Below are positions 1-64,000 of a DNA stretch of 64,000 nt, one piece after another. The number at the start of each line of letters is the position of its first letter. Positions within the stretch are counted from its first letter, which is position 1. The translations under genes were made by a program, and so were the position numbers. The notes below the pieces were generated by a model. That model was not told where the DNA came from. It ran no database searches and saw only the letters and a list, made by a program, of their open reading frames with translations. Source of the DNA: Methanolobus chelungpuianus (GTDB lineage Archaea > Halobacteriota > Methanosarcinia > Methanosarcinales > Methanosarcinaceae). The stretch covers positions 124,001 to 188,000 of the forward strand of contig NZ_JTEO01000006.1 of assembly GCF_024500045.1 (NCBI RefSeq), written 5' to 3'.

Positions 1-81
1 TAAACAAAGGCATGTTATTTTTGATGTTTCTAAAGTTAAAGTTTGATTTTGACGAGTATTTACATTGCTTTTGGTGATTTT

Positions 82-966
82 ATGACATTTGATAGTACTA
101 AATATACAGGGTTACCACACGGGTATCTAGATTATCACTATATACTTATGCATTTTGAAGAAGAAGACATTGCTAAAAAAGCTAGCAAAATTCAATCTTT
201 ATTCTCTAAACAAACAAAAAAATGGACAGATCAACTCAATTCTGAATGGATTGCAAGGAATTACTTATCTGCCAAGTTCATTCTTTCAACAAACTTATTA
301 GCTAGCTCACTAGATTATTCTATTGACCGAAATTTACAAACTGTTGTACCTTATCTATCATATTATTCAATTCTTACTGCTAGTAGATCTTATCTTATGA
401 CTTTGCCAAATGTCAGTTGGAATGATGGTTCTATTCTTACATATACACATGACAAAACAATAAAAATAGTTTCAGATTCATTACGTACTATTAATAAGGA
501 AATAGCAGATGATTTTCAAGAAAAGGTTTACTATTTAAAGGCTATTAGAGAACTATTTTCATACAAGTTTCCTTCAACCGGAATCGATTGCGTAACAAAC
601 AAATCAATGATTGGTTTGAATGATACTTTAAATTATTGTGGTCTTTTGTGTGAATTAGCTCAGCTAAACAGTGAATTTTTAGAAGCTTCATTTAACAAAA
701 ATGCAGAAAAAAGACGATTCCCAATTATTGAAGAAATCTTTTGGGGAATAATGCAATATGAAGATAGACCTTCACAAATTTCTTTTGTAGATGACTTTGA
801 TTGGGAGCGAATTGCACAATGGACAAGGACTGAAAGACCTGTTAATCTAACTCTTTCAATGCGGGAAGGTTGGATTGATGATTTTTTTGCATCCTGGGAA
901 GAAGGTTCTCATTCTGATAATGACGACTTTATTCCAAACCCAAGAATTGTGTTTTCAGTTCCTTAA
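82..966 (+). CDS. Hypothetical helical protein, 294 aa
   Basis: The ATG at 82 is preceded by GGTGAT at 73-78, a good methanogen ribosome-binding site, so I prefer it to the upstream TTG at 43. The product is soluble, with no signal peptide or membrane segment, and appears mostly alpha-helical. It has an aromatic stretch (YLSYYSILTASRSYL, about residues 90-104) of the kind seen in HEPN-like folds, but I see no clear R-x4-6-H catalytic motif. The C-terminal 40 residues are acidic. It lies convergent with the next gene across a large palindrome. Very AT-rich codon use matches the rest of the mobile region. Function unknown; probably cargo of the element. Confidence 0.7.
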   Translation: MTFDSTKYTGLPHGYLDYHYILMHFEEEDIAKKASKIQSLFSKQTKKWTDQLNSEWIARNYLSAKFILSTNLLASSLDYSIDRNLQTVVPYLSYYSILTASRSYLMTLPNVSWNDGSILTYTHDKTIKIVSDSLRTINKEIADDFQEKVYYLKAIRELFSYKFPSTGIDCVTNKSMIGLNDTLNYCGLLCELAQLNSEFLEASFNKNAEKRRFPIIEEIFWGIMQYEDRPSQISFVDDFDWERIAQWTRTERPVNLTLSMREGWIDDFFASWEEGSHSDNDDFIPNPRIVFSVP

Positions 967-1045
967 ATAAGCCATATATTCATTTAAACTGTTATATTAA
1001 AAAGAAATTGTGAATAAATTCACTTATGCAACTGTTCTAATTTGG

Positions 1046-1086
1046 TTTGTATCAAATCAAAAATTCAATTTTTACGTTGATACAAA
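1046..1086. terminator. Nested 41-bp palindrome between convergent genes
   Basis: Arms TTTGTATCAA (1046-1055) and TTGATACAAA (1077-1086) are perfect inverted copies and share their centre (1066) with an inner palindrome AAAAATT-C-AATTTTT (1059-1073); only three base pairs per arm do not match. It sits between the convergent genes ending at 966 and 1175. A bidirectional terminator is the simplest reading; a protein-binding dyad is the alternative. Confidence 0.55.
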
Positions 1087-1120
1087 TCGTGTTATTTCTA
1101 TAAGGTACTAATAATCTTTA

Positions 1121-1147
1121 TTTAACTAAAATCCGTATGCGGATATT
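1121..1147. repeat. Direct repeat copy 1 (degenerate tail of the 36-aa gene)
   Basis: This stretch matches 2101-2127 with a few substitutions, beginning with an identical 13-mer tttaactaaaatc. Read on the minus strand it encodes a degenerate version of the last codons of the cysteine-rich miniprotein (PHTDFS stop versus PHADFS stop). The two copies flank the 287-aa gene at 1175-2038, so that gene looks like a cassette brought in or duplicated by recombination between the tails. Confidence 0.6.
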
Positions 1148-1174
1148 TTATGGAATTAATTCTAAACAGATAGT

Positions 1175-2038
1175 TTAGCTTTTATTCGAGAATTCAACCG
1201 ATTGATTAGTATTGTCAAAAGTATTTAGCAAATAACTGCTAGCTAAAATAGTATTTGAATCTAAATCAGAACTAATATTGCTGGCTTGGTCATTAAGAGA
1301 TGAAAGGCTATTGTTAATTGCACCGAGTTTTGTATCTATATTGCCTAGTTGTTGTTCATAATTTGTTTCAAGTATAAGGTATGTGTTAAATATCGTTAAG
1401 AGAATTACTAATACAGTCATAGCGGCTGTTAATTTGAAATGAAATGCATTTTGCTTTGATCCCTCATCTAATTGTTTTTTTATATTTATTGATGCTTTGA
1501 TGATTCCTGCATCGGCAGGTTCACAAAAATTATACAACTTAGGTGATAGAAGGCCATGTTCATAATCCAAACGTTCCTGCTTTTCGCAAATACCTCTTAT
1601 ATTTCCAAGATCAAGGCAATCATAATAACTAGAGCATCTTCTAACTTCATAGAGTTCATATTCTTCAATTGTCTCTTCATGTTTGTCAGAAAACTCTTTA
1701 AGGCATGAGTCTGAGCAAAAATTATCACATTCAATTAGCTTATCTTCCAAGTGGTTTCCAACTTGTACTTCTTCATATTTTCTCAAAGAAAAAAACATGT
1801 AGTTATTGATATTTTTATTGCATATTTCACAAACATCTATAGACTCAGCATTGCCACTGTTGTCTGAATCGTTTATTTGTGCGATTGTCTTTTTTACGGA
1901 CTTTTGTCTACCCTGAAATAAAGAAGTATGAGATGGAAGCATCATTTTATTTAGATCGCTTAGAGTTGAACCAATGTTTAGAGAAGACAATATTTTTTCG
2001 TTCTCTCCAAAAAGTTCCCCTATGGTTTTTTTCGACAT
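1175..2038 (-). CDS. Zinc-binding, single-pass membrane, coiled-coil protein, 287 aa
   Basis: Domains in order: a polar N-terminus (1-65); a cysteine-rich segment with CEIC near residue 70 and a later C-x3-C pair (CDNFCSDSC, about 104-112) plus further cysteines, likely a treble-clef or zinc-ribbon type metal site; one hydrophobic helix near residues 202-222 (MTVLVILLTIFNTYLIL); and a C-terminal heptad-like region rich in L, I, S and N that should form a coiled coil. No known family recognised. The layout (sensor-like zinc domain, membrane anchor, coiled coil) could suit a defence effector or a membrane-tethered nuclease partner, but no catalytic motif is visible. It is flanked by direct repeats (1121-1147, 2101-2127) and sits downstream of the casposon replication operon. 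Confidence 0.7.
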   Translation of the reverse strand: MSKKTIGELFGENEKILSSLNIGSTLSDLNKMMLPSHTSLFQGRQKSVKKTIAQINDSDNSGNAESIDVCEICNKNINNYMFFSLRKYEEVQVGNHLEDKLIECDNFCSDSCLKEFSDKHEETIEEYELYEVRRCSSYYDCLDLGNIRGICEKQERLDYEHGLLSPKLYNFCEPADAGIIKASINIKKQLDEGSKQNAFHFKLTAAMTVLVILLTIFNTYLILETNYEQQLGNIDTKLGAINNSLSSLNDQASNISSDLDSNTILASSYLLNTFDNTNQSVEFSNKS

Positions 2039-2100
2039 TATTCTTTTATCTTCTAATTAACTATATTTCCTTTTCTGCACTATACATCCCTAATTGACCA

Positions 2101-2127
2101 TTTAACTAAAATCTGCATGCGGGCATT
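2101..2127. repeat. Direct repeat copy 2 (tail of the 36-aa gene)
   Basis: This is the intact counterpart of the 1121-1147 repeat and forms the last codons and stop of the 36-aa miniprotein gene. The pair brackets the 287-aa gene about 980 bp apart. Confidence 0.6.
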
Positions 2128-2212
2128 CTTCAGGATTATAATCCCATCTACAGTTTTCAAAATGCTCGCAGCCTTCACATATGCTTTCTAAAAATTCTAG
2201 TGTTTCACCCAT
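2102..2212 (-). CDS. Cysteine-rich miniprotein, 36 aa
   Basis: A short reading frame starting at ATG 2212 and ending TAA at 2102 encodes a 36-residue acidic peptide with the pattern C-x2-C (residues 12 and 15), then single cysteines at 21 and 30, the last followed by P-H. Four cysteines plus a terminal histidine fit a small zinc knuckle. It lies in the same direction as and 85 bp downstream of polB. The survival of a degenerate copy of its tail at 1121-1147 argues that the frame is a real, duplicated gene. Function unknown; a small DNA-binding or anti-defence peptide is possible. Confidence 0.5.
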   Translation of the reverse strand: MGETLEFLESICEGCEHFENCRWDYNPEECPHADFS

Positions 2213-2297
2213 TTACAATCACTTCACTTTTTTCTTAGTATTGCTTAACATTGTCTTACTTAAATTATATATTTTTCTAATAAGGAAAGATGGAAAA

Positions 2298-4994
2298 TTA
2301 ATAGTAAATTGCTTTTAGCACCTTCTTCATCTCCTTGGTATTCATATTAAAGTCACCTTCTCTTACCCTATCCTTCAATTGCTTTAATGAACTCCTGTGT
2401 TTAATCCCAATTTTTCTGGCCTCATCAGGAGTTAAATTGTCTACAAATTCCCTCACTTCTTCTATGTTCGGATAGATCTCAACATGAATGCCTTCTAACT
2501 CCTGCATCTCAATCTTATTGGCTTCCTTGCCTACATACACGCATCCTGTGGGCTTTAGATTTCTTCTTTGTAGAACACCAATATCACCTTCAAATTTGGC
2601 TTCTGGATGGTTTATGTAGCTAAGAAACACGTCAGCTAACGGCTTCCAGAGGTGTCTCCCCTGACAAATATCTCCTGTATAAGAGTCTATACATTTTTTC
2701 TCGACTACTACCTGAGGGTTTTTGTTAAAAGGAGCAATGGGTTTTATGCTCTCTCCTTTCTCATTGACTGTTGCACCACTTCCAACAAGCATGAAATTGA
2801 AAGGTTTGATTTGTTCAGAAAATTCCTTGCCTTCGTTCATTTTCTTGAAGCGTAGCAGAATATTTCCAGTTGATACAGTAAGGTTGGAGATAACTGCATA
2901 ATAGTCGTAAGTCTCCAATACATCAATTAACTCTTCAGGATGGAAATGAACTTTGAGAATGTCATCCCAAAATCTTTTGTGCCAATGTTCCCCTTCCTTC
3001 AATTCAAGACTAAACGGATTTGTGATATGTCCTAAACCATGTAGCTTATAGAAGAGTTTCTTACCTTCTGGAATGACTATTTTGTTTCCTTCTCTTCTAA
3101 ACAAACAGTACCTTTTGGAACTGATACCATAGAACCAGATATCTTCCATCCCATCCTCTATTTCCAGAATTGGCTTATCAAAGTCATAAGGGTTAAGTGA
3201 ATCAAAGAGGTGGCTCAATTCCTCTGCAAGATATGGAGGAACAAAAATTGAATCTGTATCCATATATGCATGAACTTCCCCTTTATCCATTACATACCTT
3301 TCAGCAATAGCAATTAACAAACGTGATCCTGCTGTAATGCATGCACCGATAATTGGATTGAAAAACGCTGCTGTTTCTTCAAATATCCCTTTTGTCTCAT
3401 AATCAATATTGCTATATGCAGTCAAATCTTCCTCATCTTTTGGATGCATTTCAATGTAAATACCGTATGTAGTTGCATTATTAAGAATTTTAACTGCCTT
3501 TTGCTGTGCATCAAGAACATCATATTCATGTGAGTCTCTAGGAAGTGATTTCATTTTTTGTTTAATCTCTTGCCTGCGTTCAACAAGGACTTTGATAAGA
3601 TTATCTTCTTTTGGATTTACATGAACTCCATAGACCTCTGTTTCCTTGAGATCCTCCTGAATGCCTTCTGGAATAAACCTCATAGCTCTCTTTATCTTCG
3701 GAGATTTGCCTGTAAACAACTTTGAGGCTAAAACATCGGGTAGGAAGTAAAACAGTCTTTTATCCCATGTTATTTTATTAACTCCAATATTGAAGGTCGC
3801 ATCCTTTTCACTATATTTTGATCTAACTGGAAAAATATCTTCTTCAGGCTCAATTTCAACAAGGACAACTAAGTCCTTCCATATATCAGGATTTAGTGCA
3901 TCTTCTAAAGTGAATGACTCTATCAATCTACGAACATTTTCTGTATCATCTGTGTGGTGAACACTTTTTGCGACAACAAATTTCCACATATCAAGAAGTA
4001 GTGTTACAGTTGGGTACATACTGAAAAAGTCTAGCACTGTAACCTTTGTAGGTGTTTTTCTCATCCTGCACTCACATCTTCCTCCATAGTATCCACTCAT
4101 TATTTTTCCAAGAACCTCTGGAGGAAAATCAGGATTTTGATCCATGAAAGGTGTGATATTGCATTGTTTGAGGGCTTGTTTTCCAAGAGAAGCAGCAGAG
4201 TAGACATCAGTCATTGAAATATTTAACTGGTATCTTTCATATTCCTGCCTTACTTTTTTGAATACCTCATAAGTGGATTTTACATCTGTAATGTTGTAAG
4301 CAATATATTTTGGAGTTATCACACCGTGCTTCTTTGTTTTTTGCTTCTTTATTGGTGTATCAAATATCTCACATGCCTTTTCAAGAGTAAGAGATTTGCT
4401 ATCTGTCAAAATGCATGCTAGATTACAGATATCCAGAAAATGACCTTTGAACGTTCTCTCCTTCCTGTACTTACCCTTCGCTCTTGTAAACTCGACATTG
4501 TATGATCTCCCTGTAAGATGTTTTATGCGTATTCTAGGGTATGTTGTATCCTCAGTAAGCAAAAAAGAAAAACCATCTTTGCCTGAGTACCTTCCATGAC
4601 CATAATCAAGAATGATTCTTGAGAGATCAAAATTGAGATTAAAACCAATACAGAGAGCTTTTCTTTCATAGACTTCCAGATAAAAGAGCTTGATAAACTC
4701 TTCAAGAGAAAACAAGCGTATATTATGCTTTTCAGAGAATTTTTCTAGTATCTTGTATTCTTTCTCTGAAACATGTCTCTCATCCCAGAAGAGGCCACCA
4801 TAATGAAAAACATCATTCTCATGTACATCAAAGTAACCAAATTTTAAGTTAAGATATTCATCAGCCGTTGTTTCTGTATCAAAAGTAAGAACTCTGGTAA
4901 ATTCAGGAACTTCCTTCTCATATCTAAAATTAGTCTTCTTTTTCTCTTTAGTTTCTTTTTTCGTAGGGTATATTCGCAAAGCTACTTTATTCAT
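2298..4994 (-). CDS. polB: Casposon family B DNA polymerase, 898 aa
   Basis: Replicates the element, presumably during its self-synthesising transposition cycle. The 3'-5' exonuclease domain is intact: Exo I FDTET (about 38-42), Exo II FNLNFDLSRI (about 117-126) and Exo III YNITD (about 234-238). Polymerase motifs are also intact: motif A DFFSMYPT (about 322-329), motif B K-ILNNATTYG (about 507-517) and motif C YMDTDS (about 583-588). The start overlaps the HNH stop by ATGA (4991-4994), showing translational coupling. The basic N-terminal tail (lysine-rich, residues 8-22) may bind DNA. Length is normal for archaeal mobile-element PolB. Activity looks preserved, so the element may still be mobile. 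Confidence 0.95.
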   Translation of the reverse strand: MNKVALRIYPTKKETKEKKKTNFRYEKEVPEFTRVLTFDTETTADEYLNLKFGYFDVHENDVFHYGGLFWDERHVSEKEYKILEKFSEKHNIRLFSLEEFIKLFYLEVYERKALCIGFNLNFDLSRIILDYGHGRYSGKDGFSFLLTEDTTYPRIRIKHLTGRSYNVEFTRAKGKYRKERTFKGHFLDICNLACILTDSKSLTLEKACEIFDTPIKKQKTKKHGVITPKYIAYNITDVKSTYEVFKKVRQEYERYQLNISMTDVYSAASLGKQALKQCNITPFMDQNPDFPPEVLGKIMSGYYGGRCECRMRKTPTKVTVLDFFSMYPTVTLLLDMWKFVVAKSVHHTDDTENVRRLIESFTLEDALNPDIWKDLVVLVEIEPEEDIFPVRSKYSEKDATFNIGVNKITWDKRLFYFLPDVLASKLFTGKSPKIKRAMRFIPEGIQEDLKETEVYGVHVNPKEDNLIKVLVERRQEIKQKMKSLPRDSHEYDVLDAQQKAVKILNNATTYGIYIEMHPKDEEDLTAYSNIDYETKGIFEETAAFFNPIIGACITAGSRLLIAIAERYVMDKGEVHAYMDTDSIFVPPYLAEELSHLFDSLNPYDFDKPILEIEDGMEDIWFYGISSKRYCLFRREGNKIVIPEGKKLFYKLHGLGHITNPFSLELKEGEHWHKRFWDDILKVHFHPEELIDVLETYDYYAVISNLTVSTGNILLRFKKMNEGKEFSEQIKPFNFMLVGSGATVNEKGESIKPIAPFNKNPQVVVEKKCIDSYTGDICQGRHLWKPLADVFLSYINHPEAKFEGDIGVLQRRNLKPTGCVYVGKEANKIEMQELEGIHVEIYPNIEEVREFVDNLTPDEARKIGIKHRSSLKQLKDRVREGDFNMNTKEMKKVLKAIYY

Positions 4995-5341
4995 TCAATC
5001 GCCTCACATCTTTGTTTTAAAAGATCAATTTCAACTTCATCCATACGTTTTCTTAATGCTGCATGTGAAAGCAAAATGTAGTTTAGTCTCTTCTCTAGAG
5101 GTAATTTGCTTGACCTAAACTTGGGTGGCAGTTCATTCTGAAAATGTGTTACAGCAGCATGACAGTTCAGACACAGAACCCTTGTTTCATTCGAAAAGGC
5201 TCTTGTAGAAATATGGTGATTTTCGTAGATTTTCAGTGCATAAGGGTTGGTTTCTCCACAAATTTCACAGATACCATTTTTAACAAGCTGTTCATCCTTA
5301 GCTTGCTGTTTTATCTGTAAAATGAAATCTTCGTTGGACAA
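4991..5341 (-). CDS. HNH endonuclease, 116 aa
   Basis: A small HNH nuclease with a paired zinc site: C-x2-C at residues about 25-28 (CEICGETNP), the catalytic HH dyad (YENHHIS, about 41-47) and a second C-x2-C-H (CLNCHA, about 57-62). HNH nucleases are a standard casposon component, and may nick DNA during excision or replication. It is the third gene of the RHH-HTH-HNH-polB operon, 25 bp after the HTH gene, and overlaps polB by four bases. Confidence 0.88.
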   Translation of the reverse strand: MSNEDFILQIKQQAKDEQLVKNGICEICGETNPYALKIYENHHISTRAFSNETRVLCLNCHAAVTHFQNELPPKFRSSKLPLEKRLNYILLSHAALRKRMDEVEIDLLKQRCEAIE

Positions 5342-5366
5342 GCCTAACCCTCAATTATCAAAAAGT

Positions 5367-6011
5367 TCAGATTCTGTTGTCGTATACTGGCAATGATTCA
5401 GAATCCTCTATCTGTTCCTTAAGCTCGTATAACTTGTCAAGATCAGTCTCAAGTGGATATTCTTTACCATCTACTCCCTTTATCCTGACATCTTTGAAAG
5501 GTTCAAGTAGAGTTTTATCTGTTTTATTCAGAGCAATCCTGACAACATTCAGATATCTGCTGATAAGAGATCCATCCCTTGAGCTATTGACTACAACACT
5601 GATTCTTTTACCATTCGAGAAAATCCATCTATTCCTTTCAATGCTGTCTGTTTTTGTGGCAACCCACTTGCCACTCTTTTTAAAAACAGCATTACCAAGG
5701 TGTCTGAGAGCATCCTTTACACTGATTCCTTGCTCCTTTGCAGCTAAAGTGAAGTTCTTTCCTTTCCTTAGATTGCTTAATGCCAGAAGAGCTCTAGCTC
5801 TCATGTCGGCCTCTTCAGGAGAAAGCATAGCATACGCTTTCAGAGCTGGAGATACATCCGATACCCTCATTTTACGGAGAGTGCTAAGTGTAGCTGAAGG
5901 ATCAAGCTTGTGTTTCCTGATGATCTCTTTTGCATACCTGGTATCTCTTGGAATAGCTTTGAGCCATTCACCGTAGGTCCTATACTCCTTAGAGAATCTT
6001 GGCCTGCTCAT
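5367..6011 (-). CDS. Casposon HTH protein, 214 aa
   Basis: A basic protein with at least one helix-turn-helix, best seen at about residues 85-110 (FTLAAKEQGISVKDALRHLG), and a second helical unit earlier in the chain (residues 30-60). The C-terminal third (about 125-190) looks like a small beta-rich domain. HTH proteins of this size sit beside polB in casposons, where they may act as replication initiator-like, terminal-repeat-binding or regulatory proteins; the specific role here is inference. Its ATG overlaps the stop of the ribbon-helix-helix gene (6008-6011, ATGA), so the two are coupled. Confidence 0.8.
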   Translation of the reverse strand: MSRPRFSKEYRTYGEWLKAIPRDTRYAKEIIRKHKLDPSATLSTLRKMRVSDVSPALKAYAMLSPEEADMRARALLALSNLRKGKNFTLAAKEQGISVKDALRHLGNAVFKKSGKWVATKTDSIERNRWIFSNGKRISVVVNSSRDGSLISRYLNVVRIALNKTDKTLLEPFKDVRIKGVDGKEYPLETDLDKLYELKEQIEDSESLPVYDNRI

Positions 6012-6148
6012 CTCTCTTCCTCCCAGAGCTTCATTAAGGCAATTCTTACAACCTCAGCCTGGGAACATCCAAAGAAGTCTGACATCAATTCCAGTTTCTC
6101 CCTGTAATAGGGAGCCAGTGTTATTGTTAATCTGTTTACTGGTGGCAT
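6008..6148 (-). CDS. Ribbon-helix-helix (CopG/Arc-like) regulator, 46 aa
   Basis: This gene begins at ATG 6148 and ends in TGA overlapping the HTH start. The 46-residue product has the compact RHH layout: a beta strand with alternating side chains (NRLTITLAP, residues 5-13), helix A (YREKLELMSDFFG) and helix B (SQAEVVRIALMKLWEE). Such proteins are autoregulating repressors of plasmid and transposon operons. As first gene of the replication operon, next to a promoter carrying repeated AACTAT boxes, it is the obvious candidate repressor. TTGGTGAGAAAA precedes the start, giving a GGTGAG ribosome-binding site. Confidence 0.85.
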   Translation of the reverse strand: MPPVNRLTITLAPYYREKLELMSDFFGCSQAEVVRIALMKLWEEER

Positions 6149-6330
6149 TTTTCTCACCAACAACTGAAATTACCGCATGATTTATATTCAAATGTGACAT
6201 CATATTTGACATATAAAAAACCAGAATTTGCTATGCAACTATTCTAGTTTGAGAACTATAATCTGATACTTGATAACTATTTAACAACTATTTGTCTAAG
6301 CTACATGTATAAGAAAGTGACAGTGTTTGT
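6149..6330. promoter_or_regulatory. Divergent casposon control region with AACTAT repeats
   Basis: The 182 bp between the divergent replication operon and the wHTH-cas1 operon hold four direct AACTAT copies (6237-6242, 6254-6259, 6275-6280, 6286-6291). A dyad-like CAAAT...ATTTG element lies at 6190-6209 and a TATA-like ATATAAAA at 6211-6218. A 20-mer at 6233-6252 (atgcaactattctagtttga) recurs with three changes at 1026-1045. The repeats are likely operators for the RHH or wHTH protein; which protein binds is inference. Confidence 0.6.
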
Positions 6331-7203
6331 ATGAGCAAAAATGAAAATGACAAAACTCTCATTGAAGAATTAAAGGAATACGTCTCTAGTTACGGAATTG
6401 TAAAGAAAGAAGACATTGTAAACAAATATGAAAAAGCTCACTCGCGCGGCTACAGTAAAGAAACCATTGGCAGAAGATTAGATGATTTGGTAAGTGCAGG
6501 AATCATAGAGAAACTGTCTGCTAAACAAGTCAAGAAATATGGGATCAATGCAACAGATAATCGTGAAAAGTACTTTATGCTAAAGGAGAATACGGAAATA
6601 AAAAAGCATATTGATTCTGTTTTTAAGCTCTTTGAAGATGGCGATTGTGAAGATAAACTGGCTGCTTTAGGGGAAATGGATACTTATAAGAATTATTACA
6701 TTTTAGAACCGCTGCAATTAGATATTCTGGTTAAAAGCCTTAGTGAAAACGACATTGAATTGTCATATCAGCTAATAGTAGTTATTTATCACTATATTGT
6801 GGATAAAAATATCCAACCAAGCGACATCAACTTACTACTTACAAAGCTGAGATTACTTTTGAAAAATATACAACCTCTGTCTCAACAACGTCCTGTTCTT
6901 AGAGGGAATATTATTGCTTTACTTTGCATGTACGATGATGAAGCTGTAGTTGAACAACTTATTGAAGATGCCAAGACAATGGAAAACTTTGCAGATGTAA
7001 AGGATGAATATGATAAACTATATGCTTCGAGCTTAATCGAGAAGAATAGAACTAAGCTCTTTAATCTTGAAATTGAGTTGAGAAAAAAAGGTAAGCACAA
7101 AAATGCTAAAGTTCTTTCTCAAATAAGGCATCAGGCAAGAAAAGGTATAGATATATCGGTGCTTGATGGCAATGTTAATACTCCGGGGGCTGATCTTAAA
7201 TGA
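6331..7203 (+). CDS. Winged-helix protein coupled to casposase, 290 aa
   Basis: The N-terminal 80 residues form a winged helix-turn-helix (recognition helix around SKETIGRRLDDLVSAGIIEKL, read as two motifs near residues 42-62). The remaining 200 residues are helical with HEAT-like character and no catalytic motif. The stop overlaps the cas1 start (7200-7203, ATGA), so the protein is made together with the casposase. A role as transposition cofactor or as regulator of the cas1 promoter fits this position. Start chosen at ATG 6331 after a run with AGAAAGTGA. Confidence 0.8.
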   Translation: MSKNENDKTLIEELKEYVSSYGIVKKEDIVNKYEKAHSRGYSKETIGRRLDDLVSAGIIEKLSAKQVKKYGINATDNREKYFMLKENTEIKKHIDSVFKLFEDGDCEDKLAALGEMDTYKNYYILEPLQLDILVKSLSENDIELSYQLIVVIYHYIVDKNIQPSDINLLLTKLRLLLKNIQPLSQQRPVLRGNIIALLCMYDDEAVVEQLIEDAKTMENFADVKDEYDKLYASSLIEKNRTKLFNLEIELRKKGKHKNAKVLSQIRHQARKGIDISVLDGNVNTPGADLK

Positions 7204-8414
7204 GATTTTTACTGTTGAATGGGAATGGCATCGATATTCGTGTAAATAACGCTAAACTACATGTCAGGGATGGAAGATTCTCGACAACTGAAATTCCCGA
7301 AGAATATGTTTACTCTCCAAAGAGAATGGACATTGATAGCATTATCATCTATGGTCAGAACGGAAATCTCACGCTTGATGCTATAAGATGGCTGATAAAA
7401 CATAATGTTCAGATTTCAATACTCAACTGGGACGGTAAATTATTGACTACAATGCTTCCACCTGAGAGCACTAATGTCAAGACAAAGTTTGCTCAATATC
7501 ATGCTTTTGAGGATGAGCAAGCAAGAGTCAAAATCGCAAAGAACTTCATTGAAGCTAAGTTTGATAAAACTCTTGTAGTACTTGATTACCTAAAACAACG
7601 CTATCCTGAAATCGAGTATGATTTAGCAGAGGACTTTGAGAAACTAGAGAAAGCCAAGACCATCAAGGAAATAATGGGTGTTGAGGGCGGTGTTGCCTAC
7701 AAATACTGGAACGAGTTCTCAAAAGCCATTCCTGATAAATACGATTTTGAATCGAGGATTGATTCGAGCCGGAGAGCCACAGGCGCAGGGGACGTGGTAA
7801 ACGCTATGCTTAACTATGGCTATGCTTTGCTAGAGGCAGAGGGCCTAAGGGCCATTAACGCTGTGGGCCTAGATCCTCATGTAGGTTTTCTGCATGAAAT
7901 GACAACTAGCAAGAATAGTTTGGCTTACGACCTGCAAGAACCTTTCAGGTTCTTAGTAGATCTCGCTGTTTTGAGTCTCATAGAACAAGATCGTATGGAG
8001 AAGAAAGATTTCATTAGAACTGAAAGTTACTCCTTGCGCCTGAGACCCACTGGTGCAAAGAAACTAACTGAAGAAATCAACCTGTGGTTTAACAAGAGAG
8101 TTAATCATCAAGGCAATATGACAATGTGGAGTTATGTCATGTTCTTGAAAACTAGGGAATTGGCTCAGTATTTGGTTGGTAAGCGACAGGAGACAGATTT
8201 TGTAGAGCCACAATATGAGACAAAGAGACAGGATACAAGCGACATAAGACAGAAGATTCTCAGTATTTCTTATTCCGATTGGAAAAAGCTAGGTTTTTCA
8301 AAAGGAACATTGCATTATATGAAACAAAATGCAAAGGCAGATACTCCTTTTACTCTTAATGCTCATAATAAAGAACGTTTGGATAAGTGGGAGAAACTTG
8401 TTGCAAATAGCTAA
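7200..8414 (+). CDS. cas1: Casposase (Cas1-family integrase), 404 aa
   Basis: Integrase of the casposon, homologous to the CRISPR adaptation nuclease. The N-terminal beta domain (1-85) has the typical Cas1 pattern ending SILNWDGKLL. The alpha-helical catalytic domain carries the three expected metal ligands: E162 (VEGG), H227 (LDPHVG) and E247 (DLQEPFR). A charged linker (about 327-352) leads to a C-terminal HTH (about 354-376, YSDWKKLGFSKGTLHYM), an addition typical of casposases rather than CRISPR Cas1. There is no cas2 gene and no CRISPR array in the window. The catalytic residues look intact. The 3' part of the gene contains clustered GAGACA-like motifs. Confidence 0.95.
   Translation: MRFLLLNGNGIDIRVNNAKLHVRDGRFSTTEIPEEYVYSPKRMDIDSIIIYGQNGNLTLDAIRWLIKHNVQISILNWDGKLLTTMLPPESTNVKTKFAQYHAFEDEQARVKIAKNFIEAKFDKTLVVLDYLKQRYPEIEYDLAEDFEKLEKAKTIKEIMGVEGGVAYKYWNEFSKAIPDKYDFESRIDSSRRATGAGDVVNAMLNYGYALLEAEGLRAINAVGLDPHVGFLHEMTTSKNSLAYDLQEPFRFLVDLAVLSLIEQDRMEKKDFIRTESYSLRLRPTGAKKLTEEINLWFNKRVNHQGNMTMWSYVMFLKTRELAQYLVGKRQETDFVEPQYETKRQDTSDIRQKILSISYSDWKKLGFSKGTLHYMKQNAKADTPFTLNAHNKERLDKWEKLVANS
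8183..8251 (+). repeat. GAGACA-like motif cluster inside cas1 3' end
   Basis: Copies of (G/A)(A/C)GACA occur at 8183, 8190, 8217, 8225, 8239 and 8246, with a degenerate GATACA at 8232; the last five are spaced 7-8 bp apart. They encode the charged linker before the casposase HTH. The same hexamer recurs outside the gene at 8423-8539. Confidence 0.6.
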
Positions 8415-8421
8415 CTTTGAT

Positions 8422-8448
8422 GGAGACATGTAGTCTCCTTTTGTCTCT
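8422..8448 (+). terminator. Hairpin and T-rich tail after cas1
   Basis: GGAGAC-atgta-GTCTCC (8422-8438) is a perfect six-base-pair stem followed by a pyrimidine-rich run CTTTTGTCTCTTC. It begins eight bases after the cas1 stop and lies between convergent cas1 and hsdS, so it may terminate both. Confidence 0.55.
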
Positions 8449-8539
8449 TCGTGCGATATCTAGGAGACAATTCCAAGAGATATGAGAGACAAATGCAAGC
8501 GACAGACAAGAGACAGACACAGAAGACAACTAAGAGACA
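8423..8539 (+). repeat. GAGACA repeat cluster between cas1 and hsdS
   Basis: GAGACA occurs at 8423, 8464, 8486, 8510 and 8534, with GCGACA at 8499 and AAGACA at 8524; from 8486 on the spacing is 11-14 bp, close to one helical turn. Two copies in the opposite orientation lie at 8433-8438 and 8443-8448. Helically phased repeats suggest binding sites for an oligomeric protein; simple slippage of a purine-rich tract is the alternative. Confidence 0.6.
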
Positions 8540-8541
8540 GA

Positions 8542-10020
8542 TTATTTTTTCTGTTTCTTAATGCTCGCTCCCTCAACTTTAATCCTCTCCAACAGCATTT
8601 CAGCAGACTCATAATCCCTGTCTTCCTGTCTGGCAAGCTCTGCCTCAGTAGGCACAAGTTCTCCTGAAAAAGCCTTTGCAAGAATAGATTGCCTGAGTTG
8701 ATCTGTTTTTTCTTTTGCTGCTATAACTTTTGATTCAATGGAATCGGCAAAAGCAAAGAGTGCACTTACCCTAAAAATAATTTCCTTTTGTTCAGCAAGA
8801 GGTGGAAAAGGAAGAGGCATGGAAGCTAACTGTTGTTGATTAATAGAAGCCATATTGACTGTTTGCTGTGCATTCAAATTGAAATACCCTTGTGCATAAA
8901 CTTGAAACCAATAACCAATGTATTCGCTTAAGATATATTGCTTAAAGACTCTTAACCGAATGTTTTTACTTTCGTAGATGCAAGCTTCAATACCATTCGG
9001 AATAGGTGCAGCTTTACCAACTAATTCTCTGCTGTTTACTCGATTCACAAGGATATCTCCTGGCTCAAGAAGATATTCAGCTATTTCTTCTGAAGATAAA
9101 TTCATCCTTTTGATGTTTTTCCAAACTATTGCTCCATTATCAATATTATACATTCTCAGACACGCAATTCCATCGTCTGAGTAAAATTCCTGTGGCTTGT
9201 AAATACCATTTTTCATTGATTCAGATATTAAGTCTATACAAGTCCAACACCAATTAGTTGGTAATTCGTAAGGGACATCACAAATTGCATCTTTTGTTTG
9301 CTTTTTCTTTGAAAGTTTGCTTTTATCCGTAGTGATATATTCTAAGATCGTTTTTGCGCTTTCAATGTCGGAATTATGTAATCTCCAATCTTCCGTCAGC
9401 CTCCCATCACAAGCAGCCATTAGAACAGCCTGCCTGAAAGCCTTCATGATTTCCGGCACTTTGTCAAGCCTCTCGTTTGTCGCATCTAGACGGGCGAACA
9501 GTGCCTCGATTGCTGCGACTATGCGGTGTTGTTCGGGGAGGGGAGGGAGAGGTACAGGATAACTGGATAAACTCTTTGCAGATAAATTAGGTTGAGCAGT
9601 ACCGTTGTCAAAAGTCTTGATTAACTTTTTCCCAAAAGGGCTAGTTAAAAAATAGTACATGTAGGAATTAATTGTTGCTTCGTTAAGTCTGAGAATTACT
9701 AATGAAGATGCAATCGCCCCATTTTTCATACCCGAGAACACTGCACATTTACCTAGTGTTCCTCTCAAGCAATAAATGATGTCCCCTTCAATGAGTTTTC
9801 CACTGTTAAGTAAATTATATCTTTCATCACTTATGAAGTTCAAATTTTCAGTTGATACTTTACCATTAAAGAGGTTTCCAGCATTAATGAAAGGTATTCC
9901 TGAGTCAACATAATGTCTGTTTGATGGATAGTTTTTGCCTCTATCGCCATTAATCAGAATTCCAAGATTCTTTACTTCTGTCCAAATCCACCCTTCCAGC
10001 AGTTCACTCTTCTGTTGCAT
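8542..10020 (-). CDS. hsdS: Type I restriction enzyme specificity subunit HsdS, 492 aa
   Basis: Determines the bipartite DNA target of the type I complex. Two target-recognition domains are visible, each followed by the conserved helical spacer: LPPLPEQHRIV and helix to about residue 205, and FPPLAEQKEII with helix to about 450. The first half contains the usual GxI..IxxGDIIYC pattern; the second the GDILVNRVN pattern. The C-terminal tail is lysine-rich. It starts inside the end of hsdM (overlap 10004-10020), and its stop abuts the GAGACA repeat cluster. Length is slightly above the family norm. Confidence 0.95.
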   Translation of the reverse strand: MQQKSELLEGWIWTEVKNLGILINGDRGKNYPSNRHYVDSGIPFINAGNLFNGKVSTENLNFISDERYNLLNSGKLIEGDIIYCLRGTLGKCAVFSGMKNGAIASSLVILRLNEATINSYMYYFLTSPFGKKLIKTFDNGTAQPNLSAKSLSSYPVPLPPLPEQHRIVAAIEALFARLDATNERLDKVPEIMKAFRQAVLMAACDGRLTEDWRLHNSDIESAKTILEYITTDKSKLSKKKQTKDAICDVPYELPTNWCWTCIDLISESMKNGIYKPQEFYSDDGIACLRMYNIDNGAIVWKNIKRMNLSSEEIAEYLLEPGDILVNRVNSRELVGKAAPIPNGIEACIYESKNIRLRVFKQYILSEYIGYWFQVYAQGYFNLNAQQTVNMASINQQQLASMPLPFPPLAEQKEIIFRVSALFAFADSIESKVIAAKEKTDQLRQSILAKAFSGELVPTEAELARQEDRDYESAEMLLERIKVEGASIKKQKK

Positions 10021-11428
10021 AACCGTTCCCCATTAGGTCCAGAATTGCATTCAACTCACTAACTGCTGCTTCAAGTTCATCTATTGCTTCAGCAGCAAGT
10101 TCTTCAGGCCCAAGTAAATCATCAGTATCTCCTAAGGAATCGTCCCTTAGCCATTTGAGAGAATCAATTTTGTAATTCCTCTCTTTAAGTTCAGAAATGT
10201 GGAACTTGTGCCAGCGATTATCCTGTGAGTCTTTTTCCTCACGTTTTGCCCTGCCGTTAGGATCATCACCAAAGCATCTCTCAAACTCTTGAAAATGTTC
10301 TTTGGTAAGTGGACGATCTTTCTTTGTGATTTTAGGAACATTTGTACGGCAATCATATACCCAGGTATGCTCTGTGGGAATGCCTTTGGTGAAGAATATC
10401 ACATTTGTTTTAGTTCCGGGGGAATATGGTGTAAAAGTACCATCAGGCAATCTCAAGACAGTATGTAAGTCACAGTCTTCACAGAGCACCTTGAAAACCT
10501 CTCCTGCCTGATCTGCAAAAAGCACGTTATCTGGTACTACGATAGCTGCTCTGCCACCGGGCTTCAAGATGGTCATGACATGTTCAATGAAATTCAGTTG
10601 CTTGTTGGATGTTTCAACAACAAAATCTTCACGTCCGGGAGACTGGTTTGCACCTTTGGTTCCAAACGGAGGATTGGTAAGCACCACATCAAACCTTTTA
10701 GAATCCGGTATCTCATAGATAGAGTCACCAAGTTTGATCTCAGGTTCAATCCCATGCAAATACAGGTTCATGAGAGCTAACCTGCGTGGACGCTCCACAA
10801 GCTCTTGTCCGTGATATGTACTGTAACGGATGCGTTTAGCAAGGTCACGGTCCACTGCACCTCCTGCGGTGATCTCCTTAAGCCACTCATAGGCAGATAC
10901 AAGAAAGCCACCTGTACCACATGCAGGGTCCATTATAGCAAACTCCCTGCTGGCGCGTGGGTCTGGCTTCATACACCTTACTATCATCTGGATAACTATA
11001 CGTGGAGTGAAATACTGCCCTGCACCCTTTTTACCTTCACTGGCAGCCTTTTCCAGTAGTCCTTCAAAAGCCATTGCCTTTACATCGATGTCAAGACCTG
11101 TCCACTCGGTTTCATCAATGAGTGTAATCATCTTTTTAAGGCTTACAGGGTTGTGGAAACGGGAGAGAGCACCTGCAAAGATATCACCAAGAAGACCGTC
11201 CTGCTTACCAAGAGTCCTCAATGCATCACTATAATGCTCTGTAAGTTCTATGCCAGACTGCTCTTTCAGGGATTGCCATCCACAAGCTTCAGGCATTTCA
11301 ATGCCTCTCTCATCAGCCATTTTCAGAAACAGCAGGTAAGTGATTTGCTCAATATAATCGCCGTAATCAATGCCTTCATGCCTTAAAGTATGGCAAAAAC
11401 CCCATAGTTTTTGTACAATATCGCTCAT
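10004..11428 (-). CDS. hsdM: Type I DNA methyltransferase subunit HsdM, 474 aa
   Basis: N6-adenine methyltransferase of the type I complex. The helical N-terminal domain (1-130, LWGFCHTLRHEGIDYGDYIEQI) is followed by the catalytic domain with SAM motif DPACGTGGFL (about 165-174) and catalytic NPPFG (about 252-256). The C-terminal part interacts with HsdS by family precedent. Overlaps hsdR stop by four bases and hsdS start by 17, so the three genes are one operon read hsdR-hsdM-hsdS. Confidence 0.96.
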   Translation of the reverse strand: MSDIVQKLWGFCHTLRHEGIDYGDYIEQITYLLFLKMADERGIEMPEACGWQSLKEQSGIELTEHYSDALRTLGKQDGLLGDIFAGALSRFHNPVSLKKMITLIDETEWTGLDIDVKAMAFEGLLEKAASEGKKGAGQYFTPRIVIQMIVRCMKPDPRASREFAIMDPACGTGGFLVSAYEWLKEITAGGAVDRDLAKRIRYSTYHGQELVERPRRLALMNLYLHGIEPEIKLGDSIYEIPDSKRFDVVLTNPPFGTKGANQSPGREDFVVETSNKQLNFIEHVMTILKPGGRAAIVVPDNVLFADQAGEVFKVLCEDCDLHTVLRLPDGTFTPYSPGTKTNVIFFTKGIPTEHTWVYDCRTNVPKITKKDRPLTKEHFQEFERCFGDDPNGRAKREEKDSQDNRWHKFHISELKERNYKIDSLKWLRDDSLGDTDDLLGPEELAAEAIDELEAAVSELNAILDLMGNGYATEE

Positions 11429-14103
11429 GCTGCAACTGCCCTGTTAAATTCTGTTATTAAGGTTACAAGCTGGCCTTCAAAGATCCGGTTGGCCTTATTC
11501 CATCCGCCATAATCGGCAAACACCGGAATATAATCGAAGTCCTCTTTATCGATAGAGAGGTTTGCAATCAGATGTGACTTGATGCGTTCCAGCCATAAAA
11601 GCTGATCTGTTGTAAAGCTTTTCCCCATCGTAACCTTGGAAAAAGCATTGCTTACACGCTCTTCTGCTGTTAGCAAAGCTTCTTCCTCAGAGGCAGCATG
11701 TTTTATCATTGAGATAATGTCTACAAGAGCCTTACTGTATTTGATTTGATGTGCTCTTTGAAGATTTTCAACTGTAAATCTTTGCTGAGAAGATTCCAGT
11801 TTTTTCTTTAATTCTTCAAGTGCATCTGTACTCCATTCTTGTGGCCTGTCAAGAAGAATACCAATTGCAGCTATCTTTTCAGGATTCTCCTTTACGAAAT
11901 TAGAAAACAATTCAAGATAATCATCTGGCCTGTACTCGTTACCTGAAGCATCTCTCACTATCCAAGTAGAAGAAACAGAGTCCCTTTCTCCATAATCCAC
12001 ATAGAATGTCTTCTTTGGTCTCGGATAGTTCTCAAGCAGATTCAAAAAGTCCTTATTCCTCAGGACTTCCATAGTTCCGGTAAAGTCCTCTTCAAGCCTT
12101 CTTTCAAGAGAAATTGCAAAACTCTTGAGATCTCCTTTCTCGATGAAAGCACTGAACATATCACGCGCTTCCCCACTCATCTCCTTGTCTATCCTGTTGA
12201 GACGCTTTGTAAGAATACGAGTATTATATTTCCTGTCCCGGTTATTCCAGATGTCTTCAATTACCTTGCTAATTGGCTTAACTTCTTTTTGTGGAGGTTC
12301 TGCTGTCACTCCTGTAACTGATTTGAAATAATCAATGAGAGTCCCTCCAAAACAATCAAAGACTACAAAGTGAGATTTATCAGGATAGTGCTCGCCCTTT
12401 CTAGTTCCTCTCCCCATCATTTGTTCAAATAGGATTCTTGATTTAACATATCTCAAGAAAACAATATATTCAAGATCTGGAACATCAACTCCGGTTGAGA
12501 GAAGATCAACAGTCACAGCAATTCCAGGCATTTTTCTATTCCTGAATTCCCTTATTCTCTGCAAAGGACGGTCTACCTTACCTGTAATCTTCTGAACAAA
12601 AGAATCTCCTTTTCCAAAAACATCTCTTGCAAGATCAACGATTTGATCAGCATGAGAAGTAAAAGCTATATCATTCACAGCAAAAATCAGAGTCTTAGGA
12701 AAACGTCCATATCTCTTTTCATGTTCATCTGCATAGCGTTTAATCTCTTCAAGGATCTTCCTGTTTGAATCAATAGATGTTATTTCTCGTTCTATTTTCT
12801 CCGCTGAAAACTCCCTTTCATCCTCAAGCATGTCAATATCACGAAGTCCGGTTTCAGGGTCTATAACCTCAACAGCCTCTCCTTCATGAAGAAAAATACC
12901 GTTCATGCGAACACCGGATTCCAGGGCTACAATATCATAATCTACTAGATAACCATCCCTGACAGCCTGCTCATAACCATACTTGTAAACAATCTCCTTG
13001 AAATATGCAGACGTGTGAGCGGCAGGAGTAGCTGTAAGTCCTACTTTTATAGCATCAAAATGGTCAAGGGTCTTTCTCCAAGTAGAAATTTCCTGTGCAG
13101 AGTAACCCCTATGACATTCATCAGCAATAATTAAGTCAAAAGCATGTATGGGAATATTTAACTGACTTGCATCTTCATCTTCAGTCTCATCACAACAGGA
13201 GAACGCAGATGTTTTCCCAAACAGGTTTATTGTCATTCTCTGGATAGTAGAAACATATACAAAGCTGTGTTCCGGTTTAGGGTCAGTCAGGTAAGATTCA
13301 GGCATTGCATTTACATCAAAAGTTTCATCCTCTCCAAGGTCACCACGCTGAAAACGCTGGCTATAAACTTCATAGGTCTTATCGAACTTTAAACCCTGTT
13401 CAGTTTCAAAAGATGAAAAAGCCCTAACAGCCTGTGCAGCAAGAGCCCTTCGATCTACTAAGAACAAAACCCTTTTAGCGACACCTGCTTTCATTAATCG
13501 ATAGATGAGATTTACAACAGTGAATGTTTTCCCCGTTCCTGTTGCCATCGCAAGCATCATTGTTCTTTTCTTGTTGGCAATAGCCTTCCCAACAGAATCA
13601 CACGCTTCACATTGGTATGGTCTCATGTATTGATTATCTGGAATGGAAAAGAAGCTAGTTATTGTCTCATCATTATCAATGTTTAGTCTTTCAAGCAAAG
13701 CTTCGGGTGTATGGAAACCTGATACTTTTCTAGAGCGATTCAGAGGATTACGAACATCATGATACAATATTTCTGTACCGTTTGTTGAATACAAAAACGG
13801 AACTTTAAACCCATCAAAATTAAACCCACTATTAGACACTCCTTTTGAGTATCTTTCTGCCTGTGTGAGGACATTTTGTGGTCCTAAAGTGACTTTCTTG
13901 GCTTCAATGATTCCAAGTATCTTCCCGTCCACACACAATGCATAATCAGCAGGACCATTAGAAGTGGGATATTCCCCAATTGCACATTTATTGTACTCTG
14001 ATAGTACCTTTGTGTAATCATAGAGTGCAACCTTCCAACCTTCTGTAACCAGCAAAGGATCAATGAGCTTTTTCCTTGTCTGCTTTTCGGTAAGAGTTTG
14101 CAT
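11425..14103 (-). CDS. hsdR: Type I restriction enzyme motor/nuclease subunit HsdR, 892 aa
   Basis: Translocates and cuts unmethylated DNA. The N-terminal PD-(D/E)xK nuclease is seen as PADYAL...GIIEAKK (about residues 51-70). The SF2 helicase core follows: Walker A ATGTGKT (about 187-193), DECHRG (about 327-332) in place of DEAH, LTATP (about 354-358) and motif VI MMGRGTRKG (about 585-593). The C-terminal helical region contacts HsdM. No frameshift or truncation is visible, so the system looks functional. It is the first gene of the hsd operon and is divergent from the 14271 unit. Confidence 0.96.
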   Translation of the reverse strand: MQTLTEKQTRKKLIDPLLVTEGWKVALYDYTKVLSEYNKCAIGEYPTSNGPADYALCVDGKILGIIEAKKVTLGPQNVLTQAERYSKGVSNSGFNFDGFKVPFLYSTNGTEILYHDVRNPLNRSRKVSGFHTPEALLERLNIDNDETITSFFSIPDNQYMRPYQCEACDSVGKAIANKKRTMMLAMATGTGKTFTVVNLIYRLMKAGVAKRVLFLVDRRALAAQAVRAFSSFETEQGLKFDKTYEVYSQRFQRGDLGEDETFDVNAMPESYLTDPKPEHSFVYVSTIQRMTINLFGKTSAFSCCDETEDEDASQLNIPIHAFDLIIADECHRGYSAQEISTWRKTLDHFDAIKVGLTATPAAHTSAYFKEIVYKYGYEQAVRDGYLVDYDIVALESGVRMNGIFLHEGEAVEVIDPETGLRDIDMLEDEREFSAEKIEREITSIDSNRKILEEIKRYADEHEKRYGRFPKTLIFAVNDIAFTSHADQIVDLARDVFGKGDSFVQKITGKVDRPLQRIREFRNRKMPGIAVTVDLLSTGVDVPDLEYIVFLRYVKSRILFEQMMGRGTRKGEHYPDKSHFVVFDCFGGTLIDYFKSVTGVTAEPPQKEVKPISKVIEDIWNNRDRKYNTRILTKRLNRIDKEMSGEARDMFSAFIEKGDLKSFAISLERRLEEDFTGTMEVLRNKDFLNLLENYPRPKKTFYVDYGERDSVSSTWIVRDASGNEYRPDDYLELFSNFVKENPEKIAAIGILLDRPQEWSTDALEELKKKLESSQQRFTVENLQRAHQIKYSKALVDIISMIKHAASEEEALLTAEERVSNAFSKVTMGKSFTTDQLLWLERIKSHLIANLSIDKEDFDYIPVFADYGGWNKANRIFEGQLVTLITEFNRAVAA

Positions 14104-14270
14104 TTGAATTCCTCGATAGTGAGAGCAACTAAACTTCAGAACATATTCTATTTAAACATATAAATAGGTTCATAGTGAAACATTACACCAAAGCAAGACG
14201 TTAATTGAAAACATGCACACATAGTTAATAAATTATATATAGAGTTCTTAGCATTCTTAAATAGGTAACA
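14104..14270. promoter_or_regulatory. Divergent promoter of hsdR and the 14271 gene pair
   Basis: The 167 bp contain a TATA-like AATTATATATAG at 14230-14241 for the rightward unit, with AGGT five bases before ATG 14271. An inverted repeat CTATTTA-aacata-TAAATAG lies near 14149-14168 and may provide the hsdR TATA element. The AT content is among the highest in the window. Confidence 0.5.
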
Positions 14271-15119
14271 ATGACTAGAACGATTCAAGTAAGCCTTGGG
14301 AGAATCACCCATAAATCATTTGGGAAAGAAGATCCTTTTGGAGTTATATTAAGAGGTCTTAAAGGAAAAAACATCGTATCTACAAAATCGTTTTTGTATC
14401 ATTTAAAAAATGTGTTTGCATATTCCAAATCTGACTTTAAAGTAATTTATGGGGAATTATATAAATCAAAGTTATCATCTAAACATCAAGTCTTAGATAA
14501 GACAAATCTAACCTATGGCCCAGAGATAATTGATGAGTTCTTTTCTGTAAGTCAATTTGTTATATTTAGAGACTTATCAATCGTTTTTACAAGTAGTTCG
14601 AAATTGCGAGATGATAACTTTATTGAAATGATTGAAATTTTGTATGGTCTTAACTCCGAGGAGTTATTTTCTCAAATTGAGGTTCATTATCGAAAAGAAG
14701 ATTTTGATATTTTCAAAAAGATTGAATCGTTTTCTAGGATGATTGAAGTTGAATTGATCAACATCAGAAAATCAAATCCTACCCCACGACCAACATTTGA
14801 AAAAATAGAAGCGTTTTTAAGTCGAGAAAGAACCGATGTCTTAAATGCCAAATTTAAATCTGAAACATCAGATGGATTAGCAAGAGATCTGGAAAGTCAT
14901 ATAATGAGCGGAATTTCTATTTCAGATAGTGGCTATGGAGATAGCATAATAACTGGACAGAAACAAAATGGTGACTTTGAAACAATAAGGTTAAAAGACA
15001 AAGTAATAAGAAAAAGAATCCAATATCTTCCTCTTGAAGAAAAAGAACAGTTCATTAATTTGATAATTGAAATGTTTGGAAAATATGTTTCCTCAGAGGA
15101 TGATTTGATTCATGATTAA
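14271..15119 (+). CDS. Unknown soluble protein of a two-gene candidate defence unit, 282 aa
   Basis: No family recognised. The product is soluble, mixed alpha/beta, with a strand-rich N-terminal half (about 1-120, including FVIFRDLSIVFTSS) and a helical C-terminal half. No signal peptide, no membrane helix, no cysteine cluster. It overlaps the next gene, a four-helix membrane protein, by eight bases (15112-15119), so the two are translated together. Size, gene order and the soluble-plus-membrane pairing resemble phage lambda RexA-RexB in architecture only; I see no convincing sequence identity to RexA. Position between a type I restriction operon and the tRNA boundary favours a defence role. 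A DUF4747-type phage-related protein is another possibility. Confidence 0.7.
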   Translation: MTRTIQVSLGRITHKSFGKEDPFGVILRGLKGKNIVSTKSFLYHLKNVFAYSKSDFKVIYGELYKSKLSSKHQVLDKTNLTYGPEIIDEFFSVSQFVIFRDLSIVFTSSSKLRDDNFIEMIEILYGLNSEELFSQIEVHYRKEDFDIFKKIESFSRMIEVELINIRKSNPTPRPTFEKIEAFLSRERTDVLNAKFKSETSDGLARDLESHIMSGISISDSGYGDSIITGQKQNGDFETIRLKDKVIRKRIQYLPLEEKEQFINLIIEMFGKYVSSEDDLIHD

Positions 15120-15615
15120 AAATATTGTCAAATATAGAAAAAGCATCTTTGAAGATGTGGGCTTATACCTTTCAATATTCATTCCTCTTATTATTTTCTA
15201 TTTGCTAAAGCCTTGGGAAATGAATATAGTTTTAGATAAAGGCAATGTTTTTAATACATCTGTTGCAATAATCGCACTCTCAATAGGTTTTTGTTATCAA
15301 GCTTTTAATTACTTAAACGATTTAGATACAAATGATTTGTTTTATAAAAAACTTTTAAAAACTGAAATTTTCGATGAAATTCACTTTTTATTTACATATA
15401 GCATTTATGTTAGTGCCTTAAACATTATAACCTTAGTAATATTCACTATTTTTGTATGGTTCGGAATTACTAATGATTTTTACCTCGTAATCATAGGTTT
15501 GGTTCCATCAATTTTCACATTCTATACACTATCAGAGTTTATTAATTTTTATAGAAGTGGTGTTGGGCTAAAAAAGTACAAACTGGAATTTGATAAAATT
15601 CAATCACTTGAATGA
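15112..15615 (+). CDS. Four-helix membrane protein of the candidate defence unit, 167 aa
   Basis: Four hydrophobic segments are clear: about 18-34 (VGLYLSIFIPLIIFYLL), 48-68, 90-117 and 120-147, with short loops and a charged cytosolic tail. No catalytic motif. A small four-helix protein made with a soluble partner suggests a membrane effector (channel or pore) under control of the upstream protein, as in RexB or KwaA-type systems; this is architectural inference. It is the last gene before the tRNA, ending 84 bp from its 3' end. Confidence 0.7.
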   Translation: MIKNIVKYRKSIFEDVGLYLSIFIPLIIFYLLKPWEMNIVLDKGNVFNTSVAIIALSIGFCYQAFNYLNDLDTNDLFYKKLLKTEIFDEIHFLFTYSIYVSALNIITLVIFTIFVWFGITNDFYLVIIGLVPSIFTFYTLSEFINFYRSGVGLKKYKLEFDKIQSLE

Positions 15616-15698
15616 ATTTTATTATTATATTTAGTTATTTATTCCTTCAAATTTTGAGCGTACACTTTTTTAGCGTTGTATATATCCCAAAAACCATA

Positions 15699-15782
15699 TG
15701 CGAGGGGAGGGATTTGAACCCTCGAAATCCTTCGATACCGGATCTTAAGTCCGGCGCCTTTGACCAGCTGGGCAACCCTCGC
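15699..15782 (-). tRNA. tRNA-Leu (anticodon UAA), casposon target
   Basis: The minus strand folds into a complete class II tRNA: acceptor GCGAGGG/CCCTCGC, D arm, anticodon arm CCGGA-CTTAAGA-TCCGG with anticodon TAA, a long variable arm typical of tRNA-Leu, and T arm GAGGG-TTCAAAT-CCCTC. Discriminator A is at 15699; CCA is not encoded. The 3' end faces the mobile element, the classic casposon attachment geometry. A TATA box at 15841-15850 lies about 60 bp upstream. Confidence 0.95.
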
Positions 15783-15838
15783 AGTGAGAAGAACAGAGTT
15801 ACTTGCCTTTCGGAATTGTAAGCCACTAATAAGTGTTA

Positions 15839-15852
15839 AGTTATATAATCCT
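15839..15852 (+). promoter_or_regulatory. TATA box (TTATATAAT) of the metallo-hydrolase gene
   Basis: TTATATAATC at 15841-15850 is 16-25 bp before ATG 15866, so transcription should start almost at the start codon and the message would be leaderless. The near-palindromic box may also serve the divergent tRNA-Leu gene. Confidence 0.6.
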
Positions 15853-15865
15853 TATTCTAGTAAAT

Positions 15866-16660
15866 ATGAAGATCACATTTCTTGGAACAGGTGTCGGGAT
15901 TCCGCAGATTGGGAGGGTGCAGTCAGGGCTTATCATGGAGATCGGCGACAGGCCGGTACTGTTCGATTGCGGCTGCGGGGTCCTGGGGAGGATCGTGGAG
16001 GCGGGATACGATCATACGGACATCGATACGGTCGTGCTGACGCACCTGCATTTAGATCATGCGGGGGATGTGATCGCGCTGCTCAAGGCCAGGTGGCTCT
16101 CGGGCGCGGCGGATGCGGTGCATATCTACGGGCCGGAGGGGACCAGGGACTGGTTTGGGAAGGCCATCGAACCCTATGATTATCTCAAGGGCAGGTTCGA
16201 AGTGGAGATAACCGAACTCAGCGGCGGTGAAGCGTTCTCTCCCGAGAGCCCTGGTGCGGAGGATGTTGGAAGCTGCACTACTGCGTGTGACTGTGTCATC
16301 ACCTGTACGCCCACGGTGCACAGCGTCCCCTCGCTGGCCTACCGGGTGGAGAATGAAGGCCGGGCAGTAGTCTATACCGGCGATACCGAACCCTCGGAAA
16401 TGCTCTTCAGGTTCGCGGACGGTGCGGACGCGCTAATACACGAATGCTCTTTCCCTGTGGGTTTTGAGATCACCAACCATACAACACCCGACATGCTCAC
16501 CCGTCTGATGCAAGAGCAGGCCCTCAATGTGAAACACCTGTATCTCACGCATCTTTACCTGCAGATGCAGGGGCATGAAGCTGAGGCTGTACAGCACATA
16601 AAGGAACACTTCAGGGGCGATGTCACGATAGCCGCAGATCTTATGAAAATAAAGTTATAG
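15866..16660 (+). CDS. Metallo-beta-lactamase-fold hydrolase (RNase Z/arylsulfatase-like), 264 aa
   Basis: Metal-dependent hydrolase of the RNase Z-like branch. The metal motif THLHLDHAGD (about residues 57-66) gives the HxHxDH signature; further ligands are H in PTVHS (about 152), D in YTGDTEP and H in LTHL near the C-terminus. Substrate cannot be told from sequence: tRNA 3' processing, cyclic nucleotides or small esters are all possible. ATG 15866 is chosen because it begins MKITFLGTG, the usual family N-terminus, and lies about 25 bp after a TATA box. It is the first gene beyond the mobile element and is clearly GC-richer. Confidence 0.85.
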   Translation: MKITFLGTGVGIPQIGRVQSGLIMEIGDRPVLFDCGCGVLGRIVEAGYDHTDIDTVVLTHLHLDHAGDVIALLKARWLSGAADAVHIYGPEGTRDWFGKAIEPYDYLKGRFEVEITELSGGEAFSPESPGAEDVGSCTTACDCVITCTPTVHSVPSLAYRVENEGRAVVYTGDTEPSEMLFRFADGADALIHECSFPVGFEITNHTTPDMLTRLMQEQALNVKHLYLTHLYLQMQGHEAEAVQHIKEHFRGDVTIAADLMKIKL

Positions 16661-16692
16661 GCAGCCGGCCTGTGGCCCGGCCTGCCAGTCCT
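16661..16692. terminator. GC-rich hairpin after the metallo-hydrolase gene
   Basis: GGCAGCCGGCC-tgt-GGCCCGGCCTGCC forms a long stem with small bulges directly after the stop at 16660. A related palindrome follows marker protein 8 at 29530-29547. Probable terminator. Confidence 0.5.
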
Positions 16693-16804
16693 TCTGGATA
16701 AAGTGAATGTAGCAGGAGTCGCCCTGTCCAGACGACCATACTCACGGACTCAGGCATGCATCAGCGCCGATGGCGGGATGAGAGCCTAACTCCCTTTTAT
16801 CTGT

Positions 16805-17347
16805 TCAGAACCTTTCCAGAGCCTCAAGGACAGCCTCGCCGAATTTTTCAGCAGCGTCCGGTCCGCAGGCAGTCACCACGTTGTCATCAGCGATGACATC
16901 CTCTTCCTCATAGGAAGCTCCGCCTTTCTCCAGTTCCTTTATGCATGCAGCGTCCTTGAACACGGTGGCTTTCCTGTCCTCGAGCACGCCTGCCCTGGCA
17001 AGCACGACCGGTGAGATGCATATGGCAGCAACTACTTTCTCGTGGTCGAAGGCATCCTTCACAAGCTTCTGGAGCTTCTTATTGGACCAGAGGAACTCCC
17101 GGGAACCGCCGCCACCTGCGATCACCACCGCATCGAACTCCGCGATATTGACATTATCTATGGTGGCATCAGGCCTTACCTTACCTCCAAGGGCGCCCAC
17201 TGCCTCATCGGTACTGTTGCTGGCAACTGTAACATCCATTCCTGCATCCTCGAAGATCTCCCTGGGTTCAAAGAACTCCTCATCTCTGAAATTTTTCTGT
17301 GCTATGATCATCAGTACTTTCTTATCTGCTAGGTCAGATCCTGCCAT
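16805..17347 (-). CDS. DJ-1/PfpI family protein, 180 aa
   Basis: Class I glutamine amidotransferase-like fold of the DJ-1/PfpI superfamily; members are proteases, glyoxalases or chaperones. The nucleophile elbow reads AAICISPVVLA, placing the cysteine after AI as in the family; the conserved acidic residue lies near FRDEEFFEPRE. I chose ATG 17347 (MAGSDLADKK) because a fold-typical first strand (KVLMIIA) follows. The frame continues upstream to a TTG at 17425 with an AGCGSN lipobox-like stretch but no hydrophobic signal, so the longer form is unlikely. It has its own terminator spacing from 16660. Confidence 0.85.
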   Translation of the reverse strand: MAGSDLADKKVLMIIAQKNFRDEEFFEPREIFEDAGMDVTVASNSTDEAVGALGGKVRPDATIDNVNIAEFDAVVIAGGGGSREFLWSNKKLQKLVKDAFDHEKVVAAICISPVVLARAGVLEDRKATVFKDAACIKELEKGGASYEEEDVIADDNVVTACGPDAAEKFGEAVLEALERF

Positions 17348-17610
17348 ATTATCACTCTTAAATGTATTATGAACGGGGCTGTTGTTACTTCCGCAACCGG
17401 CTGTTCCTACCTCCACTTTATGCAACAGCAGCCGTCATTATTGTCATTGTCTGATAGTTTTATTTTCAGGTACTTATACTTGACTGCCTCTTCCTGAGGC
17501 ATAAAGCACCGGTCCCGGACTTATCCGATACGATAAAAATCTAACGGCAGGAGGAGATCATCCTTCCGCAAAAAAGATATCGTAGCAGGCCCACAGGTTC
17601 AAGTAACGTT

Positions 17611-18855
17611 ATGAAACTGGATGAAAGGATATACGGCTCACAGCTGGCCACCATAGAAAGGGAACTTCTCTTCAAACGTGAGAACACCGGCTTTGTGAGG
17701 TTTGACGGAAACAGCCGGCGTATTTTCTATCTTGATCCTTCGCCTTTTTTGCGCTCGAACAAGAACGAGGTCTTCTACCTGACCTGCGGGAAGGCACCTG
17801 TCAGGAACAGCCTTGTGGAAGTACATGTCACAGACTCGGAGGTGATCCACAGCGGAGGCAAGGGCGGGTTCAGCAAAACTATGGTGAAGTTCGTGGACAG
17901 CTGGGAAAGCATTGCTCCCGCCTCCATATCTAAGGCCAGGGGCCTGCTGGACTTTGAAGAGGTCATCGACTGGTTCAGGACGCCTTATGTAGGAGACAAA
18001 GGTGTGCTTGACTGTATCGGTATGGGCAGCGCCCTGTATATATCCTCCGCTCCTCCCTACAGAAGGCATGTGGGAGGCATCAATGCAGCCGTGCTCGGGA
18101 AACAGAAAAGCTGGAACGGATACACCGGATCGATGAACACGATCATTCCTGCTGATTTCAGGAGAGCATCTTCTGATTACTATTACAGGATCTCGGAGCA
18201 GGACAGGTATATAGGGCCGGAAGGTAAGAAAGAGCTAAGCCTGTCCTGTCTTAACCCGACACTGACACCTATGCAGCTGCCTATCATACTGGATGTAGAG
18301 GATGTGAAGGGCAGAAGCAGGATCAATGAATATTGCAAAGAGGACTATCCTGTGCTGGGTGCACATATCATAGACTCATTACTTGTGAATCCTTCCATAC
18401 CCGGGACGCTTGAACCCTATATCGCTGAGAAGACCTATGAACTCAAGAACGACCTCATGGACATGGGCGGTCTTCCGTACAACCAGGACCTGGGCTCGGC
18501 AATTTCCCTTATGGGCCTGGCCTATGCAAGACTGCAGCACAAGACCGGGTGTTCAAAAGAGGACATAAAGGAGGTCTTTGAGTTCTGGACGGATATGACC
18601 CATAATGCCAGCAGGGAGTTGTCAACCCCTGCATCACTTACCGAGCTCTACAGCCTCAGGAGGGATGAGAGCACCCTTTACAAGGACCTCTGCAGTGCCT
18701 TTGGGACTGATGTTGATGTGCCTCTGCCGGAAGCAAAAAAGGCAACAGCACTGAGTGAACCTGCATTCGGGGATGCCCTTCTGAAACTCAACCTTAAAGG
18801 GTATGTGCTCCTGATGGATAATTCCATGATCATCCGTATCCTGTGTAAGGTGTGA
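17611..18855 (+). CDS. Conserved-looking hypothetical protein, 414 aa
   Basis: Not recognised. Soluble; no signal peptide or membrane helix. The N-terminal third is beta-rich with FVRFDGNSRRIFYLDPSPF-like strands; the middle holds the sequence SLSCLNPTLTPMQLPIILD; the C-terminal region is helical and ends in a domain with the look of a short winged helix (ALLKLNLKGYVLLMDNSMIIRI, read as two motifs). Codon use matches host genes. It stands alone, followed by a 520-bp gap that contains the candidate RNA gene. Could be a DNA-associated or regulatory protein; evidence is thin. Confidence 0.6.
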   Translation: MKLDERIYGSQLATIERELLFKRENTGFVRFDGNSRRIFYLDPSPFLRSNKNEVFYLTCGKAPVRNSLVEVHVTDSEVIHSGGKGGFSKTMVKFVDSWESIAPASISKARGLLDFEEVIDWFRTPYVGDKGVLDCIGMGSALYISSAPPYRRHVGGINAAVLGKQKSWNGYTGSMNTIIPADFRRASSDYYYRISEQDRYIGPEGKKELSLSCLNPTLTPMQLPIILDVEDVKGRSRINEYCKEDYPVLGAHIIDSLLVNPSIPGTLEPYIAEKTYELKNDLMDMGGLPYNQDLGSAISLMGLAYARLQHKTGCSKEDIKEVFEFWTDMTHNASRELSTPASLTELYSLRRDESTLYKDLCSAFGTDVDVPLPEAKKATALSEPAFGDALLKLNLKGYVLLMDNSMIIRILCKV

Positions 18856-19067
18856 TAATGAATTTCTACTATATTCAGATCTGATAAAATGGGGAAAATG
18901 TAGGGAAAACATAGGAAAAACAGAGTTTTTCCGTGTGTATCACAAATGAAATTACGATGTCGTTAAAAGAAATGTCCTCCTCTGAAAATAAAGCACAACA
19001 CCATCTTCACCTTCAACACCGGATTCAGTAAGGTTTGGGTTATATAAAAGCAGGGCCTAGTAGTAGT
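18856..19067. other. Gap before the candidate RNA gene
   Basis: AT-rich and without open frames. A TATA box TTATATAAAA at 19040-19049 precedes the structured segment by about 19 bp of spacer, which is the right distance for an RNA starting at 19068. Confidence 0.4.
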
Positions 19068-19192
19068 GCGGGTCGTGGGGAAATGAACCGCAAATCGGGA
19101 GTGGAGTAGTAGAGAGATGTTGGGGAACATCTCGGATTCGTCAGGAAGGAGGCACCCTAAAGCGTGGTGGTTTCCGGGTGCCTCATCTTTCC
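19068..19192 (+). ncRNA. Candidate structured small RNA, about 125 nt
   Basis: A GC-rich island without an open frame begins about 25 bp after TATA box 19040-19049. Three stems follow in order: GCGGGTC (19068-19074) with GAACCGC (19085-19091, one mismatch); a perfect eight-base stem GAGATGTT-GGGG-AACATCTC (19114-19133); and a perfect nine-base stem GAGGCACCC (19149-19157) with GGGTGCCTC (19176-19184), ending in ATCTTTCC. The layout of promoter, folded body and terminal hairpin with pyrimidine tail is that of a stand-alone RNA. I do not recognise it as RNase P, SRP RNA or a C/D guide. A 5' leader or riboswitch for the TIR gene is the alternative, but that gene has its own TATA element near 19343. 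Confidence 0.5.
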
Positions 19193-19377
19193 TTGAACTG
19201 TTATCGCTTACCTTTCAATCTGAACTGTTCTATTCCTATAAAGACAAATCCCATTGTCCGTTGTTTCCTTTCTTGTCCTTGCATGTCACGAAAGCCAATC
19301 CCTTTGCATTGTGCTGTTTTGGCTTTGCATAAGTCGTGAAGCTATTATATGAAGAAAGGCATCTCTTAATCTCTGCC
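19193..19377. other. Gap between candidate RNA and TIR gene
   Basis: Pyrimidine-rich spacer. GCTATTATATG at 19341-19351 is a plausible TATA element for the TIR gene, about 27-37 bp before its ATG. Confidence 0.35.
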
Positions 19378-19941
19378 ATGATCAACAGGATATACATCTC
19401 CTATGCTGACAACGATGAGCCTCTTGCGCAGGAAATGGCGCAGGCGCTGTGGGCTGTGAACCTTGAGAGCTCTTCTTCCATGTACAGTAAGATCCTGCAT
19501 ATATCCATGTCGCAGCGCATCCGTTTTGGTATCAGCCATTCAGACTGCGTGGTAGTCATTCTCACGAAGGAGGGAACCCTGTCTCCGCGCGTCAACCAGG
19601 AATTGGGCCTTGCTGCTGCCAATGGGGACAATCTCATAATCGTCCTTGCAGAAGATGGTGTAGAGCTTCCGATCATGGTGCAGCACCTGACACCTGTAAT
19701 CTTCACAGAGGACACCTTTACGGATGCTCTGGGATACCTCATCTATACACTGAGAAATCTTACCACATTCGAGTGGCTCAGGATAAAATGCCCTCACTGC
19801 GGTGAGGAAATGACCCAGTACATGACGCCGCAGGAAGAAGTGGACAGGTCCCTTATGGCAGGGACCGGGCTGAACACCATGTGCAATTATTGTGAAAGAG
19901 AACTTTTTCTTGATCCCAGGACATTCAAACCTGTACTCTGA
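19378..19941 (+). CDS. TIR-domain protein with C-terminal zinc ribbon, 187 aa
   Basis: Residues 1-125 read as a TIR fold: first strand RIYISYAD (4-11), a central SDCVVVIL strand, and SPRVNQELGLA whose glutamate occupies the catalytic position of TIR NADases. The C-terminal 60 residues carry CPHCGEEM and CNYCEREL, a four-cysteine zinc ribbon. TIR proteins act as scaffolds in signalling or as NAD-cleaving effectors in immunity; a lone TIR-zinc ribbon protein of this size is uncommon. ATG 19378 is chosen since it begins the fold and follows a TATA element by about 30 bp; the GTG at 19336 would lie before that promoter. Confidence 0.75.
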   Translation: MINRIYISYADNDEPLAQEMAQALWAVNLESSSSMYSKILHISMSQRIRFGISHSDCVVVILTKEGTLSPRVNQELGLAAANGDNLIIVLAEDGVELPIMVQHLTPVIFTEDTFTDALGYLIYTLRNLTTFEWLRIKCPHCGEEMTQYMTPQEEVDRSLMAGTGLNTMCNYCERELFLDPRTFKPVL

Positions 19942-20014
19942 CACAGAAAACTGGCATAGTGATAAATATTATACCATAGATAATTAAGTTGTCTCGATTT
20001 GTGATGGGAATAAT

Positions 20015-20299
20015 ATGGAAGATTCAATAGACGAATTTCTCGGATGGATATTAAGCGTTGACCGCCGTGTGATCCTGATGGATTATCTCAAACAGCACAC
20101 AATAGCCAAAGCATCAGATATTGCTCATGAGACGAACCGTTCCACTCAGAACATCAGCCGTGCCCTTAAGGAATTTGAGGATAAAGGGCTCATCCGCTGC
20201 GTGACTCCCGAAAAGACCACATGGAAAAGATATACTCTTACAGCTGAGGGCAGGAAAGTCACTGAAAAATGGGAGGTAAACACCTCCGGTCTTTTTTAA
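20015..20299 (+). CDS. Winged-helix transcription regulator, 94 aa
   Basis: Single winged HTH domain of the MarR/ArsR-like archaeal type: helix AKASDIAHETNR, recognition helix STQNISRALKEFEDKGLI (about 45-62) and wing RYTLTAEGRKV. It probably acts as a dimeric repressor. The gene ends four bases from the convergent CamH stop. Target unknown; the neighbouring TIR and RNA genes are candidates by position only. Confidence 0.8.
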   Translation: MEDSIDEFLGWILSVDRRVILMDYLKQHTIAKASDIAHETNRSTQNISRALKEFEDKGLIRCVTPEKTTWKRYTLTAEGRKVTEKWEVNTSGLF

Positions 20300-20302
20300 A
20301 GA

Positions 20303-20848
20303 TTACGCTTCCATAGCCAGGTTCTTGTAGCCGTTGACAAGGCTTACATTAGCCTTTATCACAGACTGCTTGAACTTTTCAAGCTCCGGGCTCAGCCCTT
20401 CAAGAGAATCAACGGATTCCTGCACCGTCAGGCTCATTCCATCAGGGATGACCTTGCCCGGGGGGATGGTGACCTTGCGTACGGTTGCATTGTGGAGCAC
20501 GATCGAATCCGAGCCCAGGATACAATCGAACACAACGGATCCGAACCCCACGAAGCAGCCCTCTCCAAGGATACAGGGTCCGTGCACTATACATCCGTGA
20601 GCAAGGGATGTGTTACTGTTTATTACCACATCTGAGTTGGACAGGGAATGGATGATAACATTGTCCTGTACGTTACAGTTGTCGCCAATACTGACAGATG
20701 AACCCGGCTCATCCGCCCTGATGATGGCATTGTGAGCTATATACACATTATCCCCTATAGTGACATTTCCTACTATGATGGCGGTTTCGGAAACCCATGC
20801 TTTTTCGCTTATCTGCGGGACCTGGTTCTGGGGGTTCGGGTATAGCAC
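20303..20848 (-). CDS. Gamma-class carbonic anhydrase-like protein (CamH), 181 aa
   Basis: Left-handed beta-helix protein made of hexapeptide repeats (VGNVTIGDNVYIAHNAIIR and on). The three zinc histidines of Cam are matched by IIHS (residue about 70) and LAHGCIVHG (about 86 and 91). The supporting arginine (IIRADE) and glutamine (NVQDN) are also present. The acidic loop of the Methanosarcina Cam prototype is absent, placing it in the CamH branch. No signal peptide, so cytosolic. It would hydrate CO2 or buffer bicarbonate near CO2-handling enzymes. Confidence 0.85.
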   Translation of the reverse strand: MLYPNPQNQVPQISEKAWVSETAIIVGNVTIGDNVYIAHNAIIRADEPGSSVSIGDNCNVQDNVIIHSLSNSDVVINSNTSLAHGCIVHGPCILGEGCFVGFGSVVFDCILGSDSIVLHNATVRKVTIPPGKVIPDGMSLTVQESVDSLEGLSPELEKFKQSVIKANVSLVNGYKNLAMEA

Positions 20849-21218
20849 TTAGTTCACCTTCTTTTGATTATTTTATATGCAGGGCACGCAGCCTGCCTCT
20901 GCAAGCTTTTGTATGATCTGGTTTGACACTCGTACACCAATACCAGATGTCATGCTGTAGCTTGTAGGTCCAATCCTGCGTGAGTATAATATGAGAGATT
21001 ATGACAATTTATTTAAACCTGTTGATTCGAACTTCTTCCAGGAGGAATGTAGAAAGGACCTTATTCAGGACTGCTGGCCAGGGCATACCGTACTGGCTGA
21101 AAGGCCACAGAAATGTTTATTGCAGGTCAGACCAACAATTAACATCAATTCACTTTGGGTTGATGTATACATGCACACAAAGCGTAACTATCAGCTTTCA
21201 ACGATATCCGATACTCTT
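20849..21218. promoter_or_regulatory. Long 5' region of the MsrA-like gene with an inverted repeat
   Basis: The 370 bp between the CamH start and the MsrA-like start hold the perfect inverted repeat ACATCAA (21142-21148) and TTGATGT (21160-21166), a plausible operator. The MsrA frame stays open upstream to 20991 but the translated extension has no resemblance to MsrA. Confidence 0.4.
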
Positions 21219-21776
21219 ATGAAACAGGATGCTGAGACTCCGTACCTCGAAGATTCAGACAGGGGTGAGCAGAACCTGCACAACCAGATATTGGCCGGTG
21301 ATTATGAGGTGGCAACCTTTGGAGCAGGAAGTTTCTGGCGGGCCGAAGCAATATTCCGCCAGGTTGCAGGTGTTCTCGGTACGGCCGTAGGTTACATAGG
21401 AGGTACTGTAGAGTTCCCCACATACCAACAGGTCAGCACCGGCAAAACAGGCCATGTGGAAGCCGTACAGGTTGTTTTCGACCCTGAGATCGTTTCCTAT
21501 GAAAAGCTCCTGGAACTCTTCTGGGAGCTGCATAACCCAACTGCGCCGAAGGGTGATAATGAGAAACTGTCCAGCCAGTACAGATCCATGATATTCTACC
21601 ACAATGAAAAACAGCGGAGGATAGCCGCCGAATCAAAGAGGCACCAGCAGGATTCCGGCTATTTCAAAAGGGACATTATTACTGAAATTGCTCCTGCAAC
21701 CCGCTTTTACAGAGCCAACGAATACTACCAGCAATATTTTGAAAAAGCAGATTTTGGCGGGAAGCTAATAAAATAG
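21219..21776 (+). CDS. MsrA homologue lacking the catalytic cysteine, 185 aa
   Basis: The chain matches peptide-methionine (S)-S-oxide reductase throughout: ATFGAGSFWRAEA, GYIGGTVEFPTYQQV, GHVEAVQVVFDP, QYRSMIFYH and YHQQYF-like YYQQYFEK. However the family signature GCFW reads GSFW here (codon AGT), replacing the nucleophilic cysteine by serine, and the protein contains no cysteine at all. The conserved glutamate in GHVEAV is kept. It therefore should not reduce methionine sulfoxide by the usual sulfenic acid mechanism. It may be a binding-only pseudoenzyme or use another chemistry. ATG 21219 is chosen as the last start before the conserved region. Confidence 0.85.
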   Translation: MKQDAETPYLEDSDRGEQNLHNQILAGDYEVATFGAGSFWRAEAIFRQVAGVLGTAVGYIGGTVEFPTYQQVSTGKTGHVEAVQVVFDPEIVSYEKLLELFWELHNPTAPKGDNEKLSSQYRSMIFYHNEKQRRIAAESKRHQQDSGYFKRDIITEIAPATRFYRANEYYQQYFEKADFGGKLIK

Positions 21777-21952
21777 ACCTCCCAACGATCTTTTCCATGC
21801 ATGTGCAGCCCGTCTTCCGCAAGAGCTGCTTATTCAGGTAAAACATTTTCTGCATACTGATTCCTTTTTACATGTTTGTCATTATATAATATTGGAGCCT
21901 GGATAGGCGCCTTTTACTTTAATGTAACTGCGCGGACCTTCCGGACGGAAAC

Positions 21953-22141
21953 ATGCAGGATGAGGCAAAGTCAGAAAGTTACCAGAGCAAGGTTAACAAA
22001 GGCGGCGTCCCCAGCGAGGATGTCGTGGGCAGGGCAAAGAACGAGCTGGCCCGCAAGGACCGGGCAGAGAAAATAAATCATGCCAGGCAGGAAATGGCGC
22101 AGGGAATGCAGAAGAGCATGTCCGGCTTGAAGACACACTGA
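21953..22141 (+). CDS. Small charged protein, 62 aa
   Basis: A 62-residue hydrophilic protein, rich in K, E, Q and A, mostly helical by composition, without cysteine or membrane segment. It is preceded by GGAAAC and followed by a gap before the convergent kup gene. No family recognised. Host-like codon use and a clean stop support it, but the short length leaves doubt. Confidence 0.4.
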   Translation: MQDEAKSESYQSKVNKGGVPSEDVVGRAKNELARKDRAEKINHARQEMAQGMQKSMSGLKTH

Positions 22142-22209
22142 ACAGTGATGAGAGGTTTAGCCCTCATTAAATTTCACTTTTACCTGCTTTTTGATCCTCT
22201 ACTCAGGGA

Positions 22210-24021
22210 TCACATCTCAAACCTTGTGATCACACCGTGCAGTTTATCAGGCGGGATCCTGTAGAACTGTACAAAGGAGGGGGATAGTTTTTTGATGAGT
22301 GAGAATACTTTCCACACAGGGTTGCCGGTTATGATGTCTTCCACACCATAGAACATTGTCTTTTCGTAGATACCTGCATCCTGCAATATCTGAGCCACAT
22401 CAATGACTTCCATGTATCCTGTGCTTATCTCAAACACCCGCAGTCCTTCTGCAAGATCCTGCTTAAATGAGCTGGATACTCCGAATGGATCCTCTCGTAT
22501 TCTTATAGTGACAATGATATTGTCCTCATAAATAATGCCGTCTTCAAACATCGTATGCGCTATGTACTGGGGAATTATCCTGACATCCCTTGCAAAGAAA
22601 AGGGCTGCTCCTTTTATTTTGTTTGCAGAGGCATATACCTTGATATAGTGATCCAGGAAATAGTTAATCTGTACAGGCCTTAAAGACTGATATAGTTTCT
22701 TTTGCCCGGCAGTGTATATCATTATCATGCTGAATGCAATGAACGCAATGAAAAGAGACCAGTATCCACCATGCGGTATCTTATAGCTGTTTGAAATAAA
22801 GAATACTGTGGCCACAATCGTTACAAATACTGAAAGAACTGATTTGAAAATATGATCCCTCAAATAGAAGATCAGTATCATCATGACACCTGTTATGACC
22901 ATGCTTCCGGTGACGGTCAGCCCATAGGCAGCAGCAAGCTTGCTGGACTCTTTGAACTCATATATGGCAAACAGCACTGCAACCAGCAGCAGCCAGTTAA
23001 CTACACTTATGTAGATCTGCGATTTCAGCAAGTTGGAAGTGTAATCTATCTTCAGCATCGGAGATATTCTGGTAACTATTCCCTGATAGACCACCGAGAA
23101 CATGCCGCTGATCATGGCCTGTGAAGCAATGATGGTTGCTAATATGCTCAGGAGCAGGAACGGGACATACAAGATCGGAGCCTGCTGGTGTATCATCTCA
23201 AAAAGTATGTTGCTGGACTCAGGATACCTGAGAAGGAAGGCTCCCTGGCCGAAATAGTTCAATACCAGTGCAACAAAGACAATTCTCCATGCCCTGATTA
23301 TAGGCTCCCTTCCAAGATGGCCCATGTCCGCATACAGAGCCTCGCCGCCTGTTGCACAGAGTATTACCTCGGAAAGCACAAAAAAACCTGCAAGACCGTT
23401 ATCCCAGAGGAACTCAAGAGCATAGTACGGATTAACGGCCTTTAGAACCGAGGGTATATAATATATCGAAGCAATGCCCGAAATAGCAAGGGATGAGAAC
23501 CATATTATCATTAGAGGCCCGAAAACCCATGCAATTTTCTCAGTCCCCTTTTTCTGGATGGAGAAAAGAGCTATGGCAATGATCCCTGCCATTAACATAA
23601 GAGTCTCCTGTGGAGTATCAGCAAATCCCGGAATGATGCGTATTCCCTCAACAGCACTCAATATGCTTATGGCAGGAGTTATCACACCATCACCAACAAG
23701 AAAAGAGATGCCTATATAGGAAAGTATTGTGATGAACGTGATCTTCCTGCCTGACTTCAGTAGTGGGACCAGTTGTTCTTTCAGAACGATCGTCCCGCCC
23801 TCACCTTTCTTACCAAGGCTCATGGCAAGCCACGCATACTCTACTGTCACGAGCGTTATCAGTGTCCAGAAAATAAGGGAGAGGACACCTATCACATGAA
23901 GATATGTCGGCGGTGTGAGCAGAAATATGACCGTAAGAGTATATATCGGACTGGTGCCGATGTCCCCAAAAACAAGTCCCATCGAGTTAACTATGCCTTT
24001 GATATCATTCCTGCGGTACAT
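22210..24021 (-). CDS. kup: Kup-family potassium uptake transporter, 603 aa
   Basis: Potassium:proton symporter of the inner membrane. The signature GLVFGDIGTSPIYT begins near residue 15, followed by about twelve membrane helices to residue 430 and a hydrophilic C-terminal domain. Length is normal for Kup/HAK. A TATA box at 24050-24057 (minus strand) predicts transcription from about 24025, so ATG 24021 (MYRRND) is preferred to the upstream ATG 24048, which lies within the promoter. The gene stands alone; expression may respond to osmotic or potassium stress, which the sequence does not show. Confidence 0.92.
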   Translation of the reverse strand: MYRRNDIKGIVNSMGLVFGDIGTSPIYTLTVIFLLTPPTYLHVIGVLSLIFWTLITLVTVEYAWLAMSLGKKGEGGTIVLKEQLVPLLKSGRKITFITILSYIGISFLVGDGVITPAISILSAVEGIRIIPGFADTPQETLMLMAGIIAIALFSIQKKGTEKIAWVFGPLMIIWFSSLAISGIASIYYIPSVLKAVNPYYALEFLWDNGLAGFFVLSEVILCATGGEALYADMGHLGREPIIRAWRIVFVALVLNYFGQGAFLLRYPESSNILFEMIHQQAPILYVPFLLLSILATIIASQAMISGMFSVVYQGIVTRISPMLKIDYTSNLLKSQIYISVVNWLLLVAVLFAIYEFKESSKLAAAYGLTVTGSMVITGVMMILIFYLRDHIFKSVLSVFVTIVATVFFISNSYKIPHGGYWSLFIAFIAFSMIMIYTAGQKKLYQSLRPVQINYFLDHYIKVYASANKIKGAALFFARDVRIIPQYIAHTMFEDGIIYEDNIIVTIRIREDPFGVSSSFKQDLAEGLRVFEISTGYMEVIDVAQILQDAGIYEKTMFYGVEDIITGNPVWKVFSLIKKLSPSFVQFYRIPPDKLHGVITRFEM

Positions 24022-24378
24022 GCATGCAACCTCAGCGGACATACACACTTATATAATGCAAAGAGTGCCTTTTCATACATTCAGCTCCTAAATATATCTT
24101 ACGTATGATTGCACATTCTACCCGTCTACGCATCTTAGAAATTATTATAAACTCCAAACAGTAGTTGTTGTCGATGATACAAATAGTAGCCGCATGTTTA
24201 TTCCAGAAACAACGTACCTGTACAAAAGCCGTGCAGCTGCAAGACTCCAAAGTAAGATCCATCATAACACGGATTGAAACATCTTTTTTTCTTGAAGACG
24301 ACAGGGAGATGAAACTCTCCTTGAGGGGTTTGCCGTGGTTTTCACAGGAAGACCTTAAAACTTATTGTATAAAGATCA
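24022..24378. promoter_or_regulatory. kup promoter region
   Basis: Minus-strand TATA box at 24050-24057. The rest, up to the histidine kinase terminator, shows only shadow frames; a degenerate GAGA...TCTC stem near 24306-24322 is the only other structure seen. Confidence 0.4.
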
Positions 24379-24400
24379 AATAGGCTTACAGCAGCCTATT
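24379..24400 (-). terminator. Hairpin after the PAS histidine kinase
   Basis: AATAGGCT-tacagc-AGCCTATT is a perfect eight-base stem directly next to the kinase stop at 24401. Confidence 0.6.
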
Positions 24401-25609
24401 CTATGCCTTCCCCACCACCACCCAGAAAATACTGCCCCTGCCTTCGGGATTATCCTCCACGCCATACATGCCGCCGTGAAGCTCTATTATCCTTTTTACT
24501 ATTGCCAGGCCCAGGCCGGTACCTCTGATGCCTTTCTTGTCTGCGCGCTGGAAGCGGTTGAAAATGTAGGGTTTGTCAGTATCCTGAATGCCGTGACCGT
24601 AATCCTTAACCGTTATTTTCCATGCGTCATTGGCGTCAAGGAAATCCACAATTATCCTGCTTCCCTGAGGGCTGTATTTTATTGCATTGGAGAGCAGGTT
24701 TGCAAAGACTTCTTCGAGGATGGGGTTGGCCATGGCGATACACATCATTTCAGTGTCTATCTCTATACTATGGCCCTTCTCTTCTATATCAGACCTGAAG
24801 TTCTCCACGGCCGAGCAAAAGAGCTGCACTATGTCCATCCTGTCAAAAACGATCTCATCGATCTTCTGCAGTTTACTCAGCTTGGTTGCTGAATCAAGCA
24901 GCCCTATGAGCTTCTTGGTGTTCTCATGTATCCTTCTGAGGGCAAAGGCTGTGTTATCATCGTGGTGATGTCGTTGCAGCTCTTCAGTGAACCCCAGAAC
25001 TATACCTGCAGGGGTAAGCAGGTCATGACGGATGATATCCGTGAAAAGTTCCTTCAGGTCATTGGATTCTCTCAGGTCCTCAATACAGCGTCGAAGTTCA
25101 ATCTCCGCCTTTTTCCTGCCTGTGATATCCCGTGCAACGCAGAGTAATGCCTCATAGCCTCCATAAGAGATCATTTTGGCACTTATTTCCACGGCCATCT
25201 CAGAACCGTTCTTCCTTGTCAGGCCAGTCTCAAAAACAGTCTTTTCATTCCTTGCCATCTGCTCTGCCATGGACAGCAGTTTAGGATCGCTCCCTTCCAT
25301 CAGATCCTCGGCCTGCATATCAAGCAGTTCATCCTCGCTATATCCGAGGTGGCTGATCGCAGCCCTGTTGACATAAATAATTCTTCCTGAGGTCGCGATG
25401 ATGAATATCTGGTCTTCCATACTGTCAAATATCAGTTTGAGCCTTCTATCCGGCCCTTCATTGAACCCGGTTTCCACATTGCCATCTGCCATCATACCAA
25501 GGATCGAATTATGCAGCTCCAGCGCCTTGATATGCTTCTGCTCACATTCGTTTTGCATGATCCTGCACTCCCGTTGTATCACACTATCTTGGACTATATG
25601 CACTTCCAC
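24401..25609 (-). CDS. PAS-domain sensor histidine kinase, 402 aa
   Basis: Soluble sensor kinase. A PAS domain spans about residues 53-170 (FDSMEDQIFIIATSGRIIYVN), followed by the dimerisation domain with phospho-acceptor histidine in IIRHDLLTPAG (about 199) and an HATPase domain with N box NAIKYSP, G1 DYGHGI and G2 GTGLGLA. No membrane helix and no receiver domain in this gene or next to it. Start is a GTG at 25609, preceded by GGGGAG. A remarkable nested inverted repeat lies 60-110 bp upstream. Confidence 0.9.
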   Translation of the reverse strand: MEVHIVQDSVIQRECRIMQNECEQKHIKALELHNSILGMMADGNVETGFNEGPDRRLKLIFDSMEDQIFIIATSGRIIYVNRAAISHLGYSEDELLDMQAEDLMEGSDPKLLSMAEQMARNEKTVFETGLTRKNGSEMAVEISAKMISYGGYEALLCVARDITGRKKAEIELRRCIEDLRESNDLKELFTDIIRHDLLTPAGIVLGFTEELQRHHHDDNTAFALRRIHENTKKLIGLLDSATKLSKLQKIDEIVFDRMDIVQLFCSAVENFRSDIEEKGHSIEIDTEMMCIAMANPILEEVFANLLSNAIKYSPQGSRIIVDFLDANDAWKITVKDYGHGIQDTDKPYIFNRFQRADKKGIRGTGLGLAIVKRIIELHGGMYGVEDNPEGRGSIFWVVVGKA

Positions 25610-25666
25610 TATAAACTCCCCTTGAGTAATACACCCTTAAGATTGATAAATATAACCGATGCACTA

Positions 25667-25720
25667 ATATATGTGCTTTTTATAAATATTACATAATATT
25701 GATATCAAAAGCACATATAT
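25667..25720. promoter_or_regulatory. Nested inverted repeat upstream of the histidine kinase
   Basis: A perfect 14-bp inverted repeat, ATATATGTGCTTTT (25667-25680) and its complement at 25707-25720, encloses a second dyad AATATT-acat-AATATT (25685-25700). It lies between the divergently arranged control regions of the kinase and the upstream peptidase end. Likely operator or promoter core; the TATA-like inner dyad could place RNA polymerase between two bound regulators. Confidence 0.5.
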
Positions 25721-25789
25721 GTACTTTATTAATGTCACTGAAATAAGTTATGGCCTTTGAGTAAAATAATAAGAATAGGCTTAAAAAGT

Positions 25790-27070
25790 TTAATAGATAT
25801 ATGACCTTATACCTTGAAGGTCACTGCCGGAGGAAACACTTAGTATGCTCAGGAACATCTCTTCATTTACCTCCGCAGAGGAAGCCGCGAACTCGATATT
25901 ACTGTCCTTCATGTTCTCAAGGCCTATGCCCTCGTATAGTTCATAGCTGAGTGCGAACGCCTTCTTATAGCCGAAATCCACTTTCATCCCTGTGGATGCA
26001 TCTATATTTTCAGGTATGTCCCATCCCGACAGAGGAAAATCGTAGTCGTCCTTCAGTGACTCGTACTTCTGCAGGAAACGGTCCTTTCTGTCAGCTGCAC
26101 TTGCGGGGTCGGTCTCATTCAGCACTATATATGTATACAGGTCAGCGTATCCCTCATCCATCCATAACTGGTCGAAGTTGCAGGCGCGCGTCCAGTAGTG
26201 AGCCAGTTCGTGGATCAGTATCTCACTGCTTGAGGTATGCAGCATCCATATGCCTTCTCGTCCTTTGTTGAACCCTCCATATCCGCCAGTCTCATTAATA
26301 TTGGCCTGTGTGATGGTGATGTCATAGGATGCCGGATATGGTATTCCCCAGGTTTCCTCGAGGATTGGCAGGCTCGTCAGTGCAGTATCAAGCATTTCCT
26401 GCGCCCATTCTTCTTCACCATCCCAGTATCTTATATTCACTGTTACATTCCGCTCCTGCAGGCGGACCACATCGCTGAGGACAAGGTAATCCGTGTGCCT
26501 GACAGCATTGACAAGGCAGGACCTGCCCCAGTCCGTGCCTCTCCGGAAAGTGTAGACACTGGCATATTGTTCCTCTTCGAGCTCATAATCATCCCTTGCC
26601 AGGTGTGTATCAAAACCTGATGGGACTTCCACTCTTACATGCGTGCTGTCTCCGTTTTCCATTATGTAGAAGACTGCAGTATTCTTGTTAATGGGCAAGT
26701 CGTACTCGATATAGAATACATAGTTATCACCATACCATACCCTGTTATTGAACAGGAAGGTATGATAAGATCCCTGCTCATTACGGACCCCTAATACTTT
26801 CTCATCATCATATGCCTTCACGTTTACAGCATCCGAAGGCAGGTAATGGTTAAATGTAGAGTAGTACCCGCGTTTGTATTTTGTATTTGTATCAGTATTG
26901 GAGAACAGGATCTGCTTTGTGACGTGTACCATCCCACCATCGGGGATAACGATATAATCAGAAGTGATCTCGGCTGTTATACCATTATCTCCAGCTACTG
27001 TGAATGGTATGCCGACTAAGAAAACAGTCAGCATGATCAACACGCACTTCTGTTTAAAAAGCAGTTTCAT
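25790..27070 (-). CDS. Secreted gluzincin-type metallopeptidase, 426 aa
   Basis: A signal peptide (residues 1-26, hydrophobic core LIMLTVFLVGIPFTVAG) directs export. The first 200 residues are beta-rich, as in the N-terminal domain of M1-type enzymes. The zinc motif HELAH (about 289-293) with a glutamate in WMDEGYADLY 20 residues on gives HExxH-x18-E. The substrate GxMEN motif of aminopeptidases is not evident; GGYGGFNK lies in its place. It is shorter than true M1 peptidases and ends soon after the catalytic domain. Probably cell-surface protein turnover. Confidence 0.8.
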   Translation of the reverse strand: MKLLFKQKCVLIMLTVFLVGIPFTVAGDNGITAEITSDYIVIPDGGMVHVTKQILFSNTDTNTKYKRGYYSTFNHYLPSDAVNVKAYDDEKVLGVRNEQGSYHTFLFNNRVWYGDNYVFYIEYDLPINKNTAVFYIMENGDSTHVRVEVPSGFDTHLARDDYELEEEQYASVYTFRRGTDWGRSCLVNAVRHTDYLVLSDVVRLQERNVTVNIRYWDGEEEWAQEMLDTALTSLPILEETWGIPYPASYDITITQANINETGGYGGFNKGREGIWMLHTSSSEILIHELAHYWTRACNFDQLWMDEGYADLYTYIVLNETDPASAADRKDRFLQKYESLKDDYDFPLSGWDIPENIDASTGMKVDFGYKKAFALSYELYEGIGLENMKDSNIEFAASSAEVNEEMFLSILSVSSGSDLQGIRSYIY

Positions 27071-27325
27071 TTCTTATTCTCACCGGCAAGGGAGAGACTT
27101 AATGGAGGCTTTTTTATATATTATGGCAATGGAAAAAAATCTGTGAACATAATTCAGGCAAGTATGCTCATAAAAAGACTTATTTTGGACTTAATTTATA
27201 ATATTATGTATAAGTATATATGAAAGATGCCCGCAGGACAACCATACCTGTACTATAGCACCCGATGCCGATAGCAAATAATTTAAACAGGGAGTTCTAT
27301 GTGAGGAGGAAGCGGAGATATTCTC

Positions 27326-28627
27326 ATGAGATACTGGCAGCCCAAATACGAAACAATGAAAAGGGATGAACTTGCAGCATTGCAATCAAAACGTTTGAAA
27401 AAGACGGCTGCATCTGTTTATGAAAATGTGCCGTTTTACAGGGAAAAGTTCAGGCAGCTGGGTATAAAGCCGGATGACATCAGATCGACAGCTGACATCA
27501 GCAAACTGCCCACTACAAGAAAGACAGACCTTCGTGATAACTATCCATTCGGCCTCTTTGCCGTCCCCAGGAAAGACATAGTCCGCATCCATGCGTCCTC
27601 AGGTACCAGCGGCAAAGCTACTGTGGTCGGATACACAAGAAATGACCTTGAGACATGGTCGGATCTCATGGCAAGGAATTTCACCATGGTTGGCCTGGAC
27701 GAGAACGACGTGTTCCAGAACGCCGTCAACTACGGGCTGTTCACAGGAGGCCTGGGCTTCCACTATGGCATCGAGAAGATAGGCGCAATGGCCGTGCCGA
27801 GCGGTACCGGTAACACGGCCCGGCAGCTTGAGATGATGATAGATTTTGGCGTTACTGCACTGCACTGTACTCCTTCCTATGCCCTTTACCTGGCGGAAAC
27901 GGCACGCGAGATGGACCTTGTGGACCAGTTGTCCCTGCGTGTCGGCTGCTTCGGAGCCGAACCATGGTCCTCCAATACCCGCAAGCAGCTGGAGAGCAGC
28001 CTGAACATCAAAGCCTATGACTCCTATGGACTCTCCGAGCTCATGGGACCTGGAGTGGCCTTTGAATGCCAGGAACAGGACGGTCTGCACCTGTGGTGTG
28101 ATCATTTCCTAGTGGAAGTCCTCGATGAGGAAGGCGAACAGGTAGCCGAGGGAGAGAAAGGGGAACTTGTCCTCACATCCCTTACCAAGGAGGCCCTGCC
28201 AATCATCAGATACAGGACAGGGGATATTACAAGGCTGCTTGAGAGCGAATGCTCCTGCGGACGCACCACTACCCGCATATCCAGGCTGCTGGGAAGGGCC
28301 GACGATATGCTCATTGTAAGGGGCATCAACGTCTTCCCTTCACAGATAGAGAACATCATTGCCAAGGTGCCCGAGGTCACTGAGCACTTCCAGGTCATCC
28401 TGGACAGGAACCAGAAGATGCTGGACGAGCTTACGGTGAGGGTCGAACTCGAGGAGGGTGCATTCACAGGTGAGCTTAAGGACCTGGCAGCCGTAAAGAG
28501 ACATGTGGAGAACGAGCTCAAGAGCGTGCTTAACATCAGGACAGCCGTGGAGCTTGTTGAAAAAGGTACCATACCACGTTGTGAAGGAAAATCAAAGAAG
28601 GTTATCGACAGAAGGAACGCACTTTAA
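27326..28627 (+). CDS. paaK: Phenylacetate-CoA ligase (AMP-forming), 433 aa
   Basis: Activates phenylacetate or another aryl acid with ATP and CoA. The family start MRYWQPKYETM is present, followed by P-loop SSGTSGKATVVG (about 91-102), substrate-site AEPWS, adenylate motif DSYGLSELMGPG (about 232-243) and YRTGD near residue 292. It lies 38 bp before marker protein 8, in the same direction, and near a hotdog thioesterase. In methanogens such ligases are linked with reductive synthesis of aromatic amino acids from aryl acids. GAGGAGG at 27302-27308 is upstream of the start. Confidence 0.92.
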   Translation: MRYWQPKYETMKRDELAALQSKRLKKTAASVYENVPFYREKFRQLGIKPDDIRSTADISKLPTTRKTDLRDNYPFGLFAVPRKDIVRIHASSGTSGKATVVGYTRNDLETWSDLMARNFTMVGLDENDVFQNAVNYGLFTGGLGFHYGIEKIGAMAVPSGTGNTARQLEMMIDFGVTALHCTPSYALYLAETAREMDLVDQLSLRVGCFGAEPWSSNTRKQLESSLNIKAYDSYGLSELMGPGVAFECQEQDGLHLWCDHFLVEVLDEEGEQVAEGEKGELVLTSLTKEALPIIRYRTGDITRLLESECSCGRTTTRISRLLGRADDMLIVRGINVFPSQIENIIAKVPEVTEHFQVILDRNQKMLDELTVRVELEEGAFTGELKDLAAVKRHVENELKSVLNIRTAVELVEKGTIPRCEGKSKKVIDRRNAL

Positions 28628-28665
28628 GGTTATTGTTGCTTATATTGAAGGAACTGGTGGATAAA

Positions 28666-29514
28666 ATGTCTCATGTGATGGAAATATTGGGAAAGGCCCG
28701 GGTCGTTGTGAAGGATGGAAAGGTTGTCGAGGTAGGCGAGCCTCAGATAGGATGGTGCCCCATTTTCGAAAAAGCAAGAGGTATCAAAGCGATCACAAAA
28801 GAAGAGGTCAGAAAGAACATGGAATTCCGCATCCGGGATTTCGGGCTCTTCACTGACAAAAGGAAGCTTGAGATGGATGTATTTGTTGGCTTCGGCGCCT
28901 CCGAGGTCATGATGACAGGCCTCAACAAAGGGCTGCTCGACACCACGGTCACGGTCTGCGATGGAGCAGGCACTGTCATAACGAACAACCCTTCCCTTGT
29001 ACAGGGCATGGGCGCCCGGATATCGGGTCTTGTTGAGACCGAGCCAATTGAATCTACCATTAACGGTATTGCTGACAGGGGAGGTATTGTCCTTGATCCT
29101 TCCGGAGCCAGAATAGACCCGGTGGGTGGAGTCAGAAGAGCCGCAGAACTGGGCTACAGGAAAATAGCCGTTACGATAGTGTTCCCGGAGACTGCAAAGG
29201 AACTGCGTCAGCTGGAGCAGGAAATGGGCCTTGACCTTACTATCATAGGCGCCCATGTCACGGGTATTGATAAGGAGTTCGCCACTGAGCTTGCGAAGTA
29301 TCTCGATATTGTGACCACCTGCGCTTCAAAGCATATCAGGGAGATAGTCAAACCTCTTGCCCAGGTGGGGACGGCAGTGCCCTTGTTTGCCATCACCCAG
29401 AAAGGAAAGGAACTGCTTCTTGAAAGGGCAAAAGAGGTGGAATCACCCATTCTTATCAATACCATGCCCCTACCTGCACTGCCTGAGGACAAGCAGCCCA
29501 GGGAGCTTGTCTGA
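28666..29514 (+). CDS. Methanogenesis marker protein 8 (DUF2099), 282 aa
   Basis: A protein found in methanogens and used as a marker of the group; function is not established in my knowledge. The matching segments include GWCPIFEKARGI, GFGASEVMMTGL, CDGAGTVITNNP, VQGMGARISGLV, and a C-terminal CASKHIREIVKPLAQVG. Two conserved cysteines (WCP and TTCASK) might bind metal. ATG 28666 is chosen because GGTGG lies five bases before it. It follows paaK closely, possibly co-transcribed. Confidence 0.88.
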   Translation: MSHVMEILGKARVVVKDGKVVEVGEPQIGWCPIFEKARGIKAITKEEVRKNMEFRIRDFGLFTDKRKLEMDVFVGFGASEVMMTGLNKGLLDTTVTVCDGAGTVITNNPSLVQGMGARISGLVETEPIESTINGIADRGGIVLDPSGARIDPVGGVRRAAELGYRKIAVTIVFPETAKELRQLEQEMGLDLTIIGAHVTGIDKEFATELAKYLDIVTTCASKHIREIVKPLAQVGTAVPLFAITQKGKELLLERAKEVESPILINTMPLPALPEDKQPRELV

Positions 29515-29527
29515 GATAGTAATAAGT

Positions 29528-29549
29528 ATCCCGGCTGCCAGGCCGGGCC
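29528..29549. terminator. GC-rich hairpin between convergent genes
   Basis: CCCGGC-tgccag-GCCGGG (29530-29547) lies between the stops of marker protein 8 (29514) and the thioesterase (29549). It is similar in sequence to the hairpin at 16661-16692. Confidence 0.6.
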
Positions 29550-29953
29550 TATTCAGGAAACCTGAGAGCATCCTTCTTTCGGTAGGCCATCCCGGTGAAG
29601 ATCGCGATGGTATCTCCTTTTTCGTTCCTGACATCCACGGTATACGTTGATATCTTAGGGTTTATCGAAGTCTCCTTTGCCTCTGCATAGAGATAACCTT
29701 CACCGACAGCCATGACAAAAGAGATATCTGCATTTATAGCAACTGCAACATTCCCATGAGAATTGGAAGCGGCTGCAAAGGTCATATCGGCAAGCGTGAA
29801 TATCGCTCCACCGTGCACGGTACCAAGCACGTTGAGGTGCCTTTTCTCGATCTTCATCTCTGCCTTTGCATAGCCGGGAGAGACTTCGGTCAAATGCATT
29901 CCTGAGTGTGTGGCAAAATTTTCCTGTTCGAAATACGCATACATCTTTTCCAT
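29549..29953 (-). CDS. PaaI-type hotdog thioesterase, 134 aa
   Basis: Hydrolyses acyl- or aryl-CoA thioesters. The hotdog fold signature is clear: LNVLGTVHGGAIFTLADMTFA (read as HGG at about residue 48 and the acidic D at about 56). It probably forms a tetramer in the cytosol. Its location convergent to phenylacetate-CoA ligase suggests it removes stalled aryl-CoA esters, as PaaI does in bacterial phenylacetate metabolism; the pairing is inference. Confidence 0.88.
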   Translation of the reverse strand: MEKMYAYFEQENFATHSGMHLTEVSPGYAKAEMKIEKRHLNVLGTVHGGAIFTLADMTFAAASNSHGNVAVAINADISFVMAVGEGYLYAEAKETSINPKISTYTVDVRNEKGDTIAIFTGMAYRKKDALRFPE

Positions 29954-30269
29954 ATATTATCTGAGAGTCTTTATAGAAGCTATAGGCTTATAAGTTTCTC
30001 TGCAAGTGTACAAAATAACTCATAATCCCGGTTTACAGGAGAATAGCAATGATTAATAATGATAGATTCAGAAAAGCTTAAATATCTGATACGCCTTTAC
30101 GATCACGATCAAACATGATAAAATACCAGACCGGGCATAGATCAAATGGCTTTGCGGTACGATATTTCTTTGCCGGTCATGTTCCCGTCCACTACTATTG
30201 GACCGCCGGGAACACTAAGAATTAACCAAGTACCATAAAAAAGGGTTTAATAAGTGGGAGATTTTCCAA
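29954..30269. other. Gene-free AT-rich spacer
   Basis: No frame or stem of note. It may hold the thioesterase promoter on the minus strand near 29960-29990. Confidence 0.3.
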
Positions 30270-30307
30270 CAAAAGAACAAATGGCCTGCCACCCATTTGT
30301 TCTTTTG
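30270..30307. repeat. Perfect 15-bp inverted repeat (hairpin)
   Basis: CAAAAGAACAAATGG (30270-30284) and its complement (30293-30307) with an eight-base loop. It stands 80-100 bp before the broken DUF421 gene and could be an old terminator or a fragment of a mobile-element end. Confidence 0.55.
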
Positions 30308-30390
30308 GTTCCTCCTGTGACAGAGGAATATATACTATTAGATATAATATGAAGCTGATCCGAAAAATACATGAAGAGGGCGGCAGTAAG

Positions 30391-30800
30391 GGGTTACTGT
30401 ACTCTTCCGGGGCATATTACAAAAGCAGGAGCTTTGGGGGCCGGAAGCCACCGGAATATATTTCAGCAGTTGGAACAACATACTGAGAATCGTCGCTTTT
30501 GCCTTTTGCGGTTATATTGCATTCGTGCTTATCCTTAGAACCACAGGTCGGCGGACCCTCTCAATATTGAACGCATTCGACTTTAGTGGCCTAGTTTTGC
30601 CTCAATTCTTCTTGCGGGCAATATTGAACTCATAAAAGGCATAGTGGCCTTTGCAATGCCCGGTACCTGCGATTTGCTGTAACCTGGATAACAGCACGGT
30701 CCGACAGCATAAAGAAAGCGGTCAAGAACGAAACCGGATTGCTATACCTACAGGGTAGAGTACCTGAAAAAGGACTGATTAAAAATCAAGCCACCCGCAG
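30391..30800 (+). pseudogene. Broken DUF421 (YetF-like) membrane protein gene
   Basis: Three frames together rebuild a DUF421 protein. One frame gives SSWNNILRIVAFAFCGYI followed by LRTTGRRTLSILNAFDF, the family's conserved N-terminal membrane region; a shift near 30598 then gives ASILLAGNIELIKGIVAFAM; a further shift near 30668 gives RFAVTWITARSDSIKKAV and NETGLLYLQGR. A TAA precedes the first segment and no complete start remains. At least two frameshifts and a lost C-terminus show decay. DUF421 proteins are small membrane proteins of unclear role in stress or sporulation. Confidence 0.8.
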
Positions 30801-30870
30801 AGCGAGTGGATATAGACAGGATAATAATAGATATATCGCGAAACCTCTGTGTTTTTCATATATTGTTCAA
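30790..30870 (-). pseudogene. Possible decayed tail of a PPOX-type flavoprotein gene
   Basis: The hairpin CCACCCGC-aga-GCGAGTGG and the following 40 bases resemble the terminator and last codons of the pyridoxamine-phosphate-oxidase-like gene at 31899-31960 (shared cgagtggata and cacag-g-tttcg segments). This suggests a second, eroded copy read on the minus strand. Similarity is short, so the call is weak. Confidence 0.3.
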
Positions 30871-31071
30871 TTTTTAAATGAGTTTAAGTCATTTGGCTGC
30901 TGATCCAGTATCTTTAAAAGAGAGAGGAGAACAACCTAATGCAAATGAGTCCCATATTTGGGGACCTTAATTATAAATAGAAATACGAAATTTAGAATGA
31001 ACATTATATAGCAACTGATTTATAATAATAAGGATCATATAGTCTGTATATACAGTTCTTTTGGAGATCGA

Positions 31072-31842
31072 ATGAAACTCGATGGATGGGATTTTTCAAA
31101 AAAGGACAAGAATGGAAAGGTTTATTGTTCTAAGGAAATACCTCCTGAAAGCAGAAGTGAGGCTATGGGGGAATTGACCTCCAGGCAACGGACCAGGATT
31201 CCAAAACTGACAGGCAGGAAAATAATCATTCTTTTTGCGATCCTGATTGTAACATCAATGGCAGGGTTTTCTGGAGATTATAACACACAGTCAAATTATC
31301 CTGTTAGAAATATGATAGGTCCTTCGCATACTATAGATCCGGTTAAGGCATCCGGTGAACCGGTAACATTGATTAACAATGAATCTTCAACAGATCCTAC
31401 CTGGAATGAATTGATATCTTTTCTAAAAACAGATGGTACAGACAGAATACTATACCAGGATGAGACGTACGTAAGCTTTGACTTTGCAGAGAGGCTTCAC
31501 AACAATGCTGAAAAAGAAGGCATTCGTGCAGCTTTTGTAGTTGTAGACTTCTATGACAATAATGAAGTACATGCCTTAAATGCGTTTGAGACAACTGATA
31601 AAGGGCTAACGTATGTTGATTGTACAGGTTCGGTCGTGAAATTGCAGGAACTGGACAGTTTTGATAAGATTGCCTATGTTCAAAAAGGAAAGAAATACGG
31701 CCTCATCTCAATATATTACACCGACAGTCCGGAGTACAGCTTTTATGAGTCAAAGAAAAGCAATCTGCGTCCCAGAGGACTTTATGAGAATAAGGGTTAT
31801 GTATATAACATCAACATCTATTGGGATTCAATTTTAAGCTGA
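31072..31842 (+). CDS. Membrane-anchored transglutaminase-like protein, 256 aa
   Basis: One membrane helix at about residues 50-66 (IIILFAILIVTSMAGF) follows a 48-residue basic segment; the rest should be outside the cell. The outer domain (PTWNELISFLKTDGTD, SFDFAERLHNNAEKEGIRAA, HALNAFETTDKGLTYVDCTG) resembles the archaeal transglutaminase-like domain with its conserved His (HALNAF) and Asp (YVDCTG). The position where I expect the catalytic cysteine, before DFAERLH, is serine (YVSFDFA). The protein may be non-catalytic. Followed by a strong hairpin at 31899-31924. Confidence 0.65.
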   Translation: MKLDGWDFSKKDKNGKVYCSKEIPPESRSEAMGELTSRQRTRIPKLTGRKIIILFAILIVTSMAGFSGDYNTQSNYPVRNMIGPSHTIDPVKASGEPVTLINNESSTDPTWNELISFLKTDGTDRILYQDETYVSFDFAERLHNNAEKEGIRAAFVVVDFYDNNEVHALNAFETTDKGLTYVDCTGSVVKLQELDSFDKIAYVQKGKKYGLISIYYTDSPEYSFYESKKSNLRPRGLYENKGYVYNINIYWDSILS

Positions 31843-31898
31843 TTTATGCCATCCCCAACATGGACCAAATGAAAAATGGTAAATGCTTAAATAAAAAA

Positions 31899-31924
31899 TA
31901 TCCATTCGCCTGAACGAGTGGATA
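31899..31924. terminator. Hairpin between convergent genes
   Basis: TATCCATTCG-cctgaa-CGAGTGGATA forms ten pairs including one G-T, between genes ending at 31842 and 31940. Confidence 0.6.
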
Positions 31925-31939
31925 CAGATCTGCAAACAA

Positions 31940-32380
31940 TTAGTAGGTCACGAAATCCCTGTGATTGAAGCCCCTGGAATAGTCCAGGTAATATGCTTCC
32001 TCGGGCTGAACCTTGAAAAAGACATTATCCGGGTTGGAAGGCATATCAGCCATGAAAGGATACTTCTCGGCCATCATCCTGAAAGCCCTGCTGGTCTCCT
32101 CCCTGTCCGTGACAAGGGATGCCTTGCCCTGCATCTGGACCCCTGTTATCCGTGATACCTGCACATTGTCCTCATCCACAGTATAGGCCACTTTGGGATT
32201 ATCCATCATGTCCGCCACTTTATGAGTGTTCTTATCAGTCACAAAATAGACTGTCGCACCGTCAGAAGCAAAGGCCATGGTATGTACCATCGGTCTTCCT
32301 TTCCTGTCAGCTGTCCCCAGGTTCAGCCACTGGTGGCTGGAAAGATAATCAGCGATCTTCTGTTTGATTTCTTCTGTCAT
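31940..32380 (-). CDS. Pyridoxamine 5'-phosphate oxidase-like flavin protein, 146 aa
   Basis: Split-barrel FMN- or F420-binding protein. The segment LNLGTADRKGRPMVHTMAF (residues about 19-37) followed by VYFVTDKNTHKVADM is the family's cofactor strand pair. Length is typical of single-domain members. In methanogens it may be an F420-dependent reductase; the cofactor cannot be decided from sequence. Preceded by GAAGAA-type leader near 32385. Confidence 0.82.
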   Translation of the reverse strand: MTEEIKQKIADYLSSHQWLNLGTADRKGRPMVHTMAFASDGATVYFVTDKNTHKVADMMDNPKVAYTVDEDNVQVSRITGVQMQGKASLVTDREETSRAFRMMAEKYPFMADMPSNPDNVFFKVQPEEAYYLDYSRGFNHRDFVTY

Positions 32381-32436
32381 TTAAACACCCCGGCCTGTTG
32401 GCCCTACTTTATATTACGGACTGCCACGCCTTAAAT

Positions 32437-33318
32437 TTAATCGTTGGCAAATCTTCTTATCTGCTCTCTCCTTTGACCGGTTTCGTATTCCTCATACACT
32501 TTTGTGAATTCCACCATCACTGTCACAATGATGGCAGAGAGATAAATCCATAGAAAGATAGCAAGTACGGAACCTATGCTGCCATACATGCCTGTTGGGT
32601 CCGTGTATCTCAGATACAGGCTGAAGATATATTTCCCTAATGATATGAGAGTTACTGTGAGAACGGATCCTACCACGACATATTTGTAATCCATCTTGGT
32701 ATCCGGAAGCACTCTGTAAATGTAGATAAAAAGCAGTACAAGGATCAGGAAACTGGCCGCAGTACTTGTATACTGTATGGCCCAGGAAGGTATCGGGAGC
32801 ACTGTATCCAGTTGTTGCGATACACTGAAGAAGACAATCTCAAAGACTGTCGTTAACGCGACCAGCACTACAAATATGAACACGGCCAAAAAAGAGGATA
32901 TCCTTTTTTCGACCAGTTCCTCAAACCAGCTGCCGCTTTCGTAAGAAATCTTCCACATACGGTTGATGGTCTTCTCAAGCTGCAGGAAGAGATTGCCTGA
33001 GGTCCAGAGGAATAATGCAAAACTCACCAGCAGTCCAGCAGTAATAGTACTGGTATCCGGTATCTGTTGAAAAAGAGTGTCCAGTGCGCTTTGAGTTGCT
33101 TCGGTAGAGACAGATGATACATAGTCCCTGATGGATTGCTGGACAGCCTGCCCTCTTAAAAAGAAACTGCTCACTGACAGCAGGAACAATAGCAACGCCG
33201 GCAGGCTCATCAACACTATGAAAGAGAGTGCAGCACTATCTGTGATACCGTCATCTGCATTCCATCTATCTATCGTACCGGTTACAATATCCTTTATCTT
33301 GCCTGCCATGTCCCCCAT
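32437..33318 (-). CDS. YihY/BrkB-family membrane protein, 293 aa
   Basis: Six hydrophobic helices, starting LSFIVLMSLPALLLFLLSVSSF and ending FLWIYLSAIIVTVMVEF, with the family-typical amphipathic interior (SLLLQLEKTINRMW-like). Once mis-assigned as RNase BN; now seen as a transporter-like or envelope protein of unclear role. ATG 33318 is preferred over 33342 because GGGGGC lies just upstream. Confidence 0.85.
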   Translation of the reverse strand: MGDMAGKIKDIVTGTIDRWNADDGITDSAALSFIVLMSLPALLLFLLSVSSFFLRGQAVQQSIRDYVSSVSTEATQSALDTLFQQIPDTSTITAGLLVSFALFLWTSGNLFLQLEKTINRMWKISYESGSWFEELVEKRISSFLAVFIFVVLVALTTVFEIVFFSVSQQLDTVLPIPSWAIQYTSTAASFLILVLLFIYIYRVLPDTKMDYKYVVVGSVLTVTLISLGKYIFSLYLRYTDPTGMYGSIGSVLAIFLWIYLSAIIVTVMVEFTKVYEEYETGQRREQIRRFAND

Positions 33319-33459
33319 AACTTGCCCCCTTAAACAAACCATATTTAAATCTGCACTGATGGGATATACTTCTTTTCAAGTATTCATTAACATAGGACAA
33401 GATAATTATTGACTGCTTGTGCCAGAAAGATCAGTTAGGAGGCATCACACTGGCCCGAC

Positions 33460-33876
33460 CTACAATAGATCCTCTCCGAACTCATCCTCAAGCTCAATAT
33501 CCAGCACCTCAAGACTTATAGGCTGCCCGCTGCCGTCATAGCATTTCCAGTTGTTCCTGCCATACGGGTGTCCTACGATGATGTGATGCGTGCCTGTCTT
33601 GCTGAACATGTGCAAATCGGCCTGTGAAGGTCTCACCACAGAACTGGGGTGACTGTGTACGGAGCCTACTGCCGAGATGTTTGGCATCATGAAGAGCTTC
33701 AGGACAGCGCTGCTTTCACTGGACTCCGTTCCCGGGAGAAGAAGCACATCAGTGATGATACCATCCTTTGCCTCCAGCAGCCCCGCAAACTCTTCGGGAT
33801 AGCTTGACTTGCTTGCCTCAAGTATGAAATCAAGGGTATCGCGGGCAATGCCTCTGACCTCGACCTTCTTTTTCAT
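33460..33876 (-). CDS. JAB/MPN-domain metalloprotease, 138 aa
   Basis: Archaeal JAMM protein. The zinc motif reads SVHSHPSSVVRPSQADLHMF: H-x-H with serine and aspartate downstream (E-xnHSHP-x7-S-x2-D pattern), with the glutamate in SYPEEFAGLL near residue 25. Such enzymes remove ubiquitin-like SAMP proteins or process sulfur carriers. A lone short gene with no ubiquitin-like partner next to it. Confidence 0.85.
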   Translation of the reverse strand: MKKKVEVRGIARDTLDFILEASKSSYPEEFAGLLEAKDGIITDVLLLPGTESSESSAVLKLFMMPNISAVGSVHSHPSSVVRPSQADLHMFSKTGTHHIIVGHPYGRNNWKCYDGSGQPISLEVLDIELEDEFGEDLL

Positions 33877-33957
33877 ACAGGATGATTGTTGCTATACGTT
33901 ATAACTTTTCTGAAGCGAGGGTCGGTTGCCCCAGCACCGGCCCTTAGCTTACACTTC

Positions 33958-35409
33958 TCAGACCAGCAGCAGGTAAAGAATGCCCGAGATGAATGCACCG
34001 GCAAAGGTTGCAACCAGATTGACACCACTATTGGAGAGCATACCCCTGTGCTGGAGGGTCGCACCCAGCAGGCTGTCGACATTGGTTCCCAGGAAACCGC
34101 CTGCAGTTGTGATGAATATCACCGTGAGGGCGCCGTCCACCCTGCCAAAGAGCACAGGCAGGACACCGATAACCATTGCCCCCAGGAGGGCTGCCACTTC
34201 GCCAAGTACTGAAACGGCTCCGTCCACTCCTGCCCTGACAGGCTTGAGAGTAGTGATCATTATAGGCTGGGAGCGTGCGGTCGTGCCGATCTCGCTGGCA
34301 AGGGTATCACCGGTTGCAGTTGCAACCGTCCCCAGGTATGCGAAGATGATGAGCTCCGAATACTGTGGATAGATGCCATAGAGTATCGCCAGCACAAGGG
34401 CTGCCATACTGTTACTGAACACATTCTCATAGCTGCGCACCCCGTCCTTAGACTGGGCAATGCCTATGGATTCTTTGTACGTGTACTTGTACTTGGTAAA
34501 AGCACCGCCCAGGATAAAAAAGGTAAGGAGGAGGATGAACCAGAATATATCGCTGAATACAATGATAAGAACACCAAGCAAAGAAGCGCTGAAGAGCGCC
34601 GAAAGGTCTGCTATCCTTGCCCTGTAGGCGAGATATCCAAGCACAAGAGAGAACATGAGCGCCATGAACATTTCCGAGGGCGGGACCGAATAGCCGAAAG
34701 CATGGAACAGCCACATGGCCATACCGGCACCCAGGGGGACAGAGATATTATCATCCACCTTCGAGGGTATGGATTCAAAAAGGGCACCTGTAATGGAACC
34801 TATCACAGCCAGGAAGAATATCATATTCACCATTTCCCTGCTGACGCCCAAGGTTCCCCATCCTGCGATCCAGAAACCTGCCACAAAAGCTGATACGATG
34901 CCAATCCCGAGCATCACTATGCTGGATGGGAGAAGATGCTGGTCTCCGCCGCCATTAATCCGCCGTGCGGCACCGTTAAGATGAATCCGGGTCCGGTGGC
35001 GGATGAATGTGGCTGCACTGCTTCCGAAGGTCGAGATGGCAATTGCACCGCCTATGACATAGAGAGGGAAATCAAGCGGAGTGAACTGCAGCATCTGGCT
35101 TATCAGGAGCATGGTAAACACTGAGACTGCCAGGTTCCTTGCGCTTCTCACGCCATCGTTCATATCTGTAAGCTCTTCCCTGGACCCGGGCTCAGGCTTA
35201 CGGTAAAGGAACTTTGCAATAACAGGGTACTCAGGAAAGTATGCCAGGACAATGATTATCAGGAAACTCAGGAGTAAGAGCGTTGACACATCAAGGAAGG
35301 GAAAGGCAAATACAAGCATACCGAACGCGGCGTGAAGTATCTGCCGCCGGTATTCATGTTCCATTTTTTCCAGGCGCTCGATAACGGAATGCATACGGAT
35401 CTTTTGCAT
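33958..35409 (-). CDS. DUF92 family polytopic membrane protein with dolichol-kinase-like N-terminal region, 483 aa
   Basis: About a dozen membrane helices. The N-terminal half begins RRQILHAAFGMLVFAFPFL, as in dolichol/phytol kinase relatives; the C-terminal half carries the DUF92 hallmarks GTVATATGDTLASEIGTT, TLKPVRAGVDGAVS and GGFLGTNVDSLLGA. Related plant proteins act as phytyl-phosphate kinases, so a role in prenyl-phosphate recycling for archaeal lipids is reasonable. A second kinase-like gene of this group lies at 62655. Confidence 0.82.
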   Translation of the reverse strand: MQKIRMHSVIERLEKMEHEYRRQILHAAFGMLVFAFPFLDVSTLLLLSFLIIIVLAYFPEYPVIAKFLYRKPEPGSREELTDMNDGVRSARNLAVSVFTMLLISQMLQFTPLDFPLYVIGGAIAISTFGSSAATFIRHRTRIHLNGAARRINGGGDQHLLPSSIVMLGIGIVSAFVAGFWIAGWGTLGVSREMVNMIFFLAVIGSITGALFESIPSKVDDNISVPLGAGMAMWLFHAFGYSVPPSEMFMALMFSLVLGYLAYRARIADLSALFSASLLGVLIIVFSDIFWFILLLTFFILGGAFTKYKYTYKESIGIAQSKDGVRSYENVFSNSMAALVLAILYGIYPQYSELIIFAYLGTVATATGDTLASEIGTTARSQPIMITTLKPVRAGVDGAVSVLGEVAALLGAMVIGVLPVLFGRVDGALTVIFITTAGGFLGTNVDSLLGATLQHRGMLSNSGVNLVATFAGAFISGILYLLLV

Positions 35410-35746
35410 ACTGGTCTTTTGATTATTGTAGTGAATACGGATAGTTAATCAATATATAAAGCAGTGATGATTACTTACGGATGTTCAGCATATCGGAATT
35501 CTTCTATATGTATATATATTTTTATGTATAAACAAACCCGTAAAGCAGGGAACAATCACTGCATCACTTCCGCTAACAGATGAATATATTCAAATAATAG
35601 GAAATCTTAAGGAAACCGTTATCAAAGGATAGCGCATCTGCAGGACTTGCTTTAAGTCCCGCCGTCAACTGCACAGCAGGCTGAAGAAAATACCCATCTG
35701 CTGATGCGGCAGGCTCTCATTTCTCAAATTCTCGAAGTGATGTAAT
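35410..35746. promoter_or_regulatory. Divergent promoter region of DUF92 gene and XRE-cupin regulator
   Basis: AT-rich; several TATA-like runs, notably TATATGTATATATATTTTTATG near 35508-35528 (written here in parts) and ATATATAAAG near 35452-35461 for the leftward gene. No clear operator dyad seen. Confidence 0.4.
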
Positions 35747-36301
35747 ATGCAGGAAAAAATTAAGGAAATTGCATCCCGTGTCAGGGAGCTCCGTGAGATT
35801 TGCGGCATCTCGGCAGATGAGATGGCTGCACGTCTTGGTATATCTGCTGCGATCTACAGAAAGTACGAAAATGCCGAGGAGGATTTTCCGGCAAGCATCC
35901 TTTTCGAGATCGCACAGCATCTTAACGTGGATATGACCGTACTGCTTACCGGGGAAGACCCCAAGATGCATGTATTCACGGTCACCCGGAAAGATAAAGG
36001 CGTCAGCATCCAGAGGCGCAAGGATTACAAGTATCAGAGCCTTGCCTCGAATTTTGTGCACAAGAAGGCAGAACCGCTTGTTGTCAAGGTCGACCCAAAA
36101 CCGGAAGATACAAGACCTTCAATGAACTCCCACCCGGGACAGGAGTTCGATTTTGTGCTTGAAGGGACCCTTAAGGTAATTATCCACAACAATGAGATAA
36201 TCCTTGAAGAGGGAGATTCCATATTCTTTGATTCGGATTATGCACACGGGATGCAGGCTGTGGGGGGAAAGCCCGCAAAGTTCCTTGCAGTCATTCTATA
36301 A
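35747..36301 (+). CDS. XRE-family regulator with cupin sensor domain, 184 aa
   Basis: N-terminal XRE HTH (about residues 12-65, ISADEMAARLGISAAIYRKYE) joined to a cupin barrel (about 115-184, HPGQEFDFVLEGTLKVII and GDSIFFDSDYAHGMQAVG). Such proteins sense a small carboxylate or metal and control neighbouring metabolic genes. It ends 12 bp before the acyl-CoA synthetase gene and so heads the synthetase-vor cluster. A paralogue with the same layout lies at 49092-49667 beside the second ligase gene. Confidence 0.9.
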   Translation: MQEKIKEIASRVRELREICGISADEMAARLGISAAIYRKYENAEEDFPASILFEIAQHLNVDMTVLLTGEDPKMHVFTVTRKDKGVSIQRRKDYKYQSLASNFVHKKAEPLVVKVDPKPEDTRPSMNSHPGQEFDFVLEGTLKVIIHNNEIILEEGDSIFFDSDYAHGMQAVGGKPAKFLAVIL

Positions 36302-36313
36302 AACGGAGGTATC

Positions 36314-37987
36314 ATGTCTTCACTACTGGAAAAGTACGTCTCGCGCAGCGAGTTCGGTTCGTATGAGGATTTCAAGGAGAATTTCAGGATAGTCATCCCT
36401 GATAACTTCAACTTTGCATACGACGTCGTTGATGTCTACGCAAGGGAGCAGCCTGACAAGAGGGCTCTTATCTGGTGCGATGACAACGGTGATGAAAAGA
36501 TATTCTCTTTCGGGGACCTTGCCCGCTACAGCAACAGGACAGCCAATGTCCTCAAAAGGTATGGCATCCGCAAAGGCGACAGTGTGATGCTCATGCTCAA
36601 GAGCAGGTATGAGTTCTGGTTCTTCCTGCTGGCGCTGCACAGGATCGGGGCCATTGCAGTCCCTGCAACCCACATGCTGACTAAGAAGGACATTGTCTAC
36701 AGGACAGAACGCGCGAATATCAGGATGGTTGTCGCCGCCCCTGACACCGGGATACTGGATTGCGTTGACGATGCCTGTAAGGAGGTCGGCGATACCCTCA
36801 GTACCAGGATAGCAATCGGCCTTACGAGGGATGGCTGGGTATCCTTTGAAAAGGAACTTGAAGCGGCTTCCGCAGACTTTGCACGTCCCACGGGCGAGGA
36901 AGCCACCAGCAACGATGACATACTGCTGAACTATTTCTCATCGGGCACAACCGGCTTCCCCAAGATGGTGCAGCATAACTTCACATATCCTCTGGCACAC
37001 ATCATAACCGCCAGGTATTGGCAGAACGTAACGGACGGAGGACTGCACTACACGGTGGCAGATTCCGGCTGGGCTAAATGCGTGTGGGGCAAGATATACG
37101 GCCAGTGGATAGCTGGAAGTGCTGTCTTCGTGTACGACTATGACAGGTTCACCGCCGAGAGGATGCTGGAGAACACCGTGAAATACGGAGTGACGACCTT
37201 CTGCGCGCCACCCACCATTTATCGTTTCCTCATCAGAGAGGACCTGAGCAAGTACGACCTCAGCTGTCTTGATTACTGTGTGACCGCAGGAGAGCCTCTA
37301 AACCCCGAGGTTTACCAGAAGTTCCTCGAGATCACTGGGCTCAGGCTCATGGAAGGTTTCGGGCAGACGGAGACCATAGTCACCCTTGCAACATATCCCT
37401 GGATCGAGCCTAAACCAGGTTCCATGGGCAAGCCTTCCCCGGAATATTCCATCGAGCTGCTCAATGCCGAAGGGAAACCCTGTGAGGCTGGCGAGGAAGG
37501 AGAGATCGTCATTGATACAAGCTTCGGGAAGCCGCCAGGAATATTCACGGGATATGGCGCCGATCCCGAGAGGACCAGGGATGTCTGGCATGATGGCTAT
37601 TACCATACAGGCGATATGGCGTGGAAGGACGAGGACGGATATTTCTGGTTCGTCGGAAGGGCTGACGATATCATCAAGACCTCAGGTTACAGGGTAGGAC
37701 CATTCGAAGTTGAGAGTGCCCTGATAGAGCACCCTGCAGTACTGGAATGTGCCATCACGGGTGTCCCCGATCCGATAAGGGGCCAGGTAATCAAGGCAAC
37801 CATTGTGCTCACAAGGGACTATACCGCAAGCGAGGAGCTGAAGAAAGAACTGCAGGACCATGTGAAGAGAGTTACTGCACCCTATAAGTATCCCCGCGTG
37901 ATCGAGTTCGTGAAAGAGCTGCCAAAGACCATAAGCGGTAAGATAAGGCGCGTGGAAATACGCGACCATGACAAAGGGAATGCATAA
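36314..37987 (+). CDS. AMP-forming acyl-CoA synthetase, 557 aa
   Basis: Activates short or medium-chain acids with ATP and CoA. P-loop [11 protein letters not shown] (about 210-220), motif GFGQTETI (about 347-354), [13 protein letters not shown] (about 428-440), hinge [16 protein letters not shown] and catalytic lysine region TISGKIRR (about 541-548). The chain resembles the Methanosarcina acetivorans enzyme that prefers branched 2-methylbutyrate. Position between an XRE-cupin regulator and vorCBA supports activation of branched acids for reductive carboxylation to 2-oxo acids; substrate is inference. GGAGGT precedes the start. Confidence 0.9.
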
Positions 37988-38113
37988 CAGGCACCTATAC
38001 ATATTTCCGCTGCCTCATCCGGACAAAACGGACAGGGATCCTCCATGCATAAGGTTTATGTACTTCCGGTCCGGGTGAATAGCATTTTCACATCCATATG
38101 AGGTAATATAATC

Positions 38114-38359
38114 ATGTCAGATAATACATCAAAAAAGGAAGCCTATCCGGTGGTCAATATACTGGAGTGCAAGGCCTGCGGGCGCTGCGTTGTGGCATGT
38201 CCCAAAGGTGTCCTGCGGATGAGCGAGGGGCTCAATGAAAGAGGCTATCATTACATAGAGTATGCAGGCCAGGGATGCACAGGCTGTGCGAACTGCTACT
38301 ACACATGCCCCGAACCACTGGCGATAGAGATCCACATTCCTCTAAAGGTCAGTGAATGA
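38114..38359 (+). CDS. vorC: 2-oxoisovalerate:ferredoxin oxidoreductase, ferredoxin subunit, 81 aa
   Basis: Small ferredoxin-like subunit with two [4Fe-4S] motifs: [14 protein letters not shown] (about 17-30) and [14 protein letters not shown] (about 55-68). It passes electrons between the TPP-bound intermediate and external ferredoxin. Position first in vorC-vorB-vorA matches the operon order known in Methanothermobacter. 15 bp before vorB. Confidence 0.9.
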
Positions 38360-38374
38360 ACAGAGGTAATTAAA

Positions 38375-39436
38375 ATGGCAACACAATTGGTCAAAGGCAA
38401 CACAGCAGCTGTCATCGGTGCACTCTATGCAGGCTGTGACTGCTATTTCGGTTATCCCATAACACCTGCAAGCGAGATCCTGCAGGAAGCTTCGAAGTAT
38501 TTCCCACAGGTGGGAAGGAAGTTCGTACAGGCAGAATCCGAGGAGGCTGCCATCAATATGGTCTACGGTGCGGCATCAGCCGGTCACAGGGTAATGACAG
38601 CATCCTCCGGTCCGGGACTTAGCCTGAAGCAGGAAGGCATCTCCTACCTTGCCGGCTCCGAACTGCCCTGTGTCATAATTGACATCATGAGAGCAGGCCC
38701 GGGACTTGGTAATATAGGCCCCGAGCAGAGCGACTACAGTCAGGTAGTCAAGGGCGGCGGCCATGGCAACTACAGGAACATAGTGCTGGCCCCCAACTCC
38801 GTACAGGAGATGTGCGACCTGGTCATCAAGGGGTTCGACCTGGCATTCAGGTACAGGAACCCGGTATGCATCCTTGCGGACGGTGTGCTGGGGCAGATGG
38901 TGGAATCCATCCAGTTCCCCGAGAAAGCCATTGAACCGCAGATCGATACAACCTGGGCTGTCAACGGCACCGCAGCCACAAGAAAGAACCTTGTGACCTC
39001 CATCTTCCTGGACTTTGACCTGCTTGAGGAATTCAATTACAAGCTCCAGGAAAAATATGCGGTTATCAGGGAGAATGAGGTTGATTATGAAGAATACATG
39101 ACCTCGGATGCGTCCATAATCCTGGTATCATATGGCATCAGCAGCCGCATATGCAGGTCTGCTGTGGACCAGGCAAGAAAGGAAGGCATCAGGGCCGGTC
39201 TCTTCAGGCCAAGGACACTCTTCCCCTTCCCGGAGAAAGAGCTCAGGGCCATAGCGGATTCAAGGGGATGCACGTTCGTGTCCGTGGAGATGAGCAATGG
39301 CCAGATGCAGGAAGATGTCAGGCTTGCCATCGGATGCACAAGGCCCGTCGAGCTTGTGAACCGTATGGGAGGGAACCTTGTTACCCTTGACCAGGTAATG
39401 GAGAGGATAAGGGAAATATCCTCAAGGGAGGTGTAA
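38375..39436 (+). CDS. vorB: 2-oxoisovalerate:ferredoxin oxidoreductase subunit VorB, 353 aa
   Basis: Alpha-type subunit of 2-oxo acid:ferredoxin oxidoreductase. Hallmarks: [28 protein letters not shown] (read in parts, about residues 6-33), [20 protein letters not shown], and [14 protein letters not shown] (about 108-121), which match VorB rather than KorA or PorA. The length, 353, equals the family norm. Catalyses CoA-dependent decarboxylation of branched 2-oxo acids, or the reverse in biosynthesis with reduced ferredoxin. Confidence 0.9.
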
Positions 39437-39438
39437 TT

Positions 39439-40884
39439 ATGGCTTCAGCAATTGAAGGCTGTACCGGGAAGATCATTGGAAGGCCCGGGGGTCTCTATGC
39501 AGAATTCCCGCGTAAGGGCGGGGCCGCTCCCACGGCAACTCACTACTGTCCGGGCTGCGGACATGGGATCATCCATAAGCTCATAGGAGAGGCACTCTCT
39601 GACCTTGGTATACAGGACCGTACCGTCATGATAAGTCCCGTGGGATGCGCTGTTTTCGCATATTACTACTTTGACTGCGGCAATCTCCAGGTGGCACACG
39701 GCAGGGCACCCGCTGTGGGCACAGGTGTCTCCAGGGCTGAGGATAATGCTGTTGTCATCGCTTACCAGGGAGACGGCGACCTTGCTTCCATCGGCCTTAA
39801 CGAGACCATGCAGGCTGCCAACAGGGGCGAGAAGATGGCTATTTTCTTCGTGAACAACACCGTTTACGGGATGACAGGCGGCCAGATGGCTCCAACCACC
39901 CTTATAGGTGAAAAGACCATCACCTGCCCTGAAGGAAGGGATCCCAGGTTCGCAGGATATCCTCTGCACATGTGCGAGATCCTCAGTAACCTTAAGGCTC
40001 CGGTATTCATCGAAAGGGTCTCTATCTCGGATATATCCCACATAAGGAAAGCACGCAAGGCTGTCAGGAAAGCCCTCGAGATCCAGCGTGACGGCAAGGG
40101 CTATGCTTTCGTGGAGATACTGTCCACATGCCCAACCAACCTCAGACAGGATTCCGAGCAGAGCACCCGCTTTGTCAATGAGGAGATGGAAAAGGAATTC
40201 CCACTGGGCAACTTCAGGGACCTCTCAGACGCAACACAACCACTTCTCAGGGGAGAGAGCGACTTCAGCAAAGAGGCTATTGACCGGCTCTTCAACCTTG
40301 AGACCGAATCATCGCCGGATGCCGTGCATGACCCCACTTTCAGGGAGGTTCATGTGAAGGCCGCAGGTTTCGGAGGACAGGGTGTGTTGAGCATGGGACT
40401 TACCCTTGCGCATGCAGGCTGTAATGCACAGCGCTTTGTCTCATGGTATCCTTCCTACGGCCCCGAGCAGAGAGGAGGCACTTCCAACTGCTCTATTGTC
40501 GTTTCAGGTGAATCCATAGGCTCACCAGTCGTCTATGTTCCCGATGTGCTTGTGGCGATGAACCGCCCCTCGCTGGAAAAGTTCGCAGGGGATGTCAAAC
40601 AGGGAGGTATCATACTGTATGATTCGACCATAGGTGAATGTGACATTCCCGCAGGAGTAAGAGGCATAGCTGTGCCTGCAGTGAAGATCGCAGGCGAGGC
40701 AGGCTCCGAAAAAGCCGCAAACACCGTGATGCTGGGCGTGATGCTCTCCCTCGGAGCGACCGGTCTCTCGGAGGAGAACTTCAGGGCAGCAATAGCCGAG
40801 ACATTTTCGGACAAGCCAAAGCTCATCTCCCTGAACCATAAAGTGCTCGAGGCTGCTGCCGGCTGGGCAAAAGAAAACCTGTGA
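39439..40884 (+). CDS. vorA: 2-oxoisovalerate:ferredoxin oxidoreductase subunit VorA (beta-gamma fusion), 481 aa
   Basis: The N-terminal part (about 1-270) is the TPP-binding beta unit: [21 protein letters not shown] (about 112-122) and [11 protein letters not shown]. The C-terminal part (about 300-481) is the gamma unit: [13 protein letters not shown] and [14 protein letters not shown]. Such fusion occurs in methanogen VorA, so it is normal for this family. It starts two bases after vorB and ends the operon. Confidence 0.9.
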
Positions 40885-40939
40885 GAACATATCAGGCTGA
40901 GATACTGCCTGACCTCTTTTTTCCTTTTTTGGAGAACTA

Positions 40940-40970
40940 TTTATACATGCAGCGCCCAATTTAAATTGGG
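40940..40970 (+). promoter_or_regulatory. Promoter and operator-like palindrome of the thioredoxin-like gene
   Basis: A TATA element TTTATACAT at 40940-40948 is followed by a perfect 16-bp palindrome CCCAATTTAAATTGGG (40955-40970) that covers the expected transcription start near 40968. A repressor bound there would block initiation. Confidence 0.6.
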
Positions 40971-40980
40971 AGCGGTAGAA

Positions 40981-41376
40981 ATGGTTATTGATGACGCGGT
41001 TATTGAGGCAACCGACGCGGACTGGGATGAGATGCTCGGGAACCAGGAAAAGCCCATGGTAGTAATGTTCTACCTGCCGGAGTGCGATTATTGCAGGGAG
41101 ATAGAGCCATATTTCAGGGAATACGCCAGTGAATTCAGGAAGTCAGCTGCGTTTGTGATGATGAACGGGATACTGTCAGCCAGGACAGCCATGAGATATA
41201 GAGTGAGAGGGGTTCCCACTTTCAAGTTCTTCTGCAGTGGCAAGCCAATAAAAGAGGAAGTTGGACTGATATATCCCTCTATCCTGAGAAAATCAATCGA
41301 GGACCTTATCGGGCACGGGAATGAGTGCGTGCTCCATACGACGCCACTGCCGGACGAAGTCTCACCTTATGAGTGA
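40981..41376 (+). CDS. Thioredoxin-like protein, 131 aa
   Basis: Thioredoxin fold with active site PECDYCRE (Cys-Asp-Tyr-Cys, about residues 35-38) and the cis-proline motif RGVPTFKFF. The CxxC spacer is unusual compared with CGPC or CPYC. No signal peptide, so cytosolic; a disulfide reductase or a redox partner of a ferredoxin-linked enzyme. ATG 40981 is used because the predicted transcription start is near 40968, which excludes the frame's upstream start. Confidence 0.82.
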   Translation: MVIDDAVIEATDADWDEMLGNQEKPMVVMFYLPECDYCREIEPYFREYASEFRKSAAFVMMNGILSARTAMRYRVRGVPTFKFFCSGKPIKEEVGLIYPSILRKSIEDLIGHGNECVLHTTPLPDEVSPYE

Positions 41377-41417
41377 ACAGGCTCCTGTCAGATATCACCA
41401 GGATGCATCACCGGTCT

Positions 41418-41969
41418 TCAGAACCTGACCGGCGGAACCTTGTACTCCTCAGGCGGTATCCGGAAGAGCTCCCTTTTATGGAAACCCGTGATACCTGCGA
41501 TGATATTGGTGGGGACTGACTGTATGGTCGTATTGTAGTTCATCACCGTATCGTTATAGAACTGCCTTGAATATGTTATCCGGTCCTCGGTATCTGCAAG
41601 GTCCTTCTGAAGTTGTATGAAATTCTGGTTTGCCTGCAGTTGGGGATAGGCTTCGGCTACTGCGAACAGTGACCTCAGCGTTGATGTGAGCATATTGGAT
41701 GCATCCGCAGCTTCGTTGGCACCCTTTGCCTCCATCACCGCAGCCCTGGCCTTTGTGACGTTCTCGAATACAGCCCTTTCATGCTGTGCATAACCCCTGA
41801 CAGTCTCCACCAGGTTAGGGATAAGGTCGTTGCGCCTCTTTAACTGCACCTCTATCTGGGCCCAGGCATTCTCAACACGATTCCTCAATTTCACAAGATT
41901 ATTGTACACTGCAACAAGAACTATACCAATGGCCACTACTGCCACTACAACAAGTATTTCCAGTACCAT
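41418..41969 (-). CDS. lemA: LemA family protein, 183 aa
   Basis: One N-terminal membrane helix ([22 protein letters not shown]) and a long helical bundle with the family signature [27 protein letters not shown] (read in parts). It is 46 bp downstream of the DUF2207 gene in the same direction, a pairing common in bacteria and archaea and linked to the cell envelope. Exact function not known. Confidence 0.92.
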
Positions 41970-42015
41970 CAGAACGCCTCCTCTTCAACTCTGCCAGGAT
42001 ATGTACCCGTTATAA

Positions 42016-43866
42016 TCATCTTGCTCCTCCTCCGCCACCACCGAAGCCACCACCTGCACCGCCTACCCCGCTTCCACCACTGGAAGAGCTGCCGGGGGAG
42101 GATGCCTGGTAGGCACTCCTGAACCCTGAAATGATCACCATGTTGTGATGCACAGGATAGAAATGGCTGCCTGCAAGCTGCTCAGTGGGGACAACAAGGG
42201 ACATGTTATCAAGCGCTTTTTCCGCCACACCCAGTGCAACTGCATAGACCATGTAATGGTCCCAGATCCTTAAGGATTCGGGAGGATGTTCCCTGAGTGC
42301 GGAGAAATCAGTCAGGTATTTCCTGAAATTATCCCAGCGCTTATGGAAAAGCCTGCCTTCGGGAGTCCACTGTCCCAGGGTCCTTTCGCTCAGGTTGACA
42401 AAAACTATCATTATGACCGCAACAACGGCAGCCGCAATGACAAGCAGGATCGCACTGGATACTACAGGGAACTGCTCCGGAGGGAACAGGGAAACTGCCA
42501 GCCAGATGCCAAGAAAGGCCAGTATGATGACCCCAATACTGAAATAGGTCATGTAGGAGTTTCCATTTGACAGGAAAAGCTTGTCTGTCCTTGCGTGTTT
42601 TGTAACCTTGCCGTTCCACTTGTTCAGGAAATAATAGAACCCGGTACCTTTTCCAAGTTCCTTTTTCAGGTCGCTCCAGAGTATCCTGCCTTCCGATGCA
42701 TGTGAACTCAGCAGATCGAACACATCCTTCTCGTAGTTCAGGAGCTGAAACCTGTCAGCAGCTTCATTGATCTCTATAAGTACGTCCTCTTTCTCACGCG
42801 ATATCAATCCAAGGTGCTTCTTTGTGGACTTCGTGTCCTTCAGGCGGAGATATTTCCTGTCCACAAGATCCATGACAGTAGCAGTGAAACCCTCAATATT
42901 CGGGACACCGATCCTGCCCCTCATTATGGCATTGACCACGGCAGGCTTCGAGTCTGTTGGAAGTTCCCGCTCATACAGGCCATAATAATCTATGTCAGGC
43001 TCTCTTCCATACTTATGGTACACATAGAAGGGGAACAGCAGGGTGAGTAATAGGAAGAGGGCTGCCACATAGAAAAGAAGTCCTGCGATCATGGCCTTTC
43101 TTTCGTATGCCTTTTCAACGGCAAGTATCCCATCAAGGCCATCCTGATCCTGCAGGGATACTAAAGCAGGGTCAGGGGAGTCTATCCTGGGAAATACCAC
43201 CCTTATCTCATACCAGCTGCCGGAGGGAATCTCATCGGCCTCGACGATGATGGTAGTTATGTTGCCTGCTGAACCTGCTGCGGCATAGGTCCCTGTTGTG
43301 TACTGGTCGGGACAGATCCAGTATTGGATGTTTTCCTCCCCGTATGATGCCGGCAGTGTGATACTTGCCGTGAAACCGTTCAGGTCCTTATCCCATTCAT
43401 CACCCCAGAGCTGGTAATGCAGTTCCGAGACATCATTGTAGACCTTGACCCCGCGGTAATAATCGTAGGAAACGACAAAGCTTATCTGCCCGGGCGTGGG
43501 CTGGGGCAGTGAACCCACAAGCTCGTAGCCGCCGGAAACAGGCACGACACGGAAATCACACTGACCTCCTGTACAGTAACCGCTCATGTTCTCCACGGAG
43601 CCTCCGGGCGGCGGGTATACTGTCCTGTAAACCTCGCGGAAGGTTCCGTCAAAAGAGTAGGTGATGGTCTCCTCGACATGGGTTATTCCATCATGCCCCA
43701 CTGTTATATTGGCTGTTGCCTGGTCCAGACTATAATCCCTTGCTGAAGCTTGCGATACAAGCAGAAGGAGGGACGCAACGAGCAGCAGAGACAATAAAGC
43801 GCAGCGCTGGAAGGATAAGTAAGGATAATACCTCTTAAGACGCACTTCATTCCTGTAAACGAACAT
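42016..43866 (-). CDS. DUF2207 membrane protein, 616 aa
   Basis: Signal-anchor (LLSLLLVASLLLLVSQASA), an extracellular beta-rich DUF2207 domain (about 42-230), one membrane helix near 260, a cytosolic winged-helix-like region, two more membrane helices near 450-490, and a glycine-rich tail ending GGGFGGGGGGAR. Works with LemA downstream by family precedent. A minus-strand TATA box at about 43893-43902 predicts transcription from about 43872, so ATG 43866 (MFVYRN) is preferred over 43884. Confidence 0.85.
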   Translation of the reverse strand: MFVYRNEVRLKRYYPYLSFQRCALLSLLLVASLLLLVSQASARDYSLDQATANITVGHDGITHVEETITYSFDGTFREVYRTVYPPPGGSVENMSGYCTGGQCDFRVVPVSGGYELVGSLPQPTPGQISFVVSYDYYRGVKVYNDVSELHYQLWGDEWDKDLNGFTASITLPASYGEENIQYWICPDQYTTGTYAAAGSAGNITTIIVEADEIPSGSWYEIRVVFPRIDSPDPALVSLQDQDGLDGILAVEKAYERKAMIAGLLFYVAALFLLLTLLFPFYVYHKYGREPDIDYYGLYERELPTDSKPAVVNAIMRGRIGVPNIEGFTATVMDLVDRKYLRLKDTKSTKKHLGLISREKEDVLIEINEAADRFQLLNYEKDVFDLLSSHASEGRILWSDLKKELGKGTGFYYFLNKWNGKVTKHARTDKLFLSNGNSYMTYFSIGVIILAFLGIWLAVSLFPPEQFPVVSSAILLVIAAAVVAVIMIVFVNLSERTLGQWTPEGRLFHKRWDNFRKYLTDFSALREHPPESLRIWDHYMVYAVALGVAEKALDNMSLVVPTEQLAGSHFYPVHHNMVIISGFRSAYQASSPGSSSSGGSGVGGAGGGFGGGGGGAR

Positions 43867-44015
43867 GTTGCACAAGGCTGGCACGACTCCTTAATTATAT
43901 ATGCACCGCTCTTTTTAAGGCTTTATCTATAAGTAAGGAGTATAATTGAACCGAACCGGCTATGCCGGAAGAACAGGCAAATTAAATAAGGAAATATCCC
44001 ATATCCATTTTGCGC

Positions 44016-44870
44016 ATGAGACCATATTGCAAGTTACCTGAGCTTAACTTCCTTCCCCTGCTGGACCCTCCCGAGAAAACGCACATAACACCTGCCTATT
44101 GTTTCGCCTTTAAGGAGAGAAGGATCCTGCTCATCTGCGAAAATGACGGCTGCAGACTGCCTACCATGGAAGAGTTCAAATCCCTTGGAGCCGGGGCCCT
44201 AAGAGAGCAGTATATGGGAGAATACGGCAACACTTCGTGTTTTGTAATGGAGGTGGACGGCGTGGCCCTGAATCAGGAATCTGTCAGGTTCGAGGAGCTC
44301 CGGAAGCTGTACGATGTACTGGGTGAGCAGCTGGCAGCCCTTGCAGGCAGGGCTATCCAGTTACTTGAATGGGACATGAGGACTGCCTTCTGCGGTCGTT
44401 GTGGTTCAGGGACGTTCCGTCGCCAGCAGGAACGGGCCAAGGAATGCCCCGGGTGCGGAACGCTCTTTTTCCCAAAGATATCTCCTGCCGTCATTGTGCT
44501 GATAGAGAAGGAGAACGAAGCACTTCTGGCAAGATCTCCCGGTTTCCCTTCCGGCCTCTATGGACTTATAGCCGGTTTTGTAGAGCCAGGCGAATCCGTT
44601 GAGGAGGCGGTGGTCAGGGAAGTGATGGAGGAAGTAGGCGTATCCATAAGAGACCTTGAATATTTCGGCAGTCAGCCCTGGCCTTATCCTGATTCCCTTA
44701 TGATCGGTTTCACTGCAAAATATGCAGGTGGTGAGATACGCATGGATGCAAAGGAAATAGAGGATGCCCGCTGGTTCAGGCACCACGAAATCCCCGCAGT
44801 GCCGAGCACAAGCAGCATCTCAGGGCAGCTCATAACATATTTTATTGAGAGGCATGCTCATCCGGAATAA
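44016..44870 (+). CDS. nudC: NADH pyrophosphatase-type Nudix hydrolase (NudC-like), 284 aa
   Basis: Cleaves NAD(H) or NAD-capped RNA. Domains: N-terminal NUDIX-like region, zinc ribbon with CGRCG (about 128-132) and CPGCG (about 146-150), Nudix box GFVEPGESVEEAVVREVMEE (about 189-208) and the NudC hallmark SQPWPYPDS (about 222-230). The start ATG 44016 is used instead of the TTG two codons before. Length is near the NudC norm of about 260. Confidence 0.92.
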   Translation: MRPYCKLPELNFLPLLDPPEKTHITPAYCFAFKERRILLICENDGCRLPTMEEFKSLGAGALREQYMGEYGNTSCFVMEVDGVALNQESVRFEELRKLYDVLGEQLAALAGRAIQLLEWDMRTAFCGRCGSGTFRRQQERAKECPGCGTLFFPKISPAVIVLIEKENEALLARSPGFPSGLYGLIAGFVEPGESVEEAVVREVMEEVGVSIRDLEYFGSQPWPYPDSLMIGFTAKYAGGEIRMDAKEIEDARWFRHHEIPAVPSTSSISGQLITYFIERHAHPE

Positions 44871-44997
44871 GCTGTCACCAGGCAAAAGGATAATGTACAT
44901 AAGAACAAAAGTACTTATTATACTTATTAATGCTCAATATATTTTTTAAGCATCTTAGATTAGATTGATAGACCAGACTGATAGATAAGATATAGTC

Positions 44998-46944
44998 ATG
45001 AAGGTGAATGGCTTGAAAATCCGGTTATTGCAAGTTAGCTTGATAGTTCTGTTGTTCATTATTGGAGTACAGACATGTTCCGCCTTAACCTATTCCGGCG
45101 GTGGCGAATGGGAACACTCAATGGAGATTAGGATAAAAGAAAATTCTGGACAGGAACTTAGAAATTATCAGATCCCTGTTGTCCTAGACAGTTCCAATTT
45201 CGACTTTTCCCTGGCCCAGGGCTCCGGACAGGACATACGTTTCACTGCAGGCGACAGGCAGTTGCAGCACTGGGTGGAGGAATGGAGCACTCAGTCAGAA
45301 AGGGCAACAATATGGGTAAAGATACCCTCAATAGCTTCAGGTGGAACTGCCAGGATCACGATGCACTATGGCAATCCGCTTGCAACCGACATAAGCTCAG
45401 GAGCTTCCACTTTCGATTTCTTTGATGACTTCAGTGGCAACAATCTTGCCTTTGGAAACTGGGAACAGTTTACCACAGGTGGCGGTCAGCTTACTGTCAC
45501 TTCTGGTGCTGCCAGGCTTATAGCTCCAAACTATCATCCTGCAGACATTTCCAGTGTCAAGACCACCAGGGATTTCCCGATTAACTCGATATTCGTTGTG
45601 AAGAGAAAGAAAGTTACCACAGGAACGGACCCCCGTGGTCCTGTGATCGTTCAGGGATTTGTGGACTCACGCAATGAGGACAGGAGCAAACTGCTTGTCA
45701 GTACCGAACTCCAGAGAGAAACAAAGGTCAACTGGGTTTTGAAGAACAGCACTTCCAGCGTGGGGGATACCTCAAAGGACCTGACCGACCTTAATGTAGC
45801 TGAAGACACATGGTATACAACCGGTGTCGCCTGGTATCTCGAGGATGAACTGGGGAAAGTAGCATTCTTTAAGAATGGGGTAAGGGACAGCAAGATGGAC
45901 CTTACCACTACCGAGAAAACCAACAACCTGAATATTATAAATGTAAAGGCTTACCTTTTAGTAAGAAGCTATCCTGACGTTTCGGATAATACCGGCTATG
46001 CAGCCTTTGAACATGCTTACGTTCGCAAGTTTGTTTCTGACGAGCCTACCGTTACGATCGGAAAAGTTACCGGAGCCTCTGTACAGGAAAATACAACTGA
46101 TATCCCGGAGCCCGCGAAGATCAATGTCACTGTCCCGGGAGGCATTTTCAATGCGGTCCGCGTCTTTGATACCGCAACATACGATGCATCTGCTCTTGGA
46201 GAGCTTAAGGCCAGCGGTTTTAATATGATCCTGGTAAGGACAACTCCGGAGAACATATGGAGCCTTGAGAGATTTGTAAAGGCAGCTCACGAGAACGGCA
46301 TCCAGGTCTATGCGATGATCATCAGGGATGGAGGAAGCTCCGAGAACATGATAAATACCGCACAGCAGATCGCCGACTATAACAGCAAGTCCCTTGCACG
46401 CTTTGACGGAATAAACATTGCACTCAACCCATGCAGTGAAGATCCCGATGAAGCATGCGAAGATAACCTTGCCTTGCTTGAAGGCCTGCGTGCAAGTTCC
46501 GGTAGCATGCCTGTTGCCGTCGATGTGCCTGTTTCCTACGACAGGTCAGAACTGCAGGAAGTCTCGGGTAATGTAGAGTTCTTCATTCTCCTGACATACG
46601 ATGAGCAGGGTAATTACATGAACAGTACTGCAACAATAGTCGATTCCATTTCAGCAAAAATGGGAGAGATCCGGGGTGCAGGAGAGAATGCCCTGATAGG
46701 TATCGCTGTCGGCGAGGAGTACATGACAGATGCGGAAGTGAAGGACCTCATTGAAGGGTTACAGGACTATTATTCCCAGGACACGGCTTTCATGGGCACT
46801 TCAATAGTGGTCTATGAAGACTACCAGGAATACTCCCCGGTAACATCGGCGACAGACGGGAACAGCCCGGCAATACCGGCCTTCACAGCCCTGACAGGCA
46901 TTACTATGCTGCTGGCTGTTGCGTATATACTGAGAAAGAGATAA
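44998..46944 (+). CDS. Surface protein with DUF2341 domain and C-terminal sorting-like anchor, 648 aa
   Basis: Signal peptide (about 10-30, LIVLLFIIGVQTCSA), DUF2341 domain (about 38-145, QIPVVLDSSNF to HYGNPLA), a lectin-like beta region to about 355, then an alpha/beta region (about 375-615) that looks like a TIM-barrel glycosidase-type fold but with no clear catalytic motif. The C-terminus has IPAF, one hydrophobic helix and RKR, the layout of archaeosortase (CTERM) substrates. Probably an S-layer-associated or carbohydrate-binding surface protein. Confidence 0.75.
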   Translation: MKVNGLKIRLLQVSLIVLLFIIGVQTCSALTYSGGGEWEHSMEIRIKENSGQELRNYQIPVVLDSSNFDFSLAQGSGQDIRFTAGDRQLQHWVEEWSTQSERATIWVKIPSIASGGTARITMHYGNPLATDISSGASTFDFFDDFSGNNLAFGNWEQFTTGGGQLTVTSGAARLIAPNYHPADISSVKTTRDFPINSIFVVKRKKVTTGTDPRGPVIVQGFVDSRNEDRSKLLVSTELQRETKVNWVLKNSTSSVGDTSKDLTDLNVAEDTWYTTGVAWYLEDELGKVAFFKNGVRDSKMDLTTTEKTNNLNIINVKAYLLVRSYPDVSDNTGYAAFEHAYVRKFVSDEPTVTIGKVTGASVQENTTDIPEPAKINVTVPGGIFNAVRVFDTATYDASALGELKASGFNMILVRTTPENIWSLERFVKAAHENGIQVYAMIIRDGGSSENMINTAQQIADYNSKSLARFDGINIALNPCSEDPDEACEDNLALLEGLRASSGSMPVAVDVPVSYDRSELQEVSGNVEFFILLTYDEQGNYMNSTATIVDSISAKMGEIRGAGENALIGIAVGEEYMTDAEVKDLIEGLQDYYSQDTAFMGTSIVVYEDYQEYSPVTSATDGNSPAIPAFTALTGITMLLAVAYILRKR

Positions 46945-46996
46945 AACACAATGGATGATGTGGTCAGCACATCATCCTACCTTTACTTTAATTAGT

Positions 46997-48637
46997 TCAG
47001 TTCTTCTTTTTGAGCAGTTCAACAGCCAGGTCCTTGAGCTTGAACTTCTGGACCTTGCCGCTTGCCGTCAGCGGGTATTCGTCTACAAAGAAGACATGTT
47101 TGGGCACCTTGTAGCGTGCTATCCTGGATAAAGCGTGGTCTCTTACATCCTCTTCCGTAAGGTTGGCACCGGCATCAGGAATAATGAAGGCCCCTACTAT
47201 CTCCCCGTACTTCTCATCCGGAATGCCGACAACCTGGGCGCTCTTCACACCCGGCATGGTGAAAAGGAATTCCTCTATCTCCCTCGGGTAAACGTTCTCA
47301 CCGCCCCTGATGATCATGTCCTTTATGCGTCCTGTGATACGATAGTAGCCATTCTCGTCACAGGTACCCAGGTCTCCGCTGTGCAGCCAGCCGTTTGAGT
47401 CAATTGCCCTCTTTGTCTCTTCAGGCATCTTGTAATAGCCTTTCATGACATTATAACCACGACAGCATATCTCACCTATTGTGTTCGGAGGAAGAGGTTC
47501 ATAGGTCTCAGGGTCCAGCACTGCAGCTTCCACGCCCGGGAATACACGTCCGACAGTTTCCACACGCAGCTCTATCGGGTCATCGGTCGTGGTCTGGGTA
47601 ATTCCGGGAGATGCTTCCGTCAGGCCATAGACAATGGTAATTTCCCTGCAGTTCATCTCATTTATGACCCTTTTCATGGAATCTATTGGACAGGTGGAAC
47701 CGGCCATTATGCCCGTACGCAGGGAAGAAAGATCGAACATTTTGAACATGGGGTGGGTATATTCGGCAATGAACATTGTCGGAACTCCGTACAAAGCCGT
47801 ACACTTCTCTTTCTGGACAGCCGCCAGCACCATGAGAGGGTCATAGATTTCCAGCATCACAAGCGTTGATCCGTGGGTGAGGACAGCCATTACACCCAGC
47901 ACGATGCCGAAGCAGTGGAACAGGGGCACAGGAAGGCACAGGCGGTCATTGCAGGTAAATTTCTGCCTGTTCCCGATGGAAAGCCCGTTGTTCAGGATAT
48001 TGCTATGTGTCAGCATAACACCTTTGGGGAAGCCTGTGGTACCTGATGTGTACTGCATGTTGATGACGTCATTGCAGTTAAGCGTCGCCTTGGTGCTCTC
48101 GAGCTTCTCATCGCTGCTATGCTGCCCCAGCAACAGGAGCTCGGGGGTATTGTACATCCCGCGATGTTTTTCCTGGCCTATGAAAATAACGCTCTTCAAA
48201 TGAGGGAATCTTTTGCTTTTCAGGCTGCCACGGCTCTGCGTCTTCAGTTCCGGGACCAGTTCATACATAATATCAATGTAGTTCACATCCCTGAAACCGT
48301 CTATGATAGCGATGGCTTTCAGGTCGGCCTGATCGACGACATAATCTACTTCATGTATCTTGTATGCGGTATTGACTGTAACGAGGACGGCACCTATCTT
48401 TGAGGTCGCGAACATGAAAGTCAGCCAGTCTGGCACATTCTTTGCCCATATACCTACGTGGTCGCCCTTGCCTATACCAATCTCCAGCAGGCCTCTGGCC
48501 AGCATGTCAACACGTTCATTGAACTGCCTGTAAGTGAACCTGAGATCCCTGTCAGGATAGATGATGAATTCCCTGTCAGGATCTTCCCTGACGTTCTTCT
48601 CAAGTACCTCGCCGAGGGTGTCAGTTATAAGCTCCAT
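46997..48637 (-). CDS. Acyl-CoA synthetase (FadD-like, AMP-forming), 546 aa
   Basis: Fatty or other carboxylic acid CoA ligase. P-loop [12 protein letters not shown] (about 195-206), [10 protein letters not shown] (about 335-344), [19 protein letters not shown] (about 416-434) with IRGGENVYP after it, and the catalytic lysine in TASGKVQK (about 527-534). Third gene of an operon with an XRE-cupin regulator and a hotdog thioesterase (49667 to 46997). Substrate unknown. Confidence 0.9.
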
Positions 48638-48658
48638 GATATCCGGCTCCTTCCGATC

Positions 48659-49084
48659 TTACTTCTTTCCACTGCTTTCCGCATCTATAAGGTGTTCTTC
48701 AAGCGCTCCCCTGATAGTTTCCGGGATAGGCACGGACTTCTTGTTGATGAAGTCGTAATGCACTATGACCACAAGTCCTCTGGCACATAGTTTTCCGTTC
48801 TGCCATGCTTCGTGTCCGATGGTGAAGGAAGAGTTGCCTATCCTTGCGATATAGGTATTGATGTCCACATCGAATCCATAATTTATCTCGCCTACATAGT
48901 CATATTCAGACCTTGCCAGGATGAGCTTCCACTTCTCAAAGCTCAGGTCAAGGTCAGGCGTGAAGAGCCTGAACACCGGGTTGCGTGCCTGCTCGAACCA
49001 TATGGCGATGGAGATATTGTTGGCGTGCTTGAGTCCGTCTATATCACCAAACCTGGGAGTGACTGTTGTTTTGAACATGGTCAT
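48659..49084 (-). CDS. Hotdog acyl-CoA thioesterase (4HBT type), 141 aa
   Basis: Starts MTMFKTTVTPRFGDIDGLKH: the FGDIDGLKHANN segment carries the catalytic aspartate of 4-hydroxybenzoyl-CoA thioesterase-type hotdogs. It lies between the regulator and the ligase; 7 bp from the former and 21 bp from the latter. Thioesterase plus ligase could form a CoA recycling or proofreading pair. ATG 49084 follows GCGGAAG and avoids overlap with the regulator. Confidence 0.85.
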   Translation of the reverse strand: MTMFKTTVTPRFGDIDGLKHANNISIAIWFEQARNPVFRLFTPDLDLSFEKWKLILARSEYDYVGEINYGFDVDINTYIARIGNSSFTIGHEAWQNGKLCARGLVVIVHYDFINKKSVPIPETIRGALEEHLIDAESSGKK

Positions 49085-49091
49085 CTTCCGC

Positions 49092-49667
49092 TCAGAACGG
49101 TGCATATACTACCGCAAGTATCTGTGCATCGGTACCTACGGCATGTACATGGTGAGGGACCACGGAATCATAATAGATGCTGTCGCCTGCAGTAAGAGTA
49201 TATGTATCTTTTCCGTACAGGATCTCTATCTCTCCCCTGGTAACGAAAATGAACTCTTCACCCTCATGGGAGGACAGTTTGACTTCCCCTGACTTCGGCG
49301 GGTGAACATCAATAAGGAAAGGTTCCATGTGACGGTCGGCCTTATCAGAGGCAAGTGAGAAGAAGTCAAGGGTGCTGGTCTCACACTTGTCACAGTTGCC
49401 TGAGAAACGCACCACCTTGGTTGATCTGCCTGCCTTTACAACAACCGGCCCTTTTTGCGGAGCGTCGTCCAGGAAAGTGCCAAGACGGACACCAAGAGCC
49501 CGCGCTATCTGCAGAAGAGGCGTCAGCGATGGGACAAGAGCTCCTTTTTCAAGCTGGTCGATGAGTTCCACATTTGTATTGCTGGCCTGTGCCAGGTCTG
49601 CCACTGACATTTCCTGCGTCTCTCTAATCTGGCGTATCTTACTGCCTATCAGGTTTTTTTCCGACAT
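49092..49667 (-). CDS. XRE-family regulator with cupin domain, 191 aa
   Basis: HTH at about residues 10-60 ([21 protein letters not shown]) and cupin at about 115-190 ([37 protein letters not shown]), the same architecture as the 35747 gene but with a CDKCE insertion in the middle. First gene of the thioesterase-ligase operon. ATG 49667 is used since GAGGT lies nine bases upstream; the longer frame would add an unrelated hydrophobic N-terminus. Confidence 0.9.
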
Positions 49668-49915
49668 GGTGATGACCTCACATACTAGAAGAGTTCTAAA
49701 GAGCTGAATAACCAAATGAATTGGATAACGTAATGCGTATGGCATTTTGAGTTAAAAACCTATCCTTTTGAGATGAACTAGGCATCTGTTATCCTTAAGA
49801 CATGCGATATCTACTGTTAACTGCGTTACTCCAAATCTTCCTGTTCAGGTAAACTATTAATAACTCTTATATCCAATGAATTACAAATTATTTTGAAATA
49901 AGAACAGGTGACAAC

Positions 49916-51850
49916 ATGCATTACGGATTAGGGATAGATGCCGGAGGAACGTACACAGACGCCGTTATAATCCGGGGCTCGGATGGGGCAGTGGTCGATT
50001 CGAAAAAGTCATTTACCACTTATCCTGACCTTCAGGAAGGTATAAGGAAAGTATTGGATTCCCTGGACCCGCAGTATCTGAAAGATGTCAACCTTGTCTC
50101 TGTCTCAACGACGCTATCCACAAACTCTCTGCTTGAGGGCACAGGCGCACCTGTAGGGCTTATACTTGTAGGCGAACAGACTGTTGAAAAGGTATTTCCC
50201 ACACAGCATGTCAAATGGGTAGCGGGCGGACACGACACCAGAGGAGATGAGGAATTTCCCCTTGATGTGGATGCAGTCCGGGATTTTGCCCTTAAGAGCA
50301 AGGATGTTGTTTCAGCATATGCCGTTTCTGCCTATTTCGGCGCACGTAACCCTGAGCATGAGCTGAAGGTCAAGGAGATCGTAAGGGAGATGACCGGGAT
50401 GCCTGTGGTCTGCGGACACGAGCTTTCCCTTGAGCTTGGAGCCTACGAGAGGGCTGTGACAGCAGTCCTGAACGCACAGCTGATCCCCATAACCCATCAT
50501 TTTGTCAGTTCCGTCATGAAGGACATAAAAAGAAGAGGCATCAATGCAAGGATGCTGATGCTCAAATGTGACGGCTCTGTCTACAACATCGAAGACGCGC
50601 TGGAAAAGCCCATCGAGACTATCTTTTCAGGGCCTGCTGCCAGCCTGCTGGGTGCATCCTATCTGTCAAAGATAGAGACCTGTGCCGTGATAGACGTTGG
50701 CGGTACGAGTACCGACGTGTCCATGCTTCAGAATGGAGTGCCCGAGATCAGTACTTCAGGAGCGGTTGTGGGAGGATGGAAGACAAGGGTCCGGGCAATG
50801 AGAATGGAAACTTCGGCAACAGGAGGGGACAGCCATATATGGGTGGCCGATGACATTGTTCACATCGGACCCAGAAGGGTCATCCCTCTGTGTGTGGCAT
50901 CAGTGCAGTACCCCGATCTTGCGGACAAGTTAAAGAGAAGCAGGACTCTCCCGAGGACCCTGATGGATGAGAATTACCAGCCTACTAAGTTCTTTGTCAG
51001 GACAGGCTACGAGGCCGCAGGTCTTGATGAAGAGGAGAAGGACCTGCTTTCCAGGATCGGTCCGGAACCGGTCTCCGTCAATGAGCTCAACATACTGCTC
51101 AAGAAGAACCCTCCCACCAGACTACTCGACTCCCTTACAAGGAAACGGCTGATCCAGGGTATCGGTTTCACACCTACCGACGCCCTGCATGTACTGGGAA
51201 TATACACGCAGTGGGATGTCAGTGCTGCAGAGATGGGATCGGCTCTCCTCTCAAGGTATGTACAGAAGGGGAAATACGAGTTCTGTGCCCACGTAAGGGA
51301 ACTTGTGGCCAAGAAGATGGCAACCGGCCTTATGTCTTTCATCCTTCCGCATCATCCCGGAGATATGATAGCAGATCTCCTGAACCGCTCCTACCCTGCA
51401 AAATTCAAACTTGAGATACCCGTGGTACTGCTGGGGGGACCTGTAAAGGCACACGCCGACGAGCTCAGGTCGATGATCGAAGCTGATGTTGTCGTCCCGG
51501 ATTTCGCGGAAGTTGGGAACGCCGTGGGTGCCCTTGCAGGAAAAGGGGTAAAGAGGATAGAGATAAACGTAATGCCTGCATCGATCCAGAACCCGGATGA
51601 GGACTTCCTGGTGTTTTCCCCGCTTGGAAGGGAGCGTTTCCATTTGTACGCAGATGCCGTGGATTTTGCCACTAGGGTTGGAAAGGATCTCGTGCTGGAT
51701 TACGAAAAAAGATGCGGCATACTTGAACAGGATACGCAGATAACGGTTTCCAGAAAGACCATATCACCTGAGAACTGGCCTCATCCCCCACTTGAGACCA
51801 GGGTCATCATCGTAGGTGTTGGTAATCCCATGATGGTACTGAAGGATTGA
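49916..51850 (+). CDS. Hydantoinase/oxoprolinase-family protein, 644 aa
   Basis: ASKHA-fold ATP-dependent hydrolase family. N-terminal phosphate loop GIDAGGTYTDAVI (about 5-17), SVSTTLSTNSLLEG (about 63-76) and second phosphate loop VIDVGGTSTDVSML (about 259-272). The usual partner subunit (HyuB) is not adjacent. The reaction is not predictable; methanogens carry several such proteins of unknown substrate. Divergent from the XRE-cupin operon. Confidence 0.85.
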   Translation: MHYGLGIDAGGTYTDAVIIRGSDGAVVDSKKSFTTYPDLQEGIRKVLDSLDPQYLKDVNLVSVSTTLSTNSLLEGTGAPVGLILVGEQTVEKVFPTQHVKWVAGGHDTRGDEEFPLDVDAVRDFALKSKDVVSAYAVSAYFGARNPEHELKVKEIVREMTGMPVVCGHELSLELGAYERAVTAVLNAQLIPITHHFVSSVMKDIKRRGINARMLMLKCDGSVYNIEDALEKPIETIFSGPAASLLGASYLSKIETCAVIDVGGTSTDVSMLQNGVPEISTSGAVVGGWKTRVRAMRMETSATGGDSHIWVADDIVHIGPRRVIPLCVASVQYPDLADKLKRSRTLPRTLMDENYQPTKFFVRTGYEAAGLDEEEKDLLSRIGPEPVSVNELNILLKKNPPTRLLDSLTRKRLIQGIGFTPTDALHVLGIYTQWDVSAAEMGSALLSRYVQKGKYEFCAHVRELVAKKMATGLMSFILPHHPGDMIADLLNRSYPAKFKLEIPVVLLGGPVKAHADELRSMIEADVVVPDFAEVGNAVGALAGKGVKRIEINVMPASIQNPDEDFLVFSPLGRERFHLYADAVDFATRVGKDLVLDYEKRCGILEQDTQITVSRKTISPENWPHPPLETRVIIVGVGNPMMVLKD

Positions 51851-51876
51851 AAAAGAGACAGGATCAAAACCGGCTC

Positions 51877-54800
51877 TCAGAGAAGTACGGGGAAGATTAT
51901 GTGCACCCTGGTGCCCACATTCTCCTCGCTTTCTATCCAAAGCCTGCCTCCGTGATCCTCTGTGATCTTTTTGCACATACTCAACCCGATACCTGTCCCT
52001 CCGTACCTGCGGGACCTTGAGCCATCGATCTGGTAAAAGCTATCAAAGGCCTTCATGATCTTGTTTGCTGGAATACCTATACCAGTATCTTCCACGGTCA
52101 GGTGGACAGAGCCATTCTCGTTCCAGCCGGAAACAGAGACCCTGCCACCGGAAGGAGTGAACTTGAAGGCATTGTCCACAAGGTGCATGAATAACTGGGA
52201 CAGGTAATCCGTATCTCCATTTATAATACTCAGGTCAGATGGGATATCCTTGTGTAAAATAACCTTTTTATCCCTGTTCTCAAGTGATATTATCACTATG
52301 GCCTTCTCGACTATAGGCTCAAGGTGCACAGGGTTCATATCATAGGCAAACTGTTTTGCTTCAAGGGAACTCATGAAGATAAGGGATTCTATCAGCCGTT
52401 TGAGCTGTCCTGAGCTATGCATTACAGTCTCCATTGCTTTTTTCTGCTCATTACTGAGAGGGCCCAGAGTTCCGTCTGCGACAAGCTCACCAAAACCCAG
52501 AATGGGTATAAGCGGCGTTTTAAGCTCGTGACTTATATTGCAGAGGAAATTGTTCTTTAGCTCATCAAGGGACTTGAGCTCTTCATTCAGCTTTGATAGC
52601 TCTGTGTTTGCCTCCGAGAGCCTGGATGCATAGTTCCTCAGGGCACTCTCTGCATTCCTGCGCTGTATCAGTCTCCACATGCCGTGCATCAGGAGCGTAA
52701 GTTGTCTTGCGTCCGCCTGGTCGTAATCGCAGGTCTTATTGGCAACCCCTGCAAGACCTACGATCTTGTTCCCGTCTACTATGGGAACGGCCATGTAGCG
52801 TTCAATACAAATATGCCCTTCCGGGCATCCGGTCTTATGTGAATGAGGAGCATCATAGTCGTTTATTATCACAGGCTGGAGTTGCCTGATGGCATCGGCC
52901 CAGAGCCCCGACTCAGAAAGGCGGAACTCAGTATTTGAACAATCCATATTGCATTCTATAATGACATTCTCTGACCATGTGTGCATTATAAGGGACCTGG
53001 AATCTTCGCTGAGGAAGCCGATATAGCCGGTTTTGCTGCCTGTGAGCCTGATACCTTCTTCCAGTGCGAAGTCCTCTATCTCACTGACCGAGAGTTCTGT
53101 CATCTGGTTCAGTTGCTGCAGGGCCTCCAGACGCGCCTCTTCAAGCAGCAGGGCATCCTCGAACTTCTTCCTTTCCGTGAGATCATGCGCAACAATGATA
53201 ACCTCATCCGAAGTTCTGGCAAAATGGAAGTCGATGTTCCTTACAGTACCATCCTTACACACCACGTCCGAGTTCCTGACCACGCCCGCATCGTTGCTGT
53301 TGAGAATACGCTCCCACTCTTCGTGCCAGTCCTCCCTGTAAACCTCGTCCGGATAAGCATGCAGCCACCAGTCACCGATCGAAGCAATATCTTCCTTTGT
53401 ATAGCCAAAAGCCTCTATGAACCTCTTGTTACCGTACTCTATCAGGCCCTCAAGGCTTACGATCGCGATAGGCATAGGGGAGTTCTCAACAGTCTTGCGG
53501 AACTTTTCCTCGCTCTTCCTGGCGTCCTTTTCAGCATCTCTTACTGCTGTAATGTCGCGTGCCAGCTCCAGGCGCACATCACGCCCGTCAGGCCATTTGA
53601 TTATTCTGTCAGTGACGGAATAATTTCTCTTATCTGAATCATTATAATGCTCCCAGACACATGATTCGTTCCTTTTTCTCAGGATGACGGGATTGGTGCA
53701 GAAGTCACATGGACTCTCCATACCCTGAAATACCTTATAGCACATATCCCCGACAGGGTCTGTTCCGAGCTTTTCCCGGAGCTGCTTGTTCACATACAGG
53801 ATCTCATATGTTACAGGATCGGAAACATAGACCAGTTCTTCCATACTGTCAAATATGGACAGCAACTGGTCCCTCTCAGTATTAAGTGACTCAACTGCCG
53901 TTTTTTCCTGCAGGGCGGATGCGAACATCTGGGCCAGCACCTTTAACAGGCGGACCGATTCATCCGACCACTTTTTCTCCTCTCTGACCGAATCAAAGCC
54001 AATGTACCCCAGCAGGTCATTATCAATGACCATCGGAACAAGAATAAGGGACTTGATCCCCTGGGATTCCAGTATGTCTTTTTCAGACTGCGTGTATTCA
54101 GGCGTCATGGAGGCTACGGAGATGTGTACTGGCTTGAATGCAGCAAGATCCCTGATGAGCGAGGGGGCATCTGCTGTGGGCATGCTCTGAAGATTGTCTT
54201 TTTCCGGCTTTACACCGGAAGCACACCATTCATGAGTATTATGCATCAGGGACTTTCCGTCAGAGAACTGGAACACATAGCTGCGGTCGACACCGGCGAA
54301 CTCTCCTATCTTCATAAGTGCAAGGTCAATGCCGCGGTCAAGCTCTTCAGCCTTCAGGGAGAGGAATTTTGTTGATATCTCACTTATAAGGCTTTCAAAC
54401 TCAAGCTGATGCTCAAGCTGGGCCCTGTTCCTTTTTAGAGACTCAAGAGCCTGCTTTTTTTCAAATGCGATTCCCAGGAAACTGGAGAACATGTCAAGCA
54501 TTCCCTTCATCTCATTCACTGCATTGTTATCCTCATACCTGTACCCCAGAACAATGAAACCTGAAAGCTCTCCACTGGTTATGACCGGATAGGCCACGAG
54601 GGACCTTAGCTGCATGCACTTCATGAAAGCCTTCTCAGGGAATGCCTGTGCGGGGAGACCGTCAATACATGCGACTATAACTGTTCTCTCATCTGCTAAC
54701 CGGGACAGAAGCCACTTGAACTGTATTTCCTCCATGCTCCCGTTCTCATCCGGAAGACGGGTATCCTTTGGTGCGTACCACTGATGCAGAACCGCCTTTG

Positions 54801-55185
54801 ATCCGTCATTCCTTATTACCTTATAAAAAGAAGCTATGTCAGCATGGCGTATAAGAGCCAGTCTTTCAAGCGACTGCCTGATCATATCATCAGTATCTTC
54901 GGAAAAGACAAGAATGGAAGAAATGTCGAAGAAGGCTTTTTCGATCTCATTCATGTATATCGGCTTTTCAATGCCATGATCATCCGGTCTGCTCTCAGAC
55001 CGAAGCTTCCTGTCAATCCTGATCAGTTGCCAGCTGTAAACTAAAAAGAATAACATTAGAAGACTAAGCGACAGTATCCAGAACAAATGGGTGCCCAGTG
55101 TCAGCATATGCCACGATCCGATCATCATGAAGCTCAGGATGAACAAATAAATGACAGAGTCTTTCTTTCCCAGGGTCAGCTGCAT
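51877..55185 (-). CDS. Multi-domain GAF/PAS sensor histidine kinase, 1102 aa
   Basis: Two N-terminal membrane helices (about 10-50), then GAF (about 100-260), GAF (about 285-430), PAS (about 440-555), PAS (about 570-690), GAF (about 705-850), a dimerisation domain with HELKTPLIPI (about 885-894) and an HATPase with DNAFKFTPSGG and GTGIGLSM. No receiver domain. The repeated cytosolic sensor units are typical of Methanosarcinales kinases, some of which bind heme through GAF domains; CSAS or C-H heme ligands are not evident here. Convergent with the hydantoinase-family gene. Confidence 0.9.
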   Translation of the reverse strand: MQLTLGKKDSVIYLFILSFMMIGSWHMLTLGTHLFWILSLSLLMLFFLVYSWQLIRIDRKLRSESRPDDHGIEKPIYMNEIEKAFFDISSILVFSEDTDDMIRQSLERLALIRHADIASFYKVIRNDGSKAVLHQWYAPKDTRLPDENGSMEEIQFKWLLSRLADERTVIVACIDGLPAQAFPEKAFMKCMQLRSLVAYPVITSGELSGFIVLGYRYEDNNAVNEMKGMLDMFSSFLGIAFEKKQALESLKRNRAQLEHQLEFESLISEISTKFLSLKAEELDRGIDLALMKIGEFAGVDRSYVFQFSDGKSLMHNTHEWCASGVKPEKDNLQSMPTADAPSLIRDLAAFKPVHISVASMTPEYTQSEKDILESQGIKSLILVPMVIDNDLLGYIGFDSVREEKKWSDESVRLLKVLAQMFASALQEKTAVESLNTERDQLLSIFDSMEELVYVSDPVTYEILYVNKQLREKLGTDPVGDMCYKVFQGMESPCDFCTNPVILRKRNESCVWEHYNDSDKRNYSVTDRIIKWPDGRDVRLELARDITAVRDAEKDARKSEEKFRKTVENSPMPIAIVSLEGLIEYGNKRFIEAFGYTKEDIASIGDWWLHAYPDEVYREDWHEEWERILNSNDAGVVRNSDVVCKDGTVRNIDFHFARTSDEVIIVAHDLTERKKFEDALLLEEARLEALQQLNQMTELSVSEIEDFALEEGIRLTGSKTGYIGFLSEDSRSLIMHTWSENVIIECNMDCSNTEFRLSESGLWADAIRQLQPVIINDYDAPHSHKTGCPEGHICIERYMAVPIVDGNKIVGLAGVANKTCDYDQADARQLTLLMHGMWRLIQRRNAESALRNYASRLSEANTELSKLNEELKSLDELKNNFLCNISHELKTPLIPILGFGELVADGTLGPLSNEQKKAMETVMHSSGQLKRLIESLIFMSSLEAKQFAYDMNPVHLEPIVEKAIVIISLENRDKKVILHKDIPSDLSIINGDTDYLSQLFMHLVDNAFKFTPSGGRVSVSGWNENGSVHLTVEDTGIGIPANKIMKAFDSFYQIDGSRSRRYGGTGIGLSMCKKITEDHGGRLWIESEENVGTRVHIIFPVLL

Positions 55186-55513
55186 GTTATCGCCGTTTTA
55201 ACGATCGGATATGTTTTTTGTCTAGCCAGATAAGTAGAATGATAGTTAGATAGTGGTTTTTCGTAATTCTACATCAATCAGACATCACTAATAATGATAT
55301 TTAAATCCATGCGGTTATTCCGCAGCGTGCTTTTGCATGAAAATAAGAAAAAAATAAGTTGTCATCAAGTATATTTAATCGGATCTTATACTACAGCAGG
55401 ATTAGCGGAAATTGTTTATAGGAGTTGGTTCACGGAGCATTATATAAAGTTACCCGCTTGAAAAAATGAGATCATAGAAAGTGTTATAGTGCTTGGGATC
55501 CGAACATACAGGG
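55186..55513. promoter_or_regulatory. Divergent promoter region of kinase and sirtuin genes
   Basis: ATTATATAAAG at 55439-55449 is a good TATA box for the sirtuin gene, giving a leader of about 40 bases. The remaining DNA is AT-rich with no other clear feature. Confidence 0.45.
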
Positions 55514-56296
55514 ATGGACAGGTTCATTGAACTTCTCGAGGGATCAAGACACTGCGTATTCCTCAGCGGAGCAGGCATCTCAACCTTTTCAGGCATTTTC
55601 GACTTCAGAGGAAAGAACGGCATCTACAGAAGATTTGATGCTGACAGGATATTCGACATCGATCACTTCCATTCAAGTCCCGAGTACTTCTATTCACATT
55701 CCCGGGAAATGGTTTTCAGTGTTGGCGAAAAGGAGCCAAACTTCATCCACAACACACTTGCAAAGATGGAGACTGCAGGGATGATCAAGACCCTCATTAC
55801 CCAGAACATTGACATGCTGCACTGGAAAGCCGGCTCCAGGAACCTTATTGAGATCCATGGCTCTGCAAGGGAGAACACATGCCTGTCATGTGGTAAGAAA
55901 TACTCTTATGAGCATGTAGCAAAAGTGGTCAACAATGGCAGAGTACCGGAATGCGTTTCCTGCGGAGGCCTTATCAAACCCGACATAGTCTTCTTTGGAG
56001 AGATGCTTGATGAAGGAACAATAACAAAGGCTATGATCGAGAGTTCCCTCGCCGACCTGTTCGTGGTCATAGGTTCTTCACTGGTGGTGCAGCCGGCAGC
56101 CTCACTTCCCCTCTGCTCAATAAGAAACAAAGGGAAACTTGTCATAGTTAACGATATGCCAACCCCGCTGGACGAGTACGCGTACCTCCGATATAACGAC
56201 CTTGAAGATGTTTTCAGGAAACTGGAGAAACACTTCTTTAGAGGTCAATTGCAAGCCGAACAAAAAGATGAATCTAGCATTAAAGAAAAATTATGA
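55514..56296 (+). CDS. Sir2-family NAD-dependent deacylase, 260 aa
   Basis: NAD-dependent protein deacylase. GAGIST (about 18-23), FRGKNGIYR, TQNIDMLH (about 96-103), the catalytic histidine in EIHGSARENTC, and four zinc cysteines (CLSC, CVSC). C-terminal GSSLVVQPAASLP binds NAD. Likely targets chromatin protein Alba or acetyl-CoA synthetases in archaea. The serial presence of acyl-CoA synthetases nearby makes regulation by lysine acylation possible but unproven. ATG 55514 is used in place of the TTG at 55493. Confidence 0.9.
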   Translation: MDRFIELLEGSRHCVFLSGAGISTFSGIFDFRGKNGIYRRFDADRIFDIDHFHSSPEYFYSHSREMVFSVGEKEPNFIHNTLAKMETAGMIKTLITQNIDMLHWKAGSRNLIEIHGSARENTCLSCGKKYSYEHVAKVVNNGRVPECVSCGGLIKPDIVFFGEMLDEGTITKAMIESSLADLFVVIGSSLVVQPAASLPLCSIRNKGKLVIVNDMPTPLDEYAYLRYNDLEDVFRKLEKHFFRGQLQAEQKDESSIKEKL

Positions 56297-56313
56297 GATG
56301 GCTGTACGCCCTT

Positions 56314-56817
56314 TTACTCGTCATGCTGCGGATACTCAAATGAGATTTCCAGCACGCCGTTCCTGCAGGTTGACCTGGCTGAATCAGGGTCAACTCTTGC
56401 CGGCAACCTCACAAGTTTTGAATAACCCACACCATCGACCATGACATTAATCTCTACATGCATATCCGATGGACAGTACTCAATGCTATCTTCATCGGCC
56501 CCGAGATCAGCCAGCAGATACACTCTGTCACCTGTCTGCTGAACTTCGATCAAAGGATCTTGCTGCAGGATATAGAAGTCCCCTTCCTTCTCCTCTTCAT
56601 CACTCGGCTTCACAGACTTTCTCCCCTCAAACCCAAAGATCGTAGGATTCTTACCAGGCTGACTGATGATAGTGAAACCCTGAACAAGAGGCCGGTCAGC
56701 ATCATCACTGATGCTGTTTTCGAGCATACTCAGGATATGATCTATCAACTGGTCTATCGTTTCGATCTTTATTTCATTGGACTTATCGTCATTTTCATGA
56801 CGTCTTTTGTCGTCCAT
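56314..56817 (-). CDS. Hsp20/GvpH-like small heat-shock protein, 167 aa
   Basis: Acidic N-terminal segment followed by an alpha-crystallin-type domain at about residues 85-165 (VQQTGDRVYLLADLG, MHVEINVMVDG, KLVRLPARVD, CRNGVLEISF). The last motif is the Hsp20 closing strand. A stretch about residues 20-50 resembles GvpH-type proteins. Starts at ATG 56817 with GGAGATG upstream. No gas-vesicle genes are nearby, so a general chaperone role is more likely. Convergent with the sirtuin gene. Confidence 0.78.
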   Translation of the reverse strand: MDDKRRHENDDKSNEIKIETIDQLIDHILSMLENSISDDADRPLVQGFTIISQPGKNPTIFGFEGRKSVKPSDEEEKEGDFYILQQDPLIEVQQTGDRVYLLADLGADEDSIEYCPSDMHVEINVMVDGVGYSKLVRLPARVDPDSARSTCRNGVLEISFEYPQHDE

Positions 56818-57015
56818 GTATTCATCTCCATTCATATTTTCGCGTTCTTCATTTATATGACTATGCTTCCGAAACCGGGTTCGTTTTACCATATACGAAC
56901 AAGTTCTATAAAAACTAAGCGCACAGATAAAACATTTAATTCTTAGAAAAGTTTCCAATCAACTATTTATTCGTGTATTGACTTGATATGGACAACTCTT
57001 AAAAGAGGTAATATC

Positions 57016-58275
57016 ATGGTCTCAAAGGAACTGCCGTTCACTCAAGACAAAATAGCCGAGATAATAACAGAACACCCCACCCCTTTCCACCTGTATGACA
57101 AGAAGGGCATCCTGAGCAATGCAAAGGACCTGAAAGAATCTTTCAGTGTAGTGCACGGGTTCAAGGAATTCTTTGCAGTGAAAGCACTGCCAAACCCCTA
57201 CATCATGAAGATCCTCAGGAAAGAGGGGTTCGGTGCTGACTGCAGTTCAATGGCTGAGCTCCTGCTTGCAGAAAAGGCAGGTATTGTCGGAGAGGACATA
57301 ATGTTCAGTTCCAATGACACGCCTGCAGAGGAGTTCATCAAGGCCAGGGAACTCGGCGCCATAATAAACCTGGATGATATCAGCCACATAGATTTCCTTG
57401 AGAGGACCGCAGGACTGCCTGAACTTGTATGCTGCAGGTACAACCCCGGTCCGCTCAAGGAGGGAAATGCGATCATCGGAAATCCGCAGGAAGCAAAATA
57501 TGGCTTTACGCGGGAGCAGCTATTTGAAGGATACAGGATGATGAAGGAAAAGGGAGTCAGGCGGTTTGGCCTGCACACCATGGTCGCATCCAATGAGCTG
57601 AACCCGGAGTATTTTGTGGAGACTGCAAAGATACTCTTCGATCTCATCGTTGAACTTTCCAGGGAACTGGACATACGCTTTGAGTTCGTGAACCTGGGAG
57701 GAGGCATCGGTATCCCCTACAGGCCCGAGCAGCAAAGGGTTTCCTATGATGCCATAGCCACAGGAGTGCAGAAGGCCTATGATGAAAAGATAAGAGCTAA
57801 CGGGCTGCATCCTCTCCGGATATACCTCGAGTGCGGAAGAGTGATCACCGGACCATACGGATACCTTGTGACAACTGTCAGGCACCTGAAACACATATAC
57901 AAGGACTATGTGGGTACTGACGCCTCCATGGCAAACCTGATGCGTCCCGGCATCTACGGAGCATATCACCACATTACAGTACTGGGAAAAGAAAAGGAGG
58001 CAGCGACGCATATGTACGACGTCACGGGCTCCCTCTGTGAGAATAACGATAAGTTCGCCATCGACAGGAAACTGCCTGAGGTCGAGAGAGGCGATGTGCT
58101 GGTCATCCACGACACCGGCGCACACGGATATGCCATGGGATTCAACTATAATGGCAAGCTGAGATCTGCAGAGATCCTGCTGAACGAGGACGGGAGTTTT
58201 ATCCAGATCAGAAGGGCTGAAACAGTGGACGATTATTTTGCCACCCTTGACTTTGAGGGCCTTGAAAGATTCTGA
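57016..58275 (+). CDS. lysA: Diaminopimelate decarboxylase, 419 aa
   Basis: Last step of lysine synthesis: meso-diaminopimelate to lysine, PLP-dependent. The PLP lysine lies in FFAVKALPNP (about 54-63), the glycine loop is GGGIGIPY (about 221-228), ECGRVITGP replaces the common EPGR motif (about 273-281) and the substrate cysteine motif is GSLCENND (about 340-347). ATG 57016 follows AGAGGT at 57004. Fold-type III alanine racemase-like barrel plus C-terminal beta domain. EPGR to ECGR is a small oddity. Confidence 0.88.
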   Translation: MVSKELPFTQDKIAEIITEHPTPFHLYDKKGILSNAKDLKESFSVVHGFKEFFAVKALPNPYIMKILRKEGFGADCSSMAELLLAEKAGIVGEDIMFSSNDTPAEEFIKARELGAIINLDDISHIDFLERTAGLPELVCCRYNPGPLKEGNAIIGNPQEAKYGFTREQLFEGYRMMKEKGVRRFGLHTMVASNELNPEYFVETAKILFDLIVELSRELDIRFEFVNLGGGIGIPYRPEQQRVSYDAIATGVQKAYDEKIRANGLHPLRIYLECGRVITGPYGYLVTTVRHLKHIYKDYVGTDASMANLMRPGIYGAYHHITVLGKEKEAATHMYDVTGSLCENNDKFAIDRKLPEVERGDVLVIHDTGAHGYAMGFNYNGKLRSAEILLNEDGSFIQIRRAETVDDYFATLDFEGLERF

Positions 58276-58470
58276 AAGTAACCCTGCTTCTAACGGATAT
58301 AGGGATAGTATCTTTTTTAATCCTATGTCCATGATTTTTCTTCCCGTAACGAGCTCTACTGAAGGCGCTTTTTCTTCATGTTTTTTATAAAAATAGCATT
58401 TTAATTTCATAAATTATATATATGCGTCCATCAGCCACTTGGATTAATAAGAATCTCAAGTGGTGTTTCA

Positions 58471-60036
58471 ATGGCCCTGAAAAAGATAACATTGTTAGTC
58501 ATTGCATGTATCCTGCTGTCTTTTCTGGCAGTACCCGCCGTGGCAGTCCAGGAAGAGAAGGATAACGAGAAGATCCCCGTACTGATAAGTTTCAAGGGGA
58601 AGGCAAATGCCGAACTTGTGAAAGCGTACGGCGGCAATGTAAAACATGAGTACACTATCGTTCCTGCAGTCGCTGCTGAGCTTCCGCAGAAGGCAATAGA
58701 TGCCCTTTCGAAGAACCCTAACATCGACTTCATCGAACCCGACGGCCAGGCACAGATCCTTGCCGACGAGGTTCCCTGGGGGATCACCCGTATCAATGCA
58801 GTCAACGCTCAATCAAGCGGATTCACAGGCACCGGCATAAAGGTCGCAGTCCTTGACACAGGTATTGATTACACGCATCCCGACCTCATGGCCAACTATC
58901 TGGGAGGTTACGATTTCGTTAACCGTGACAACGATCCTATGGATGACCACAGCCACGGAACACATGTTGCGGGAACAGTAGCTGCGGCAAGTAATGGAAT
59001 AGGAGTGCTCGGAGCAGCGCCCCAGGCAGGACTTTACTCTGTAAAAGTCGCTGACAGTTCCGGGTACTGCTCATACAGCAACATCATAGCAGGCATAAAC
59101 TGGGCGGTCGATAACAATGCCGATGTGATCACAATGAGCCTTGGAGGCACATCATCATCATCCACGCTGCAGAGCGCATGTGACAATGCATACAGCAAAG
59201 GCGTGGTGCTTGTGGGAGCAGCCGGCAATTCAGGCGGCTCTGTTATCTACCCGGCAGCATACAGTTCTGTGATAGCAGTCTCTGCTGTGGATTCCACCAA
59301 TGCCAAAACCTCATGGTCATGCTATGGTCCCCAGATAGAGTTCGCAGCTCCCGGTGTCAGCATCAAGTCAACAATGCCCGGGGGACTCTACGGTTTCAAG
59401 AGCGGCACAAGCATGGCAACACCGCATGTCACAGGAGCCGTGGCCCTGCTGATGAGCACGGATGCTGCAGGTACAAGTTATGATGCCAACAAGAACGGCA
59501 ACTGGGACCCTGCAGAAGTTCGTTCCAGGTTGCAGAAGACCGCAACAGACCTGGGTGCCACCGGGAAGGATGATTATTACGGCTATGGACTTGTCAATGC
59601 CTACGCTGCTGTCAATGGTCTTGAGAATGCACCGGCAGGAGAAAGTACACCGGTCCCGGATACGTCATTAGATACAGAACCGGTAATTGTGCCAGATGCG
59701 ACCACTGAGAACAAGATCTTTGTTGGAAGCCTCACAGCGGTAAAAGATTCCTCCCTTAAGGGGAAGAACACTTTTGGCTGGGCTGTGTTCACTGTAAAGG
59801 TAGTAGATTCCAGTGGCAAGGCTATCCCTGGGGCAAGTGTGAACGGAAGCTGGAGCGGACTGACAAGCGGGACCGTCTCAGGAGTTACAGATGCTGGCGG
59901 TGTTGTGAAATTCACATCATCACAGGTAAAGAGTCCGGCAGGTACATTTACATTCACGGTAAATGAGGTCGCATGCAGCGGATACGTGTATGATCCGTCA
60001 CAGAATGTACTTTCAACCCTTAGCGTAACGTTTTAA
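58471..60036 (+). CDS. Secreted subtilisin-like serine protease (S8), 521 aa
   Basis: Signal peptide (residues 1-25), I9-type propeptide (about 32-100), then the catalytic domain with Asp in VLDTGIDYTHPD (about 129-140), His in HSHGTHVAGT (about 162-171) and Ser in GTSMATPH (about 315-322). A C-terminal Ig-like domain (about 425-521) follows a short proline/threonine linker. Exported protease, perhaps for protein nutrient use or surface turnover. A broken copy of the catalytic half follows at 60195. Confidence 0.93.
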   Translation: MALKKITLLVIACILLSFLAVPAVAVQEEKDNEKIPVLISFKGKANAELVKAYGGNVKHEYTIVPAVAAELPQKAIDALSKNPNIDFIEPDGQAQILADEVPWGITRINAVNAQSSGFTGTGIKVAVLDTGIDYTHPDLMANYLGGYDFVNRDNDPMDDHSHGTHVAGTVAAASNGIGVLGAAPQAGLYSVKVADSSGYCSYSNIIAGINWAVDNNADVITMSLGGTSSSSTLQSACDNAYSKGVVLVGAAGNSGGSVIYPAAYSSVIAVSAVDSTNAKTSWSCYGPQIEFAAPGVSIKSTMPGGLYGFKSGTSMATPHVTGAVALLMSTDAAGTSYDANKNGNWDPAEVRSRLQKTATDLGATGKDDYYGYGLVNAYAAVNGLENAPAGESTPVPDTSLDTEPVIVPDATTENKIFVGSLTAVKDSSLKGKNTFGWAVFTVKVVDSSGKAIPGASVNGSWSGLTSGTVSGVTDAGGVVKFTSSQVKSPAGTFTFTVNEVACSGYVYDPSQNVLSTLSVTF

Positions 60037-60194
60037 AGTGGATTTTAGGAGCGGACCTTGCCAGACAGGGTGCGCTCATTATTTTTATTTGGCTGTATAC
60101 ATATTATTTACTACTATGTTCATTTTTAAGTCATTCAGATGAACATGCAGTAAAAAAGCCAGGCGCCCAGGATAAGATAAAATGCCTGCTTGCC

Positions 60195-60579
60195 CTGTAT
60201 AGGCAGCATACAGCTCGGTCATAGCTGCCTCTGCTGTGGATTCCACCAACACCGAAATCTCATGGCCATGCTATGATCCACAGGCTGAGCTTGCAGCACC
60301 AGGCATCGGCTTCAAGTCAACAGTGCCCGGGGACTCCACGGTTTCAAGAGAGGCACAAGCATGGCGACACCGCATGTCACAGGAGCCGTGGCCCTGCTGA
60401 TGAGCACGAATGCAGCAGGCACCATATGATACCAGCAAGAACGGTAAATGGGACCCTGCAGAGCTTCGTTCCCGGCTGCAGAAGACTGCAATCGGCCTGG
60501 CTGCCAAGAAAAGGCTAACTGCTACGGCTATGGCCTCGTGAACTCCAATGCGGTTGTGAGCGGACTTAAAGCCTCATAA
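60195..60579 (+). pseudogene. Truncated, frameshifted copy of the subtilase gene
   Basis: The sequence from about 60195 matches 59247-59630 of the intact gene, including the segments for SAVDSTN, the oxyanion/serine region SMATPHVTGAVALLMS and YGYGLVN. Single-base gains and losses near 60335, 60425 and 60515 break the frame and the first two thirds of the gene are gone. It is a decayed tandem duplicate. Confidence 0.88.
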
Positions 60580-60737
60580 CGCCAATCCTTTAACAGATCA
60601 GAAGTAAGGATGCATCCGTAAGGAATACTCCTGTTTTAGTTCATTTTAAGCTGAATATCAGTTTTCATCTATAAGCTACGCAAAACAGAAACCTATGTTT
60701 TTAATCCCATGTATCCTAATGCATGTAAAGGGATAAT

Positions 60738-61130
60738 ATGCAAGTGAATACCAGCAAACGCACGGAACTCATTGATATAACCGGTAATGTGAAAAGGCAT
60801 GTCACTGAGAGCGGAGTTAAGAACGGCATCTGCATTGTCAGCACAATGCATACGACCACTGCAATATTCATAAATGAAAATGAACAGGGTCTCGTTGCGG
60901 ATATCCTGTCAGTGCTGGAGAAGATCATCCCCGAAGGAGCAGGCTATCAGCATGACAGGATAGACAACAATGCCGCTGCACATCTCAGAGCCGTGATGCT
61001 GGGAAACAGTGAAAGTATCCCCGTCAGGGATGGAAGGCTTGTGCTGGGAACCTGGCAGAGCGTTTTTCTTGCTGAACTGGACGGCCCCAGGAAAAGGAAT
61101 ATAGATATCACCGTGATCGGCAGGAATTAA
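60738..61130 (+). CDS. YjbQ/UPF0047 family protein, 130 aa
   Basis: Small beta-rich trimeric family, with weak thiamine-phosphate synthase activity reported for some members. Motifs: STMHTTTAIFINEN (about 34-47), YQHDRIDNNAAAHLRAVMLG (about 74-93) and LGTWQSVFLAELDGPR. The histidines in HTT, HDR and HLR form the metal site. Follows the subtilase remnant; no operon. Confidence 0.9.
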   Translation: MQVNTSKRTELIDITGNVKRHVTESGVKNGICIVSTMHTTTAIFINENEQGLVADILSVLEKIIPEGAGYQHDRIDNNAAAHLRAVMLGNSESIPVRDGRLVLGTWQSVFLAELDGPRKRNIDITVIGRN

Positions 61131-61186
61131 TGTAGCCGTGGCAAACAAATCAAAAATAAATTCATAAAGCAGGCATTAAAGCCTGC

Positions 61187-61369
61187 TCATTCGGAAGGTG
61201 CATAGAAACATCTTTTCGGCGAGCATATGGTACCGGCATCTTTCATGAACTTCAATGCCTTGCTTACCTCTTTGCTGTCTATGCCGGTCATCTCGACAAT
61301 ATCTCCTGGCCGGAGTGGTTTTCCTGCACTTTTCAATGCCTCAAGGACTTTTTCTTCATTCTGGGTCAT
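61187..61369 (-). CDS. Small winged-helix regulator, 60 aa
   Basis: A 60-residue protein made of one HTH (RPGDIVEMTGIDSKEVSKAL, about residues 20-39) and a short wing (AGTICSPKRCFYAP). It is compact but complete. Target unknown; placed between YjbQ and HIT genes. Confidence 0.72.
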   Translation of the reverse strand: MTQNEEKVLEALKSAGKPLRPGDIVEMTGIDSKEVSKALKFMKDAGTICSPKRCFYAPSE

Positions 61370-61446
61370 TTTTTCCCTCTTTCATTTTTCTGTGATACCT
61401 TATTGTCTGAAGTCACTGTTGTAAGTCAATAATCTGAAATTTGTCC

Positions 61447-61860
61447 TCAGAAAGCCTTTTTGATAATATCGGCCAGCTCCCCTAGATTGCCTGTATCAGG
61501 ATGCTGGTTCACTATAGTGTGCATGGAACCGCCCTTATCATTCACTCTTCTTGGGATTATGTGCACATGCACATGAGGCACGCTCTGGCCTGCGACCTCT
61601 CCGTTGTTGAGGCCGATATTCGATCCTGGGACATCCAGCGCCTCCTCCACTGCCCTGGCTACCTTGCTCACAGAGGCAAAAAGAGAGGACACCTCTGCCT
61701 CACTCATTTCTGTGAACCGCATGGAATGTTTTTTAGGAAGGACTATGGTATGCCCTTCGGAAGTGGGATAGATATCCAGAAAAGCATATACAGCGTCATC
61801 TTCATAGATCTTGTATGAAGGCACTTCACCTGAAACGATCTTACAGAACAGACAATCCAT
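61447..61860 (-). CDS. HIT-family nucleotide hydrolase, 137 aa
   Basis: Histidine triad protein, Hint type: zinc-type CLFCKI at residues 3-8, and HVHVHIIPR (about 96-104) with the catalytic HxHxH. Hydrolyses AMP-lysine or other phosphoramidates. ATG 61860 is chosen since GGTGAT lies just upstream, giving MDCLFCK as the usual start. Confidence 0.92.
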   Translation of the reverse strand: MDCLFCKIVSGEVPSYKIYEDDAVYAFLDIYPTSEGHTIVLPKKHSMRFTEMSEAEVSSLFASVSKVARAVEEALDVPGSNIGLNNGEVAGQSVPHVHVHIIPRRVNDKGGSMHTIVNQHPDTGNLGELADIIKKAF

Positions 61861-61985
61861 GAACATCACCTGTAGGAACTTAGATATACGGTTATTTATT
61901 GATTCTGATTGGAAGTTCCGTACATAAGTTTCTATTTATATGGACATGGTCTTATAGTATTCATGCGTAGGTTCTATTGATAGGC

Positions 61986-62501
61986 ATGACCATGAACAGG
62001 AAACAGATAATAACTGTTGGGGTGTTAATAGCGGGAGTTCTGTTGTTCTCAAATCCTGCCCTGGCAACTACTGCGAAGATTACAGACCAAGATGCATTTG
62101 CGAGCCTGACGGCCCCTGATGACCTTTACAGTGAACTGGAAGAACAGATACTGCGTTATAACTCCAGGCTGGATGATGTTCCCTGGATTGTTAAAAGGAT
62201 AGCAGGGAACGATGTGATACTTTTTGACATAACTACCGCTGAGGGTGAGAAACTTTATGCGCAGGTAATAACCAATAATGGAGAGGTCCTGTACTATGAA
62301 AAAGTATCCTCACCTGCCGAGGTCGATCCTTCTGTCACCGTCACGACTGATGAAGAGACAGCCAGGGAGATAATTGATTCAGACAGTCCCTACAATGAAT
62401 TTAAAGATGCTTTAGGCAGGGAAGAAATATCTGTAGAGACAGAGAGCACCCTGAAGAGGATCGCGCTTGGGACACTCATGACAGTAAATAAAGTACTATA
62501 A
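61986..62501 (+). CDS. Secreted hypothetical protein, 171 aa
   Basis: Signal peptide (ITVGVLIAGVLLFSNPALA, up to about residue 28) and an extracellular acidic domain of about 140 residues with alternating helices and strands. No family recognised. TATA-like TATTTATATGG at 61932-61942 precedes it. Either ATG 61986 or 61992 may be used. Confidence 0.7.
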   Translation: MTMNRKQIITVGVLIAGVLLFSNPALATTAKITDQDAFASLTAPDDLYSELEEQILRYNSRLDDVPWIVKRIAGNDVILFDITTAEGEKLYAQVITNNGEVLYYEKVSSPAEVDPSVTVTTDEETAREIIDSDSPYNEFKDALGREEISVETESTLKRIALGTLMTVNKVL

Positions 62502-62654
62502 ACATGCTAAGGCGCTACAACAAGCCATCTGGCGGCTGCCCGGGAACACAACACCGCCAGAAGACTATTTTTAACTCCCATACTTAATATACTATAGGTA
62601 TCTAAAGATATACGTAGGGGATATAACGAGCTCTAAAGGAGAGGCCTTCCACAC

Positions 62655-63284
62655 ATGAGTGATAAGAGGCCCTTTTTGACCGGCGAGATCGGACGCCAAT
62701 TAATACATATGCTGACGGGCGCAGGCTTCATTATTGCCATTTATTTATCGGGAGACCACGCGGTACCGGTATTCGCAGTCCTGCTGGCTGTAGCAGTGTT
62801 TATGTCCGTATTGTTCAAACAACCTGATATTTCCAGGAAAACGCCGGGTATTTTCCGCAGATTCGCAAGGCCACGGATACAAACAGTAAAGATGCAGGGA
62901 ACCATACTGCTGCTCTCAGGAGTACTTGTCACTTTGTTCTTCTTTCCCAGGAACATAGCTTACGCTTCAGTTGCCATAGTTGCTCTTGGTGATTCGATCG
63001 CCACTGTAGTAGGCGTACTTATAGGAAGGCATAGGCTGCCCTATTCGAAAAGCAAGACTGTTGAAGGAACAGTGAGCGGACTGGCTGCCGCCTTTGCCGG
63101 AGCTCTGCTGTTCGTGAGTCCTGTCCAGGCAGCTGCAGGAGCATTAGGTGGCATGTTCATTGAGAGCGTTATCAAACTGCAGACGGTAAGGAAAGTCAGC
63201 CTGACCGGTTTGATAAAGTTCTTTCTTAATGATAATTTCCTGATCCCGGTCTTTTCAGCCATGGTGATGTTTGCCATCAGGTAG
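62655..63284 (+). CDS. Dolichol/polyprenol kinase-like membrane protein, 209 aa
   Basis: Six to seven membrane helices. The conserved motif VALGDSIATVVGVLIGRHRL, followed by PYSKSKTVEGTVSG, is that of CTP-dependent dolichol/phytol kinases and related CDP-transferases. NDNFLIPVFSA near the end is also typical. Likely phosphorylates a prenyl alcohol for archaeal lipid or glycan carrier recycling. Preceded by GGAGAGG near 62639. Confidence 0.82.
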   Translation: MSDKRPFLTGEIGRQLIHMLTGAGFIIAIYLSGDHAVPVFAVLLAVAVFMSVLFKQPDISRKTPGIFRRFARPRIQTVKMQGTILLLSGVLVTLFFFPRNIAYASVAIVALGDSIATVVGVLIGRHRLPYSKSKTVEGTVSGLAAAFAGALLFVSPVQAAAGALGGMFIESVIKLQTVRKVSLTGLIKFFLNDNFLIPVFSAMVMFAIR

Positions 63285-63331
63285 AGACAAAAAGCAAATA
63301 AGGGCAAGGCACCCTCAGGCATGTAAGGCGT

Positions 63332-63823
63332 TTAGATACTCGTACTGCTGCTAAACGCTTCCAGCGCACGGTCCCTTCTGTCATCCATGGAAGAGACACC
63401 ATCAAAGTCTCCACGCAGGGACTTGAGCGCATACTTCTCGACATCTATTTCCTTCCGGGTACGCACTCCCAGCCTCCTGAATAGTGATACAGGAGGACAC
63501 CAGCCCTGAATAGCATGCTGCAGCAGGAAACCTGTGACTATCCCGGATAGGAGGAACCATCTTTTACTCCTGGAGAATCCAAGCACCACCCCAAGAGAAG
63601 CCAGGATACTTGCATTGGTTTCAAGAGTGCGCTCGATATCCCACTCTTTATCCAGTTTCTCGATCCTTCCGGCAACCTCATAATCGGGCCTTTCTGCATA
63701 ATACATTACACTGTCTTTGATCTCCCTGTTTATTTTCTCGTTTATCTTCCGGGGCGTGTTAGCCCGTACCCTATCCCCTTTGACCAGTTCTTCACGATAG
63801 TTCTCGTTAGATATTGATTCCAT
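63332..63823 (-). CDS. Hypothetical protein with a DUF2892-like membrane segment, 163 aa
   Basis: Helical N-terminus (about 1-70), a short hydrophobic hairpin (about 68-105) with SRSKRWFLLSGIVTGFLL and a conserved-looking HAIQGWCPPVSLFRRLG, and a charged tail. The segment GWCP-x-S-x-x-RRLG resembles the YgaP-type membrane domain (DUF2892). ATG 63823 is used, with GGTGAT directly upstream. Confidence 0.72.
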   Translation of the reverse strand: MESISNENYREELVKGDRVRANTPRKINEKINREIKDSVMYYAERPDYEVAGRIEKLDKEWDIERTLETNASILASLGVVLGFSRSKRWFLLSGIVTGFLLQHAIQGWCPPVSLFRRLGVRTRKEIDVEKYALKSLRGDFDGVSSMDDRRDRALEAFSSSTSI

Positions 63824-63924
63824 TATCACCTACTCCCGCCAGTCCCCGACCCAGCACACCTGTTCCGCACACCGGATCATAAAAAGAGTATATGTGCAAT
63901 CCTATAAAGATGCGGAGGAAACGA

Positions 63925-63936
63925 TTATATAATCCC
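63925..63936 (+). promoter_or_regulatory. TATA box near the right edge
   Basis: ATTATATAATCC, the same TATA form seen before other leaderless genes here, about 25-36 bp before the putative start at 63961. Confidence 0.5.
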
Positions 63937-63960
63937 GTTTAAGAAATTTAGCGGGGACTT

Positions 63961-64000
63961 TTGTTGGATAACAGGGATATTGCCGATCCTGAGAGCGATG
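63961..64000 (+). CDS. Partial gene at right edge
   Basis: An open frame beginning at TTG 63961 (LLDNRDIADPESD) runs off the window and lies about 30 bp after a good TATA box. Too short for identification. Confidence 0.3.
   Translation, partial: MLDNRDIADPESD

Follow-up and report, generated by a model that had tools for sequence, protein, structure and literature searches.

Genes and features of the locus

The window, that is, the whole 64,000-bp stretch of DNA analyzed (C6:124001-188000 of Methanolobus chelungpuianus), carries most of a casposon that ends beside an intact tRNA-Leu(UAA) gene. The genes of this element, its terminal inverted repeats (TIRs), its target site duplication (TSD), and its tRNA target fit casposon family 2 (PMC4046053, PMC9939771). 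The features are as follows, in window coordinates unless a contig is named.

C6:121742-123881 (L006 3743-5882), left of the window: relic casposon with a Cas1 fragment, two cargo-like ORFs, and the terminus GGGTTATAGTTAACAGC; far half missing
1..15688, no strand: casposon body; full element C6:123896-139688, 15,793 bp, with TIR and TSD on both sides
43..966, plus strand: cargo ORF, 307 aa, no family
1175..2038, minus strand: cargo ORF, 287 aa, partly Cys rich and with one hydrophobic segment; without a significant family match
2298..4994, minus strand: PolB, family B DNA polymerase, 898 aa (Pfam DNA_pol_B_2, 1.7e-12; DNA_pol_B, 2.8e-7)
4991..5341, minus strand: HNH-type protein, 116 aa; CxxC...HH...CxxC seen in the sequence, same position in related casposons
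5367..6011, minus strand: protein of 214 aa conserved with casposons, probable HTH1
6331..7203, plus strand: conserved casposon protein, 290 aa, probable HTH2, directly 5' of cas1, with a winged-helix-like start
7200..8414, plus strand: casposase Cas1, 404 aa, with a C-terminal HTH (Pfam Cas_Cas1, 2.8e-68)
8542..10020, minus strand: HsdS, type I restriction-modification (RM) specificity subunit, 492 aa (Pfam Methylase_S, 4.6e-28; PADLOC)
10004..11428, minus strand: HsdM, type I RM methyltransferase, 474 aa (Pfam N6_Mtase, 1.7e-61; PADLOC)
11425..14103, minus strand: HsdR, type I restriction enzyme, 892 aa (Pfam EcoEI_R_C, 3.8e-36; ResIII, 4.5e-35; PADLOC)
14271..15119, plus strand: cargo ORF, 282 aa, no family
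15112..15615, plus strand: cargo ORF, 167 aa, hydrophobic and membrane-like, no family
15657..15688, minus strand: right TIR, 32 bp, 5'-GGGATATATACAACGCTAAAAAAGTGTACGCT, with a perfect inverted partner at C6:123896-123927
15689..15702, minus strand: TSD 14-mer AAAAACCATATGCG, with an exact direct copy at C6:123882-123895 abutting the left TIR
15699..15782, minus strand: tRNA-Leu(UAA), the target gene; mature ends from acceptor-stem pairing in the sequence
15711..15717, minus strand: leader motif within the tRNA T arm, TCAAATC, separated from the downstream TSD by exactly 8 bp

Residues 1-403 of Cas1 matched the Methanosarcina mazei casposase (PDB 6opm) at 1.4e-193, in an alignment spanning 6opm residues 18-420 of 431 and including the C-terminal HTH region, which is highly conserved in the casposase alignment. 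The residues E162, H232, and E247, named as catalytic in the M. mazei casposase (PMC6977970), are present in this Cas1 and invariant in the alignment of 16 casposases. PolB is likewise conserved in related casposons, and the HNH-type, 214-aa, and 290-aa proteins keep their order there. These last three gave no significant family match in Pfam, NCBIfam, or PADLOC, with a weak Pfam hit of the 290-aa protein to Phage_rep_O (0.019), and the same searches returned no significant family for the cargo ORFs. Neither Cas2 nor CRISPR effector genes were found by Pfam among ten element ORFs. The type I RM set of hsdS, hsdM, and hsdR (8542-14103) looks complete and represents casposon cargo.

Boundaries of the element and its tRNA target

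A genome search with window positions 15500-16000 returned a 32-bp match, inverted and 100% identical, at C6:123896-123927 in the 2.6-Mb genome; this left TIR copy lies 74 to 105 bases to the left of window base 1, and the two ends of the element agree at 32/32 bp. The left junction reads ACTATAACCC, then AAAAACCATATGCG, then GGGATATATACAACGCTAAAAAAGTGTACGCT, and the right junction reads AGCGTACACTTTTTTAGCGTTGTATATATCCC, then AAAAACCATATGCG, then AGGGGAGGG. Exact copies of AAAAACCATATGCG occur twice in the 2.6 Mb, both at the element junctions, while the reversed-pattern control occurs nowhere. Because TIR and 14-mer copies were located on both sides, the element can be measured at 15,793 bp, with its left end 105 bases outside the window. 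The M. mazei casposase was crystallized with a casposon end identical to the terminus of this element, TATATCCC (PMC6977970).

The sequence-only reading of this DNA had placed a casposon boundary at the tRNA-Leu 3' end, and the TIR and TSD lie there in an element that encodes a casposase Cas1. It had reported no second copy of the segment near 15700-15715 at 1-15698, and no second copy of the terminus was found in the window. It had also predicted that the element would exceed 15.7 kb, that a duplicate would lie to the left of base 1, and that a sequence inversely matching 15655-15698 would be found there; the measured length, the exact 14-mer at C6:123882-123895, and the perfect inverted copy of 15657-15688 bear these expectations out. 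The repeat itself had been misplaced near 15700-15715; it lies at 15689-15702, so a query with the former segment would miss it.

ARAGORN found a single tRNA in the window, a complete tRNA-Leu(UAA) on the minus strand (15698-15783), in line with the earlier claim that the gene is intact. The TSD consists of the last 4 tRNA nucleotides (CGCA) and 10 bp of 3' flank, and the tRNA is left intact because the duplication takes just those 4. A duplication of 14 to 15 bp of the tRNA end had been anticipated; the length holds, but just 4 of the 14 bases belong to the tRNA. The low-GC DNA had similarly been thought to stop exactly at the tRNA 3' end; the GC shift is real (0.30-0.44 left of the tRNA and mostly 0.44-0.57 to its right across 10 kb), but the boundary lies 10 bp past that end. 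The M. mazei casposase joins TATATCCC ends to a 14-bp target at the 3' end of tRNA-Leu, 4 bp of it within the tRNA, and in vitro integration by this enzyme requires the TSD plus 30 bp of the tRNA (PMC6977970). For the Aciduliprofundum boonei casposase, the leader motif was mapped to the same 8-bp spacing (PMC6614799), and TCRAATC occupies this position in all 24 related loci (24/24).

An older, truncated casposon on the far flank

The distal TSD abuts the terminus GGGTTATAGTTAACAGC of a second, older casposon, which reads GGGTTATAGTTAACAGCAAAAAACGGAAC on the tRNA strand and touches the TSD. Within this relic, an ORF at C6:121742-122395 encodes about 200 C-terminal residues of a second casposase, 71% identical to residues 202-399 of the window element's Cas1 and lacking at least the catalytic E162 and the N-terminal half. 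The older casposon stands head to tail with the window element, and the two thus form a tandem. Between 84 and 124 kb of C6, just weak matches to a third TSD copy, the expected mark of the older element's far end, were found left of the relic, and therefore its far half has probably been deleted.

If the insertion was fresh, the preinsertion arrangement would read tRNA-CGCATATGGTTTTT-GGGTTATAGTTAACAGC without the 15.8 kb. The nearest relative, G129, was considered as a preinsertion state with the same relic, its terminus being 82% alike over 61 bp, but was rejected: the interior does not align, and the contig ends 762 bp on.

Proposed insertion and alternative explanations

We consider it very probable that the 15,793-bp element belongs to casposon family 2 and inserted itself at the 3' end of tRNA-Leu(UAA) beside an older casposon. 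The element's own casposase would have carried out the insertion, probably reading TCAAATC in the T arm, which lies upstream at an 8-bp spacing, together with the CGCA border. It would then join both TATATCCC-3' ends to phosphates separated by 14 bp, one on each strand, and gap repair by the host would yield the 14-bp TSD. With an older casposon already at the site, the right end and Cas1 fragment of that casposon would come to lie beyond the distal TSD. Insertion would take place at the tRNA-proximal TSD, since that copy alone retains the tRNA leader, leaving the newest element nearest the tRNA; the array would therefore grow at its tRNA end.

Insertion at a tRNA 3' end together with low GC is also typical of integrase-type genomic islands or proviruses, in which a tyrosine recombinase would have used a tRNA-Leu att site and Cas1 would be mere cargo. 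We find this scarcely credible, given that perfect TIRs lie immediately inside the 14-bp duplication, which is the signature of a transposon, and that the repeat lies mostly outside the tRNA; moreover, the Pfam scan detected no tyrosine or serine recombinase family among the ORFs it covered, and Cas1 is the gene common to related elements with the same ends. The presence of CCC at both junctions could instead be read as a 17-bp duplication (CCCAAAAACCATATGCG) with a shorter TIR, in place of 14 bp. That reading is very improbable and was rejected, for the right CCC is the window element's own TIR end (GGG at the left end), whereas the left CCC was assigned to the terminus of the neighboring casposon; related elements likewise show 14 bp with GGG ends, and the single insertion L095 has 14 bp.

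A different question is whether the tandem arose by duplication or by recombination, between casposons or with the arrays of other strains, rather than by a second insertion on the tRNA side. Nonmatching ends in the related genomes G115, G119, and G123 imply that recombination within arrays occurs, and segmental duplication was left open for Methanolobus psychrophilus in the 2014 paper (PMC4046053). The window element, however, has matching TIRs (32/32), and it is not a copy of its neighbor, because both TIR and Cas1 (71% identity) differ between them. Such an origin is thus unlikely here, and self-insertion at the tRNA remains the preferred explanation.

Occupancy of tRNA-Leu(UAA) in related genomes

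Casposase homologues at 65 to 91% identity were found across the family, and a scan of named genomes placed casposase relatives in Methanolobus, Methanococcoides, Methanosarcina, Methanohalophilus, and others; none were found in viral contigs. An automated scan for TIRs and TSDs recovered more than 20 elements; in most of these the TSD is 14 bp long and the ends are GGG. At tRNA-Leu(UAA), the pattern CGCA-N10-GGG(A/T)(A/T)ATA was present in 24/27 genomes of the genus (G113-G119, G122-G125, G127-G138, and G000), the remaining 3 comprising two without a tRNA-Leu(UAA) match and one at a contig edge. In all genus genomes whose 3' flank was assembled (24/24), a casposon end lay exactly 14 bp past the CGCA start; none of them showed an empty site. 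Outside the family, the pattern occurred in 2/74 genomes, though multiple tRNA ends of this kind exist in most of them. Close relatives may differ in TIR class, as with G000 and G129 (88% identity in the flank versus 66% in the TIR), and the occupant of the site therefore changes.

The 10 nucleotides after CGCA diverge far more among close relatives than the 60 bp located 5' of the tRNA; between G119 and G137, for instance, 4/10 agree, compared with 98% for the 60 bp. This divergence may reflect either fast drift or casposons that carry their own copy of the target, as suggested for MetMaz-C1, and the 5' flank of the tRNA may be promoter constrained.

Order and polarity of the casposon arrays

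Array order was read at 11 loci with a complete tRNA-proximal casposon and its distal TSD. Another casposon terminus lies beyond the distal TSD in all of them (11/11), with four in a row in G133 and three in G134. The tRNA-proximal Cas1 covers 92 to 100% of the query without stops in 11/11 arrays, while the next-distal Cas1 is intact in G117 and G133 only. Cas1 is thus intact proximally and broken or absent next to it in nine arrays, with no case of the reverse and two ties (two-sided sign test, 0.004, for 11 arrays that come from related species and are not fully independent). Judged from these sequences, the order suggests array growth on the tRNA side, comparable to the growth of CRISPR arrays at the leader. 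The simplest reading is that the tRNA-proximal TSD alone retains the upstream motif, which is consistent with the in vitro need for the TSD plus 30 bp of tRNA (PMC6977970). In other genera or at other sites, 8/10 checked loci were tandem, L095 and L116 being single. L101, an M. mazei-like locus that has the same TSD, shows the leader motif next to one of its TSD copies and another casposon terminus beyond the second copy.

We lean toward the view that, throughout the genus, casposons permanently occupy the tRNA-Leu(UAA) 3' end as a polarized array, into which new casposons enter tRNA-proximally and displace older ones. If so, the array would be a dated record of casposon invasions under the growth rule of CRISPR arrays, with the tRNA as its "leader".

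Some tRNA-proximal casposons combine ends from two TIR classes, namely, L078 (G115), L084 (G119), and L081 (G123), with TSDs that are identical in G115 and G123 and similar in G119. These are probable products of recombination inside arrays.

Comparison with known systems

Leader-directed, polarized growth is a basic property of CRISPR arrays, and CRISPR adaptation is thought to descend from such transposons. In CRISPR adaptation by Cas1-Cas2, as in the casposon arrays, Cas1 integrates at a leader-repeat border, the target is duplicated, and growth appears to be on the leader side. Unlike a CRISPR array, the casposon array involves no Cas2, its inserts are transposons of 8 to 17 kb, and its leader is a tRNA gene.

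The closest known counterparts are the family 2 casposons of M. mazei (6opm; MetMaz1FA1A3-C2 and MetMaz-C1), which share with the window element a homologous casposase (1-403) and its catalytic residues, the TATATCCC terminus, the target at the tRNA-Leu 3' end (CGCA plus 10 nucleotides, 14-bp TSD), PolB, an HNH-like protein, and a reported tandem insertion. MetMaz-C1 is about 10 kb, versus 15.8 kb here, and the window element, unlike those of M. mazei, has a complete type I RM gene set and a truncated older casposon alongside. A remnant second casposon also adjoins MetPsy-C1 of Methanolobus psychrophilus R15, a member of the same genus as the window's relatives; its TIRs were not identifiable (PMC4046053), whereas the terminus of the remnant described here is visible and abuts the shared TSD. 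AciBoo-C1 of A. boonei is likewise a family 2 element at a tRNA 3' end with TCAAATC 8 bp upstream of the TSD, but its target is tRNA-Pro with the border dinucleotide CC, in contrast to tRNA-Leu and CG.

Earlier papers already describe family 2 casposons at tRNA-Leu, TSDs of 14 bp, and tandem arrays (PMC6977970, PMC9939771, PMC6563490, PMC10359463), and the element itself adds a member to a known casposon type: one that is well bounded, carries complete RM cargo, and is close to the M. mazei casposase, the only casposase whose structure is solved. The related loci are more useful than the element, in that casposons occupy every assembled site of the genus, with intact and decayed copies in a consistent order. 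They form a natural set with which to test whether leader-directed, polarized growth predates CRISPR, in its presumed ancestral transposons. No statement on array polarity or whole-genus occupancy was found in the literature searched, the scope of which excluded Krupovic 2016 (tandem family 2), and priority for array polarity is not claimed.

Casposon ends away from intact tRNA-Leu genes

Casposon ends also occur beside mimics of the tRNA 3' end (TTCGAATC-N4-CCCCTCGCA) outside recognizable tRNA genes, at L086, L104, L113, and L115 (Methanococcoides-type genomes G098, G099, and G096), L263-L265, and L259. The mimic is in several cases located ∼55 bp within another casposon end, as if casposons carried a landing pad for other casposons; G096 has 11 mimic-linked ends. 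L108, L116, L207, and L251 contain pieces of the tRNA-Leu 3' half (variable arm and T arm), which lie beside casposon ends and away from intact tRNA-Leu genes. In the genome under study, a 57-aa Cas1 scrap lies 2.1 kb from tRNA-Leu(UAG) on C4 (G000 C4:749190-751602, L017), in a region that also has several paralogous HTH regulator genes, and the 3' flank of this tRNA, CGCATGCGATTTTT followed by GAAGAGTTAACAG, resembles a decayed casposon end.

What the first reader, a model, noticed from the sequence alone, without database searches (positions are those of the whole stretch)
19068..19192. Candidate new small RNA with three stems and its own TATA box
A GC-rich, frame-free island starts about 25 bp after a TATA box and folds into a 7-base stem, a perfect 8-base stem with GGGG loop and a perfect 9-base stem followed by a pyrimidine-rich tail. 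It does not look like any common archaeal RNA I know.
Basis: partly seen in the sequence, partly recalled or inferred. Interest (0 to 1): 0.55.

Follow-up and report, generated by a model that had tools for sequence, protein, structure and literature searches.

The report
Multi-copy Methanolobus three-hairpin small RNA
This is one copy of a family of small structured RNAs, present about twenty times per genome in some Methanolobus methane-making archaea, with its own promoter and a lasting link to a family of gene regulators; some members were probably seen before as cold-induced RNAs, but their target is unknown.

Summary
Window 19032-19192 holds a BRE/TATA promoter and a three-hairpin RNA (z -3.1). 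No Rfam family matches. The RNA has 21 model matches in this genome and 2-34 in ten other Methanolobus genomes, and none at E <= 1e-4 in the other 174 genomes of the order. Covariation is decisive: 23 of 26 pairs change on both sides over 134 distinct copies (score 0.318; shuffled 0.171; slid at most 0.079). Copies share a promoter with an upstream, partly palindromic box. In 33 of 109 elements hairpins 2 and 3 are repeated. In three genomes 37 of 59 loci lie near FilR1-type regulator genes, about 2 expected. M. psychrophilus R15 bears 18 loci; [quoted passage not shown] sequences not compared). Most likely a trans-acting regulatory sRNA; target and mechanism are inferred.

The parts
18956..18993 (+). 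Upstream promoter-control region of this copy (GATGTCGTTAAAAG ... TCTGAAAATAAAG), by eye a variant of the family's upstream box
   Evidence: Conserved upstream module in 58 non-redundant copies; the window scores -3.1 with the refined box matrix, and L033, L048, L103, L109, L115 score zero or below, so they carry another variant, grouped by eye; coordinates
19021..19033 (+). Counterpart of the conserved ATTAA element before the BRE (here GGATTCAGTAAGG)
   Evidence: Positions -15 to -11 are 88-97% conserved in 58 copies; coordinates
19032..19049 (+). BRE and TATA box (GGTTTGGGTTATATAAAA)
   Evidence: TTA and AT of the TATA motif 95-100% conserved in 58 copies, partly by construction because rows were anchored on it; 91 of 95 upstream regions put it within the same 4 positions; coordinates
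19066..19192 (+). Three-hairpin small RNA; 5' end inferred about 20-25 nt after TATA, 3' end not mapped
   Evidence: cmsearch 130.9 bits over model positions 1-125 at 19064-19192 (same place); this copy is also a row of the model's seed
19067..19092 (+). Hairpin 1, G-rich loop
   Evidence: 9 of 9 modelled pairs with both-sided changes; 88.4% of cells paired
19097..19105 (+). Linker GGGAGTGGA, conserved in most copies
   Evidence: Alignments A1 and A2; absent or altered in some sub-types
19114..19133 (+). Hairpin 2, GGGG loop
   Evidence: 7 of 8 pairs with both-sided changes; 96.5% of cells paired
19149..19184 (+). Hairpin 3; 18-nt loop 19158-19175 with conserved AAGCGTGGTGGTT
   Evidence: 7 of 9 pairs with both-sided changes; 94.8% of cells paired; 13 of the 18 loop positions are at least 90% conserved in 96 copies; coordinates
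19185..19216 (+). Pyrimidine-rich 3' tail, possible termination region
   Evidence: Sequence; termination inferred
19336..19941 (+). Downstream neighbour: TIR-domain protein (not part of the RNA gene)
   Evidence: PF13676, E 6.2e-11
17611..18855 (+). Upstream neighbour: 414-aa protein without Pfam match (not part of the RNA gene)
   Evidence: an orthologue at 76-94% identity lies beside the RNA in five other RNA-bearing genomes

Best explanation
A stand-alone small non-coding RNA gene of a multi-copy, Methanolobus-specific family. Each full copy has its own archaeal promoter under an upstream regulatory box and should yield a transcript of about 125 nt (about 230 nt where hairpins 2 and 3 are doubled) made of three hairpins whose loops expose G-rich sequence, above all GCGUGGUGGUU in hairpin 3. 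It most likely acts in trans as a regulatory sRNA: loop 3 pairs with C-rich or start-proximal mRNA sites, possibly including mRNAs of the neighbouring FilR1-type regulators, under conditions such as cold in which the box turns the genes on. Shown here: gene family, structure, promoter conservation, linkage to FilR1 genes. Inferred: transcription of this copy, cold control, trans action, target.
For: Covariation; 21 matches in this genome and the same place beside the upstream gene in five congeners; promoter and box at fixed spacing; 13 of 18 loop-3 positions at least 90% fixed while every helix has pairs changed on both sides; the downstream gene is convergent in 63, same-strand in 39 and absent in 7 of 109 elements, so it is no leader of a particular gene; R15 (G026, identified by the coordinate of Mpsy_0031) bears 18 loci, 15 of them with a promoter-like element by eye, and PMC5378194 reports nine highly conserved cold-induced sRNAs with a shared motif upstream of their promoters; FilR1 linkage; loop 3 can form 11 pairs with the start of typical FilR1 genes.
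Against: No transcript of this copy seen; the paper's supplement with the nine sRNAs could not be read. Target pairing is weak: mean duplex energy -12.18 for 75 FilR1 starts (of 77; two too short) against -10.85 for a sample of 250 other genes, P 5e-4, homologues not independent, and of four other RNA segments one shows a slight (P 0.10) and three no or the reverse preference; the two strongest duplexes listed are an artefact, an ORF that begins inside another RNA copy (left out of the means). At gene ends loop 3 shows the reverse preference. Codon bias at the pairing site is matched at other Leu columns that cannot pair. The 40 starts from RNA-lacking congeners are mostly other FilR1 subfamilies with guessed starts, so that contrast is confounded.
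Confidence: 0.6

Rival explanations
1. Protein-sequestering or protein-scaffolding RNA: the exposed G-rich loops (GGGG, GUGG, GGA) bind an RNA-binding protein and titrate it, as CsrB/RsmZ do with CsrA (recalled); the doubling of hairpins 2 and 3 adds binding sites.
For: Loop 3 and the GGGG of hairpin 2 are strongly conserved; GUGG 305 against 86 expected over 96 copies; doubled core in 33 of 109 elements; many copies per genome.
Against: GGA count only 5.1 against 4.0 per RNA in shuffles, so the CsrA-type motif is not specially enriched; no candidate protein was found, nor searched for; archaea lack CsrA (recalled).
Confidence: 0.25
2. cis-acting element: convergent transcription over the FilR1 gene tail, or a 5' leader or terminator of the next gene.
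For: 28 of 109 elements have a convergent FilR1 gene next downstream, 18 of these with its stop 70-85 bp past the RNA.
Against: 60 of 109 elements have no FilR1 gene as a direct neighbour and both orientations occur; the promoter is conserved in full copies; the window's copy keeps structure and loops with no FilR1 neighbour.
Confidence: 0.08
3. A non-functional repeat such as a MITE that happens to carry hairpins and a promoter.
For: Multi-copy, scattered, patchy among species.
Against: Compensatory changes in all three stems; no inverted repeats flanking the unit in three copies examined, those found in L033 and L054 lying in the promoter region or hairpins; copies kept at orthologous places; no match in the plasmid, phage or viral collections.
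Confidence: 0.04
4. Chance hairpins in a GC-rich intergenic stretch.
For: z of only -3.1 for one sequence.
Confidence: 0.005

Closest known systems
Nine highly conserved cold-induced sRNAs with a 'cold box' in Methanolobus psychrophilus R15 (Li et al. 2015, PMC5378194)
   Same: Same genus; R15 bears 18 loci of this family, 15 by eye with a conserved promoter and upstream region, as the paper describes for its nine (passages read)
   Different: The passages read give no structure, family model, species range, FilR1 link or sequence; identity with this family could not be checked letter by letter
sRNA154 and sRNA162 of Methanosarcina mazei
   Same: Intergenic sRNAs of a related methanogen that act on mRNAs in trans; sRNA154 through hairpin loops (review PMC5867862, passages read)
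   Different: sRNA154 is described as highly conserved in Methanosarcina; model R1 has no match at E <= 1e-4 outside Methanolobus. The genomes searched are unnamed, so that Methanosarcina is among them is inferred; the sRNA154 sequence was not compared
CsrB/RsmZ-type decoy RNAs (bacterial, recalled)
   Same: G-rich motifs in hairpin loops, modular repetition
   Different: GGA not notably enriched; no CsrA known in archaea (recalled)

Membership tests
Cold-box sRNAs of M. psychrophilus R15 | Several highly conserved copies in the R15 genome | tested here: met
   25 matches at E <= 0.01 in G026 = R15, 23 of them (all but two at E 0.007) forming 18 loci
Cold-box sRNAs of M. psychrophilus R15 | Conserved motif upstream of the promoters | tested here: met
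   whether it is the published motif is unknown
Cold-box sRNAs of M. psychrophilus R15 | Induction at 8 degrees C | not testable with these tools
Cold-box sRNAs of M. psychrophilus R15 | Sequence identity with the nine published sRNAs | not testable with these tools
   Sequences are in supplements
Any of 4227 Rfam 15 families | Match at or above the gathering score | tested here: not met
   Window: only a tRNA and a CRISPR repeat, both elsewhere; six matches at E 1.1-9.1 in 18850-19400, all below their gathering scores; none in four further loci
Methanosarcina sRNA154 | Homologue in Methanosarcina | tested here: inconclusive
CsrB/RsmZ-like decoy RNA | Excess of GGA in loops | tested here: inconclusive
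   5.1 against 4.0 per RNA; predicted unpaired 1.6 against 0.9
MITE-like element | Terminal inverted repeats | tested here: not met
   None flanking the unit in three copies; target-site duplications not tested

The most novel reading that the evidence does not exclude
A paired regulatory system: an sRNA family and a FilR1-type transcription factor family that expanded together in two Methanolobus lineages, in which FilR1 proteins bind the dyad-like box upstream of the sRNA promoters and the sRNAs, through the GUGGUGGUUUC loop, mask the start codons of FilR1 mRNAs (MKKPLL starts), making a network of some 20 RNAs and 30-50 regulators.
Probability: 0.15. Interest if true: 0.82.

Novelty: new member of a known kind. 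Interest (0 to 1): 0.6.

Why it matters
Few archaeal sRNA families are defined by structure (recalled), and some twenty related promoter-driven copies of one RNA in an archaeal genome would be unusual. The work supplies a covariance model, a species range and a testable partner (FilR1 regulators) for RNAs that were probably seen as cold-induced transcripts of a psychrophilic methanogen but have, in the passages read, no known target.

Tried and rejected
GGA-motif (CsrA-like) excess: weak. Pairing of loop 3 with FilR1 starts: small excess, but the codon test failed its control, since other Leu columns that cannot pair are as biased. A match outside the genus (G093, E 2.6e-4) lies in what reads by eye as coding DNA and is taken as chance. 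Terminal repeats: none. Mobile-element collections: no match. FilR1 count against RNA count: Spearman 0.73 over 27 genomes, not corrected for descent; on the mcrA tree only 3 to 4 independent pairs exist, too few for a test.

Rows set aside. RNA counts were typed; genomes whose only matches had E above 0.1 were entered as 0, G014 as 2 (3, one at E 0.83) and G023 as 7 (8, one at E 0.35); model counts are higher; 97 full-length of 144 hits, 96 after removing an exact duplicate. Model R1: built from 23 of these 96, chosen by me for diversity, then run on all 92 sources. promoters: 93 of 95 with a TATA score of at least 8 of 11, thinned to 58; 76 of the 81 matches were used; left out were two in R15, one in this genome, one in G012 (E 9e-4 to 9e-3) and the G093 match; 250 other genes are a random sample. 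Searches took 40 of the FilR1 genes of RNA-lacking genomes, from the capped list, which favours the best-scoring ones. A first parse of these 40 recognised only one and was redone.

Full report
OBSERVATION. Window 19068-19192 folds at -48.9 kcal/mol against -37.3 (sd 3.7) for shuffles, z -3.12. Hairpins lie at 19067-19092, 19114-19133 and 19149-19184, and a BRE/TATA at 19032-19049. It lies between a 414-aa ORF without Pfam match and a TIR-domain gene. No Rfam match.

A FAMILY, NOT A SINGLE GENE. A DNA search of 60 relatives gave 14 places in this genome and up to 21 in congeners; 11 genomes had matches below E 1e-5, all of one genus. A pattern scan of named genomes returned 37 stretches, all titled Methanolobus. 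A profile over the fetched regions found 144 hits, 97 full length and 40 core only, grouped into 109 elements, 33 of which carry a full unit followed by a second copy of hairpins 2 and 3, 7-58 nt and mostly about 20 nt later.

STRUCTURE IS UNDER SELECTION. On 23 chosen copies, 14 of 27 pairs change on both sides and covariation is 0.300 against 0.178 in shuffles; one of the five measures, the number of pair types, is not above shuffles there (93 of 500 as high). With the model built from them 136 matches were found in 92 sources. On 134 distinct rows 93.3% of cells pair, 23 of 26 pairs have both-sided changes, the score is 0.318 against 0.171 (sd 0.004) shuffled and 0.047-0.079 slid, and all five measures exceed all 500 shuffles. 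That alignment was fitted to the structure, which favours it; the MAFFT seed alignment agrees. RNAalifold on the plain MAFFT alignment of all 96 rows recovers hairpin 3 and only four pairs of hairpin 2, with 6 of 15 pairs changed on both sides; the variable 5' half is misaligned there. Folded singly, 94 of 96 copies have a hairpin at the 5' end, not always the modelled one.

RANGE. Model R1 matches 11 of 185 genomes of the order at E <= 1e-4, all in one genus. In the family search it matched 12 of 111 genomes at E <= 0.01; the one outsider lies in what reads by eye as coding DNA. In the genus 11 of 27 genomes have it, with 21 (this genome), 31-34, 25, 22, 8, 16, 2, 2, 10, 23 and 16 matches. 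On an mcrA tree of 26 genomes (RNA-bearing G010 gave no mcrA) the bearers form two high-copy groups and two scattered low-copy species; the best tree needs four changes, supported branches at least three. One gain with losses or transfer are both open. The window's place, by its upstream gene, recurs with the RNA in L040, L056, L082, L102 and L115, and by its TIR gene, in another arrangement, in L068. The upstream gene is found at 76-94% identity in five other RNA-bearing genomes, at 62-64% and interrupted in one RNA-lacking genome (G008), and otherwise only as 30-32% relatives.

PROMOTER. In 58 non-redundant copies the BRE and TATA, an ATTAA element and a block from -73 to -52 are conserved. 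Rows were anchored on the TATA motif, so its own conservation is partly by construction; 91 of 95 have it within the same four positions. A matrix refined from a 22-nt seed, TgAAAtTatAatGccaTTaAAA, falls at -71 to -73 in most copies that score well with it; of 182 hits in the fetched DNA, 96 lie upstream of an RNA on its strand, 42 upstream on the other strand (the box is partly palindromic) and 44 elsewhere. The matrix was made from these promoters, so the first two numbers are partly by construction. The window copy carries another variant of the region.

LINK WITH FilR1 REGULATORS. The commonest neighbour family has 78 ORFs in 45 loci; its ORFs coincide with FilR1_middle (PF08350) matches. 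In three genomes 10 of 18, 17 of 23 and 10 of 18 RNA loci lie within 1.2 kb of a FilR1 domain, against 0.5, 0.95 and 0.4 expected; conversely only 10 of 38, 17 of 54 and 10 of 32 FilR1 genes have an RNA that near. Over all fetched elements 49 of 109 have a FilR1 direct neighbour (46 with a lower ORF limit). FilR1 genes average 30.9 in nine genomes with at least five RNA hits and 10.75 in 16 without; descent is not corrected for, and G023 is an exception with 11. Of 28 convergent FilR1 neighbours 18 end 70-85 bp past the RNA. Part of this must be shared duplication of the pair. FilR1 of Methanosaeta harundinacea binds DNA, including its own promoter (PMC3991700, abstract and passages read). The box matrix has few strong hits near FilR1 genes away from the RNAs, so binding of the box by FilR1 is a guess.

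LITERATURE. G026 is M. psychrophilus R15: position 26,651 of the contig falls in a 1200-aa gene that reads by eye as a PAS-HisKA-REC kinase, as the paper states for Mpsy_0031. The passages read report 195 non-coding sRNA starts in intergenic regions; [quoted passage not shown] R15 carries 18 loci of this family, 15 by eye with the promoter, so the nine are very probably among them; the supplement was not readable. Among the titles listed by library searches (each a capped list of open-licence papers) I saw no later work on these RNAs.

MECHANISM. Loop 3 is at least 90% fixed at 13 of 18 positions, while each helix has pairs changed on both sides. GUGG is in strong excess, GGA is not. Loop 3 can form 11 pairs with GAAACCAUUAC at the start of typical FilR1 genes; mean duplex energy is -12.18 for 75 starts against -10.85 for 250 other genes, and -12.1 for 71 against -10.4 for 40 starts from RNA-lacking congeners. 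The codon test for selection on that pairing failed its control. I therefore hold trans-acting regulation as most likely, a protein decoy as the main rival, and the FilR1 mRNA as a candidate target only.

VERDICT. A real sRNA gene, one of about twenty in this genome, in a family without a match in Rfam 15, restricted in the genomes searched to part of Methanolobus and probably partly detected before as cold-induced transcripts.

Noticed in passing
L037 (G000:C4:735500-745500): Seven FilR1-type regulator ORFs in 10 kb with two copies of the RNA between them.
   Followed up: partly
window 24244-24280: A single Rfam CRISPR-DR7 repeat match (37.1 bits, gathering score 37); no further repeat seen by eye in 24040-24700.
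   Followed up: partly
L171 (G008:C27:1330-2073): The relative of the window's 414-aa gene in an RNA-lacking species has an in-frame TAG; pyrrolysine or decay, not examined.
   Followed up: no
window 19336-19941: TIR-domain protein with C-terminal CPHC and CNYC motifs, kept near the RNA in several species.
   Followed up: no
L047, L054, L085, L088, L115 and others: A second copy of hairpins 2 and 3 mostly about 20 nt after the first (33 cases), which would give a five-hairpin RNA if read through.
   Followed up: partly
G026:C1:1-6000 and 3071989-3072703: FilR1 genes and RNA copies lie at both ends of the R15 contig, that is around its start coordinate.
   Followed up: no
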